Source of the DNA: Cladorhizidae sp. MBARI D1340-BT2
Lineage: Eukaryota; Porifera; Demospongiae; Poecilosclerida; Cladorhizidae
Length of the DNA: 64,000 nucleotides
Assembly: GCA_028752905.1 (NCBI GenBank)
Contig: JAQNBH010000009.1
Coordinates: forward strand, 29,928,976 to 29,992,975
Direction: 5' to 3'
Shown piece by piece: positions 1-64,000 of the stretch (position 1 is the first letter of the stretch; each line of letters starts with the position of its first letter). The position numbers and the translations under genes are program-made. The notes beneath the pieces are model-generated. The model was not told the DNA's origin. It saw only the letters and a program-made list of their open reading frames with translations, and did no database searches.

Positions 1-328
1 TTATTACTTTGTCCATAGCGCAAGTTTCTTTCAGATAAGAGAATAGGCCAAGGTGATATGAATTAGGAGACACATAGCTACTGTATTCAGTAAGATGATT
101 AGATTTAGGTCAAAATAGTTGTTATGAATTGGTGCAAGAAGGTAATATGATGATCCTATATCCCAATAAGACATGCACACACTTCTCTTATAAAAATCAA
201 GAGCATGTAACACTACTGAGGCTGGCGGGGCAAGTGGTGCAACTTATCTGCTAATTAAGCAGGATGTGAGAGCAGGCTGAGTAATGCCGTACTGAAGTTG
301 TTATCTTACCGAGTTGAACTACTGGAAG
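1..328. other. no recognisable feature
   Basis: AT-rich sequence upstream of the CobW-like pseudogene. I see no promoter motif, exon or repeat that I can support. Confidence 0.5.
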
Positions 329-1726
329 ATGGATAGTTTATGTAACATCTACATTCACAGGAAGGACCAAGCTTGGGCTGGAAAGAAGAGAAAGCTCCCA
401 GTTACCCTGATCACGGGCTTCCTTGGAGCTGAAAGAACAACTCTCCTTGAATATGATGCTTTCTAACAAGCAGAATTTGAGGGTTGCAGTTGCTGTGAAT
501 GATTTCGCCTCTGTCAACTTACACCGTCAGATAGTAAAGAGGAACCAAAGCCAAGATTCAGTGGTAGATTTACCAATGGCTGCCTCTGCTGTTCAATTTC
601 GGGTAAGTTTCAAACAGCAGTTTGGAATCTGTTGCAGGATGTTGATATAGGAAAGTTTGATTATCTCCTCATCCAGAGCAGTGGAATAACACTATAGCTA
701 CCCTAGAGCAGGAATATGGGAGGATGTACCGAATCCTCCTTGATGCTGTAGTGATTGTTGTGGACACCTACACTCTTGTAGCCAAATTTAAGAGTGTTGA
801 AACATACCCCGCTGCAGCTGATAGCCAACTCCAATATGCTGATGTCATAGTCATGAATAAGAAAGACCATGTTTCCGAGTCTGGCAAAGCATGTGAATTT
901 ATGTCTGATTATGTCCTGGGTTGTCGGATTTACCCATGCATGAAGTATGCTATTCCTCTGAATTAGGTGAGTAGGGTATCCAAGTTCACTGTGGTGTCTC
1001 ATGAAGTGGCCAGCGCTGTTTATAGCATCCACCTGGTGGGCGGAAGTATGAGCCAGTAGAGACAAAAGAGTATTAAAGGAAGCATGCAGGAAGCTAAAGA
1101 AGCAGGCCACATCTCGAAGAATACTTTCTCATCTTTAATTTACGAGAGCAGTGTTCTTTTCAGCTTGAAAGTTTCCAAGCTATTTTAGGGAGGAAGTTCC
1201 CAAATGAAGCTTCATGCATGAAAGGAATGCTGTAGTTTGTGGAGGAAAGGAATTGCTTATACAAATTTCAAATGAGTGGTCGTTGGCGATACGAGATCAC
1301 ACCGCAAACTAATGCACAAGACAGCTTGGTTGGTTCATGTTTAGTGCAGCTTATTTCAGGGTTGGATGAAGACGAGATGAGAGCACTCTTGGGTAGTTGT
1401 GTGGCCAAGGAAGGTGAAGAAAATACTTTCCAAACTGAACAGGCTACACCTCTTTTCCGTCATGCAGAGAGCATCATTGAAAGTGACCTTAGATTTGAGC
1501 TGATTCATCCGCTGAAGGAGATCGTCTCGGATACATGTCCCAGGCCTCCCATTTTAGATGACTGGAATGACTTTAGTGTCACTGGTGTGGATGAGTGTAT
1601 AAATTCATCTGGAGAGGTAAGTATTGTACATGGCATAGACTTCAACAAGATGAAATCGGACCTTGCTAAGCACGTGAACTGCTGCAGTGGTCCTTTGTGT
1701 CTTTTTCCTGTGGTCCTTCCCAACTG
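329..1726 (+). pseudogene. CobW/P47K-type G3E GTPase-like gene, decayed
   Basis: CobW-family G3E GTPases are metal chaperones/insertases with an N-terminal GTPase fold and a C-terminal CobW_C domain. Reading from an ATG at 329, the segment KRKLPVTLITGFLGA matches the family's strand leading into Walker A, but the P-loop reads GAERTT where GAGKTT is usual, so the invariant Gly and Lys are both lost. After a frameshift near 445 come NKQNLRVAVAVNDFASVN (about 466-520), then after another shift the metal-binding CxCC motif as GCLCCS (about 580-600), then a switch-like LLIQSSGIT (about 665-690). From 724 to 966 the middle of the domain (VIVVDT, VIVMNKKD, the G4 NKKD) is open. A CobW_C-like part follows at about 1110-1320 (SSVLFSLKV, FQMSGRWRYEI), interrupted by stops. 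The reading then runs on to 1726 through a tail I do not recognise (LRFELIHPLKEIVSDTCP). No introns are needed, which would fit a processed or transferred copy. The domain assignment is firm; the 3' limit is not. Confidence 0.72.
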
Positions 1727-4700
1727 AGTCCAAATCTGCAGGCATGTTGTCGGCAAAGGTATGCCATTCCAGCCTCTATTTACCATTGCCTCTGAGATGT
1801 CCAAGAACTCATTAAGGACTACTACCTAACTGTTCGCTACTGCAGTTGTGGAACATAATAATTCTGCTTTACCTTGTACAGTCTTCTCTTCACCATTTGC
1901 ACCTAGCTTTCCTTTCAGGCATGAAATCACTTGTCTTGAAATGAAATAACTCCATTAATTGAGCATTATATGAATGTCGGACGTATTGAATAATATTTAT
2001 CTCGGTATTTTTGGGGCATGAAATGTAGCTAGCTCCACTAGTGTTTTGCTAATGTGATTATTATTCAGCACCAACCACCAAATGTCAATCTTATTCCTTA
2101 AATATTTGCACTGCACTCATCTGTAGATTTTTGCTGAGCATAGTTTGGAAAGAGCTGCTCGTTGGTACACATTTGTGGCTTTCCCCCAAAAAGAGTCGGC
2201 CCTTTGAAGCTGGTAATTTCGGCGTTGTTGTTGGGTGCTCTCAGCTGGGTTTCCTCGTTTTCTTCTAATTATCACCTCAGATAACTTTACCAACCAATAT
2301 ATGCGGAGTACAACCTTCAAAGTATTGTATGTTCTGAAAGAGAAAAACTTCGGCAGTTTGACCAAGCTACAAATTGGAAACTGGACCATCCAATAGCACT
2401 TCTGAGGTGAGTTTGAAGTTTTAGGTAGAACCACAACACCTACGTAGTGTCCCTTAAGCGCCTGAACTGGACAATGTTGAGAGGCCTAAAGGGATGGTGA
2501 ATTGCCACATCACCCTCTTGGATGATACTGTTTTCACCTGAAATATTGATGTACGATTATGTACACATAGCTAGGTAAAAGCACTCGATAGCTAGCTCTA
2601 GTTTAGAACTTTAATTAAATATTGTTATACCGTTCTTGCATGTTTTTGTCTCTTATAAACCTATAGCATGACATGACCTTACAGCTGTAGAAAACCTTGT
2701 ACTTCACCACCTCTATATTAATAATATTAGCTCTGGAGAGTCACTAATTTTTGGGGTTCATTTATGTTGCCTGGTTGCCTTTGTAGCCATTGATTAGAGA
2801 TGATCAACATCAACTTGCCTAAGGTAGGTGATTCATTTGTCAAAGACAAGTAAGAAACAGTCAGGTTTGTTATTGTGAGGCTATTGTGGAGGCTGTGAGG
2901 GCTATATAGTTCACATTTCTTGTAGTGACAGATGCTGCCACACATCGACACCCTGATGCTACCCACTCCCACCTGAATTTTATAGTAGTAGCAATAGTGG
3001 TTGTACTAGTACAATGATCTTCTCGGTAATTAACTTGGAAATTCACTCTCTTGACATTTTGACTAGATGCTCTAGCCTTCATCAGGAATAATATTAGGAA
3101 TATTAGTACTCAGCCAACTCTCAGTTGACATTCTCGATGATCGACTTATATTTACTCAATCAATGTTTATGCTATAGCTGCTCTATCTTTGATCAGGAAT
3201 AATCAATAATTATTACAAGAAAACAATCTTTTCCAACCAACTGCTAAGAAAGAAGGGAGCAAAAAATCGATATAGCCACGTACAGTTTGATGACCCAGTA
3301 ACATTTAAATCATCATGCTAAATGTATAAAACTGGTGAGCATAGTTTTCAGCGTTAAAAGCTCACACTGTTAAATGTGCTATTTGCCTTTGCTGCTTGAG
3401 TGAAGTGCTAGTGCATTTGCTGCTCAATGCAAACCTTCCAACTTAAGCTGGCTTCACCCTACACAGCTGGACCAGAGCCTAGCAACACTTCCGGGACAGA
3501 GCCAAGCATGGATGGCCAATGGATATCTAATTGTTTTGGCTAATTGCAAACCAAAAAACAATCGTTGTCACGCACACCAAAAGCATATCGAGTCTGGTCA
3601 GCACAAGTGGTGGAGCTAGCAACTTCAAAGTTAGCTAATTGGGCAGGGTTATTATAAAATGTACAATCACCAGTGCCTCACTCTAACTACATGTTGGTTG
3701 TATACTCATACATGAACCTTCCCCAGTAAAATTTAGGATCCTTGCAATGGGGTGGAGGTGGCATGATAAATCCAGAGCTATCAAACTCACAGTCTGAGTA
3801 TTACTTGTCAGACATTTAGAAGAATGCAAGTGCTTGCAACCTGTTGGCACGCACCTTGGGGCAGCACAATATAAAATATCCACTGCCAGTATTCACCAGT
3901 GTTTCCAGTTCCATGTGTTGAGTGGTGGAAATGGAGTGAAACTTTATCCTTCATTCTCATGCTCTGAAGTCTTTTCATGAGTGAGCAAACGAGATCCAAT
4001 TTCCACTCCCTGTATGCCTTACTCCCCATACACACAATACCCTGAACAAAAAAACAACCTCTATATCAACTAATTTTGTAATAATGTCTTCATGACGGTG
4101 TAATTGATTACATAGTCAATGTCGTATTAGCACCACTTTAATGATTTTCCATCTTCACATGATGTCATGCATGTGGATCCTTGCCCTAGCCTAGCATACA
4201 GTCACCATTGATTCTCCCGTGCCCTAATCTCAATCACTTTTTTCCCCTTGCCCTTGCACTAGGCTCTTGGTAACGTCATACCTTTGCCCTTGTAGTAGGC
4301 TCTTGATAATGCATACCTATGCCCTTTCCCCAGTATTTTCAGAGCACTTTTCTTGAACTTGAGTTGATGTCATATACCTCGAAATATTGTGTTGAGGGTT
4401 GTAATGATATTAGCAGTCAATATTTAATAGGAGATGTAGACCATCAACATACAGTAAGGGGGAAAAGAACCGAAAAGGCTTCTCAAATTAAAAGTAAATT
4501 TTATCTCAGAGAAAGTAAAGTCCAATTTCAATGCTTGTTTTGTAGGTAATTACAACAATTGATAGTTGTAGCCAGTTGTTGCTTTGAATTATTAATTCAA
4601 ACAACATCAATATTGATTGTTCGAAATGATTGATGACTAGGACTACATTAGCTGTGTTTTGTCTTCCTAATTGAATGTCAATGTTAAATGAATACACAGT

Positions 4701-6040
4701 AACAACTCGGTCATGTGATGGATCTGTCAAGCCACACCTTATGCTCATGTACATTATTTTTCATGATGTGTGTTGTCATTGGTGTGGCATGGGTTCCATG
4801 CTAGTCGCTTCTCTCTCTCCCGTCAATAGATTTAGCGCAGCCATAGTTACTCAGAAGAGAAGGAAGACTAGTCCTCACTACCAAGGATAAGCTGAAGGTC
4901 CATCTATCAAGAAGAAGGGGAGAACATTAACCCGAGTGTGGCAGCCAAAGTCGACACTGTCCATGATATCGTGAAGAATGAGGGAACCTGCATATCTCCT
5001 CGCTGAAGTTCGATCAGTGCCTGCACCAAGATGACAAAGTCTCGACAAGAATGTCGATAATGATCATTTTTCCGAACATTTCAGCTGTCGGAGCTGAGTC
5101 CGATACATTTGGATCGCCCCCTGTGTCTCTTACAAGGACTAAACCTAGGGATTTGACGAAAACCTACAACCTCATTTTAATGCAGAGTTATGGATAGCTG
5201 GTGTCGATAACAAACATGGTTGGGTTTCAACACAAATGGATTGTCAAATCCAAATGATCTGGAACCATATATTCTCTTGTGACATCCCGGCTCATGTGAC
5301 CAATGGGGAATGGTAACTCACGGACTTCATTGCTTATGCATGTGCATGTTGAAGTGTGCAATTGGTGCCTCTAGTTATGCAATTAGCACAATTTTATACA
5401 ATGACAAGATCAAGTCTAAAATGAAGTGATATGAATTGATGCAAAGCTGTGATAATACACAAACTTAGCCCAGTCCCAGTACATCAAGATCGGGCACAAT
5501 GCCTGGGTTATCCATATGTCTATGAAGGTCAAATTTCTTGATACTTAATCTTGGCTCTGACTACAAGACTGGAAGAGCATGAACTCTGAGGCTACTATGT
5601 CCCTCATGCGTGTTGACTGTTGAGGATAAGCTTTCTCTTGAGCAGCTATTTCCAGAAATCTGGAAGTGATATGATGGTATAATGAGGAATATGTGGGATG
5701 TGCTCGGTTAATATGTGTTCTAGGCCCTCTGCTTTGTGACTCTGCTTCCATGTGCCAGATTAACACTAGACCTCTGTTGACTCCCATTTGCCGGTAAATT
5801 ACCTACTAGTTTGATGACCCGCTGCACTACTGTGCAGTTTATTTACAGGAGTTGTAGACATTACCTGCGATATTTGGGTCGTAGTTCTGAATCTCTCATC
5901 CCTTCATCATCAAAATCACTGGCTCTCCTGACACACACCATACCATCGCCACTACGACCACCACTAGATAAGCATGGGTTACATAGTCAACTATGTGTTG
6001 TTTTGTGGACTTCTAACTAACAAACAAAGACCAAAGTGCT
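1727..6040. other. intergenic, no gene recognised
   Basis: About 4.3 kb with only short open frames (105 codons or fewer) that have no recognisable domain. The longest, on the minus strand at 2117-2434, is Lys/Arg-rich and unconvincing. No tandem array or terminal inverted repeat was found by eye. Confidence 0.45.
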
Positions 6041-6045
6041 CTCTA

Positions 6046-6215
6046 ACTATGCACACACACACACCACTACAGACAGACCAAACCAAACCACATTCATACA
6101 TATATACATACTCCACAATCACACTCACTCACACACACACACATTCACTCACTGATACACACACACACATATTGCCACACAATACACACATACATACGCA
6201 CAGAGAGAGACACTA
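6046..6215 (+). repeat. CA-rich microsatellite tract
   Basis: Imperfect (CA)n with interspersed ACT, TCA and ATA triplets, ending in a short (GA)n run near 6200-6210. The open frame across it (THTHTHSLTD-type) is a by-product of the repeat. Confidence 0.8.
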
Positions 6216-6984
6216 TAACGGCTGACCATAACAAGCCGTCTGGCTGTGGCCTAGCCAGCCCATTATTAGCTACATATGATCTGCATCTTCACCACACACT
6301 ATAGCAGAAAAATTCTATCCCTTTGCTGTATTTTCAGCATTGAAATGGTAAATGGTCTGCAATTTGTTTCCTGATAGAGCTAGCTATTATCAGATCCTAT
6401 GCCTATTCACCAGCATACCAGTCTTTTCACCGGATTCAATTCCCAATCACCAATACACAAATCTTTTCACCAGATCCAATGCCTGAGGCATCAGAAATGC
6501 CCCCTATCCCTAGATTTAGCCTTAGTCCTGGCCTTAGTCAGTTCCTAACCCAAGCCCAAGACTAATCCCTAGCCAAATGCCTATCCCTAGGCCTAGCCTA
6601 GCATACCAGTCTCTTTTTATCTCTTGCAGACTAGGGACTAGTGCAATAAAGACTCTCAGCAATCGATGGCCTGGTATCAATTGGTCAGAAAAATTGTAAT
6701 GAGGTTTCGTACGGTTACCAGAAGTCTACTCAAGATAATTGTTAAATAAAATGTATAAGATACATATAATTATATACATCTTCAGGTATTTATCAAGCTT
6801 CAAAGTAGCAGGCACGAAATATGCTCTTGTCATCCCTCTGGGGTTAGGGTAGGCACATGTAGCAAGCACTGAGGAGATAGACTGTGACAAAATCATATGT
6901 TGAGCCGACAAGAAGGAGTGCGATGGCATTCCAATTACATACTTGGATGGAGCTGAAGTCAAGGAGATGGAAGTTGTTAGAGCA
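6216..6984. other. no recognisable feature
   Basis: Contains a CCTAG-rich stretch at about 6480-6605 (repeated CCTAGCC/CCTAGGC words) but no ordered array and no gene that I can support. Confidence 0.4.
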
Positions 6985-7320
6985 TCCAAGCATCACGGAC
7001 AACAATAGCTAAAGCAGAATCAGCAGCTGAAGAACAACACATTCAGCACATCCCCACCTGGAACTAGCTCTAACTAAGCCAAGGCAGAAGCTGGAGAGAA
7101 AAACAGAGAGAACATACCTAGAGCTAGCTCTAACATGCCAACATCATTGCTATTATCACGAACAATAATAGTTAAAGCAGAGCGAGCAGCTGGAGAGCAA
7201 CACAGTCAGCACATCCCGACATAGAGATATCTCTAACTAAGCAGTGGCAGTAAATGGAGAGAAACACAGACAGCACATCCTCACCTAGAGCTAGCTCTAA
7301 CATGCCAACATCATTTCAAG
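6985..7320. repeat. two degenerate direct repeats of about 170 bp
   Basis: The block starting near 6990 (words ACAATAGCTAAAGCAG, CAGCACATCC, AGCTCTAACTAAGC, TAACATGCCAACATCATT) recurs from about 7158 in the same order (ACAATAATAGTTAAAGCAG, then the same landmarks), so this is a diverged tandem duplication. Confidence 0.6.
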
Positions 7321-7588
7321 TAATCTCAGGAAAATGAATAACATGGACGTGCATTATTTAGATTTGTAGGTGCAAATTCCATGATGCAAGTATCACATGC
7401 ATCTGCTTTTTGGCGGGGGAGGAGGGGTGGGAAAGGTGGTGGAAGTTTAAGCTTCCTTGATGCTGCATACATAGTTTACAATATGTATCATATATTTGCT
7501 GTTTTTGAATAGAGCACGTCATTGGATATTGGTCTGTTGCATTGTTGTGTGCAATCTCATCAGTGTAACTCCGTTAGTAATATCACAT
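7321..7588. other. no recognisable feature
   Basis: Unique-looking sequence with a G-rich run (about 7410-7440) before the minisatellite. Nothing else can be supported. Confidence 0.4.
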
Positions 7589-7830
7589 ATTGTAAATATA
7601 TATCACATCTTCAGGCATGTATTATAAATATATATCACATCTTCAGGCAGGTATTTTAAATATATATCACATCTTCAGGCAGGTATTGTAAATATATATC
7701 TCATCTTCAGGCAGGTATTGTAAATATATATCACATCTTCAGGCAGGTATTATAAATATATATCACATCTTCAGGCAGGTATTGTACACATTTTCAGGCA
7801 GGTAATGTAAATATATATCACAACTTGATG
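7589..7830. repeat. minisatellite, 32-bp unit, about 7 copies
   Basis: Tandem units built on TGTAAATATATATCACATCT plus TCAGGCAGGTAT. The last units are shortened. The array ends a few bases before the 5' LTR of the gypsy element at 7843. Confidence 0.88.
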
Positions 7831-7837
7831 TATGGAC

Positions 7838-7842
7838 GTGTC
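7838..7842. repeat. target-site duplication GTGTC, left copy
   Basis: The five bases GTGTC before the 5' LTR recur immediately after the 3' LTR at 12598-12602. A 5-bp duplication is usual for Ty3/gypsy integration. Confidence 0.85.
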
Positions 7843-8224
7843 TGTTGAGGGCAGACTCATCAACATGGACCATGGATGACCTTTAGGCATTAATACATAG
7901 AGTACTGAGGGAACATTACCAAGTTATGTCGCACCAAACAGACTTAGATATTATAATATGTGGGCCTACCCAGTTATAGTATATGGAACTTTGCTGAGTG
8001 TATGTAAGAATGTGTGACATCCTGTTTCCTGGGAAGTCAGGGTATAAAAACCCTGACTGACCGAGGTTCAGGAGCTTTGCCTTGTCCTGTAATTGCAACC
8101 TTGTGTCTTCATTAATAATCTAAATCCTCTGATTGCAAGATACGGGTGCTATTTACATAAGCATAGCTCTGGTGGCAGCAATTGATACCATCACTTGAGA
8201 GTTAGACTGGACTAACCCTCAACA
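7843..8224 (+). repeat. 5' LTR of gypsy element
   Basis: Starts TGTTGAGGGCAG and ends CCCTCAACA, nearly identical to 12224-12597. Contains a TATAAAA box (about 8042-8048) preceding a probable transcription start, as in many LTR promoters. It differs from the 3' LTR by several substitutions and small indels, so the insertion is not recent. Confidence 0.92.
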
Positions 8225-8226
8225 CA

Positions 8227-8244
8227 TGGTGGCAGTGGTGCAGA
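8227..8244 (+). promoter_or_regulatory. primer-binding-like site of gypsy element
   Basis: TGGTGGCAGTGGTGCAGA lies two bases inside the 5' LTR. The motif resembles the TGGYGGCAGYGGTG primer-binding sites of many gypsy elements and matches the second element's site at 47729-47747. The tRNA used was not determined. Confidence 0.6.
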
Positions 8245-8284
8245 ACACAATCACCATCACTAACCATCACTACCAACCAAAGCA

Positions 8285-9405
8285 TGGATCCAAGCATTGT
8301 CCAAACACGTTCAAAGTCCGACAAGATCAGCGACAAGAAGACAGAACCGACAGCAACTAGTTCATTCAACACTGAAGCGACTGCCGACTCTATGGCACTG
8401 CTATGGCAACTATGATAGCATCAATGAATCAGGAAAGGGAGGAGAGGTTGAGAACAACAATGGAGCATGCAAAGGAAGAAAAGCAGCAAAATGACCTGCT
8501 AACAAAATTGGTAGAGGAAAATGCATCCTTCTTCAAGCTCACAAGAGAGTTCCAACAAACCAGTACTTCTGCAAGGGAAGCTGAGCAATTGAAGAGAACA
8601 GCACTGCAGGCACTTCCAAAAAATGGATGAACTAATCGACCCTGAAGCTTACCTGAGAAACTTTGAAAAACCCTAACAGAGGTGGGACTTCCAGTAACAG
8701 AAAGGACCAATATATTACGGAAGCAAGTCTCCGGGAAAGTGATGGAAGCTTTTCAGGAACTGGACCTGAGCTTACATAACTAAACATTGAAAACTTCGTT
8801 GCTTGAGCATCTGGGTTGTACGGATTACTAGAGCCATAAAAACTATTTGGAGAAACACACCAACAGACAACCTGTCACCTAGACACAATCTCACTCCGAT
8901 TACGAAGAGCACCAACAGATTCGCAAAGCGGATGGAAAGCAAAAAGGACTTCACGATGGAGATATTTTGAGGAACGTTAATGCTTTACTACTCGCCAGAG
9001 GTATGCCATGCAGTGAGAGGTAATACTTACTAGGATACTCCGGAGATCATCGATGAGCTGGAAGCTACTTGGGAATCAAAATCCTTTCACGAAAGAAGCA
9101 AGATGCACAAGAGACAACTGGAGGGACAACACTCCGGCAGAAAGATGAGTCCCAGGGAACAGACACCTACTAATGGATCAGGTGGGCACCTAACTAAGGG
9201 TAGAGATGGGTGGTCCCCCATTGAGCATGATCGGGTTGTTGGTGGCCAAGGTGTAGCCGCTGGTCCACAGAGGTGTAGATCATTTCCTAAAGACATAGTT
9301 TGCATTGAATGCAATGAAACATGGCATTTTAAGAGGTATTGCCCAAACAGTAAGGTCAAAGCCAAGCTAGGCATGATTAGTTTTGTGTCTGAGGCTGAGG
9401 AAATT
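8285..9405 (+). pseudogene. gag of gypsy element (capsid-like and zinc knuckle), frameshifted
   Basis: Retrotransposon Gag builds the particle and packages RNA. An ATG at 8285 opens MDPSIVQTRSKSDK, then frameshifts join a Glu/Gln/Lys-rich coil (8403-8630) and a capsid/SCAN-like segment at about 8635-8790 (YLRNFEK, SGKVMEAFQEL). A single CCHC knuckle, CIECNETWHFKRYC (CX2CX4HX4C), sits at 9301-9342. Several stops separate the parts. The identity rests on the knuckle plus the flanking LTR context. Confidence 0.8.
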
Positions 9406-9540
9406 CAGGAGTTGCTCAGAACCTGGGACATAAATGGTAGACCGTGTAGGTGCCTCATTGAAACTGGTGCCAACAAAACAGCAGTCCCTGCTAGGCTCCA
9501 ACTGAATGTTTCACTGGCAAGACAGCTAAGGCAAGACTAG
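9406..9540 (+). pseudogene. retropepsin-like protease of gypsy element
   Basis: Directly downstream of the zinc knuckle, in the same frame, lies WDINGRPCRCLIETGANKTA. The position and pattern match the aspartic protease active site, usually D(T/S)GA, but here ETGA, so the catalytic Asp is replaced by Glu. The frame stops at 9540 and the rest of the protease is broken in other frames. Confidence 0.65.
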
Positions 9541-10199
9541 CTAATCAGAGGGTCGTCACATTTAAAACAGCAACCATAGACTAAAAGGTAGATGGAATAA
9601 CTAAGTCCATGGATGAGTTTGTAGTGGGTGAGGATACAAAACATGTTCTGTTGGGAAAGGACCACCCCTGGGTGAGGTCTTGGATTGCTGGATGATCCAA
9701 GCAAAGGGTCTGGCAGACGATCCTGTAACATTACCTGCCATTACCAGGGTTCAAAGTCAGGCACTAGTGGCAGAGAAAGCCGCTAACCATATTGAGGATA
9801 GCAAGGATGGCAATTGCACTAGGCAGCTGCCTCTTACACTACCCAAATTGAATGAAAAACCAATACCCAAACCCAGAAAGAAGAAAGCTAAAACAACCTA
9901 AACTAGTTGCTTGCGATCCTGTTGACCATGAGACAGATAGCTTATTAACAGAAGTAGAGGAAGTGAGCACCGATACCAGTCCTCTTGGGGAGGAGGACAC
10001 TCACATCAATTCTTCTGCTGAATATCAATTGCTGAGTGGGTATATGTACAAGGGAGATGAGACAATAGAAGAGATATTGAGGCAGGAAACCTTCAAGGGT
10101 TAGAGGGAGGTCATGTGAGAGAGTTGCCATTTCTGACCCTTACAAAAGGGAAGGTGGAAGGAAGTGCTGACTCTAACAGAACAGCAGGGGAAGGATGGG

Positions 10200-10645
10200 A
10201 TATTAAAGGGGATGAGGTGTAAGGCTGATAAGCAGGAAGATGGACACTTCTATCTGTGAGGTGTAATAGTGCATAGCAAACGGGCTGACCCAGGGAGAGA
10301 GTTCACCAGAGTGGTGGTCCCCTCTTGTAGGTGCAAGGAGACATTAACAGCTCTACACAAACAGGCCTATGAAAATGAAGAAAGCTACAAAGAAATATCT
10401 AAACAGGCCTATGTTCAGAGCTCCAAACCCAGGAGCTATGAACTCGGTGACATGGTGCTCTGTCACACCCCAGGGTTGACAGGAAAAATCCACTCAATTT
10501 GGGATGTGCCGTACACGGTCATAACTAAACTGTCTGACTGTAACTATACAATAGCTGTCCCTAACAAAAGATCAAAAAAGCTAACCATCCACATTAACCG
10601 GCTTAATGAGTGGAAGATGCCACATGCTAATCTCCTTAGACTCAT
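10200..10645 (+). pseudogene. integrase remnant (N-terminal edge joined to C-terminal GPY/F-like domain)
   Basis: The segment 10370-10640 reads like the C-terminal domain of gypsy integrase: SYELGDMVL, TPGLTGK, W.VPYTV, NYTIAVPNKRSKK, IHINRLNEW. It is preceded by a short piece (VHSKRADPGR, VVVPSCR) resembling the lead-in to the H2C2 zinc-binding region. The zinc domain proper and the whole DDE core are absent, apparently deleted. It continues without a stop into the reverse transcriptase frame, so integrase lies upstream of RT in this element. Confidence 0.8.
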
Positions 10646-11590
10646 TATGGCAGACGAATCTGAGGACACACCGAATCCCAAAGGTAGTGTCAAGATGAAT
10701 TTATCCAATGCTAGGAAATCACAGTTGAAGGCCATTCTAAAGTACCGTACCCTGAAAGGGCTGGGCTTGGTTAAACACGACCAATGTGAAATCCATTTAG
10801 AGGAAGGAAACCCACTACGCTTACCCCCCAACAGAATTGCCACCGCAATGAAAAATGATCTTAAGAAGGAGATAGATGAGCTATTGGCCTTGGGTATACT
10901 CATTCCATCCAAAAGCCCATGGTGATCCCCTATGGTACCGCCTAGGAAAAAGTGACTAGGGATGTACGACTCTGTATTGACTACAGACAGCTAAATAAAG
11001 ACACAATCAGTCACCCATTCCAGATGCCATGCATTGAGGACCTACTGAACGAAGTGGCTAATGCTAATTGGCTTTCCAAGATTGATCTGAACAAGGGATT
11101 CTACCTGGTATTTCTTGGTAGAGCCAGCCAGGATAAGACAGCTTTCTGCACCCTGTGGGGGAAATAAACATTTACCCGCATGCCATTTGATCTCAAAAAT
11201 GCATCAGCAGCTTTCCAAAGGTGCATGGAAAACACTCTAGCTCATTTAAGAGACTGCTGCGCGACATATATTGATGATATATTAATATTTTCTGCTACTT
11301 GGGAGGAACATGTACAACACATTGAAGAAGTGTTGAAAGCATTGGTTGAGGCTGGGCTGACTACGAACCTAGACAAATGTATGTGGGGGGCACAGTCACT
11401 AGAGTATTTGGGACACCAAATTGGACATGGCCTTGTAAGTGAGCCAGAAGCTAAAGTTAAGGCACTCAAGGACTTCCATAGACCTAGGAATCAGAAAGGG
11501 TTGAGGGCTATCTTGGGGACCGCCGGTTATTACTGGAAGTTTATACATGATTTTGTTAGGTGTGCGGGTCCCCTGTTCGATGCCCTGTAG
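10646..11590 (+). pseudogene. reverse transcriptase of gypsy element, with stops
   Basis: Ty3/gypsy RT blocks appear in order: the entry strand (HLEEGNPLRLPPNRI, about 10795), ELLALGILIPSKSPW, RLCIDYRQLNKDT (about 10970), SKIDLNKGFY (about 11075), FTRMPFDLKNASAAFQRCM (about 11170), the catalytic YIDD at 11267-11278, CMWGAQSLEYLGHQI and the thumb/connection (GLRAILGTAGYYWKFI). Stops interrupt at 10922 and near 11165, plus a frameshift between 10925 and 10952. Two of the three usual catalytic aspartates lie in YIDD and are intact. Confidence 0.93.
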
Positions 11591-11689
11591 AAGGGTGCCA
11601 CCTGTTGCCTGGAATGGAATAAGAGAGAGTCAGATGCATTTAACCATATTGTTTCTGTTCTATGTGATGAGCACTCGCTCATTATTCCC

Positions 11690-12090
11690 AGAGCTGATGA
11701 TGAGCTGATTCTCCACACTGATGCCTCCATCCTCGGAATTGGTGTAGTACTCTGAGTAAAGAGGGTGGGAGAGGAACAACCCATCGCTTACTTCTCTAAG
11801 CGAACCACTCCCGCCGAAACAAACTACACTGTTTCCGGACTCGAATGACTGGCTGTGGTCAATGCTGTCGACCACTTTGCTATTCATCTAATTGGCTGCC
11901 ACTTCACTGTCCTCACAGACTAACGGGCTCTGCTAGCTCTACAATGGTCTACTCGACTGACAGGCAGACTGATGCGCTGGGCACTGGCCCTACAAGTGTT
12001 CCAGTTCGAACTTAAGTACCAGCCAGGCATGTTACATCAGAACGCTGAGGATTGTCGTGACAATGCAGGCCTGAAGATGAAGCGCTGGTG
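11690..12090 (+). pseudogene. RNase H of gypsy element, with stops
   Basis: After RT the reading HTDASILGIGVVL (about 11716) is the first RNase H strand with its Asp. It is followed by PIAYFSKRTTPAETNYTVSG, then LTD and LKYQPGMLHQNAEDC (about 12010), which match the family. At least three in-frame stops are present. No integrase follows; the 3' polypurine tract begins at 12212. Confidence 0.88.
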
Positions 12091-12211
12091 AGAGTGACTG
12101 AGGGAGCTAGGGAAAGACCGCTGATTCCGGCGCCTATTAAAGTCTCAAACATGAGATCAGATCCACAATCCAACGGAGGACCTTCAGCTGGGGTAGGAGG
12201 TGTTTCATCTC

Positions 12212-12223
12212 AGGAGGGGGAGA
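12212..12223 (+). promoter_or_regulatory. polypurine tract of gypsy element
   Basis: AGGAGGGGGAGA abuts the 3' LTR, the expected plus-strand priming site. Confidence 0.85.
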
Positions 12224-12597
12224 TGTTGAGGGCAGACTCATCAACATGGACCATGGATGACCTTTAGGAATTAACACATAGAGTACTGAGGGACAAGTTT
12301 TGTCACACCAAACAGACTTAGATATTATATAGCCTAATGTGTGCCTACCTAGTATATGGAACTTTGCTGAGAGTATTTAAGAATGTGTGACATCCTCTTT
12401 CCTGGTAATTCAGGATATAAGAACCCTGACTGACCGAGGTTCAAGAGCTTTGTCTTGTCCTGTAATTGCAACTTTGTGTCTTCATTAATAATCTAAATTC
12501 TCTGATTGCAAGATACAGGTGCTATTTACATAGGCATAGCTCTGGTGGCAGCAATTTATACAATCACTTGAGGGTTAGACTGGACTAACACTCAACA
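12224..12597 (+). repeat. 3' LTR of gypsy element
   Basis: TGTTGAGGGCAG...ACTCAACA, aligned along its length with 7843-8224. The right copy of the GTGTC target duplication follows at 12598-12602. Confidence 0.92.
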
Positions 12598-12602
12598 GTG
12601 TC

Positions 12603-13545
12603 CCTGAGCAGAATGGCAGAGGAATATTCAGCCAGAGCAGCTAATTAAGTGAATATCCAATCCTACAAAATATTTCAATATCTTTGAAGACAGATGCTCT
12701 TGATGATGGTGACATCCACCCGGAGTCAGGGAAGATTGCATCTGGTGTAACAGTAGTTTCCATTGAGATGGACTATTAGCACTCAGGCTTGTAGAAGTCA
12801 GAGGTGAGGATGTAGAAGACTTGGAGGGAGAAGGAAACTCTAACAGATGGCAAAATAGCAATAGTACTGTCATGTGATCAAGTTCACAGACCCACCTATC
12901 TGCAAGCTAAAACAATAGAGCATGGTGTTCCATTACTTCATTAGTGCACCACATCCTATAATAGGTCACAGAACAATGACGTTACGATGACAGTGATAAA
13001 TCAAACTTGAACTGGTAGCTGCTACAACTCTTAGCTTGACCTCAGTCAGTGATTAGTGAGGGGTATTATCTGGTAAAGGAATTTTGGTGAGATATCATCA
13101 CGAGTCATTTGTACCTAATTAGCTGCACACTAGACATCTAGCTTGAGCGAAGTCACATTTTGCCAGCAAGCCAAGACCATGATCTCTCTAAATAAAATAT
13201 CTCTAACAAGGACATTCAGCTTTTGACTTGTTACAGATGCTAGCAGGTCGGGGTTACACAAGTTGCACCCTTCTCTAGAAATGAAAAAGCTAGTTATTAA
13301 GAGAAGTTCCTCCGTGTTCCCTGTAGCAATAAAGATTGACACTTTGAAGGTTGGAGAAAGGTTTGAAGAAACCTCATTTAAAATGGAGCCTTCTCGGCAT
13401 AATTATGTTATTTTTTAATGGAATTTACTCAAACATCCTCTAGTGACAACAATTTTGATGGTGAGATTGTGAACGTCTTAGAAAAGTTATGACGAATTGT
13501 GTGACTGCACGAGTATTGGTGGGACTTGGGAACTCTGCGAGTATT
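12603..13545. other. no recognisable feature
   Basis: Short Ser-rich frame on the minus strand (12628-12873) without a domain match. Otherwise unremarkable. Confidence 0.4.
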
Positions 13546-13549
13546 GTAC

Positions 13550-13835
13550 CTGTGTAGTAGAGACATCGGTCAGTCTGCACCCCTAAGGGAAGTTCTAACT
13601 TAATTTTGTCTCTACGCACACCTTAAGGGAAGTTGTAACGTCTGTCCATTCTTATGCACAACCAAAGGGAATTAGATGTCTGTCTGTCTGTACACACACT
13701 CCAAGGGAGGTTGTTATGTCTGTCCGTCCTTATGCACATCCAAAGGGAAGTAGATGTCGATCTGTCTGTACACACACTCCAAGGGAAGTTGTAATGTCAG
13801 TCCCTCTGTATGCACCCCTAAGGGAAGGTGGCATG
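13550..13835. repeat. tandem repeat, about 78-bp dimer of two 39-bp half units
   Basis: Half units alternate between a TACACACACTCCAAGGGAAG type and a TTATGCACATCCAAAGGGAA type, each followed by TTGTAATGTCTGTC or TAGATGTCTGTC. About three and a half dimers. Several short frames on both strands are products of the repeat. Confidence 0.78.
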
Positions 13836-14117
13836 CCAGCAAAACTTCGCCAGAAAGAGATAGATACCGGAGTTGTTTTTGTTTTATCCAGATCCTGATG
13901 CAGGGCAACCTTCAGGGATATATATGCAAATGCACTTTTCACATTCCCGATGATGCCACACATTATGCAACATGGTTCATTATTACCAACAAACTACACC
14001 AGCTACGTTGGAGGTTGCATAATGCAATAAGTTAGCCAGTGAGGCTGTCTCTATCCCTGCTCTATTAGGAGAAACTGCAGTTACTGATATGGAGAGATTT
14101 GCAGAGGATAGCACCTT

Positions 14118-15525
14118 CAGGACTACATGACCCTAGCATCCAAGTCACCTGGTACTACATGACCAATGAATCCAAGCCACCTTGTACTACATGACAAGCG
14201 TATCCAAGCCACCTGCTACTACCTGACTAGTGTATCCAAGCCACCTGGTACTACATGACCAGTGTATCCAAGCCACCAGGTACTACATGACCAGTGTATC
14301 CAAGCACCCTGGTACTACATGACCAGTGTATCCAAGCCATCTGGTACTACCTGACTAGTGTATCCAAGCCACCTGGTACTACATGACCAGTGTATCCAAG
14401 CCACCTGGTACTACATGACCAGTGTATTCAAGCCACTTGGTACTACATGACCACTGTATCCAAGCCACCTGGTACTACTTGACTAGTGTATCCAAGCCAC
14501 CTGGTGCTACATGACCAGTGTATCCAAGCCACCTGGTACTACATGACCAGTGTATCCAAGCCACCTGGTACTACCTGACTAGTGTATCCAAGCCACCTGG
14601 TAACATGACCAGTGTATCCAAGCCACCTGGTTCTACATGACAAGTGTATCCAAGCCACCTGGTACTATATCACCAGTGTATCCAGGCCACCTGGTACTAC
14701 ATGACCAGTGAATCTAAGCCACCTGGTACTACATGACCAGTGTATCCAATTGGTACTACATGACCAGTGTATCCAATTGTTACTACATGACCAGTGTATC
14801 CAAGCCACCTGGCTACATGACCAGTGTATCTAAGCCACCTGGTACTACATGACTAGTGTATCCAAGCCACCTGGTACTACATGACCAGTGTATCTAATTG
14901 ATACTACATGACCAGTGTATCCAAGCCACCTGGTACTACATGACCAGTGTATCCAAGCCACCTGGTACTACATGACAAGTGTATCCAAGCCACCTGGCTA
15001 CATGACCAGTGTATCTAAGCCACCTGGTACTACATGACTAGTGTATCCAAGCCACCTGGTACTATATGACCAGTGTATCTAATTGATACTACATGACCAG
15101 TGTATCCAAGCCACCTGGTACTACATCACTAGTGTATCAAAGCCTCCTGGTACTACATGACCAGTGTGTCCAAGCCACCTGGTACTAAATGACCAGTATA
15201 TCCAAGCCACCTGGTACTTACGACATGACCAGTGTATCCAAGCCACCTGGTACTACATGACCAGTGTATCCAAGCCGCCTGGTTACATGACCAGTGTATC
15301 CAAGCCACTTGGTACTACATGACCAGTGTATCCAAGATACCTGGTACTACATGACCAGTGTATCCCAGCCACCTGGTACTACATGACCAGTGTATCCAAG
15401 CCACCTGGTACTACATGACCAGTGTATCCAAGCCACCTGGTACTACATCACTAGTGTATCAAAGCCACCTGGTACTACATGACTAGTGTATCCAAGCCAC
15501 CTGGTACTACATGACTAGTGTTACC
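14118..15525. repeat. large minisatellite, 32-bp unit, about 43 copies
   Basis: Head-to-tail copies of CTACATGACCAGTGTATCCA plus AGCCACCTGGTA. Variant units are interspersed: CTGACTAG for ATGACCAG, units missing the AGCCACC block (TATCCAATTG or TATCTAATTG near 14745, 14890, 15080) and CATCACTAG. The variants recur in groups (for example 14805-14900 and 14995-15090), suggesting higher-order duplication. Confidence 0.95.
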
Positions 15526-15529
15526 ACCT

Positions 15530-15880
15530 GGGACACACAATCATTGCTCTAAATAAGAACATACATGCAGTATTACTATATGAAGGCCCATCATTGCTCC
15601 AGTTAATTAACATACAAGCAGTTAATGCATACAGAAGCCACTCATTCGTCCATTTAACGAACATACATTCAGTACAATTATACGGAGGCATCTCATTGAT
15701 CCATGTGATGAACATACATGCAGTATAAGTAAGGAGGCCACCTATTGCTGCATGCAATGAACATACATGCTGTTCATATATACAAAGCATATTGTTCGCT
15801 CCTTATAATGAACACACATGCAGGAAAAATATATGTACGCTACTTATTCCTCATGTGAAGAACATACATGCAGTACTGAG
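15530..15880. repeat. tandem repeat, about 60-bp unit, 6 copies
   Basis: Units share GAACATACATGCAGTA followed by a variable 20-25 bp and CATTGCTCC/CATTCGTCC. It follows the 32-bp array almost directly. The minus-strand frame at 15521-15790 only reads the repeat. Confidence 0.75.
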
Positions 15881-17165
15881 CGAGGGATGATGGTTCATCA
15901 CAAAAGTTATTTATAGTCCACATACAATAGGGCATGAAGTGTTTATTGTGCTTGTGGACTTTCATTATTGAAAACACTTTTTGATATGAAGTATTACATA
16001 GTGATAACATCACAATTGGCATCTTCAACATTTGTTAGTTGGCCTAGAAATACTCTAGGGAAAAACTTGATCTTTCAGGGTCCCTCTTTTGCCTATTCTT
16101 CCAAATGCAGATAATTCACATGTTTTATGCTCCAAGGATTAGCAGCCATTCATTTAGGCAGCCTGCAAGTCGGTCTATTCAACCAATGGTCTTCTCATAT
16201 ATTGTGTCGGGAGAGAGTCATGTTGTGTAAAGGATTGCAGCAAGATTGACAGGAAGCTGTTCAACGTAAGGCATTTTTTCTAGGTATTGGAGAAGAAAGC
16301 TGAAGAGAAGATTAGCCTGTGTGATTTTATAGTGTCCACTTATAAAAATATGTACTTAGCACGGGAGTTGGTGGGAGGGGGAAAGGGTTTGAAGTGTGAA
16401 ATATTTGCAGAAGATGACTATTAAAATAATCTCCTAGAAAGATCACTTTGCAATATTCAGTGATTATCCCTAAAATATTTACAGGTGTCCTTAATAATGG
16501 GTTATAATTTATTGTAAATTGATTTATCGGCTGTATGTGGCTGTTTACAGAGCATAAACACTCAAAGTGAAGCAACTATCTGTTTTGCAATGTGTCGTTA
16601 TTCAAATTTGCAAACAACACCTTCACCACCAGCCACTCCCTCTATTTTGAGCATTAGATAAACCACACCCTCATGATGAACCACATCCTGGATTGTTCCT
16701 CCCCCCCACCCCATCCTCTTAGTCGCTTAACCGCACCTACAGATACTCCGATCCATCCTCCAGTGGCTCAACCAGTGGAATTGAGGGGGGGGGTTAAGGC
16801 GCACAGGAAATCTGTGAGGGAAACTTGCCCAATTCATGTTCATACAAGCATTTGAAGAATTTGAATTAAAATACCTATAACATCATCCCGCTCTCCCTGT
16901 GTGCCTGGTGTTACAGAGAATTGTTGCCAGTTTCTCTCTAGCAGAGAGCACCAGGATCCAGCATCAGGTTTTTTCCCCTGGGAACATAACATTGCCATTT
17001 CTGTTCAAAGAAGAATAGTACAATAAATACTATATAGTATGGTGAAGAACAGTCTGAATATGATGCTTTTATGTGTATGTACCATATCTATGCTCACATT
17101 CAAGCAATGGTCATGGTTTAAATATGAAAATGCAGCCAGTGCTGTATGTTTTCTGATTGAATTTT
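15881..17165. other. no recognisable feature
   Basis: No supported exon or element. A C-rich stretch (about 16690-16720) and a G-run (16785-16795) are present. Confidence 0.4.
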
Positions 17166-17405
17166 TTAACTCTTAGACCCTGAGTGGCCGATTTTTAGGC
17201 CGATACCTAGAGTGGTATATACCCGAGCGGCCGATTTTTCGGGTTTTGTTTCCTTTTTTTAAATTTTTTTATTTTTTTATTTTTATGTATTATAATGGTT
17301 TTGGGCATTATAATCAACTTTAAACTTTTTAGTAATTTTTTTCTCCAGGACCACAGGGTGGCAGGCGTGCACATATTAGGGAGCATAGGGTTCTAAGGGT
17401 TTTAA
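17166..17405. mobile_element. candidate MITE flanked by TTAA
   Basis: A block of about 232 bp lies between TTAA at 17166-17169 and TTAA at 17402-17405. Its ends are imperfect inverted repeats: CTCTTAGACCCT on the left, and CCCTTAGAACCCT when the right end is read on the minus strand. TTAA duplications are typical of piggyBac superfamily insertions. The interior is T/A-rich with GCCGATTTTTAGGCCGA and related words, and has no coding potential. Confidence 0.5.
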
Positions 17406-17860
17406 TATAGTTTTTGGAACTGAAGGTTGGAATGTGAAGTGGATCCCCACACACATGAAACTCCTTTTACAGTACATCGCTTAGTCTTGAATAGTTATAA
17501 CAACTCTGATTAATAGAGCTCCACAAACACTACAGATTGAATCCCATTTTTATTAATTTTTAAAATGAACTTATGCTCATGTGAGGAGGTTTCTAAATAA
17601 TATATTAGAAGCACCTTGTGGGTGTGAGTTTTGGAGCTGCATAGATCATGTCCACTTCATTGTATGGACTATATAATAGAGAGCTAAACTGGTTAAACTT
17701 TCAGTGTATTCTATTTTCATATTAAAAATATTGCATCATTATACCTCTGCCAAAGTTACATGCAACCAAAGTGGGAGTACATCTACTTGAACTGGACCTA
17801 ATTGTTGACCCTGATGGAAAGTGGTAGCCCGTTGAAGTATTTATCTTGGACTAGAGCAAA
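17406..17860. other. no recognisable feature
   Basis: AT-rich, no gene or repeat identified. Confidence 0.4.
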
Positions 17861-17864
17861 CCCT

Positions 17865-18340
17865 ACTCTGTAAAGGTAGGGCAGGAGGCCACACCCCATG
17901 CACCCATGCCTTACACATGTGAAGGACGGGCATGAGACCACAGCACATGCAGCCATGCATTATATATGAGAAGGAAGGTGAGGAATCGACACCACATGCA
18001 ACCATGCTTTATAGCTACATGTATGGGTAGGGCAGGCAGCTCACGCTATGCATTATACATGCATTGAAGGGAAGTTGTCCACACTCCATGCAAACATATG
18101 TCATACACAGTAAGGAGGGGCAGCATCTAAAGAAAGGTAGGAGGCCACACCCCATAATTGTAAACTATTAATGAAAGGGCTGGGCTCATGCCTTATGCAG
18201 CATGACATGCCACCATGACCTTTAGAAGGGCAAGAGATATTACCTCACGCAACCTTGCCTTATGGAAGAGCAATAGGCCTCACCTTATGCAGCCAAGCCT
18301 TTAAACATGTAAAGTAGTGGCACAACACCCTCTAGTGACC
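17865..18340. repeat. degenerate tandem repeat, about 60-75 bp unit, 6-7 copies
   Basis: Units share GGCAGGAGGCCACACCCCAT, then CATGCAGCCATGCCTTATAC and ATGTGAAGG-type words. Strongly diverged and of irregular length, so an old array. Confidence 0.6.
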
Positions 18341-19521
18341 ACTCCTTATTAATATAATTGAACCAAGCCTTATACATGTAGAGGAACAGTGAGTTAATTT
18401 TCATCTGAAAGTTCTAATGCTGGTCGTCCATTACTGGGGACTAGAGTACTTTCCTAGAAATTAAAAAAAATTACGGTCGCAATTTTACTGACTTTTTGGC
18501 TGAAGATATAGCAGTTTTATCACAATATCATTATGTGATGACAGCACCAGATATGACTATCATAGAGCATAACATTTTATTGTTGCATAGTCCACGCTTT
18601 CTACAGCTGGTAAGGTGAAGGTTTCTTGCAATTGGTACGCCAGAAAAGAACTAGTTATATTGACCATAACTTGATAGGTGATAATAAGTGGTAATTTGCA
18701 ACAACCAAGTATGTCTACAAGCACTCCACAAGACTAGACAAACACTAAACGTAAAATGGTCCTTAAAGTATTGGGGGACTTTACACCTGATTTTGACAGG
18801 ACTGCAATAACTCCAGAATGCAACCAACTTTGAGGTTGATTTTTGGGTCAAAGATTTCTTTACCCCCCTAGAATCATCAGATATAATAGCTGGAATGTGG
18901 TGTACTTAACCAGTTGAGCTAAGAGCCCTTTGTCTGGTCTCTGGTTCATTAATTATCATAGTAACAGGTTGTAGCACTTTCAGGCATGCATATGCAAAGG
19001 TAAACTGCTGATCCTCCACCCCTCTTGAGATCTTGAGATACCGGTATTCTATTATTGTATAGTTTTGTTAAATATGTCCCTCCTCCCTCCCCCCTCAACT
19101 CAATTATAAATGCAGCCCTGAATAGTACTTAAAAGTAGACCCCAGTGATGGACAGTTACTAACAAGCATAGTAAGTCTATACACTGCTTACTTATACCAG
19201 TTGGCTGACCTTTACCCCTGGATGCTTGTTGCAGCTGCCTATGGTTAGGGAGGTGATGTAACTGGTGATCTGTAGCAAAGTGCATGATTGTGCATATGTA
19301 CACAATGCTAGTGATTGTGATTAGTTTACTGTTTGCTCTCCTCTCCATGATTGATTCTACCCAAACTCATATAGCATCCCTGTTTCTCATGCCACATCTG
19401 TGGAGCTAGTTGTCTACTGCATCTCACTGTTGAAGGCTTCTACTAACTTCATTTGAGATCGACCCTCTTGCCCAACTGGTTCTGAGTGGAGGTTTTGCTA
19501 GTATAGTGAATGACTAATTTT
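18341..19521. other. mostly featureless, with one tRNA-like A-box
   Basis: No gene seen. On the minus strand, 18899-18928 reads GGGCTCTTAGCTCAACTGGT plus TAAGTACACC, which looks like the acceptor/D-arm half of a tRNA including an A-box. No matching T-arm or 3' acceptor strand follows, so at most it is a tRNA-derived SINE remnant. Confidence 0.3.
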
Positions 19522-20271
19522 GGGGGAGACAGGTGCTTTTTTTATTAAAAAAAAAAGAAAAAAGTGGGGTACCAGTTTATAGCTCCATAGATTCTGTAAA
19601 CTTCATGGTATGTACTTGATATATAGCTCAAAAGATAGTGTTCTCTGTGTGCTTAATTTCGATACAAAAATATTTTTCATGCATATAACTATTGCCAGGT
19701 TACTGGAAGTAAAGTGGAGGGCTCCTCAAAACCTGAATGCCTGATTTTGCCGCATAAATATCTCTAGATTGCCAAGTGCTAGAGAGTTGAAATTAACATT
19801 AGTGACTAAAAGAAGCCCTACTCTATTGAATGAGCGTTTTGATTAGGCGCTAAAACGTAAGTACATGGTCAAATGCTCGGTTGTAAAATGAATTTTGTTA
19901 AAATTCCATAAAATTCATTTTCCACCTGTGCGCTTGCTTGACCAGTACTTACATTGTAGCACCTAACCAAAATAGAGTAGGGCTTTCTCTAGCCATTGGT
20001 GCTAATTTCAACTCTCTAGCACTAGGCGATCTGGAGATATTTATGTGGCAAAATCAGGCATACAGGTTTTGAGGCTCCTTCCACTTTAGTTTCAGTAACT
20101 TGCCTATAGCTATCATATGAAAAATATTTTAGTATCAAAGCGAGCATACGGAGAGACCAATCTATTGAGCTATATATCAAGTCCATACCATGAAGTTTAC
20201 AGAATCTATGGTGCTATAAAGTGGTAACCACAAGATTGTTTTTTATAATTTAAAAATGCACCTGTCACACC
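19522..20271. mobile_element. foldback (long inverted-repeat) element, copy 1, complete
   Basis: Two arms of about 350 bp are mirror images around position about 19900. Outer ends are GGGGGAGACAGGTGC and GCACCTGTCACACC. Landmarks occur in both arms, in opposite orientation: ATAGATTCTGTAAACTTCAT, the CTCAAAACCTGAATGCCTGA stretch and AGTGCTAGAGAGTTGAAATT. No open frame, so it is non-autonomous. Related copies lie at 22572-22954 and 36391-37026. Confidence 0.85.
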
Positions 20272-21779
20272 TAACAAACTCAAAGTTGACTACTTGCTAA
20301 CTGATCAATGATGTTTATATTTTGTAAGAATGATTCGTTCTATAACAGGTTAAGTGTTGTGAAACATAGTCAAATCATTGGGTAATATTTTGTAAGAATG
20401 TACATGTAACCCTGTCTATGTGTCATGTAACACAGTCTGTGATGTGTTATGATGGAACTCAATTTTGAATGTAATACCATATTTCATTAACTGATTCACC
20501 TTTTTAAGCTGATATCTTCAAATTGGGACATTCGTCATAAAACGTGCTAAAAACAAGATTTTTACCTGAACATGTGCAGAAGGATACAGCATTATTACAT
20601 TAAACTTTATTTCTTGTTTAGTTTGTGGGATTGGGTGGAGGAAGCGATAAAAATATAGAAATGAATAAAACTGATTGACAAGCAAAAAATTGCCATCATA
20701 AACTGTTCCTTCCTTACATTTGCTGCTGTCTCTGCAAGCCAATGTGAGCTGTATATTCTCCTATGCTAGCCTGAAATCCCTCAGAATATCTTATCTCTTT
20801 AGAAGAAAATTCAATCCTGGTTGGATTTCTGTGTCAGCATCTAGGATGGTTATGCATTGAAGGTGCTAGCAAATATCACGAGGCAAAGAGTTACCCTCTA
20901 CAAGTTTCTCCTGGAAAAGTTGGGCATTAGTAGTAGCTAGCTGTTCTGACAGCAGTAAGGGTAGCATTACCTTTACTAGAGTTTACAGGATCCCATCCAA
21001 GGACAAAAATGTCAACTAACAAGTGTAGCATACTAATTTTAATGGAAGCAAGTCAGCATTTTCTTCTCCGTAACTAGTGATCCCTTATCAACATACTTAT
21101 GTAAGCCAGAAATTGATTAAATCATATTATCCACAGAGATCAGAATGCTCACTTAGCTGCCATCAAGCTCAAATGCACTCTCCCTGCGACATCCATCATT
21201 GTCCGTGGGACGGGATCCAGGATGAACTATTTAAAGTTAATGCTATCCTTTCTGGTGTTAACACCTTCACAAGTTTTACATCCCAGATGCCACTGCAAAG
21301 ATCTTGCTCTATCGTGGCCCAAATCAGCAGAAGACTGTAAACAATGTATCAAAGGACACTAACCCATTTCTCAAAGTCTAAACTATTGAGAGAGTTTACT
21401 GGTAGGCACAAGTAGCCTAGTGTAGGAAAAACAGCTTGCTGAAACAGCAGAATGCCCATAAAGATTCCTTCGAGGACAGTGGTTGTGATCAGCGATTGCT
21501 AACAGCATTTTTCTTGTCAAACCAGACTTGTTAATAATAACCTCCCTTTCGATTGCAACCACCCTTCAAATAGAAATTGCAGGTAGATGGACTGAAGTAA
21601 ATATTATCTGCAGTTGCTATTAGAAAATATATAGAAATTTTATCCCTAGCCAATTTCCTTTAGATAGGTTTGGGTCTTTCCATTCACATCCTTTATACTT
21701 GCTTGCAAAACTGATTAAGTTATGATTTTAATAGCCTTAACACCATTTTAGATCAGTTCTTGTAAGTTGCTAGAGTATT
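20272..21779. other. no recognisable feature
   Basis: Short frames only, none with a recognisable domain. Confidence 0.4.
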
Positions 21780-22075
21780 AAAAGGCACCTGTACATACTC
21801 CACCCCCTAATGCTGCAGGGATAACTAATGTTGTTCTAATACAGCTGGTACAAAGCAGCCACCATACTAGAGCTTGGAATAACAATCCCATTGAAGAGAC
21901 ACCTCCCACACACGTGCATGTACTTGACTGTCAAATGCTGAACGTTCTATTTTAAGTAGCATTTAGGGGGCCCAACTTCTACCACTTTTGTCTATAACAA
22001 TATTTTAGTTACCTAAACTGTGGTTGTTAAGCCTCTCATGTTTAGTTACCTAAAGTTGTTAAGTTAAGTTATGGT
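21780..22075 (+). repeat. dispersed repeat, copy A (partner at 50962-51245)
   Basis: Shares long stretches with 50962-51245 in the same orientation: CATACTCCACCCCCTA, GCTGCAGGGATA, TGGAATAACAATCCCATTGA, ATGCTGAACNTTCTATT and TTAAGCCTCTCAT. No coding frame or obvious terminal repeat. Confidence 0.7.
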
Positions 22076-22571
22076 ATCTTGCTATGAAGCACTGTTCTCA
22101 AAGTCCTTGAAACATGCACCAATTATGAGCATTTGAACAAGCTTCATGATTAGTGTAACATATTTCCAATAACATTGAGGCAAGAATTGTAATAGCATAA
22201 CCAGGCCTATTTATAGCTGCAACTCTCTGTAACTGTCCACAGATTCCTAACGAGTATCTTGCTGCTCCATTGCATGACATTAGCAACCTTTCCCAAGTGA
22301 TCTAGTAGCACAGGATGCTCCTCCTGCATGTCCTCTAAATTGCCAAAAAAATTTCCAATGTCCCAATGATGGTATAACTGGATCGTAAAGGATATAAACA
22401 TTAAGCCTGTCACAAGAATTGCATATTTCATGATAACTGATCGTCAAAAGGTTTTATAGATGAATAAACTTTGCTGAATAAAACAAATTGCAAAGAATGC
22501 AGGATAGACCATCTATAGGTCGTTACATCATCTCAGGAGCCGCGGTACTTAATTTAATATGGTTTGGGAGT
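22076..22571 (-). other. unrecognised short open frame at 22207-22431
   Basis: A 74-codon minus-strand frame begins MKYAILVTGLMFISFTIQL, a plausible signal peptide or single membrane segment, followed by an acidic stretch. No family is recognised, no intron context was seen, and it may be chance. Confidence 0.2.
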
Positions 22572-22954
22572 CTTATGAATTTCATTCATTTTCCACCCAC
22601 ACGCTTGACTACGTACTTACATTTTAGCGCCAAATCAAACCTGTCATTGTATAGTGTAGGGCTTCTTGTAGCCACTGGTGTAATTTCAACTCTCTAGCAC
22701 TTGGCAATCTGCAGATATTTACGCACCAAAATCATGCATTCAGGTATTTTAGGATCCTTCCACTTGTAGCTCCTGTAACATGGCTATAGTTATATCTATG
22801 AAAAATATTTTATTATCAACATAGAGCACACAGAGAGACCTATCTTTTGAGCTGTATATAAAGTCCATAACATGAAGTTTGCAGAATCTATGGAGCTATA
22901 AAGTGGTAATCACAAGTTGTTGTTTTTTAATAAAAAAAATGCACCTGTCATCCC
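22572..22954. mobile_element. foldback element, copy 2, one arm only
   Basis: Contains the centre and right arm of the family (CATTTTCCACCCACACGCTT, TTCAACTCTCTAGCACTTGG, GAAGTTTGCAGAATCTATGG, end GCACCTGTCATCCC). The left arm is missing. Confidence 0.8.
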
Positions 22955-24030
22955 TGACAAACTCCCAGTTGAGTCATTGCGAACTGGTGATGTTTATATT
23001 TTTGTAATAGTGATTCTATCACAGGTTAAGTATTGATTTGAGTGAGGATGTAATCCTGTGTAAGAGCCTTAGAACTGTCCATTCATTTGGAAATGCAAAT
23101 TCAGCTGCGATTGTGTCAATTTTATACCTGGAACAGACTAGCTAGCCAGATGTGAGACAAAACTTTCTTCTTTCTGATGAAGACTGAAGTATTTCTGTTG
23201 AACTGTTAGGACTAAAAAACAAACAGATTTAGTTAAAGAGAATCCTTGAATTTGCTTAGGGTAAGTTGCTCTGTAACTAATTGATACGGACAGACAAAAA
23301 CTAACCTTGTGTGGCACTTTTATTTTCTTTGTTTTTTCCAGTTCCCGTGTGAGTAATTAGTTCTCTGCAGTTCAAGATCTCATTATAATAATATACTAGA
23401 ACTTTATTTAAATCAGCTTTTTGGTTCAGCTGAGAGTATAATCGTACAAGTTTCAATAAATTTAGTAGTGTACTAGTATTATGATGTAATGTTACATGTT
23501 TTACCTTCTTGTATGCAACCTGATATTCATCTCCCTCCTCTTGATGTTCGGACTATCCTCACATTTGGTGAGTATTTGAATCTACGATAATCATCCCAAA
23601 CATCTTGCAATGTGCATAATACAACTACTTATTGTTGATGGTAATAATACACACAACTGTCTATATCCCAACTCTCTTAAGATGGTGTCATAATGTGCTC
23701 AGGATGCTACACACAAAACCAGATGCTATGGGTACATTTTCCTCTGTAAGTTAAAACTAGACCAACAACAGCTGTCTTTGCATGGAACTTGAGCGCTATA
23801 TTGAATGAGCTCTATACTAGGAGGTAGCAACAGCGAACCTAATTTCTGCTGCATTATATGTTTTGTTTGTTCTTGCTCTAGTACAGGCAGCATCCAGCAG
23901 TGAAGTTTGATATATTTAAAGGGAACTCTTAAGGGTGTGGATCTTGCTGTTTTTTTACTATTATAGTCTACTAGATAATGACAGACTTAGATCCACTAAA
24001 GCTTTGGATGTGATACCTAGCCCCTATCAT
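22955..24030. other. no recognisable feature
   Basis: AT-rich, no supported exon or repeat. Confidence 0.4.
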
Positions 24031-27000
24031 GGGCGTACGCAGGGGGGTTTCTGGTGGTTCTGCAGAACCCCCCTTTCATTTTAATGATATTCATTGGAAT
24101 GTGTTTGTGTGTGTTTTGCCCTCTCAGATTTCATTTCAGGCACTGGCACACTTCATTAATATAATTTTAATTATACATAGGTACATTGATAATGTTAAAT
24201 AATATGGAAACAAAATTACAATAACTTAGGGCTAGGGCTAGGCTAGCCCTTAACCATGGGGGGAGGGGAAATGAGAACTCAACGAAAGTACTTTCTAAAG
24301 AAAGCCCACAAACCCCCCATGCAAATAAGACCAATCTGCTCAGGGTGCTCAGGTCCCACCGATGGGCTGTCTGGTTGGTTGGACTTTGTCCTTCGACTGG
24401 TTAATGAGCTAATCATTGCACAGTTACACATCATGCACATGTAGTGAGCATTAATAGTAGTTGTGGAACTAATGAGCTACAACTCTGCCATGAAGAGGCA
24501 ATGACAAAATATGGACATCAGGTCATTTTTCAAAATAACAGCCATTGAGGATGAAGATAAGAGAAATTATTGCTAGCTATTTAGCTTGAAGCCTGTACAC
24601 TTGATAAACCAACCACATTTATTCAGATTCTAGTGAACCTCAGTCTGATCTGGATCATTCTGAAATCAGTACCACTCTGGAAAGCTGACATGAAGATGAA
24701 GTTCCTGTAGTTAATGAATGCTCAAGTGGATGTGCCGAAGGACCAGAATCGTATGTTTAATATCTGCAAATAGGTCTATTGATGATGCTGCTTGTTTAAT
24801 AAATGAGCTTTCTAGTGGTGATAGATACTCTTTCTTATGTCACCACGATGTACAATTGCCTAGTGTCCTTACTGGCACCTTATTACATAGCTATCACCAA
24901 AAGTTTAACATATTGTGGCTCAGTAAATATCCTTGGCTAGTCTACAGTTCTAAGGTAGATGGTGTATTTTGTCCGCCTTGTGCTCAGTTTCTTCCATCTA
25001 GCCAACGTAAAGATAAAGGTTACCTGGTAATTAAGCCTTTTTCTAACTGGATCAAGATGAGTTGCACTTTGAGTAATCATGCGAAGCTTCAATACCATCG
25101 TGATTGTTTGCAGCAAGCAGATGCACAATTGAAAATCCAGCATCACGAGTAGATGTAATGACAAGCACTGCTGTTCAAAAGGAAATTAGTAATAAAAAAA
25201 GGCAATACTGAGGCAAATTGTTTGAGCAATTCTTTTTTTAGGCAAACAGGGTATTGCATTTTGTGGAAAGTTAGAGGATGTTGCATCGTCAAAGAATCCT
25301 GGAAACTTTTTAGCACTGCTAAAATCGTTTGCACATAACAGACAGTATTTTATATGAGCATCTTTATTGTACCAAGGCCAAAAATGCAACACACTTATCA
25401 CCAAGGAATCAAAATGTAATTATTAATATTATAGGCTATGATATGATTCTTGCCAAAACAATATCTGAGATAAAAGAAGCAAAATATTTTTCAGTTCTAG
25501 CTGATGAGGTTTCATGTCACAATGTAGAGAATTTGCACATATGCCTTCACTTTGTTGATGGCCATGGTGACATTCGAGAAGAGTTTGTTTCATTTGTAAA
25601 ACTTGAGAGAGTCCGAGCAGCTGATGTAGCAAATGCCATTATACAGAGCTTGGAGGGGCTCGGCTTATCACTGAGTGATTTGCGAGGGCAAGGGTATAAT
25701 GGGGCCTCAATGATGAGTGGGGAGATAGCTGGTGTGCAGGGATTACTTCGAGAGAAACATCCCAAGGCATTGTAGACCCATTGTGCAAGTCATTCCATAA
25801 TCTTGCTATCATAAGTTCCTGTTCTGTTACACCTATAAGGAACTGTGTAGATCAGATAAAAGGTTTCACATTATGGATTAAGGATTCAGCTAAAAGAGAG
25901 GGCCTCCTTAAAGCAATCATTCAGAAGAGGTCTCAGATTGGCACAAAGCAGTCTTCAATAATCAACATTTGCATTACTCGATGGGTAGAGAACATCAATG
26001 GCTCAGAGCGTTTCTGTCTATATCATCGTTTTCTAATTGAAATGTGTGAGATAGTACACTATGGAAATAGTGAATTTCTGAACTTTAAAGATGGTTGGAC
26101 TACTGATGATAAGAAAAATGCTCTTGCATACATGAAAACGTTGGAGTCCTTTGCATTTTTGTATTCCCTAGTCACTCTCTTTATGTCTATTAAAGAAGCT
26201 GTTGTTAAATTACAAGGAAAGTGCCAAGACCTTACCTCTGGAGTGACAATAGTACAAGACTGTTGCAATGAATTCAAAAGGGAGAGAGCAGATGTTGATA
26301 ATTTTTCACAGCGTATCTTTCGGCATTGTTCTAGATTGGCAGTTCAGTCCAATATAACTATTTCGATGCCACGAACAACTCAGCGACAGCAGCATCGTCT
26401 GAATCAACTAATTCAGTTGAGGATTATTTTAAATGGGCTGTAGTCATCACTTTTCTTGACCACATTATACATCAAGATTTACTAAGCATACCAACCAGGT
26501 AGCTTCATTGCAATACCTGTTGCCCATCCATATCACTACTTCATCCTTTGTTAATATTGAACCTGCTGTTACTTTCTATTCTTAAAATCTACCAAATGTG
26601 AGTATACTTGATGAAGTTACAAGCTACAAATTTAACCAGATGAGCGTCCTCAAACTCTGAGTGAATCGCTTAAACTCTGCTGCCCCAAAACCCTTCCCAA
26701 TGTACCTTTTGAACCTTTTTGCTACACTCCCACTCAGTTCCCGTACTTGTGAACGATCTGCTTCCACACTTCGATGTTTAAACAAGTGTGGAAAGACTCA
26801 GTGCCTTAGCATTAATACTGGAATGGATCGATACTGCTGCAAACTTTACGTAGAACAACATCCATGCAGAATTCAATGTTAGCTTATTATTTCAGTAATT
26901 TTGTCTGTATATTTTTAAAGTTGCTTAATAAAAATCATCTCTGTAAATATTTTTGGAGTTTCCACGATTTGTGCTGGATGGGGCATATATATTTCCCTCT

Positions 27001-27095
27001 TGCACTTATATATCCTCACCATGGCTTTCAGCCACATGATCCACATCCGACATATATACATAACCCCCCTTTTCAAAAGTCTGCATATGCCCCTG
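24031..27095 (+). mobile_element. hAT-superfamily DNA transposon remnant
   Basis: Surrounds the DUF4371/TTF-zinc-finger transposase pseudogene. The left end GGGCGTACGCAGGGGGGTTT (24031-24050) and the right end read on the minus strand, CAGGGGCATATGCAGACTTT (27095-27076), share the GGGCRTAYGCAG pattern common to this group of hAT termini. I could not find a matching 8-bp target duplication, so the exact limits are tentative. Confidence 0.65.
24718..26880 (+). pseudogene. hAT-type transposase, ZMYM/DUF4371 class, frameshifted
   Basis: hAT transposases cut and paste via an RNase-H-like DDE domain. The first open block (24718-25152) is a TTF-type zinc finger: YPWLVYSSKVDGVFCPPCAQ, then PFSNWIKMS, NHAKLQYHRDCL. 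A frameshifted stretch (25160-25330) leads to a long block (25329-25775) with NIIGYDMILAKTISEIKEA, FSVLADEVSCHNVENLHICL and LRGQGYNGASMMSGEIAGVQ, matching DUF4371 and the start of the catalytic domain. After a stop, 25781-26443 continues the helical insertion (ITRWVENINGSERF), and 26661-26820 holds the hAT C-terminal dimerisation motif (FATLPLSSRTCERSASTLR). The THCASHSIN-type motif falls across the stop/frame boundary near 25770-25800. At least four frame breaks make this copy dead. Confidence 0.9.
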
Positions 27096-27546
27096 CTTAT
27101 AAGCTTCTTAAACTAGCCTTATTCCTACTACGACAGCTTCTCAGGCTCTTCTACTTGGCACACTTGTAGATATTGACCAATTATATCAACACAGCTCTGG
27201 GCTACTTCCTGGGAAAGTAAATTGGATGATTTTACCAATATTTTTTTATGGATCAGCTATCTTGTAAACAGCCTCCTGTGTGATTTACTAGGTTGCTTCT
27301 ATCACATTCCAAGATGCTTCCTGGCATGTTTCATGTGGTATTATTGTCCTCCAGAATAAATCAATTTCACACTTGGGATACTATCATTTCCCCAGAAGAT
27401 GCAATGCTTTACAAGTGGGTACTGAGCAGCTGCTTGCTTTACAGCTGTACTCTAAGTTCTTTAGATAGAGGAGCTATTGATTTACTTAAGAGCTTTTTAC
27501 AGTTTGGTGTTATCAGATTACAACAGATAGCAAGTTTAATTAAATA
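27096..27546. other. no recognisable feature between two transposons
   Basis: A short frame at 27293-27559 has no recognisable domain. This gap separates the hAT remnant from the piggyBac transposase start. Confidence 0.35.
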
Positions 27547-29445
27547 TTGTGGGATGTAACTATGGCTAAATATTGTGATACAGATAAAGTGCAGTGTATG
27601 TTGGATGAAGTGAGTGATGATGATTTTGATGGCTTCATAGTGAACAATTATAGTGAGGATGATGAGGATGTTGGAGTTTGTGAGGTAGCTGATAGTGTTA
27701 GTGATGGCGTTGTTGGTGGTGAGTGTAGCTAAAGTGGTAGCAGTTCTGGTGCCAGTACTTCTTGTTCCAGTTCTTCCATCTCCTTTAGCCAGTCATCTGG
27801 GTACACTGTTGACATGGAAGGAAAAGAGCCTTTGGAGTTTGCTCAGCTTTTTCTGGACGACAAAATCCTGAGGAGAGTTGTGAACGAAACCAATTTGTAT
27901 GCTGAGCAATTCATGGCTGGAAATAAAGACTTACCTCTTCGATCAAGAGTAAGAGAGTGGAAAAGGTGCTCAGTCGGTGAAATGGTGAAGTTTCTTGCCC
28001 TTTATTGCCATGAGCATGGATAATAAGCATCGGATTGAGGACTATTGGTGCAAGAAATGGTCCTTCACCATGTCATGCCTCTCCTCTATGGCTCTATCAT
28101 CGGGAGACCGATTTTGTCTCGCTCTTCTTTCACCTAAATGATGGAAAGAAGATGTACCTTGGTGTTGGCCAGGATATGATGCCCTGTTCAAAATACGGCC
28201 ACTTATGGAGCATTTACTAGACAAATTCAAAACCTTTTACCAGCTGGGGAGGGAAATATCAGTCGATGAATTAATGATAGGCTTCAAGGGATGGCTGTGG
28301 TTTATCCAGTACATGCCAATGAAGCCTATAAAGTGGGGCATGAAAGCCTACGTCCAGGCAGATGGCTCCAGTGGATATATGTACAGTTGGAAGCTCTATG
28401 CTGGTGAGGAAACTGTATATATATATACACACAAAATAGCCATGTAGAAAAGTACTATAATATTATATATAATAAATATAATTCACTTCTTAGTCTTCCC
28501 CCCCCCCCCCCCCCCACTTTTTTCTTTCTTTTTTCACTTCCTTCCCGCTCTTCTTCGTTATCCCCTTTTTCATTCCCGCTTTTTTTCCTTTTCAGTTCTT
28601 GTTCTTTTTTGGGGCTCTCCCAGAGAAATGAGAGCCTCTCTGCTACAGAACAGCACATGACGTGGTGATGAAGCTAGTGGAAGGGATGGAGAATAAAGGA
28701 CACCATTTGTACACCAGTACAGACTTGGTCCTCACCCTAAAAAGTAGTGGCTTCGGTGCATATGGTGCAGTTCGGGTGAACAGGAGGGGGGGACCTGCAT
28801 GTATCAAGGCCAAAGACAAAATGAAAAAGTGTGACATCAAGTATATAAGTACAAATGGTGTCCTTGCCTTGAAATGGATGGACAAGAGAGCTGTGACCAT
28901 TCTGAGTATTATCCACGATGATAGCACTATAGCAAAGAGGAATGGACAAGGCTGTCAGCAACTGGCATGGAGGAGGTAATAAAGCCAACAGCCATTGTCG
29001 AGTACAATAGTCACATGGTTGGGGTTGACAAATCCAATCAGCTGATGAGTTACTATACCTTCCAACAATGGACACAGAAATGGTGGAAATGGGCAGCTTT
29101 TCATCTCCTCAACCTGGCATTGGTAAATGCATACATAATATATAAAGGGACACCTTCGACTGGCCAAAGAGTAACACACCAGTCCTTCTTAGTGAAGGTT
29201 GCTGTTGGATTTCTTCTGGAGGCAGGCCTGACAGAAGCTCAGCTTGAAGTGTCCATCCTTCACAATCATCCAGCAGCCAGACTTATAGGAAGGCACTTCA
29301 TAGAGCACCTTCCCCCAAATAGCAATGGCAAAATGTCCCCGTGTGCTTGCTACCTGTGAAGCAGCAAAAAAGGAAGTCAGAACTTCATTTAGAAGTAAGA
29401 TTTGTAAAGTAGCTTTATGTATTACACCTGGCTTTGAACTATAGC
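27547..29445 (+). pseudogene. piggyBac (PGBD/DDE_Tnp_1_7) transposase, broken
   Basis: PiggyBac transposases excise precisely at TTAA. The acidic N-terminus (27565-27732, MLDEVSDDDFDGFIV) and Ser-rich linker precede PLEFAQLFLDDKI (27826), RVREWKRCSVGEMVKFL (27945), then after frame breaks GREISVDELMIGFKGWL (about 28245-28295, first catalytic Asp in VDE) and VQADGSSGYMYSWKLY (second Asp region). About 250 bp of AT-rich and polypyrimidine sequence (28405-28655) interrupts the gene. It resumes with VVMKLVEGMENKGHHLY (28664) and GAVRVNRRGGPA. The usual MDNFYTS stretch is reduced to YTSTDL, so a catalytic Asp is missing. VEYNSHMVGVDKSNQLMSYY (about 29000) and NLALVNAYIIYKGT follow. A Cys-rich zinc tail (AAKKEVRTSF, KICKVALCITPGFEL) ends near 29443 in a shifted frame. 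Confidence 0.92.
28405..28655 (+). repeat. insertion in piggyBac gene: AT dinucleotide tract, 18-C run and polypyrimidine tract
   Basis: Contains (TA)n at about 28417-28430, an uninterrupted C-run at 28498-28515 and a C/T-only-like stretch to about 28620. It sits between the second-Asp region and VVMKLVEG, where the family has continuous coding sequence. It could be an intron or an expanded repeat insertion. Confidence 0.65.
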
Positions 29446-29689
29446 TCACAAAAGTTAGTTCTGTGTCACTTACCATCCACATCATAACTCGGTTTTTTTA
29501 AATTTCTTTCTTCACATTTTCTTGATTGTTTTTTCTTCCAGTAGCACAACTTTTACCAATCCTATGTATGCAAACTACTATGACTATGAATAATATTTAT
29601 AGTGGATATGTAATATAAATGCATTGTTGCTAGATCATCCCAAAGCTAGCTGAGCTGAAATATATACTAGCACTGGCTATAGAATACCA

Positions 29690-30315
29690 TTGTTTGCTTG
29701 GTAGTCTAACTACCTCGAGTGCTAGCTATTGCTGGCTATATATATATCAGCTACAACTGCCTTCTTCAAGCGCTAGCTAATTTGCTACCTATAATGATCA
29801 TCTAAAACTACCAACTTGAATCACTAGCTAATTTCCTAGCTATAATGATCATCTAAAACTGCCAACTTCAAGCGCTAGCTAATATGCTAGCTATAAAGAT
29901 CAGCTAAAACTGCTTATACAGTTCAAGCGCTAGCTAATTTGCCAGCTATAATGATTATCTAAAACTTCCAACTTCAAGCGCTAGCTAATTTGCTTAGCTA
30001 TAATGATAAGCCAACTTCTAATTTGCTAGCTATAAAGATCAGCTAAAACTGCCTATACACTTCAAGCGCTAGCTACTTTGCTAGATATAAAGATGGCCTA
30101 AACTACTATACCTCGAGAGCTCGAAACTTTGCTATCCAAAGATGACCTACAATTATTTACTTTACTAATTAGCTAAGCTATATAAATATGATCTACAACT
30201 GTCTACTTCGAGCACTAGCTATAAGATGACCTACAGCTAGCTACCTTGAGCGCTACCTAAAAAGATAGCCTATATACAACTAGCTAGCTAGCTATAAAAA
30301 TGATCTAGCTAAAAC
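29690..30315. repeat. degenerate tandem repeat rich in GCTAGC, about 51-55 bp unit, about 11 copies
   Basis: Units read CGCTAGCTAATTTGCTAGCT, ATAATGATCATCTAAAACTG, CCAACTTCAAG. Each contains palindromic GCTAGC words, so the array is full of small self-complementary sites. Confidence 0.8.
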
Positions 30316-31088
30316 TAACTTCGAGCACACTATGTAACAAACTGGTTAGCTCATCCACATAATAATCTTACTTGGAGTCTAGCTTCACTTGTCTTGCCAT
30401 CTCTAAAGATTCTTCTAGCCTCGTGTTAGGTAGAAAGTTAGGAGATATAGTCTGAATATCAATGGACACTCACACCTCAATGAGCCACATACAACAACAA
30501 CAACAAATAATAAAAACATCAGGTAATTTAAAAAAACAGGTGATTCCAATAAACAGTGTCCGCGTGCAGGGGAAATTACCTGGGTAACTCCCTTCGCATT
30601 CTAGACGCCAATGGGCAATATTAGGAAAGTTATGAGTAAAAAGAACATATCAACAGAATATATCTGTAAATACTTGTGTTGTTATAACTCTACCTACCTC
30701 TTGCTAGTGCCTCAACTGCCAGGGACTTGCCAGGCTGATGGATCAGAAACCAAACCCCTCATTAACAAAGTGCTAATACAGTTAGAGGTACTGTGAGGCC
30801 CAGCATCTGGCCCAACCAGTAAAGCAACATATTGCCTCCATTCCTTTCCACCAATCACTGTTGCACACCATTCCCCATCATTAGCTATTGTACCCATAGT
30901 TCATATTGAAATGTAATTACCGTACTTTATGACACAGGCAACCTGGAGTAACTGGCTAGCTGTTCTCTTAAGGTATAAATGTACTCTATGTATGCCAAGC
31001 TGCTGCAAGCTCCAGGTTTCTAGATCACTGAATCTTCCATGCCCTTCTTCGTGTGACTTGTGGCTGCTCCTATGCTGAAGCTGTGGCA
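30316..31088. other. no recognisable feature
   Basis: Short frames without domain matches on both strands. Confidence 0.4.
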
Positions 31089-31780
31089 CAGTAGACTTTC
31101 ACGTATCAGAATGTCGGATTATTCAAACTCAGTTGCATGGTAATGATCATCAATGGAAGATTTCATTAGGGAGGGCTAGAGATTTGCAGGTGAAAGTCAA
31201 ATCAGTTCGCTAAGCCTGCAAAAGGAAGAGCAGAGTTTTATCTAATGAGTCATAGTTGGCTGTGCTTGGCAAGATATTTTAAAAACCACTTGAGCTAGAC
31301 TCTCACAAGAGTATGGCAGTAGAAATGCAACGATAACAGAGATCATGAAGAATGAAACAAAACTTCGACAGTTAGCAGCAGCATTCATAGTCAGTGGAGA
31401 GTTCAAGTCATGTCATGAGCCTTGCTAAAGACGACCAGCTTGGAAGCACTCTATATTTCTATTTCATTCAGAAAAGGGGCCAAGGCATCAAGTCTCAATG
31501 AAATTCCATGAAAATTTACATGAAGGAGAATCAGAAGCACACCACTTGCTAGGGGCAAACTGGCATGATGAGATAGACCACCAAGTGTTGCAGGCAATTC
31601 TTAATCCTCCGAGACAGCACTGGTGGTTGTTAAAGGAGTGAGACATCTGGCATGCACAAAGAGGCATGATAACCTGAAGCAAAGAACTCTTGCATCTTAT
31701 TTTAGTAAATAGTGTTATTGTACAGGATGTAGTAACCAACAATAATTGCTCGTATAAAATATACACAAAAATACTGTAAA
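31089..31780 (+). mobile_element. pogo/Tigger-like transposon relic
   Basis: The left end CAGTAGACTTTCACGTATCA, with GGATTATTCAAAC following, resembles pogo/Tigger terminal repeats (CAGT..., then paired TATCCGAAC/TATTCGAAC words). Downstream, in mixed frames, are ATITEIMKNETKLRQLA and FIQKRGQGIKSQ, recalling the CENP-B-type helix-turn-helix region (usually KRAQGIPVSG). No intact frame and no matching right end were found; a second TTATCCGAAC word at about 31974 has the same orientation as the left end. Confidence 0.4.
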
Positions 31781-33055
31781 TGAATGAATATGTGTATACG
31801 ACATCATGGCTGCTACTGAGGACATAGCTGCTTCTCCTTCAGGAAGTAAGCTGCTCACATTCTATGGCCCTGCAGACTAAAATCGCTAATGATATTAGCA
31901 ATTATTCAAACACCTAAGTCAGTATCGACATGTTTATAATGACTTGCTTGCTTTTCATATATCCAAAGTTTTCCCTTATCCGAACTATAGTGTAGATCCC
32001 AATACGTTGAATGCATTTGGGTCTACAGTACCCAGATGCATCTAACCCTGCCTTGGCTGGGGACCGTCATGCAACCACTAACCATTGACATGTGAGATAT
32101 GTGCTGTCTCGAAACACAGAGATTGGGCCTTTTTTTACCCAGAGGTTAAGCAGAGTCCTGACTGGATAGATATCTGACTTTTTCTTCCCGATGAAGAGCT
32201 GGATTCCGTGATGAAAATTGTCTATCTTCGACTGTAATAGTCATTCTTATGATGTCCTGGCAGGACGGATAACCCACTGCAATAGCTGAGCAAGACAAGT
32301 GGCATGTTGGTTCATAGAGGCTTCTGATAGACTGTCATTTCATTTCTCCTGACCTTGGAAAGCAACAGAGGTTAAAGCAGCATGAATCCCAATGTGTGAT
32401 GTACAATACATACATACATATATATGGTTTTCCAAGTTTCCGTCCAGCTCCCCAGGTTTGCAACAACTATGGTCCTGTCTGCTCCCATATCAATGCGCAT
32501 TCTCTCCATTCTCTCTGGCCTACCCTGCCTTCTACACATAGACCTGGTTGTCTGATGGATGTTATTATAGACTCAGTCATTTCACTGTGTTTTTCCATCC
32601 TAACTTCTATCTCATACCCAGAATTGTCACATTTCGAACTTCTGCTTAAAAATGTAGACACAAAGTTAACTCTATCCCCAGACTTATCTTGAGGCTTTCC
32701 CGGAGTGCTACTGTAAAACGTGTTATTTACGTCACCCATACACTCACTGTACTTTGGGTTATGGTGTCCTTCCCTGCTGTCTTGGTTGACGTCGCAACAA
32801 TGAGTGCCAGTTCTGGAGATGACTGTCTTCATTCCATTGATTTCTTGACCAGTTTCCCGGGCAACTCCTCGGTTTCGTGCAGGGCAGTCATCTTTTGCGG
32901 AATTTAATATTCATGGCTTGTCGCTCTGTCATGAAGTTGGCGACTTCCAGGAAGATCTCAGTTTTCCATGCTCTAACATGGTTTGCATCCTCCAGTGAGT
33001 AAAAGGAGAGAAATTTTCCTGTTGCCACTGTCTGCACATCCTCTTTTACTGTATT
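31781..33055 (-). other. probable LTR-element sequence, not resolved
   Basis: Lies downstream (minus strand) of the gag remnant. The frame at 32467-32832 (121 codons, minus) is Ser/Arg-rich with no recognised domain. No protease or RT motif was found. Confidence 0.3.
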
Positions 33056-35128
33056 ACAGTTTTTCATGAAGATCTGCCAAACTTAGTAATACTCTTAGAA
33101 TTTTTGTAGCTGCATCACCATCTTTCCTTCAGAACGACCAGAACTCTCACTCACAGGCTTCTTTGCAACCTCCGAGCTCCTTCAGCAAGGCCATTTTCAG
33201 CAAAGTGTAGTCTACCTTAGCCTCCTCCATGACAGATGTTGTGTAAGCTATGGATGCAGTTCCCATCACTAGAGGACCATGTGGCTTGCCCATTCATCCT
33301 TGTTGATCTCTGCTGTGGAAAGCATGTCTTCAAAGTTTCGGAAGTAGGATGCAGGCTGTTCCTTGTCCATCCATGGAGCAATTTTATCTGCCAGCTTCCG
33401 TTTTCCAACTCTGTCTCGTCAGCTATCGTCACTATGCCACATATAGTTTTGGTTTCGTGCTGAAACTTGATTTGCATAAAAGTGTTCTCTTTTGTGCTGT
33501 CCTTCACTTTGAGTTATTTTGTTCGGCTTTCTTCGGCTTCTATATGTTCAATCCTTGTGCTCTCCCTTTTCACTTCCATTCTCTGATTCGACAATCTTCA
33601 GCTTCACTTTCTCTGGTATGATGTTCTTCATCCTCTCTTTCTCTGGTTCAACATTGTTCCACTCCTCTTTCTCTGGTTCGACATTCTTCCGCTACTTTTT
33701 CTCTGGTTCGACGTTCTTCCGCCTCTCTTTCTCTGATTCGATAATCTCCTGCTTCTCTTTCTCTTTGTTCGACCTTTTTCCACTTCTATTTCTTTGGTTC
33801 AACATTCTTCCACCTCTCATTCTCTTGTTCGACGTTCTTCCGCTACTCTTTCTCTTGTTCGACGTTCTTCCACTTCCCTTTCTCTTGGTTCGACCTTTTT
33901 CCACTTCTCTTTCTCTGATTCGACAATCTTCTGCTTCACTTTCTCTGGTTCGATGTTCTTCCACTACTCTTTCTCTTGTTCAACGTTCTTCCACTACTCT
34001 TTCTCTGGTTCGACATTCTTCCGCCTCTCTTTCTCAGGTTCGATGTTCTTCCGCTTCCCTTTCTCTGATTCGACAATCTTCCGCTCCTCTTTCTCTTTGT
34101 TCGACTTTTTTCCATTCTCTTTCTCTGATTCAATATTCTTCCACTTCTCTTTCTCTTGTTCGATGTTCTTCCGCCTCTCTTTCTCTTGTTCGACATTCTT
34201 TCGCCTCTCTTTCTCTTTGTTGGACCTTTTTCCACTTCTCTTTCTCTGATTTGACAATCTTCTGCTTCTCTTTCTCATGTTCGACGTTCTTCTGCTTCCT
34301 GACTCTTGGTTCGACCTTTTTCCACTTCTCTTTCTCTGATTCGACAATCTTCTGCTTCACTTTCTCTGGTTCGATGTTCTTCCACTACTCTTTCTCTTGT
34401 TCAACGTTCTTCCACCTCTCTTTCTCTGATTCGACATTCTTCCGCTACTCTTTCTCAGGTTCGACATTCTTCCGCTTCCCTTTCTCTGATTCGACAATCT
34501 TCCGTTTCTCTTTCTCTTTGTTCGACCTTTTTCCATTCTCTTTCTCTGGTTCAACATTTTCCCACCTCTCTTTCTCTTGTTCGACGTACTTCCGCTACTC
34601 TTTCTCTTGTTCGACATTCTTCCGCTACTCTTTCTCTTTGTTGGACTTTTTCCTCTTCTGTTTCTCTGATTCGACAATCTTCCGCTTCTCTTTCGCTTGT
34701 TCGACGTTCTTCTGCTTCACTTTGTCTTGGTTCGACCATTTTTTACTTCTCATTCACTGATTCGACAATCTTCCTCTTCTCTTTCTCTGGTTCGACGTTC
34801 TTCCGCTCACTTTCTCTGGTTCAACGTCAATGTTTTTCTGCTTCTCTTTCTCTGGTTCGGCATTCTTTCTCTTCTCTACCTTCAATTCATCTGTTCTCCT
34901 CCATAGTCACGATTAATGTCTGGATGGCTTCCAGTGGGTTGGGGAATTCTGTTGTAGTCCTTGTCATTTAAGGTCGATGGCTTGACTAGCCCTTCTTGAT
35001 AATCCATATTTGTGTCCTCCATGTCAGTCATCTGAACTTGCTCTCTTTGTAGTTTCTCAGTTTACTCCCCTCGCTCTGTTCTGTCTGCTCTCTCATACTT
35101 GTCATTCGCCTTGTTACTTGATGTCATT
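33056..35128 (-). pseudogene. LTR-element gag with giant Lys/Glu coiled-coil repeat, broken
   Basis: Reading the minus strand from an ATG at about 35128 gives MTSSNKANDKYERADR, then, after a shift, MTDMEDTNMDYQEGLVKP (about 35030). The repeat region (34890 down to about 33590) encodes a charged 10-residue motif, NVEPEKERRK and variants, predicted to be one long helix. Past it, a capsid/SCAN-like segment follows: KIAPWMDKEQPASYFRNFED, then STAEINKDEWASHMV and MEEAKVDYTLLKMALLKEL (about 33400-33170, across frame breaks). The YFRNFE...DEWA pattern is that of gypsy-type Gag capsid N-domains. No zinc knuckle or pol domains were identified. The Gag assignment is an inference from this segment. Confidence 0.6.
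33590..34890. repeat. 30-bp minisatellite within gag, about 43 copies
   Basis: Plus-strand unit CTTTCTCTGGTTCGACATTC plus TTCCGCTACT, with alternatives GGTTCG/TTGTTCG/GATTCGACAATC. Occasional 31-bp units (CTCTTTGTTCGACC) add one base and shift frame. Because 30 is a multiple of three, both strands stay open for hundreds of codons; only the minus-strand charged frame continues into recognisable flanking protein. Confidence 0.93.
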
Positions 35129-36390
35129 TCTTGCATAAAATGGGGGGCAAAATACAAAAATACACAATATGTAAATAATATGCAAACACTATGCACAATA
35201 TCAAACAATATACACACAGAAATGCTGAAAACGTGCTCTCACTTCTCCGAATCAACCAAGCTGAGCCAATGGTGTGAGGCCTGCGATTGTCAGTTGTACC
35301 CTAATGAGTTGGCAGGCAAATATGTACAGGATGTGGGAAGTCATCTTTGAGTACTAACTTCTATGGTTTGTTCTTTTTGTGAGATGTCCGCATCATGATT
35401 TGTTAACCCCATTCATATTGAACATGTTCATCTTGAGATTTGGGTATACCTAAAGTGGTTGAGCTAATGTGCATCAAGTATTAGCTTATGAGGCTATATA
35501 GGAGCACTCAGGACCATTGAGAAACATTTATAGCTTGTGTAGCTCTAGTTATTGTGGATGAGCAACTCTAGAACCTGCATCCCTTTATTTTGTGCCTGCA
35601 CACCAGAGATGTTTGTATTGTTAATTATATCATAGTCTGCAAACATGCTGGTAGCAATTGCCAGGTTGGCTAATCCATGTATGTCTGCCCAAGGTTATCA
35701 CCTGTTACTGTTAGGATAAATCTTTGTTAAATGTATGTTTTATAAGGGATAAAAAAGGTTTTGTAGAAAAGCTTCCTTACTCATATTAAATATGCAATTG
35801 TAAAGCTTGTTATAAAATTTCTTGTAAACTAGGGTTCATAGGACAACCCATTGGGTTTATATTTACTTATAATTATGCCTTCTAGGAATGGATTTTGGTT
35901 GATTCATAAATTTAGAGACTGGAAAATTTCAGCCAAATCTTGGGAGATCTAAGGAACTTCTTTGCCATAAGCCTCTGCCGCTCCATTAACTTGCTTATTG
36001 ATGTTGATAATTTACTCATCAGACTGAATCCATTTCTGATGAAGAAGCCTATAAAATCCTGGTATGTTTGATTGATTATGGATACTGTTTTTTTTAAATA
36101 ATTAATGATAACATTTTTCCATGGCATAACTATTTGTAAATGTAACTTTTTCCCTCATAAGTCCATTAAAGCTATCATCGGTTTGCAAATACAATAAGCT
36201 TTAGTTTTGTAATAGAAGTAACTCATTGAGTTAAGAAAATAAAAGCTATATTGCAGACAAATTCGTAGCAAATAAATCTGTTCAGAAATCCTTCCTACCT
36301 AGAGATTGAGCATGAGTTATAGGTGGTCATCCCTCACTGGATTTTTAGTGGCAGTCAAAATAATCCACGGCATTTAATCATGTATCTGAG
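35129..36390. other. no recognisable feature
   Basis: A Lys/Ser-rich minus-strand frame at 35912-36127 shows no domain. I looked for an LTR or primer-binding site upstream of the gag and found none. Confidence 0.4.
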
Positions 36391-37026
36391 GGGACAATGG
36401 TATTTAATTGTTTTATTTTTTACTTACGGTTACCACTTTAGATCTCCATAAATTCTGTATGTAAACTTCATTCTATGGACTTCATATATAGCTTAAATGA
36501 TAGGTCTCTCTATGTGCTCTCTTTTGATACTAAAATATGTTTTATACGTATAACTATAGCCAAGTTACTAGAACTAAAGTGGAGGGAACTTCAAAACCTG
36601 AATGGCCGCTTAAATATCTCCAGATTGCAAAGTGTTAAAGATTTGAAATTAGCACCAATGGCTAGAGCAAGCTCTACTCTATTCAACGAGTGTTTTCATT
36701 AGGTGTTAAAATGTAAGTACATTGTCAAGCACGTGGGTGAAATGTAGCTTCCTCTAGCCACTGGTGCTAATTTCAAATCTTTAGCACTTTGCAATCGGGA
36801 GATATTTATGCAGCCATTCAGGTTTTAAAGTTCCCTCCACTCAAGGTATAGTAACGTGGCTATAGATATATCTATGAAACATATTTTTGTATTAAAAGAG
36901 AGCACACAGAGAGACCTATCTTTTGGCATATATTAAGGCCATACCATGAAGTTTACAGAATCTACGGGGCTCTAAAATGGTAACCATAAGTAAAAGGAAA
37001 AGATTAAAAAAATACCGTTGCCCCCC
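36391..37026. mobile_element. foldback element, copy 3, complete
   Basis: Mirror-image arms centred near 36730. Outer ends are GGGGACAATGGTATTT and, at the right, AATACCGTTGCCCCC. The arms share the family landmarks (AATTCTGTATGTAAACTTCA, TCAAAACCTGAATGG, AAAGATTTGAAATTAGCACC). The frame at 36475-36702 only reads the left arm and is not a gene. Confidence 0.85.
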
Positions 37027-37555
37027 CCTTAGTGATTGATCAAACAATTTTTTGTGTTTTATTATAATTATATATTTGTAGCTATTACTTATTTCAATGT
37101 AAAACTTTTAACACAAAATTTAAGAAAAGGAATCCATTCACTACTGCCTCTTTCTCAGCAGTAAAAAGATGAGAAAAAGAATGTTCCTAGAAGCAATCGT
37201 GGTTGTTAAAAAAATAATTTTTTTAAAATCTTGCTCACTCTCACTCAAACTTGAAATACAATTTTTTTAAATTTTATAAAGATTTGCACACTGGACATGT
37301 ACAGTTTTTAAAGATATTGAGCTTTGTGGAGCATTATTATAATTTTTTGTTATGTTGCAGAGCCTGCTTGCCTTCTTCCTGGCTATTGTACTTGTTAAAA
37401 ATATCTCGGGGTATTTACTCCAATTCTTAATATTTCAAGATGGTTCACGTCATATTGTGAACCAGCCTTTAAAATAAAAACTATGGAGTATGAATATATC
37501 CTTAACAACCCATTGAGTGTGTGGTGCATGTAGGCACACTTAACATACTGTATAG
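37027..37555. other. no recognisable feature
   Basis: A/T-rich with runs of T and A. Nothing supported. Confidence 0.4.
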
Positions 37556-37770
37556 GGGTTGGGCTAAAGCTAGGGCTAGAGTTAGGGCTATGGCTAGTAT
37601 TATAGTTAGGCCTAGGGCTAGAGATATGGCTAAGGTTGGGGCTGAGATAGGGCTAAAGCTAGGAGTATAGTTGGGCTTGGACTAGAATTGGGGCTAAGGC
37701 AGGGATAGAGTTAGAGCAAAGGCTAGCGCTAAAGTTAGGGCTAATACTAGAGCTAGACATGTTGCATGAT
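37556..37770. repeat. degenerate GGGCTA/TTAGGGC short tandem repeat
   Basis: Irregular 6-12 bp words GGGCTAGAG, GTTAGGGCTA, GGGCTAAAG. They resemble a telomere-like hexamer by chance composition but lack regular TTAGGG. Confidence 0.65.
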
Positions 37771-39064
37771 CCCACTGTAGTATTTGTGGCAAGCCTTCTA
37801 TAATAGTCCTAGTTCTTTTCTAGCTCTAGCCCTAGCCCTAGGCTATAAGACACAATGGTTGTCTGTCTGCATGCTAATTTATAGTTACAATTTTCTAGGT
37901 GTTTATGGTGCCCTCTATGAGACAAACAGAAATTCATCACTCCCACCCCCACCTTCTCCCATCCACACACCCCTCCAGAGAATGCTTGATCCTGCCTCTT
38001 CCTAAGTTGACCATAATCTAAAACACAGTTGAACCATGTATCTGCCTTAGTTTGGCTGTAATGTCTGTTTTAAAGTTTTGGGCCATTGAGTAAGGGTCCA
38101 AAACCTTCCCAGTGTAGGGCAGTTCTAGACATGTGTTTGGAGGCCAAAGATGGCCAAGCCAATAAACTGCATGCATGCATGCTATATACACACAAAATGC
38201 AGATTCCTATGTATTGACCTAGGAAAATTTTCTATAAAAATTTACATCAAGCTATATTGTGTGTGTGAGTGTGTATTATATTTATATTTAATTCTGTATA
38301 GACCCCAACACAAGCTTCAGTGTTTCTAGAATTACAATAACTTTTCTCAATAATCAAATTCAAATTTTACTCTCGTGTTTTGTGCTAGATGCTCTAGCAT
38401 TCATCTATTTAGAAAGTTATTTAATTGCTTGTCAACTGAAAGTTCGTTGATTGCAAATTAATTCTTTTTATCTCGAACTCATTTGGATTTGGCCATCCCA
38501 GAGAAACTAATAACTCTACTTCCTCTTGGAGCCAATACTCTCACATGGCATCTACTTGTGGATAATCCACAACGGTACTTTTCTACTTTGGTTAAGCATC
38601 AATCATGACTATATCTCCTCCTGTTCCACACCAAATATTTCTTCCATCGCTGATGAGATGTCCACATATGACACCCTCCAGCTCCTCTATACAGCAGTTC
38701 AAACATCCTTCATCCCTTACTACACATAATTATGATACATACATTCATGGATTGATTGCATCTGCACTTGGGTACTGCTTCACAAGTGGTTGTATTCATT
38801 GGTCATATTCTTGCCTGCTAATGCTACAGGTCCTCTAAATAAGTAAAGGTCCTCTATTGCAAAGGTGTAAAGCTGCAACTGAAGTTTCCTCTCCCACTAC
38901 CACTTTCCCTTTCAAGATTTGGGGAGGTGTGTGTGGTTGGCAGTGTTTGTCTATTCTTGCCCCCACGCGGTACCTCCCTTGTATTGCTGTTGTGATAAAG
39001 TCCTGCTTTTGTTTATTGTGATATTCAGCATATGCAACTGATTCAGTGGATTGGCCCGAAAGGA
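37771..39064. other. no recognisable feature
   Basis: Short open frames only (up to 77 codons). May contain upstream exons of the Death-fold gene, but none could be identified with confidence. Confidence 0.35.
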
Positions 39065-39076
39065 GAGTGACGAGAA

Positions 39077-39364
39077 TTACCACTTTATAATGAGCTAGCG
39101 GCAGATTGGAATAAAGCAGCAGAAATAATTGGTGATACTGCGACGAGGCTAATAGCATCCATGTATATAGGCAACCTCGAGAATTGCATGAGGGCCATCA
39201 TGGAGAAATGGATGAAGAATACACCGAAAATGAATATCCAATGCACATGGAGGGGCCTGTGCAAATTGTTAGTATGCATGGAACTTAGTGAAGTCGGTAA
39301 AAATTTGAGAGAGGCATTTGACGCTGACCACACTGACTTGAAGGACAACTTTGAGACATCGAAA
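39077..39364 (+). CDS. Death-domain-like exon (partial gene)
   Basis: Death domains are six-helix protein-protein interaction modules in apoptosis and innate immune signalling. The open frame carries the expected pattern: LPLYNELAADWNKAAEIIG, TRLIASMYIGNLENCMRAIM, EKWMKN, CTWRGLCKLLVCMELSEVG and KNLREAF, with the conserved Trp in helix 1 (ADW), the EKW in helix 4-5 and TWRGL in helix 5. The 5' border is probably the acceptor GACGAG ahead of AATTACC. At the 3' side, TCGAAA is followed by GTGAGC, a good donor, one codon before an in-frame TAG, so splicing to a further exon is likely. The partner exons were not found with certainty; the repeated-exon gene at 42036 lies 2.7 kb downstream on the same strand. 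Alternatively this is an isolated or dying exon. Confidence 0.62.
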
Positions 39365-39384
39365 GTGAGCTAGTATTATTGTGT

Positions 39385-40012
39385 TGTTCATCTGCGCAGT
39401 AGAACCTTCCTTTCTCTTGAGCTTCTAACTATAGGAGCTAGTGATATTGTGTTGTTTATTTGTTAGTTTATCTCCCTTACCCTTGGGTTCCTAACTATGG
39501 GAGTTAGTGGTATTGTGTTATTGATCTGGGCAGTGTAACCTTTCTTACACTTGGGCTACTAACTATGGGGGCTAGTGGTATTGTGTTGTTGATGTGTCAG
39601 TGGACCTTGGGTTCCTATCTATGGGAGCTAGTGGTAGTGTGTTGCTGATATGTGCAGTGGAACCACCATTACACTGGGCTTCTAACTATTGGAGCTAAAA
39701 CTATTGTGTTGTTGTGTGAGAAGAACCTCCCTTAGCATTGTGCTCCTAACTATGGGAGATAGTTGATGTGTGCAGTTGAACCTCCCTTACACTTGGGCTC
39801 CTAACTAAGGGGGCTAGTGCTATTGTGTTGTTGATGTGTGCAGTGGAAACTCCCTTACACTTGGGCTCCTAACTATGGGAGCTAGTTGATGTGTGCAGAG
39901 GAACCTCCCTTACAATTGGGCTCTAACTATGGGAGCTAGTGGTTTTGTGTTTTGATGCATACAATAGAACCTCCCTTACCTTGTGCTCCTAATCATAGGA
40001 CCTAGTGCATAT
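39385..40012. repeat. tandem repeat, about 66-68 bp unit, 9-10 copies
   Basis: Units read TTGTGTTGTTGATGTGTGCA, GTGGAACCTCCCTTACACTT, GGGCTCCTAACTATGGGAGC, TAGTGGTA. Units vary by indels. The array starts just after the Death-fold exon, probably in its intron. Confidence 0.88.
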
Positions 40013-41476
40013 GGGATGTGGGTTTGGACAGACCACTGTTTACAGAGAGAATGCCACACACACAATCATGACCTACCAAGTTCATTTGCATTTTCCAATA
40101 CTTATAGAGAAAAAATTGTAGCATTGAGTATGTTCCAGAAGACTTGGTACTCTTCATAGCTGAGGCTTCATTTTGATAAATGGATAGTCAAGTGCACTGT
40201 CATTTTGCTTGAGAGCTACAGAAATGTCAACAAAGAGTGGAACCTCTGATGCTGCATTTTAAGCTATCATATAGTCTATATATATTGTATTCCTGAGATG
40301 CAATAATTGCCTTCTAGCAGTATAAAGAGAGAGGGTGCCACAAGCATTCTGTGGAGTAGTATTCACTCAACCTGCAACAACATGCAATGCTTAGTCTGGG
40401 GTGGCACTGGCAAATTAGGAGTGATCTGGCTATTGTGGTAAGGAATATGATTAACACCGCGTGTTTACTGTTTGAAAATCAGTTATGTTGTCAATCTTCA
40501 CAAAATTATCTGTGATCATATTTGCTTACAAAATAATTAGTCAATAGTCAATGGCATTATATTGTCTTGCTTCATGGTTAAAATACATTCTCCTCTATGT
40601 ATATACTTAAAGACCATTCGCTGGGAGCATTGGTTGCAGACATCACAAAATCAACATTTGCATAATACTCTGTATCTTACAGGTCTACAGCAATCCTTAT
40701 ACTCAAGCCATTATTTTCAATAGCTCATCCATATATTGAGGACTGAAGTAGTGTTCTATTTTTTGGCAAGCAATTCATCAATTATATCCTGAAAAAACTT
40801 ATATCTTGGAATCATCCTTCCTCATCAACTTCAGCAGCTTATAAAAATTTCTATCACTACTGGTCGTTGAGGCCACTGATTGCACATCCCGGTCTAGCAA
40901 AGAACTTGAGGCACGAAATGATTTTCAAAATGTGGTGATGGTTAGTAGCCATTGCTATGACAGAGAACTGCTAAGTATCTCACTTACATTGTGTGTTGTT
41001 GTGAAGGTAGTTAGTTGTATTCCACAGAACTCTTGTGACACTGCCTCTGTTCATTGAAGGAATTTGATTGCATATTTCAAATTACAGAAACCTTTGGATA
41101 GCTACTAGTATATTATTACCTACCAGACTGTATGTTTGCATAAAATTATCCAGTTAGCAATTTCATACTTACATACCTAGCATCAGAGATTAAAGACTCA
41201 TAGATTTTCCTTGTCACAAGTTTCAAGCAAAGGTAACAATGCACACGATCTTCCAAATGAAGCCACCACTTCGAAGAGAACTATGTCTCCTGGAATGAAC
41301 CTAACACTACTATCTTTTCCATAAGGTTGCTTGGGGGGAAATTAGCTTGGTTGTGAGGCTCATTATTGAAAGGTGAGGATCATTGTCCATGGGAAGCATT
41401 AGAAACATGTTAAGAAATATTGCCAGCCATACTAAAACATGAACACACGATCTCAGATTGCTGGTACTTTTCATTG
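40013..41476. other. no recognisable feature
   Basis: No supported exon. Could be intron between the Death-fold exon and the repeated-exon gene. Confidence 0.35.
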
Positions 41477-41580
41477 CAAAGCGAAGCACTAAAGGTTGAG
41501 CAGTTCAATCGAGATTGTAGACTTCCCTGTCTGCTGGGTAGCCACACTTGAGAGCCTAAATTTGAACACATGAAACCATA
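41477..41580 (+). mobile_element. 3'-end fragment of a Penelope-like element
   Basis: GAGCAGTTCAATCGAGATTG, the following CTGTCTGCTGGGTAGC and GAGAGCCTAAATTTGAA match, with substitutions, the last about 90 bp of the Penelope-like element at 49388-49475 in the same orientation. This is a 5'-truncated relic. Confidence 0.55.
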
Positions 41581-41639
41581 ATTTTTCTTTATTCAGTTTT
41601 TATCACCAAAAAAATGGCAAAGAAAGCAAAAATTTATAT

Positions 41640-43205
41640 TTGTCATCAATAGGAACCTCTAGCCCTAGCCACCTACTACTCTAAAGCCCTAGCAGTTTTA
41701 GAACTTCTAACTCTTGACAACCATTACATGAACAATTACCGAGAAATATATATATTGAGTTTTGTTTTTGATCTATCATTTTACTCAGCTTATGATTATT
41801 GTGTATTAGTGCAAAGTTAAACAGAAACTTGGAGCTCTGGACTGATAGTGTATTAGGATGTAGGTGGTGAAAAATGGAAATCATTGACCTCCTTTTAATG
41901 TCATATAATTCTGACGTTCCACTCGTTCTTTATAATATGCACTACAATTTGCTATTTACAATACATTTATACAGCTGTGTGTTATTGTCCCTGCATAATA
42001 TGAATGCATTCTTGGTATATTTCTTCAAACTTTAGTTCCTGGATTGCCTACAAGTGATGGTACAAAAATTGGAACATCAGCAAGTCTTCCATTCAAAAGA
42101 TCCACACAGGTGAGCCATTATTCTACTGTTGTGTTTGCTTGATTTAACGAATGTTTTATTTTTCAGACTCCATCCTTCCCTGAACAAGCCAGTCAGAATA
42201 CTGGTAAGTGTAACTTAGTTTGGAATACTGGATTTTATTGAATGTGTATTTTTCCATGTGGAAGAAATTGGTCCATACAATAAAAGTGCCACAGTAAATT
42301 AATCAACAAACAGAGAGGATCAACAAACACAGAGGTTATATTTTTCATCGGGTTATCCAAGATAAAGATCTACTTTTTAGGTCAATAATTTCAAAATGAA
42401 ATATGTACCAAAGGAATTGAAACATGAAATATCGTGTCTATTCATATCCAATTTTTTTCAGCTCATGTTCAAAGATGTAAGTCAAGAAAGTAGAGTGACT
42501 CTTACAATTTTAAGATATACTTTGCTGTTGTTTTAAATCTGTTTTAAATGCACACAGCCCTCTTTTAACACCCGTTGGGGGAAAGTGGGTATTAAAACTA
42601 CACCACTCCAGTATGGCACCAAACATTGATTGTATAGTATTACACAGTATGAATGCATTCTATGATCACACATATTTTTTTATCCAGGATTGCCTACAAG
42701 TGCTGTTCCAAAAGTTGGCCTATCAGGAAGTCTTCCAGCCACACATGTGAACCAACACTCTATTGTTGTGTTTGTTTGCTTAATTTAATGTGATTTTTGG
42801 TTATTCCTACAGGCTCAATATTTTTCTGGTGAGCAAGCCTATGAACTTCCTGGTATGTGTTACTTACTTTGCAATAGTGCATTACTGTTTGTTTGAGTTG
42901 TTTGTGGGATTTTAGGTACTGTTAACAAGATCCGCTCAGAATAAATAAAGAAATTATGTAACATCCTTGACATAAGAAGCCTAACACTCCAAAGGTTTAG
43001 CTTAATTAGAAAACCTATGATTTTTTATATTATGTGATGAACACATGCCGATAATTATGTCATATTAAATGTTGTGTCTGTTCATGTCCCATTTTTCGTG
43101 GCTTATGTCACATACATTATAAAGTTTTCACTTCAGTCTGCCTTAAAGTCAGCACCTTCCACATAGCAAGTGCCCATTATACAGTTTTCTCTGATCTATG
43201 ATTTG
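41640..43205 (+). repeat. segmental duplication, upstream copy
   Basis: Co-linear with 44905-46400, introns included (for example CCTCCTTTTAATGTCAT then TGACGTT; TATGAATGCATTCTTG; AGTATGGCACCAAACATTGA). Offset is about 3.25 kb. It carries modules 1 and 2 of the repeated-exon gene. Confidence 0.85.
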
Positions 43206-46072
43206 ACTTGTTACTTGAAGAAACTGCCGAGTGCATAATAGGATAGCAAAGATAGCAAAGATAGAAGGTAGTATAACAATAAAAATGCATTGCTAGACTT
43301 GGATGAAGCTAAAGTTGACAACCTGGAAGCAGTTAAAGCAGAGGCACTGGCTAGACTTTTGTTAAAACCATGAAATTCTCACCTAGAGCTAACTAACCTC
43401 TAACTTCATTACAGTGGTAACACAGGGTGTCTATTTAAAATAACCGTGCAAATTACATAATGCAAGCGCCCATCCATCAGATATTCAAGGTGAGTAGCTA
43501 GTTCAGCTCCCTTTATGTCCTTTAGGGTAGATATTACTGAGTGGCACTGCAGTGGCATAAGTGCATGTGTGTATGTACAGCCAGGTATTGCAATAGTACT
43601 CTCTATATTGGCACATTTCAAAATAGGTTGAAAAAAACTCATGTCTTAGCTGCAACTTATTTAGGCAGTTTTTTATCATCCTAAAGGTGGTTTCTTCAAT
43701 TTTTTGCTCCAAATAGAATTCCAGCTTACCATGAATTCACTATGGTAGTACCTAGCAGATTAAAAAAATAAACGAATTAAAACCTGGATTCATTTAAAAA
43801 ATATATTTAAGTCCATCTATAACAAACTGAAATTGGTAAAGAACTGAAATTGGTAAAGAAGATCAACACTATAATTGACTTGTTTATGTGTGCTATTTAG
43901 CTAAACTGAGCTCAATTGGCAGCTACATGTTGCATGCTTGCAACCAGCACCATTCTATGCTTGAATTGCTTGACTCATATTCTATTCTTGCTCGGTTGCA
44001 ATGCATCGACTGCAATAATTGTTTGTGCTCTATTAGAGTTTGATATGCTTTATTTGAGTTTCAACTATAGAATTAAAATTTATTAGAGCTGTCAGAAACT
44101 GCCCTTGCATGTAGGAGGTGTCTGACATACTTGGAGAAGCATTAATGCCTCCAGCTCGTGAATGAGTCAAACTAATCTTCCTCCACATCATTATAAGATG
44201 CATCTGGGTGAGTTCCATACATATTCAATTTGTTCAATACATGGAATTATGAACTCCTCCGGAACTTTAAACATGAAATTCTAAACTAAGCTCACTCTCT
44301 AACAATGGATAGTGAAGATGATGGTCATTTCTACTCCAATGATGAGAAACTCAACCAGCATTTGCTTTTAGTATGAGGAAGAGCAACATGTGGAGATTTG
44401 TCTTTTTTGGGCATAGATTACAGTTAGCTATATGGATCAGTCCCACAACTTCTCCATGTATGTAGACATCTTCCGAACACAAGAAAATTTATCACAGCCT
44501 CAGTCATCCATTCAGTAAAAACAAAAGCACATCAAACTCAAATAAAATATGCCAAATATTTTGCAAACAAAATTTGCAGCTGTTCTGCTTTGACAAGTAC
44601 ATTCTGTTGTAAACTGTGATTATATAGAATTTAGGCCCTGAATTGCCTACAAGCACTATACAAAAAGGAAGGACATGAGGAGGAGGTCTTCCACTCAAGA
44701 TACCCGCACAAGTGAATATTATTGTATGAGGTTGCTTATTATAATAATGATTGTTCTCTTCTTCAGCTTCAACCTTTTTCTGTTGAGCAAACTGATGAAT
44801 ATCCTGGTATGTGTAAGTTACTGTGGAACACTGCTACGTTATTTTGGTTTTTACCATATGAATTATGCAAAAGAATTATGCAAAATAAATCGATTTTTTT
44901 ATATCAAAAGGAGCCACTAGCTCTCATTCTAACCCATGCTGCCTACAGTTCTACCGCTCTAGTATTTTAGAACTAGTATAATTTTTTTCAACAATCGGAT
45001 GATGAAGTGCCAAGAAATATGTACTATAAGATGGTGTCAGATTATGTTCATTGTGTATTAGTGATTTGGTGTAAAGTTTAATAGCTCTGGACAGATGTTG
45101 GTATTTCCATATATCTAGTTGAAAAATGGAATGCTATCACCTCCTTTTAAGGTCATGTAATTATGACGTTATGTCCACTTGTTCTTAATAATGCCCTGCA
45201 ACTTAATATAATACAGCTCAGATTTATTATCCCTACATATATAGTATGAATGCATTCTTGATTTATATTTTGATTACTGAACTTTAGACCCTGGATTGAC
45301 TACAAGTGCTGGTACAAAAATTGAGACATCAGGTCATCCAATTAAAAGATCCACACAGCTGAGCCAATCCTATATTGTTGTGTTTGCTAGATTTAATGAA
45401 TGTTTTATTTTACAGACTCTATCCTTCTCTGATAAACAAGCCAGAGATAATCCTGGTATGTGTAAATTAGTTTGGAATACTGGATTATATTTATGTGGAT
45501 AGTTTTACAAAAATTGGCCCAAACAATGAAAGTGCCCACATAAAATTAATCAAGAAATACAAGGGTTATTTTTAACCTTGTGTTATCAAGATAAAGGGAT
45601 CCACTTTTTAAAGTTCTATAATTTCAAAATGAAATATAATAATATCAATTGAAATGCAATATGAAATAATGTGTCTATTCATATCCTATTTTCATCAGCT
45701 TAGTTCAAAGATGTATGTCAAGAAAGTAGGGTGACTATTACAATTTTAACATGTGCTCTAAAAAAATATGGTTTTCAATTATCACAGCAAATGTAAAAAG
45801 TGGGTTTTAAAAGTACACCACTCTAGTATGGCACCAAACATTGATTGTATTAGTATAGCAGCTACCACTATGCAGTATGAATGCATTCTCTGATTAAACA
45901 TATTTTTTATCCAGGATTTCCTACAAGTGCTGTTCCAAAATTTGACCTATCAGAAGAAGGTCTTCCATCCACACATGTGAGCTAATACTCTTTGCTTGCT
46001 TATTTTAATGTGATTTTTTGTTAATACTACAGGTTCAATCCTTTTCTGATGAGAAAACATATGAAATTCCTG
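42036..46072 (+). CDS. partial gene of tandemly repeated two-exon modules
   Basis: Not a family I recognise. Five modules are present, each two short exons separated by an intron of about 55-65 bp. First exons: 42036-42109, 42688-42746, 44635-44711, 45288-45358, 45915-45976. Second exons: 42167-42203, 42813-42852, 44767-44806, 45416-45455, 46033-46072. First exons always enter in phase 1 and leave in phase 0; second exons enter in phase 0 and leave in phase 1 (ending CCT G before GTATGT or similar), so any number of modules keeps frame. The protein repeat is PGLPTS....K.G.S.SLP...TQ followed by .SFS.EQA....PG, hydrophilic, rich in Ser, Pro and Thr, with no cysteines in the module. The third module has an in-frame TGA (about 44673), and the fourth has lost its internal donor (GT to CT at 45359). 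5' and 3' ends of the gene were not found. The Death-fold exon upstream might belong to it. Confidence 0.72.
43206..44634. other. intronic/intergenic, no feature recognised
   Basis: Lies between modules 2 and 3 of the repeated-exon gene. No additional module found. Short minus-strand frames have no domain. Confidence 0.4.
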
Positions 46073-46400
46073 GTATGTGTTACTTACTTTGGAAAACTGT
46101 TTGGGTGTTTATGGGATTTTAGGCATTGTTAACAAAACCTCTTGGAACAAATAAAGAAATTATGTTGTGCCTATGACATAAGAAGCCTAATAATCTATAT
46201 GTCTAGCTAGTTTAGAACATCTGTTATTTTTTTACATCGAGACATGCAGAGAAATATGTCATGAAAAGGTGTGTATTGATAACCCATTTTTCTCAGCTAA
46301 TGTCGTGAAATTATATTTTATTTTTAGTTAGCTTATGTTCATAGTCGGCACCATCTACAATGCAAATACCAACTTTGCAGTTTTCTGTGATGATTTGATT
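44905..46400 (+). repeat. segmental duplication, downstream copy
   Basis: Partner of 41640-43205, carrying modules 4 and 5. Both exons and introns align, with scattered substitutions and indels. Confidence 0.85.
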
Positions 46401-46414
46401 GGGTGGATATAGCA

Positions 46415-46978
46415 ACAAATATAACATGTAACAATTATGTCAAATAACAATAACAATATGCCAAATAACAGTAATAACATGTAACAATATGCCAAATAAC
46501 AATAATAACATGCAACAATATACGCCAAAATAACAATAATAACATGTAACAATATACCAAATAACAATAATAACATGTATAAACAATATGCCAAATAACA
46601 ATAATTACATGTAACAATATACCTAACAACAATAATAACATGTAACAATATACAAAATAACAATAATAACATGTAACAGTATACCAAATTACAGTAACAA
46701 TAATATTATACCAATTAACAATAATAACATTTAACAATATGCCAAATAACAATATTAACATGTAACAATATGCCAAATAACAATAATAACATGTAATAAT
46801 ATACTAAATAACAATAATTACATGTAACAATATGCCAAATAACAATAATAACATCTAACAATATGCCAAATAACAATAATAACATGTAACAATATAACAA
46901 TTTGACAAATAACAATAATAACATGTAACAATTTGACAAATAACAATAATAACATGTAACAATATACCAAATAACAAC
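46415..46978. repeat. minisatellite, 31-bp unit, about 18 copies
   Basis: Unit AACAATAATAACATGTAACA plus ATATGCCAAAT. The minus-strand sequence lacks stops in all three frames of the unit, so long Cys/Tyr/Leu/Ile-rich frames run through it; the gag fragment at 46980-47547 reads straight into one of them. Confidence 0.93.
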
Positions 46979-46979
46979 G

Positions 46980-47547
46980 TAGGTCTCACAGGAGATGTGG
47001 TATTCATGTAAGAGCTCAGTTCTTACTTTTGGGTAGTCTTTCTGCTGATCGGCAGGCAAGGAGGCGACAGCAGTGAGACCTGCACCGGAGAGGGTGCTGC
47101 GTAAGATGATGGCCCACTGATTACGTGGCCATTAACCAGCCTCAACCGTAGCCTCAAATGCCTCCAGGTAGGCCCCCATACCCATCTGTCCCTTCAGTAA
47201 ACTTAGGGATGGATAGCTTTGGCATCGGAGGGAGTCGAAATGCAGTAGGGAGAGGTCTGGACAACTCAGCCAACATCTGCAGGAACCTCTGCTGCTGCCG
47301 AGCCTCTCTCTCCTCCTGCCTAGTCCTGGGCCTCCTCACGCCTCTGGGCTTCTCCAGTCTCTCTCTCTTCCTGTTTAGCCTGGGCCTCCTCCCATTCCTG
47401 TGCCTCTCGATCTGACCGAGTCTGGTCGATTTGGATCCACTGCTGGAGGAATCTGTCTATGGGATCGATAGGAAAGTTGGCCTCTGGGGTGCCCCCATGA
47501 CCTCGACGGGATTCTTGGAGCATCCTTCTCTCCTTCTCCTCTGACAT
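46980..47547 (-). pseudogene. gag fragment of a second gypsy-type LTR element
   Basis: Minus strand from ATG at 47547: MSEEKERRMLQESRRGHGG, an acidic/Gln-rich coil (EEAQAKQEERETGEAQRREE), then after a shift RLPPMPKLSIPKFTEGTD, and in a third frame PADQQKDYPKVRTELLHEY (about 47060-47000). This P.IPKF....D...YL..FE...-type layout is that of gypsy Gag capsid domains. The sequence is cut off by the 31-bp minisatellite at 46978. The gag start lies about 180 bp inside a primer-binding site and probable LTR, which supports the assignment. Confidence 0.75.
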
Positions 47548-47728
47548 ATCAAGTCAGGGCGATTGGGAAGAGAGGAAAAAAATTAAATCAATACAAACTA
47601 CAAAACCTCTTCCTGGCTACTGAAGGGTCAGTTTTCAACCCACAAGGCCATGCCCTGGGTGTCTCCAGCTAGCTAAGCAACTCCTCTTCGCTAGCTACTG
47701 GCTGTTCCAGGATCTCCTTTTTACAAGA

Positions 47729-47747
47729 GATCCCACCGCTGCCGCCA
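47729..47747 (-). promoter_or_regulatory. primer-binding site of second LTR element
   Basis: On the minus strand TGGCGGCAGCGGTGGGATC follows an LTR-like end CCCCGACA by one base. It resembles the site of the 7.8-kb gypsy element (TGGTGGCAGTGGTG). Confidence 0.75.
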
Positions 47748-47748
47748 C

Positions 47749-48133
47749 TGTCGGGGAAATTTCACCCTTATCTAAAACCTTTCTTCCTCACAATAAGAAA
47801 ATGGTACTGCTGTAGCCCGAGCGGTTAGCTACCTCTGGGTGAATAACCTGCGATGCCTAGGTACTCCAGGAATTGGCTACACCATCAATCACCCTACCTA
47901 GACCACTGATCTCCGTGACCCAAGTCTCAGTCCTCTCTACTTAGGACCTTACTCCAGTGACACACCTCAGGTTGACTCTCTCTATCTCTTTGTCCCTGTC
48001 AGGGAAGTAAGCATACACCTTGATATACTTGCAACTATCAGACAAAACTCCAGAGTCTCACTCTGGTGCCTTACAATACAGGTATTTCTTAACAGTCAAC
48101 TGATATGCATATTGCTCTAGAACAGTTATCACA
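47749..48133 (-). repeat. probable 5' LTR of second LTR element
   Basis: On the minus strand the segment would start TGTGATAACTG (about 48133) and end CCCCGACA at 47749. No second LTR exists in the window, so the outer limit is a guess based on a TG start and the beginning of the Penelope-like sequence. Confidence 0.5.
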
Positions 48134-49480
48134 ATGCCTCCTTGGGATTGTGGTGGTGTAGCGATCAATTAGCTGTTGGTTGTAATTTCTGTGGTTATGG
48201 TGGGTTATTGTTTGATAAGTCATGGAGTGGTCCTGTTGATTTCCCTGACAGTAGCAATACAGTATACAGGATCCCATCCAAAGAACCATCCATAGATGAG
48301 GCAGTTGAAGTAATCTTGACGAAAGATGAAAGCTTGAGGGAGAGGACTACACTAGGGGCTGACAGGATTTCTGAAATGTTGGAATTGTGCCTGAAATCCA
48401 CCTACTTCAGGTTTCAAGAAAAATACTACGAGCAACAAGAGGGTGTAGCAATGGGCTATCCAGTATCTGCAGTAATAGACAACCTTTATGTGGAATTCTT
48501 TGAGGAATTGGCGCTCACAACTGCCCCACTAAAGCCAAGAGATACGTGGATGATACCTTCTGCATTTTGAAGAAGGGAAGTGAGCAGGACTTGTAGACCA
48601 TCTCAACAACAAAAGGCCATCCATAAAGTTTACCATGGAGCTTGAAGTGGCTGGATCGTTGCCCTTACTTCACTGCCTTATACAAAGGAAGGACTGCAAC
48701 CATCTAGAAAACCCATGCATACCAACCGATACCTTGATTATAGATCACATCATCACTTCCACTTCAAAAGAGGAGTGGTGAAGAGCTTGTATAATAGAGC
48801 CAGAAGAGTAGTGACTGAGAAGGAGGACCTTTGGAAGGAAGAACATCATTTCAATAAGGTCTTCATCGAGAATGGTTATCCACAAGCCTTCATGAACCGT
48901 TCACCTGCAGAAACATCTAAATGCAGAAAGGAAGATGAATACAACAGTACAGGCAATGAGGGTTCTATAAAAGAAGGATCCTATGATAGTGATTCCTTAT
49001 GCAGCAGGGATGAATGAAGACATCAGGAGGGTCTGCAGGAAGTTTAACACAAAAGTCGTCTTCAGATCGGGAAGACCTCTGAGGACACAACTGAGCAGAG
49101 TGAAGGATGTTTTATCAGCTAGAATGCACTCATGTGTTGTGTACCGCATTCCTTGTAACTGTGGGAAATACTACATAGGGGGGACCATCTGAAGACTGGA
49201 GACCTGAGTGATAGAACATCAATATGCCTGTAGAAATTGTCATAAAGAGAAGTCTGCTATTGCTGAGCATGCATGGGATAAATGGACATCCTATTTTGTG
49301 GGAGGAAGCCACCATCTTGGACCAGGCCAGAAGACAAGAAGGAACTGCTAGTGAAGGAGGCATTGCACATTGGCCTAGCACCAAAGTGTGAGCGGTTCAA
49401 TCGTGACTGTGGAATGGACTTGCCTGGCTGCTGGAGAACTACTCTGAAGAGCCTGAACTTGAAGCTACGACCACCATAAT
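48134..49480 (+). mobile_element. Penelope-like element: reverse transcriptase plus GIY-YIG endonuclease, broken
   Basis: Penelope-like elements encode an RT related to telomerase and often a C-terminal GIY-YIG nuclease. The frame at 48142-48570 carries SIDEAVEVILTKDESLRERT, LELCLKSTYFRFQEKYYEQQ, EGVAMGYPVSAVIDNLYVEF and FEELALTTAPLKP, the fingers/palm of this RT. A frameshift puts the catalytic RYVDDTFCILKKG at about 48540-48575. Further frames give ELEVAGSLP, YLDYRSHHHFHFKRGVVKSL (48730) and VVTEKEDLWKEEHHFNKVF. The C-terminal nuclease starts at CVVYRIPCNCGKYYIGGT (49135-49190), holding the GIY-YIG core as VYRIP...YYIGGT, and continues in shifted frames (EHAWDKWTS) to about 49476. The 5' part is missing. 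The 3' end runs into the trinucleotide microsatellite. Confidence 0.9.
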
Positions 49481-49486
49481 TAAATT

Positions 49487-50928
<1,442 letters not shown>

Positions 50929-50961
50929 GTTGTTTTATTTATTTGTTTATTTATGTATAGA

Positions 50962-51245
50962 CTTATAGGCAGCTGTGCATACTCCACCCCCTATTGCTGC
51001 AGGGATATCTCATGTTGTTCTAACAGTTGCTGGTACAGAGAAGCCACCATATTTAAAAGCTGCTTGGGTATTGGAATAACAATCCCATTGAAGTGGCCCC
51101 TCCCACCCACATGCGACTATCCAATGCTGAACATTCTATTAAATAGCAGCTTTGTAGGCCGAACTTCTCCCGGTTAAGTCTGTGAAATATATTTTAGATT
51201 CCGTAAACTCTGGTCATTAAGCCTCTCATTGTTTAGTTTGACTAA
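50962..51245 (+). repeat. dispersed repeat, copy B (partner at 21780-22075)
   Basis: Same order of shared blocks as copy A, with small indels. Lies between the microsatellite and the 3' exon of the left-arm integrase gene. Confidence 0.7.
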
Positions 51246-53792
51246 TATCCAAAGTAAAGGTCGAGCTACAGATAAAAAATATATCACAAAAAACAGACAA
51301 GGACATTCTAACATTTATCAAAACTCGGAAATACATCTATCCAGAAAATTTTATTATTCTTAGCCTTTTGATTTTTTCTCAGAAACAACAATGGGACTCT
51401 AATTTGATTCAGCTTATATAAAGGCACACATTAAAGGTACACATTAATTCATAAAAACATACCTATTGCCGTTTTAAATCTCTTTTTTGCTTGGAATCGA
51501 AATAAGCTTTATGCTTCGCTTTAGCTTCTTCAATTTTCAACCGTATCTTCTCATATGTACCTATGTGATTACAAAATAAAACAGATCTTTAACATGATTT
51601 TTGGGGAGTGCATCAAACATTTTCATTAAACTATTTGTCCCCATTTTTGTTACAAAAAAGTGTCAGCAATTCAATGTCATATATTTATGTTTGCCAGTCA
51701 GTTTTGTTCTTACATCTGCCACATGCTTCTCCAAATTATAATGTATGTCTTCAGGAGAAATAGTGAATGAGATGTTTTCATAGAGAAGCTTCTGCTCATT
51801 CTCATGTTCTGCATTATTGATGGCTATGGAACCCCTAGCTGTTCGGTAGAACATCAACACAAATGGCTGTTGCTTTGTTGAAGACAGGACACTTGTATTG
51901 ATACCATAAGTTGTGGGGAGTACATATCTACATAAGTACACAAACATCATACATAGAAATCATAACTACAAGCAGCACATTCAAGGTACATGCATCCTTT
52001 AGCTGAAGGCTTACACCTAAAACCATTTTATATTTTTTGTATATAAGAATTTGGAAAATAATATACCGTATTGCTACAATGTGCAATTTAGAGTTTTTGA
52101 GCTCCATAAATGTATAATGCGGTCTTAGTTTTGCATTTTATAATAAGTACCACTAATTATAACAAGATCGGTTGGCACTTTTCTGCGCACTATTCTGACC
52201 ATGCAGTACTCTTGCATATTTTCGTTTGCTCTCCTGATACTTCTCTGATCGATTCCTGCGTCTTCGCTAGTAGACAGGGATCGTTTGAAGCACATTCGAA
52301 TATTCACACTCTGGTCAGCTTCTCATTTTCTCGCTAGTAAACTGTCTGGCTTTTGGCTGCAATATGCATGTGGAATGTTTTGTGCGATAAAAAATATTGC
52401 GAATATGTTTTACGAATAACAATGCACTCGCAAAACTTAATCAAATTTTGTAGCAATACGGTAGCAATAAGTACTATTTTTTATGCCTTTTCATAATTTT
52501 ATATGTGTGTGTCTGTGAGTGGGTGGGTGTTTCAGTGCGAGAGGATTCATTGGAGATTCTGGTGAGATTTTCTGGGGTAATCACAGATTACCATGAAATG
52601 TGATATTGGCATCTATTGGAATGTGGTGGTAATAGTAGAAATCTCTCTATTTATTAAGAAACTGTCAATCTTGAAAAATAATTATTAAATATTGGTAGCT
52701 TAATTGTCTCAGTCAGATTGAGCATCGTTTGTATACTTGGCCTATTAAGAGTTTGATTAGTCCGCTTATCTTGGCCATTGCTCTGAGGGTGATATGCTGA
52801 ACATACCATCATCTGCTTCACTCCAAAATCAGTCAAGACAACATCATTGAGCTGAGTCATCAAATAAGTTCACACAAACAGAACATTACTCTACATGAAT
52901 ATTTATCAAAAGGAAACAGGAGGAAATTTCCAGAGAATCAAGACTGAAGTCGCTAATATAGTTATCATAAATTGTGTTAAGTCTGCCTTGTACTGAATAG
53001 TCTAACTTTGCTCTTGTAAACAAATCCAACACATTTTCCTTGATTAATTTTCACTTCTCAGACCACATACACATGTCATTTCATAAACACAGATGGCAAC
53101 AGTTTTATTAAGTTAGTTACCTGGTTTATAAATTCACGCACCTGATCCATTATAATTTTTTAGGGAGGACCATAACTGTAGATGACCTCGAGTAGAATGC
53201 TTGCGACATCACCAGCTGACTTGGACTCGATTGGCCGAGCAAATACCCACTTGGTAAAGAGATCTGTAACAGTGCAGACATATATATGGCCTTCGTCTGT
53301 GGCTGCAAATGGACCAATGAGGTCTATACCCAAAATCTCCCAGCTGAAAGTATTTGCTACATGATTTTAAGCAAATCAGATGTGCCTGTAATTACCTGAT
53401 TTTATGCATTTTAATTATTATAATTATAGTCCATAAGATTAGGATTGGTAACCTGTTTATTAAAATTAACAAAAAAATTATTCAATTTAATCTGTGTATA
53501 TATGTAGCGTCTAAATTCCCCTATATACTAACTTGTCCAATATCAGACCTATTCATGCGGCCTAAAAGTTTAGGCTTTTCTTGCCTGCATTTTAAAATGC
53601 ATTAGCACTCTCATGTAGGTTTGGCAGGTCAGAGATCATTCAGCAACAAACTAAAACTCGCCATATACTCGATTCTATCCCTATACAGACCCTAAAAACA
53701 GGATGTCGCAGAAATCCTTCCCAACAATATAGCACACAGAAGCGCAGTTCTTCAAACAAAAAAAAAGGTCGGAAAAATTACGCGTAAAATCA

Positions 53793-53828
53793 TCATCAGC
53801 ATCATCATTATCATCATCATCATCATCT
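53793..53828. repeat. (ATC)n microsatellite, left arm copy
   Basis: CATCATCAGCATCATCATTA-type run. Its mirror (GAT)n is at about 62500-62540 in the right arm, with different unit numbers. Confidence 0.85.
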
Positions 53829-53951
53829 TATTGGCTGCATAGATTTCATTTATTTTTATGCCATTTTGTAGAGCGTTATCTGGGAAGGTGCCTTTTGGTA
53901 TCGCTTTAGAGAGCTACTAAAAAAAGGTTGATTTTTGCATATATAGTTCGT

Positions 53952-54152
53952 CTAAGACGAACGGCGTGCGCAACCCAAATTGCTCGATCCTTTACCAAAT
54001 CGCTGTGTTAGAAGCAGTGGATTGAGTGTATGGCTTTTGCAGGGAAAAATCAAAGAAGGATTGCTGAATGTAGTTACTGATGGGGGAAGCATTTTAGGAT
54101 TGTTCCTTATGGCATTCCAAACCACTGGACCAATCTGTCCCAAACTTGTCAT
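53952..54152 (-). other. small open frame shared by both palindrome arms, left copy
   Basis: 66 codons beginning MTSLGQIGPVVWNAIRNNPK, inside the long intron before the integrase core exon. The right-arm counterpart (62165-62374) keeps the same start and frame for about 60 codons with few replacements. No family recognised. It could be a small gene or chance preservation. Confidence 0.3.
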
Positions 54153-54352
54153 GCATGCATACCAACTTGACCTGTGGAGTAACCTGGACTAGGTCTGACC
54201 AGGACACTCCTCTTCATGTGGGCATTGCAGGTATATATAGCATCAAAATAGTATTCCAACTCACGAAAGCTTTAAAATATAGTGGGAACAAGTAATATGT
54301 AAAAAAATAATTAATAAATAAAAGGACATATAGGGTAGGCTTTGATATTTTG

Positions 54353-54705
54353 CTGTCATAACAATCACTCCATTACTGCCTCCACTCTACCATAAGGGAC
54401 CTCATAAACTTCAGCAATAAAATATTCTTGGATAACAATCCCTACATTACTGCCTCCAGAAGGGACAGCAAAATTGTGATAAATAACTGATGCTATATAG
54501 CAGCACATTTTCTTGCAAACTAAGCTATAAATCTCTTCATACCTTATGTTAGAGTAATCTGAATTTTATCATATTTGTGACGTCCCTTGTGGTTGTGGAG
54601 GCAGTAATATAGTCCAAGAATATATTATTATTGCTGAAGTTTATAATTATTTGTGAGGTGACTTGTGGTTGTTTGGAGGCAGTAATGGAGTGATTGATAT
54701 GACAG
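54353..54705. mobile_element. hairpin MITE nested in left arm
   Basis: Starts CTGTCATAACAATCACTCCA and ends in its inverse (TGGAGTGATTGATATGACAG). Internal words ATTACTGCCTCCA/TGGAGGCAGTAAT recur four times in alternating orientation. About 353 bp, intronic. Confidence 0.82.
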
Positions 54706-55589
54706 TCTAGCTATCATATATTTCCCCAGTTGGGCCTAACGTATTTCCAATGGGCATATTTTCTATAATTTGCACATTGTTGCTCAGTACACTTGGTCAC
54801 AGTAACTTAGTTACCTGCTCAAAACTTTAATGGGATGTAACTCAGGTGCAATCATCTTGATCATCTGCATCTTCTGGCACTTGTGTGACAAGTGCTTAGC
54901 TAAAGGTATAAAAAGTAACATATTATTATCGATATGGTTACAACACTATTCAGTGTCAATGGGATAAAATAAATTTCAACTTCAATTAACAAATAAGTAG
55001 AATCAATACAGTAATGTTAATTTTGTTTCACGATTTACGAGTTTCTTAATTAAAGCTTTAAAGTTGCAAACAAAATATAATGCTCACTGCTCATAATATG
55101 GTATGAGTACATTTTTTCCCATTATTTATCTTATTTCTTACAACCAGTGAGATTGATGTGTATTTAAAGCCTCATCATCACTTGCACATCCATGTTGACA
55201 TTTTAATTTGGGATGCTGTGCACTAAACTATTCTTACAACCATAGTAGTCCAGTATTAATCCTGTGGTCAGTTGGGCTAAGGTACGCTTTTGCCCTTGGT
55301 GAGCACCATTGGCCTCACATAGTAGCATCTGATGTTCATCACTAGAGAAAAATACCAGCCTCTTAACTGTCTCATTTGGATGGTTCATTGTCGGTTGGGT
55401 ATAAGACATTCTTTCACCTACAATATATTAATATTTTTACAAATGAAGTTTTTAAATATTTAAATACAGAATAAATTCATCTTGGAATTTCCCATAAAAC
55501 CTCTCCAGGTAGATGATATCAGTGTCCCAATGACACTGTGATCAGAGGGTCAGAGGTACAACAACAGGTTAGGACTGAATTTCAGCCAG

Positions 55590-55632
55590 ATCGGATTGTT
55601 ACTACTACTACTACTCTACTACTACTACTACT
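55590..55632. repeat. (TAC)n microsatellite, left arm copy
   Basis: ACTACTACTACTCTACTACT tract. Its mirror (AGT)n is at about 60676-60716. Confidence 0.8.
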
Positions 55633-56552
55633 GAAAAAATCTTTATTAATGCAAATGTCTGGGAGGTCGAGAAAACTCATTGAAAGTTGATTTTGAGAGA
55701 CTTTTTTTCTCTCTTCACTCTGGTGGTGGTGGCGATAGTCATGATAGGATGTGGATGGGTCAGAAATGGGGCAGATATGGCTGGAAACGGTCTGGAAGGT
55801 CGGGAAAACTCATGTTTTTTTTAGGGGGATTAGTACTTATAATTATCAAGGCATTATATAAATAATTATGTCACTCGTTTGTGTTTTGAATGTTCAGATC
55901 GAAAATGAATTTTCTGAACCTTATCCCAGAAAAGGCTGCTAGCGTCAATTTCCTTCAATAGCAGGGGGTACTCCACAAATCCCGTTATTGCAGCAACAAC
56001 CATGCAATGACTTTGGAACTTTGTGACAAAGGAGACAGATGGAGGTGTCACCGTCGAGGTTGTCGAGAGCAGAAGGGGTTGCGAGTAGGCACGTGACTTG
56101 AGAAATTCAAGCTGACTTACAGAAAGATTATCGTATTTATTTATTGCTGGTCTAGCTTACTACTACCAAATGTTCCGATCATGAAATTGACATTGATTTG
56201 TAATTGACATTGATTTGTAATTTAGCCACAGGTAAATAACAAACAATTACCTTAATTATTATCGCAATGAACTATTGGGTACAGAGGAACTTGCTAATTT
56301 GTGAGAAGTAGATGTGATTTACAGAAGCTCTTTGTTGGCATGTCTTAAAGTGCACACAGGATAGAATGTTGGTATTTGTAGAATGTTGGTATTTGTTCTG
56401 AATACTTATGTTATCTGAATGCCAATGATTTGGATAAAGATTAACATACCAAGAGGTGTCAATTCTTTTTCTTATTACACTCTGCTCCTTCGCACTCGTG
56501 TCACAACTATATTTTCCATTCGTAGGGAAATATTCGATCTTCCGCAGATATA

Positions 56553-57905
56553 CTGCAGGGTCCTTCTCTGTCCTCACCATCACAATTCAGCTCCACACGA
56601 GGGACAAATTTGGCAGCTGACTTTATTGATGCATGGTTTATTAATTTTGTGTGGCTGTGCTTGCACGGTGTAGCAAAAGGGACAAATATGGCAGTGGGAC
56701 TAATATGGCACGACACCGGCTGGTGGCGGGCCCTTCTCTTGAGATGAATCTTTGGAATGGTGAGTATAAAAATTACGATAACTTCATAATTAAATAACCA
56801 AATATTCTGAAACTTTACAAAGTGAAAGATTCACTGTTTAACTATAGTATGAGTAAGTTAAGTAATAATAATAAATAAAAAAAATTAAAAACACAGTCAG
56901 GGTCCCCCTTAATAAAACAAGATATAAAACACAAACCGGAAATAATAACAGCCATGGTCACAACAAGGGTACACACCTGTCCCTAGCTACAATAAAAATA
57001 ATTCTGCATACTCCTCTTCCTCTCCTCAAGGTAGACCCCAAAAAGCTGAAGACAAGCAGGACACTCAGGCACAAGGGACACAAAAGAAACCAGAACCTAA
57101 AACCAACAAACCAATCCAACAAACCGACCCAAGAAGCATATAAAAGGATTTCTACGAAACACACAATTACTAAGGCACACACTGCCATAAGTGTGCACCC
57201 CAAAATGAAGAAGTCTCTCATGAATTTAAATGAATTAAGAGATTAAAATAACATCATAGATAAAAATATTATCAAGTGTAAAGCATCTTTCTCTCTTGAA
57301 AGAGAAAGTACTCCAGTTTCATCATATCAGTAATCACCTACAAGCCTTGACCCTCCCTCCCTCTAGGGAATGTTTATCCTCAGTTTATCAGTTTATCAGT
57401 TTCTAAGTTTTTTTTCTTCTTTCTGTTCTAGCCCAAACAAAACCTGCACCATCATGCATCATCCACATTCCAATCCAACACTCTGTAATACACACAACAC
57501 CCATTTACTATATATAGCATCATTCACACCATCCACCATGCAATCACAAAAGTGTGAATATGTGCTTACCACTTTTTATAAGCACCAACAAGCATTGAGT
57601 ACCTCATTCTTAGCATAGACAAAGATACCTCCAAATATTTGCCAAATAAAAATATATTGATCTCGCTGTCAAATAACTTTTTAAGACAACCATATTTACA
57701 TCAATAAGTCCTCTACCATGTCCCGCCATTGCTCAGCACATTGAAAACTCTCTCCCTGGGGAGCAGGAGGATATCTAGAGGATGGATGCACCAACGCAGG
57801 ACAGATTACCACTCCCCCACAGGTGGCCCCTCCCACTGGTCCCCATCTATATACCACACTATCACTCATTCACAGGCAAGAACAAGATAATCATGTTCTG
57901 GATAG
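56553..57905. other. inner third of left arm, no gene recognised
   Basis: Mirrored by about 58489-59829. It should contain the promoter and any upstream exons of the integrase gene. Short frames on both strands are conserved between arms (for example 56958-57221 minus with 59194-59385 plus; 57370-57618 plus with 58773-58979 minus), but none has a recognisable domain. Confidence 0.4.
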
Positions 57906-58112
57906 ATTATGTCTAGGGGCTGGGTTATGGTATACTTGGCAGGGATTATGTCTAGGGGCTGGTTTATGGTATACTGGGCAGGGATTATGTCTAGGGGCCT
58001 GGTTATGGTACACTGGGTGCAGGGATTATGTCTAGGGGCTGTGTTATGGTATACTGGGCAGGGTTGATGTCTAGGGGCCTGGTTATGGTATACTGGGCAG
58101 GGATTATGTCTG
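57906..58112. repeat. 39-bp tandem repeat in spacer, about 5 copies
   Basis: Unit GATTATGTCTAGGGGCCTGG plus TTATGGTATACTGGGCAGG. It has no mirror on the other side of the palindrome. Confidence 0.9.
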
Positions 58113-58488
58113 GTTTGGTTCCAGCTATGGCACCCTGTGGTGGAGTGGGGGACAGGCATGATGGCCAACCCGAGGATACAATCATTGTTAATTATGAGCT
58201 GTAGGCTGGAGCCTGAAGCCAAGGGAGTACCACACTACCCAGTTGAAAGAACATATCCTCCAATGTAGGCATATGAATTTTCTCTGGAGTCTGCATATTT
58301 CTGTGCTAGAGGAAGCTATCTGATGTGTTGGTTTATTTGTCAGTCAGTTATTTTGGTAGGCTGTTTTGGATTGACGCAGAGTATCCTTCCTAGAAGTAGA
58401 AATTCTCTAGTGTATTTATTGCTAAAGGTGGTAGTGTTAGTGTTGTGCGTGCGTGTATCAACTTGGTGTTTACAGTGTTGCTGGAGAT
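57906..58488. other. palindrome spacer
   Basis: About 580 bp of asymmetric sequence between the arms. The arms' last shared word is GTTCTGGAT (57894-57902; reverse complement around 58491-58499). The left part holds a 39-bp tandem array; the right part (58110-58488) is unique with no open gene. Confidence 0.85.
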
Positions 58489-61400
58489 AATCCAGAACGT
58501 GATTATCTTCTTCTTGCCTGTGAATGAGTGATAGTGTGGTATATAGATGGGGAGCAGTGGGAGGGGACACCTGTGGGGGAGGGGTAATATGTCCTGCGTT
58601 GGTGCATCCAACCTCTAGATATCCTCCTGCTCCCCAGGGAGAGAGTCTTCAATGCTGAGCAATGGCGGGACATGATAGAGGACTTATTGATGTAATATAT
58701 TTGTCTTCAAAAAGTTATTTGACAGCGAGATCAATATATTTTTATTTGGCAAATATTTGGAGGTATCTTTGTCTATGCTAAGAATGAGGTACTCAATGCT
58801 TGTTGGTGCTTATAAAGAGTGGTAAGCACATATTCACACTTTTGTGATTGCATGGTGGATGGTGTGAGTGATGCTATATATAGTAAGTGGGTGTTGTGTG
58901 TATTACAGAGTGTTGGATTGGAATGTGGATGATGCATGATGGTGCAGGTTTTGTTTAGGCTAGAACAGAAAGAAAACAAACAAACTTAGAAAGTGTTAAA
59001 CTGATAAACTGAGGATAAACATTCCCTAGGGGGAGGGAGGGTCAAGGCTAGTAGGTGATTACTGATATGATGAAACTGGAGTACTTTCTCTTTCAAGAGA
59101 GAAAGATGGATTACACTTGATAATATTTTAATCTATGATGTTATTTTAATCTCTTAATTCATTTAAATTCATTAGAGACTTCTTCATTTTGGGGTGCACA
59201 CTTATGGTGGTGTGTGCCTTGGTAAATGTGTGTTTTGTAGAAATCCTTTTATATGCTTCTTGGGAGGTTTGTTGGATTGGTTTGTTGGTTTTAGGTTCTG
59301 GTTTCTTTTGTTTCCCTTTTGCCTGAGTGTCCTGCTTGTCTTCAGCTTTTTGGGTTCTACCTTGAGGAGAGGAAGAGGAGTATGAAGAATTATTTTTATT
59401 GTAGCTAGGGACAGAAGTGTACCCTTGTTGTGACCATGGCTGTTTTTATTTCCGATTTGTGTTTTATATCTTGTTGTATTAAGGGGGACCCTGATTGTGT
59501 TTTTATTTTAATTTATTTATTATTATTATTTAACTTACTCATACTATAGTTAAACAGTGAATCTATCACTTTGTAAAGTTTCAGAAGATTTGGTTATTTA
59601 ATTATAAAGTTATCATAATTTTTATACACACCACTCCAAAGATTCATCTGGCCCGCCACAAGCCGGTGTCATGCCATATTAGTCCCACTGCCATATTTGT
59701 CCCTTTTGCTACACCATGCAAGTGCAGCATCACAAATTTAATAAACCGCGCATCAATAAAGTCAGCTGCCAAATTTGTCCCTCGTGTGGAGCTGAATTGT
59801 GATGGTGAGGACAGAGAAGGACCCTGCAGTATATCTGCGAAGATCGAATATTTCCTTAAGAATGGAAAATACAGTTGTGACATGAGTGCGAAGGAGCAGA
59901 GTGGAATAAGAAAAAGAATTGACACCTCTTGGTATGTTAATCTTTATCCAAATCATTGGCATTCAGATAACATAAGTATGCAGAACAAATGCCAACATTC
60001 TACAAATACCAACATTCTATCATTTAAAACATGACAACAAAGAGATTCTGTAAATCAGATCTACTTCTCACAAATAAGCAAGTTCCTCCATACCCAATAG
60101 TTCATTGCGATAATAATTATGGACTTGTTTGTTATTCACCTGTGACTAAATTACAAATCAATGTCAATTACAAATCAATGTCAAGTTCATGATCGGAAAA
60201 TTTGATAGTAGTAAGCTCGACCAGCAATAAATAAATACGATAATCTTTCTGTAAGTCAGCTTGAATTTCTCAAGTCACGTGCCTATCGCAACCCCTTCTG
60301 CTCTCGACAACCTCGACGGTGACACCTCCATCTGTCTCCTTTGTCACAAAGTTCCAAAGTCATTGCGTGGTTGTTGCTGCAATAACGGGGTTTGTGGGTA
60401 CCCCTGCTATTGAAGGAAATTGACGCTAGCAGCCTTATCTGGGATAAGGTTTGACAAGTACAAAAAATTCATTTTCGATCTGGACATTCAAAACACAAAC
60501 AATTGGGGGAGGGAGAATAAGAATAACATTCGATTCATTCAAAACATTGGTGGTGGGGGAATAACAAACGAGTGCCATAATTATTTATACAATGCCTTGA
60601 TAATTTAAGTACTAATCCCCCTAAAAAAGCATGAGTTTTCCCGACCTTCCAGACATTTGCATTAATATTTTAAAAATCAGTAGTAGTAGTAGTAGAGTAG
60701 TAATAGTAGTAGTAACAATCCGATCTGGCTGAAATTCAGTTCCTAACCTGTATTTTGTACCTCTGACCCTCTGACCACAGTGTCATTGGGACACTGATAT
60801 CATCTACCTGGAGAGGTTTTATGGGAAATTCCAAGATGTATTTATTCTGTATTTATATATTTAAAAACTTCATTTGTAAAAATATTAATATATTGTAGGT
60901 GAAAGAATGTCTTATACCCAACCCACAATGAACTATCCAAATGAGACAGTTAAGCGGCTGGTCCTTTTCTCTAGTGATGAACACCAGATGCTACTACGTG
61001 AGGCCAATGGTGCTCACCAAGGGCAAAAGCGTACCTTAGCACGACTGACCACAGGATTAATACTAGACTACTATGGTTGTAAGAATAGTTTATTGCACAG
61101 CATCTACAATTAAAATGTCAACATGGATGTGCAAGCGATGATGAGGCTTTAAATACACATCAATCTCACTGGTTGTAAGAAATAAGATAAATAATGGAAA
61201 AAAATGTACTCATACCATAATTATTATGAGCAATGAGCATTATATTTTGTTCGCAACTTTAAAGCTTAATTAAGAAACTCGTAAATCGTGTAACAAAATT
61301 AACATTACTGTATTGATTCTACTTATTTTTTTATTGAAGTTGAAATTTATTATATCACATTGACACTGAATAGTGTTGTAACAATATAGGTAATAATATG

Positions 61401-61611
61401 TTACTTTTTATACCTTTAGCTAAGCACTCATCACAAGTGCCAGAAGATGCAGATGATCAAGATGATTGCACCTGAGTTACATCCCATTAAAGTTTTGAGC
61501 AGGTAACTAAGTTACTGTGACCAAGTGTACTGAGCAACAATGTGCAAATGATAGAAAAGATGCCCATTGGAAATACGTTAGGCCCAACTGGGGAAATATA
61601 TGATAGCTAGA

Positions 61612-61965
61612 CTGTCATAACAATCACTCCATTACTGCCTCCACACAACCACAAGTCACCTCACAAATAATTATAAACTTCAGCAATAATAATATATTCT
61701 TGGACTATATTACTGCCTCCACAACCACAAGGGACGTCACAAATATGATAAAATCCAGATTACTCTAACATAAGGTATGAAGAGATTTATAGCTTAGTTT
61801 TGCAAGAAAATGTGCTGCTATATAGCATCAGTTATTTATCACAATTTGGCTGTCCCTTCTGGAGGCAGTAATGTAGGGATTGTTAGCCAAGAATATATTA
61901 TTGCTGAAGTTTATGAGGTTCCTTATGGTAGTGTGGAGGCAGTAATGGAGTGATTGTTATGACAG
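61612..61965. mobile_element. hairpin MITE nested in right arm
   Basis: Mirror copy of 54353-54705: starts CTGTCATAACAATCACTCCA, ends TGGAGTGATTGTTATGACAG. Present at the matching place in both arms, so it inserted before the inverted duplication. Confidence 0.82.
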
Positions 61966-62164
61966 CACAATATCAAAGCCAACCATATATGTCCTTTTAT
62001 TTAGTAAAAAAAATTTACATATTACTTGTTCCCACTATATTTTAAAGCTTTCGTGAATTGGAATACTGTTTTGATGCTATATATGCCTGCAATGCCCACA
62101 TGAAGAGGAGTGTCCTGATCAGACCTAGTCCAGGTTACTCCCCAGGTCAAGTTGATATGCATGC

Positions 62165-62374
62165 ATGACAAGTTTGGGACAGATTGGTCCAGTGGTTTGG
62201 AATGCCATAAGGAACAATCCTAAAATGCTTCCCCCATCAGTAACTACATTCAGCAATCCTTCTTTGATTCTTCACTGCAAAAGCCATACCCTCAATCCAC
62301 TGCATCTAACACAGCGATTTGGTAAAGGATCGATCAATTTGGGTTGCGCACGCCTTTCAAAGATGGCATCTTAG
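62165..62374 (+). other. small open frame shared by both palindrome arms, right copy
   Basis: 69 codons starting MTSLGQIGPVVWNAIRNNPK, the counterpart of 53952-54152 and equally unrecognised. The C-terminus differs (LSKMAS against RRSS). Confidence 0.3.
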
Positions 62375-62497
62375 ACGAACTATATATGCATAAATCAACT
62401 TTTTTTAGTAGCTCTCTAAAGCGATACCAAAAGGCACCTTCCCAGATAACGCTCTACAAAATGGCATAAAAATAAATGAAATCTATGCAGCCAATAA

Positions 62498-62542
62498 GAT
62501 CATGATGATGATGATGATGATAATGATGATGATGATGATGCT
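62498..62542. repeat. (GAT)n microsatellite, right arm copy
   Basis: ATGATGATGATGATGATAAT-type run mirroring 53793-53828, with a different number of units. Confidence 0.85.
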
Positions 62543-64000
62543 GATGATGATTTTACGGATAATTTTTTCCTACCCTTTTTTAAGTTTGGAGAACTGCGCT
62601 TCTGTGTGCTATATTGTTGGAAGGATTTCTGCGACATCCTTTTTTTAGGGTCTGTATAGGGATAGAATCGAGTATATGGCGAGTTTTAGTTTGTTGCTGA
62701 ATGATCTCTGACCTGCCAAACCTACATGAGAGTGCTAACGCATTTTAAAATGCAGGCTAAACTTTTAGGCTAGTACATAGGGGAATTTAGACGCTACATA
62801 TATACACAGATTAAATTGAATAATTTTTTTGTTAATTTTAATAAACAGGTTACCAATCCTAATCTTATGCACTATAATTATAATAATTAAAATGCATAAA
62901 ATCAGGTAATTACAGGCCCATCTGATTTGCTTAAAATCATGTAGCAAATATTTTCAGATGGGAGATTTTGGGTATAGACCTCATTGGTCCATTTGCAGCC
63001 ACAGACGAAGGCCATATATATGTCTGCACTGTTACAGATCTCTTTACCAAGTGGGTATTTTCTCGGCCAATAAAGTCCAAATCAGCTGGTGATGTCGCAA
63101 GCATTCTACTCGAGCTGATCTACAGTTATGGTCCTCCCTAAAAAATTATAATGGATCAGGGGCGTGAATTTATAAACCAGGTAACTAACTTAATAAAACT
63201 GTTGCCATCTGTGTTTATGAAATGACATGTATGTGGTCTGAGAAGTGAAAATTAATCAAGGAAAATGTGTTGGATTTGTTTACAAGAGCAAAGTTAGACT
63301 ATTCAGTACAAGGCAGACTTAACACAATTTAAGATAACTTTATTATCGATTTCAGCTTGATTCTCTGGAAATTTCCTCCTGCTTCCTTTTGATAAATATT
63401 GATGTAGAGTAATGTTTCTGTTTGTGTGAACTTATTTATAACTCAGCTCAATGATGTTGTCTTGACTGCTTTTGGAGTGAAGCAGATGGTATGTTCAGCA
63501 TATCACCCTCAGAGCAATGGCCAAGATGAGCGGCCTAATCAAACTCTTAAGAGGCCACTGTCCAAGTATATAAATGATGCTCAATCTGACTGGAACAAGT
63601 AAGCTACCAATATTTAATAATTATTTTTCAATATTGACAGTTTGTTAATAAATAGAGAGATTTCTACTATTACCACCACATTCCAATAGATGCCAATAAT
63701 CACATTTCATGCTAGTCTGTGATTACCCCAGAATATCTCACCATAATCTCTCCAATGAATCCTCTCACACTGAAACACACACACACTCACTCACGCACAC
63801 ACACATATAAAATTATGAATAGGCATAAAAAATAGTACTTATTGCTACCGTATTGCTACAAAATTTGATTAAGTTTTGCGAGTGCATTGTTATTCGTAAA
63901 ACATACTCGCAATCTTTTTTATGGCACAAAACATTCCGCGTGCATATTGCAGCCAAAAGCCAAACGGTTTACTAGCGAGAAAGAAGCTGACTACAGTGTG

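Follow-up and report, generated by a model that had tools for sequence, protein, structure and literature searches.

A palindrome shared by contigs C15 and C18 is probably an old inverted duplication of a decayed transposon, amplified passively

Human inverted duplications explained by fold-back, FoSTeS or MMBIR are described as carrying a signature of a spacer that represents the loop, together with junction microhomology (PMC9199198). Mammalian sex-chromosome palindromes are described as keeping their arms more than 99% identical through frequent gene conversion (PMC8981503), and the ODIRA model of inverted copy number variants is presented as starting from an inverted triplication (PMC10766186). 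Among mobile elements, Ginger1 is characterized by a Gypsy-like integrase core, an H2C2 zinc finger with YPYY upstream of it, a GPY/F motif, a C-terminal OTU or Ulp1 domain and sometimes a PHD finger, introns in the transposase gene, terminal inverted repeats (TIRs) of 40-270 bp, and a 4-bp CCGG/CCGT target-site duplication (PMC2836005).

The palindrome described here resembles all of these in part. Like the human inverted duplications, it has inverted copies, a single-copy spacer that would be the loop, and a few bases of junction microhomology, weak in this case; unlike them, it is old and interstitial, is embedded in further sequence, and is present at 14 places, with no terminal deletion or dicentric seen here. 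It shares multi-kb inverted arms, a small spacer, and location in amplified regions with the sex-chromosome palindromes as described (PMC8981503, PMC6790999), but has an arm identity of 94.6% and few conversion tracts; and ODIRA is proposed as an origin that inverted repeats and palindromic junctions would have in common (PMC10766186), but the palindrome is a duplication with one loop only.

The window (the whole 64,000-nucleotide stretch analysed) is part of contig C18 in an 857-Mb eukaryote assembly, and as far as sequence can tell the palindrome noticed there by the initial annotation is real (Table 1). Comparison of the window with itself aligns 60631-64000 with 55680-52305 on the opposite strand at 93.0% identity, and 58490-60500 with 57903-55877 at 93.8% (E=0 for both). 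When DNA to the right of the window is included, the outer arm alignment runs from 51253-55680 against 65048-60631 and the arms measure 6.65 kb and 6.56 kb; the reverse-complementary arms of at least 5.5 kb first reported are thus confirmed, the figure of 5.5 kb being an effect of the window edge. The spacer, put at about 580 bp, is 586 bp long and consists of a 39-bp minisatellite and 378 bp that, as had been said of 58112-58488, have no second copy in the window. The two C18 arms are 94.57% identical across 6,495 aligned bases and differ by 149 transitions, 204 transversions, and 43 indels, in keeping with the earlier estimate of about 4-7% divergence with indels; one 250-column stretch of the alignment has just 61% identity. 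A self-palindromic MITE-like insert in both arms is also found in copies of the arm family on C16, and therefore predates the duplication.

Table 1. Coordinates, in window numbering, of the palindrome, the integrase relic in its arms, and the surrounding shared block
Feature	Position	Strand	Remark	Basis
Left arm	51253..57903	-	inverted copy of right arm	arm self-alignment
Right arm	58490..64000, on to 65048 beyond window	+	ancestral orientation	arm self-alignment
Spacer	57904..58489	.	586 bp; taken as fold-back loop	
39-bp minisatellite	57905..58111	+	5.3 copies, at inner junction	TRF
Self-palindromic MITE-like insert	61612..61965 (right arm); mirror 54353-54705 (left arm)	.		
Block shared with C15:30.81-30.88 Mb	32406..64000 inside window; full 32406-74005 (41.6 kb)	.	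97.3-97.8%	
Exon A, zinc-binding region, left arm	55206..55427	-		open-frame limits
Exon C, integrase core, left arm	53163..53366	-	in-frame stop codon follows	
Exon D, left arm	52738..52890	-	third catalytic acidic residue replaced	
Exon A, right arm	60889..61110	+		open-frame limits
Exon B, short, between zinc finger and core, right arm	61420..61502 (approximate)	+		by eye
Exon C, integrase core, right arm	62935..63138	+	in-frame stop codon follows	
Exon D with third catalytic residue, right arm	63408..63599	+		open-frame limits

A 36-mer from the inner junction matches the genome 14 times, 13 times on C15 and once on C18, against 0 matches for the reversed control; two of these 14 palindromes face each other at a 100-N join and are 99.7% identical, so that the true number may differ by one. 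The 13 C15 copies lie in both orientations and are spread over 6.4 Mb. A check of the outer junction covered 11 of the 14 places: it lies 6.64-6.69 kb from the inner junction at 8 of the 14, and an N gap occupies its expected position at 3. The C15 side of the 41.6-kb block that surrounds the window palindrome has one N gap, opposite 49190-51570. We also considered transposon ends at 32406/74005, and dropped the idea: the left end falls within microsatellite sequence, comparison of the two ends gave no inverted repeat above 9 bp, and beyond 74005 the two C15 copies read have about the next 11 bases in common and then diverge. A 67-kb giant element bounded by a 5.8-kb inverted repeat (17907-23680 / 79434-85181) was provisionally set aside, its centre being unlike that of the palindrome and the block shared with C15 stopping at 74005. 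A further inverted pair lies on C18 at 30.197 Mb.

Comparison of the left and right arms of six palindromes indicates that the palindrome formed once, before its copies spread, and is neither an assembly fold-back nor a pair of joined haplotypes. Specifically, i) divergence is up to 2.3% between left arms or between right arms but 3.7-4.7% between left and right; ii) the left arms and the right arms each form a clade with 100/100 support, and such clustering with the two clades about 4% apart implies a single formation before copying; iii) 72 diagnostic sites separate left from right arms in five palindromes (the near-identical twin omitted); and iv) arm-to-arm conversion is visible as one clear tract of 8 diagnostic sites, plus three terminal sites in another arm. 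Of the three possibilities originally offered for the palindrome, a real inverted duplication is thus the one favored, by the inner junction common to 14 places and by the two arm clades.

The polarity of the duplication can also be read. The outer flank of the right arm is far commoner genome-wide than that of the left (555 matches vs 17), and the left arm is therefore the inverted copy and the right arm the ancestral orientation. The right flank is shared by two C16 copies and by single copies on C13 and C15, and the left-arm outer junction is identical in all three left arms with readable flank. Neither of the two single copies read, L033 (C15) and L034 (C13), shows an extended inverted arm within the 10 kb read, and in both the spacer and the innermost 1-2 kb of the arm are missing; a strict progenitor, with right arm and spacer but no left arm, was not found between them.

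The initial annotation had placed the same integrase gene in each arm, facing outward; outward-facing exons are indeed present in both, but the gene is intact in neither. Judged from its exons, the mirrored C15/C18 gene is a dead, intron-bearing transposon, because a stop codon interrupts the integrase in both window arms (and in 13 of 13 C15/C18 copies compared) and the third catalytic acidic residue is replaced in all six left arms seen. The transposon was probably of Ginger1 type. Right-arm exon C resembles Pfam rve (E=2.6e-6, 28 bits, below the curated cut-off of 32.6), and all three database matches to exon C carry PF00665; right-arm exon D matches rve_3 weakly (E=0.067, 13.4 bits); right-arm exon A has no Pfam match, but by eye the histidines of a putative zinc finger are present, with one expected cysteine missing from exon B. 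Like Ginger1, the family combines this Gypsy-like integrase core with introns, presumed intron sequence being retained in dispersed copies, with a PHD finger (found in a C16 copy; E=1.3e-6, 28.8 bits, above cut-off), and with a GPY/F-like motif, seen by eye in an exon just outside the right arm, a fragment without Pfam match; the left arm ends before this and later exons. Unlike Ginger1, the C15/C18 copies are dead, and the Ulp1-like stretch is recognizable by eye only, with no Pfam match; the relic is known from its exons, and no ends, TIRs, or target-site duplication were found among the copies read. One of the two C16 copies has uninterrupted frames in exons A, C, and D, and pN/pS between C16 and C15/C18 is 0.68. 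The C18 arms differ by 10 synonymous and 12 nonsynonymous changes, a ratio of about 0.35 that comes from few sites and, but for the shared stop, would have suggested constraint, and we dropped the idea of genes under selection. The arm family has hundreds of copies, some scattered across C1, C2, C3, C5, C7, and C9; on several chromosomes it also occurs in arrays whose units are regularly spaced at about 170-230 kb, those on C13 and C15 being roughly central.

We consider it likely that the palindrome originated in a single inverted duplication by fold-back or template switching on C15, followed by passive multiplication. A 6.6-kb piece of a decayed Ginger1-like transposon would have been copied in a single event, in the opposite orientation and alongside the original, within a duplicon of the chromosome that C15 represents: a 3′ end within the 39-bp minisatellite would have jumped back by about 586 bp onto the opposite strand, used it as template for the arm in the outward direction, and finally been joined to other sequence again at the arm's far end, leaving the spacer as the loop of fold-back synthesis or of replication template switching. 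The arms are indeed inverted copies with a spacer present once between them, the arrangement expected under such a model. The inner junction has 6 nt of microhomology plus a few extra bases, an extent reached by 476 of 20,000 random pairs (about 2%), and the outer junction about 5 nt by eye, which weakly favors a fold-back origin. From C15 the palindrome would have been carried as a passenger inside larger segmental duplications to its roughly 14 places, of which 13 are on C15 and the other is on C18.

Other histories fit less well. The C15/C18 and C16 palindromes could descend from one ancestral palindrome, the C16 arms having been homogenised and the left spacer copy having disappeared from C15/C18. 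Both families do mirror the same arms near the same minisatellite, arm-to-arm conversion does occur, and one of four C16 arms is compatible with membership in either arm clade (AU p=0.21 and 0.20); but the other three are excluded from both (AU p <=0.00041), left and right arms group together against five other family members, both C16 and single copies (support 92/95 for the outer arm, 52/83 for the inner arm), the axes differ, and in the two C16 palindromes read the spacer is present in each arm. We therefore regard common ancestry as rather unlikely, and the C16 family as probably independent in origin. Two separate head-to-head insertions of one transposon family, as might be imagined for so numerous and dispersed a family, are less likely still: in the outer arm left and right are each other's nearest relatives by that same grouping (the inner arm giving low support), with 7 fixed differences in common against other members, and the left arm, which ends before the GPY/F-like exon and lacks the inner 586 bp of the right, is short at both ends, unlike a complete insertion.

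That the palindrome is itself mobile, transposing by means of its two integrase genes, is very improbable, despite the many C15 copies in both orientations, the one on C18, and the C16 copy with open exons. Homology with the C15 copy extends to 41.6 kb, the left arm stops short of the later exons, the integrase carries its stop in every C15/C18 copy compared and has lost a catalytic residue in the left arms, and the two C16 copies stay colinear, at 95-96%, throughout the 20 kb over which they were compared. It is thus unlikely that the palindrome represents a novel kind of mobile element. Finally, an artefact of read fold-back or of haplotypes joined head to head, which the N gaps of the C15 region and the near-identical pair facing each other across an N join might suggest, can hardly be credited when 94 kb of sequence around the C18 copy is free of N, only 2 of 20 one-base indels between its arms fall in homopolymers of >=4, and the same inner junction and left/right differences recur on another chromosome, the latter kept in all six palindromes read.

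In the two C16 palindromes read, the axis falls within the same 39-bp minisatellite. Tentatively, the minisatellite might be a recurrent seed of inverted duplications that arose independently around the same 0.6 kb (in the C15 lineage and on C16, with the pair at 30.197 Mb on C18 as a further instance), and the arrays could be centromere-associated mega-repeats. If the minisatellite did seed palindromes repeatedly, it would be a natural hotspot for testing fold-back models.

We wish to stress that the case, probably a real and old inverted duplication of a decayed transposon that was passively amplified, can be placed in time by comparison with the copies made of it afterwards, and that its behaviour over time is thereby visible: the inner junction stays fixed, the arms keep diverging, and arm conversion leaves few traces. 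In this divergence the C15/C18 arms contrast with sex-chromosome palindromes.

The inverted repeat claimed in the initial annotation was borne out by self-comparison of the window; the left limit set there, at 52305, is merely the mirror image of the window end, and the arm reaches 51253. Identity between the arms is 94.57% over 6,495 bases, and because they differ by 353 substitutions and 43 indels, with just 2 of 20 one-base indels in homopolymers, the divergence is biological rather than read error.

Features of the palindrome and its surroundings (window-based coordinates; those above 64000 lie beyond the window)
Feature	Position	Basis or remarks
Left arm	51253-57903	Self-comparison including 30 kb right of the window
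Spacer	Between both arms	586 bp; self-comparison
Right arm	58490-65048, running past the window end	Self-comparison including 30 kb right of the window
Cg6151-P match, within left arm	55869-56156 (-)	Weak; Pfam E=0.0059, under cut-off
CobW-domain fragment	661-963	Pfam E=1e-7
DDE_Tnp_1_7 transposase fragments	28142-29356	Pfam E=6.8e-15 and 5.1e-10
Second inverted repeat	17907-23680 / 79434-85181	5.8 kb, 93.6% alike; lies asymmetrically on both sides of the palindrome block
Self-complementary (foldback) repeats	19520-20274; 36390-37025	640-750 bp; parts about 78% alike
Long tandem repeats	14122-15521; 49498-50918; 67443-70897	Include a tract of trinucleotide-rich sequence, repeats with a period of about 60-65 bp and, beyond the window, an array with a 52-bp period

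The genome searched comprises 857,237,253 bases in 325 contigs, and the window occupies C18:29,928,976-29,992,975 in it. Specifically, i) a 36-base pattern spanning the junction of left arm and minisatellite has 14 matches genome-wide, 13 on contig C15 within 26.84-33.23 Mb and one in the window itself (contig C18), and its reversed control has none; ii) of the 11 of these 14 places examined for the outer left junction, 8 have it at a distance of 6.64-6.69 kb from the inner junction and three have an N gap at that position; iii) a 1-kb probe across the palindrome centre found, among the 40 of 217 candidates scored, 12 full-length C15 relatives at 94-96% identity and many partial relatives on contig C16; and iv) the C18 palindrome sits in 94 kb free of N. 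The palindrome is not an artefact. C15:29,280,001-29,320,000 contains a facing pair of palindromic units, 99.7% alike, with a 100-N gap between them; this may be a retained haplotype or a scaffolding error.

Six palindromes were read: the C18 palindrome and five from C15, among them the 99.7% twins around the 100-N join. Within the inner arm, left arms are up to 2.3% apart, right arms likewise, and left and right arms 3.7-4.7% apart from each other; the two sets separate with support of 1.000 each in FastTree and 100/100 each in IQ-TREE. At 72 diagnostic sites, scored in five palindromes with one twin omitted, the arms are clean apart from isolated single sites, an 8-site tract that one left arm carries, and three terminal sites of a second left arm. 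Four C16 arms match the right arm at 29 and the left at 27 of these 72 inner-arm sites, so both arms changed at about equal pace there; equal pace is not clear in the outer arm, with 38 fixed left-only versus 23 fixed right-only differences. Left and right arms stand jointly apart from five other family members in the outer arm (support 92/95), with 7 fixed differences in common, and the same grouping has support of only 52/83 in the inner arm. The palindrome formed by one event and was then copied.

The left arm is the inverted copy, because two C16 copies, as well as single copies on C13 and C15, share the sequence that adjoins the right arm on its outer side, and because the right-type outer flank has 555 pattern matches genome-wide versus 17 for the left type; the left-type flank differs from it and is identical in all three left arms with a readable flank. 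At the inner junction, a 6-nt word occurs both on the minisatellite strand and at the position from which the arm continues, with a few extra bases, a microhomology that is weak since 476 of 20,000 random pairs equal it; about 5 nt are in common by eye at the outer junction. PMC9199198 describes a loop with an inverted copy beside it, and microhomology, as the signature of the fold-back mechanism; the palindrome has this arrangement, with weak microhomology. We infer that the left arm would have been made by fold-back, with the spacer as the loop.

The matches listed for the centre probe give 27 places on C16, and 22 of them hold an opposite-strand pair. In the two C16 palindromes read, the spacer is present in both arms, and the 39-bp minisatellite contains the axis. 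The favoured origin of these palindromes is a second, independent event; a single event common to C15/C18 and C16, followed by homogenisation, is less favoured, since AU tests exclude three of the four C16 arms from both the left and the right clade, although the fourth is excluded from neither (p 0.21 and 0.20). On C18 at 30.197 Mb (30,194,014-30,201,826) there is also an inverted pair of left-arm outer parts, with outer junctions 1.26 kb apart.

Each arm carries an integrase relic, whose exon C matches the integrase core (Pfam rve, E=2.6e-6, under the curated cut-off); exons A, B, and D were identified by eye and by comparing copies, and a GPY/F-like exon beyond the right arm by eye. Further on, a C16 copy has a PHD finger (Pfam E=1.3e-6), together with an Ulp1-like stretch that has no Pfam match. 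Taken with the introns, this combination fits Ginger1 DNA transposons as described in PMC2836005, and the relic is probably one of them. The gene is dead in the C15/C18 copies: all 13 compared, one of them a partial third copy that lies at 92.7 kb and so outside the palindrome, have a stop after the core exon, and 6 of 6 left arms have lost the third catalytic residue, which 5 of 5 right arms seen retain. Two C16 copies are open at the shared-stop position, one of them with a frame break in exon A and the other with exons A, C, and D all open, so decay may be less advanced in the C16 relatives.

One C15 copy is colinear with 32406-74005, 41.6 kb at 97.3-97.8% with one N gap inside, and an inverted repeat exceeding 9 bp was not found between the ends of this block, which points to travel of the palindrome as a passenger of larger duplications. 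In a second C15 copy, the 30 kb read match 43923-74005 and are directly followed by sequence matching 41955-43263 at 97.9%. The DDE_Tnp_1_7 fragments, of piggyBac-type transposase, fall in 26815-32406, a stretch that has no counterpart in the C15 copy used for comparison, and 62-3403 recurs close to a C15 palindrome at 89.5-93%.

The arm belongs to a large family, with 471 matches to an exon pattern; the 555 outer-flank matches are also scattered, among those listed, on C1, C2, C3, C5, C7, and C9, and because this flank is presumed intron sequence, the family probably spread at the DNA level. Among the matches listed, exon-pattern copies recur at regular spacings on C15:19.8-20.9 Mb (about 64.8/53.8/110.3 kb, later 64.5/112.5 kb) and again at about 63-65 kb on C13:24.0-25.1 Mb, C14:21.5-23.5 Mb, and C3:14.3-15.1 Mb, which suggests higher-order arrays whose periods are about 170-230 kb. 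Contigs C124-C128 are an oddly repetitive mitochondrial-like assembly: a COX1 family search found many full-length equal-score copies and many partial ones, all in one orientation among the matches listed, with in-frame TGA.

A full-text literature search found no description of this palindrome, and we do not claim its absence from print. The original observation was right, and what explains it is of an ordinary kind: transposon debris underwent an inverted duplication long ago and was then amplified as a passenger. The part worth following is the possible repeated use of one minisatellite as a palindrome axis.
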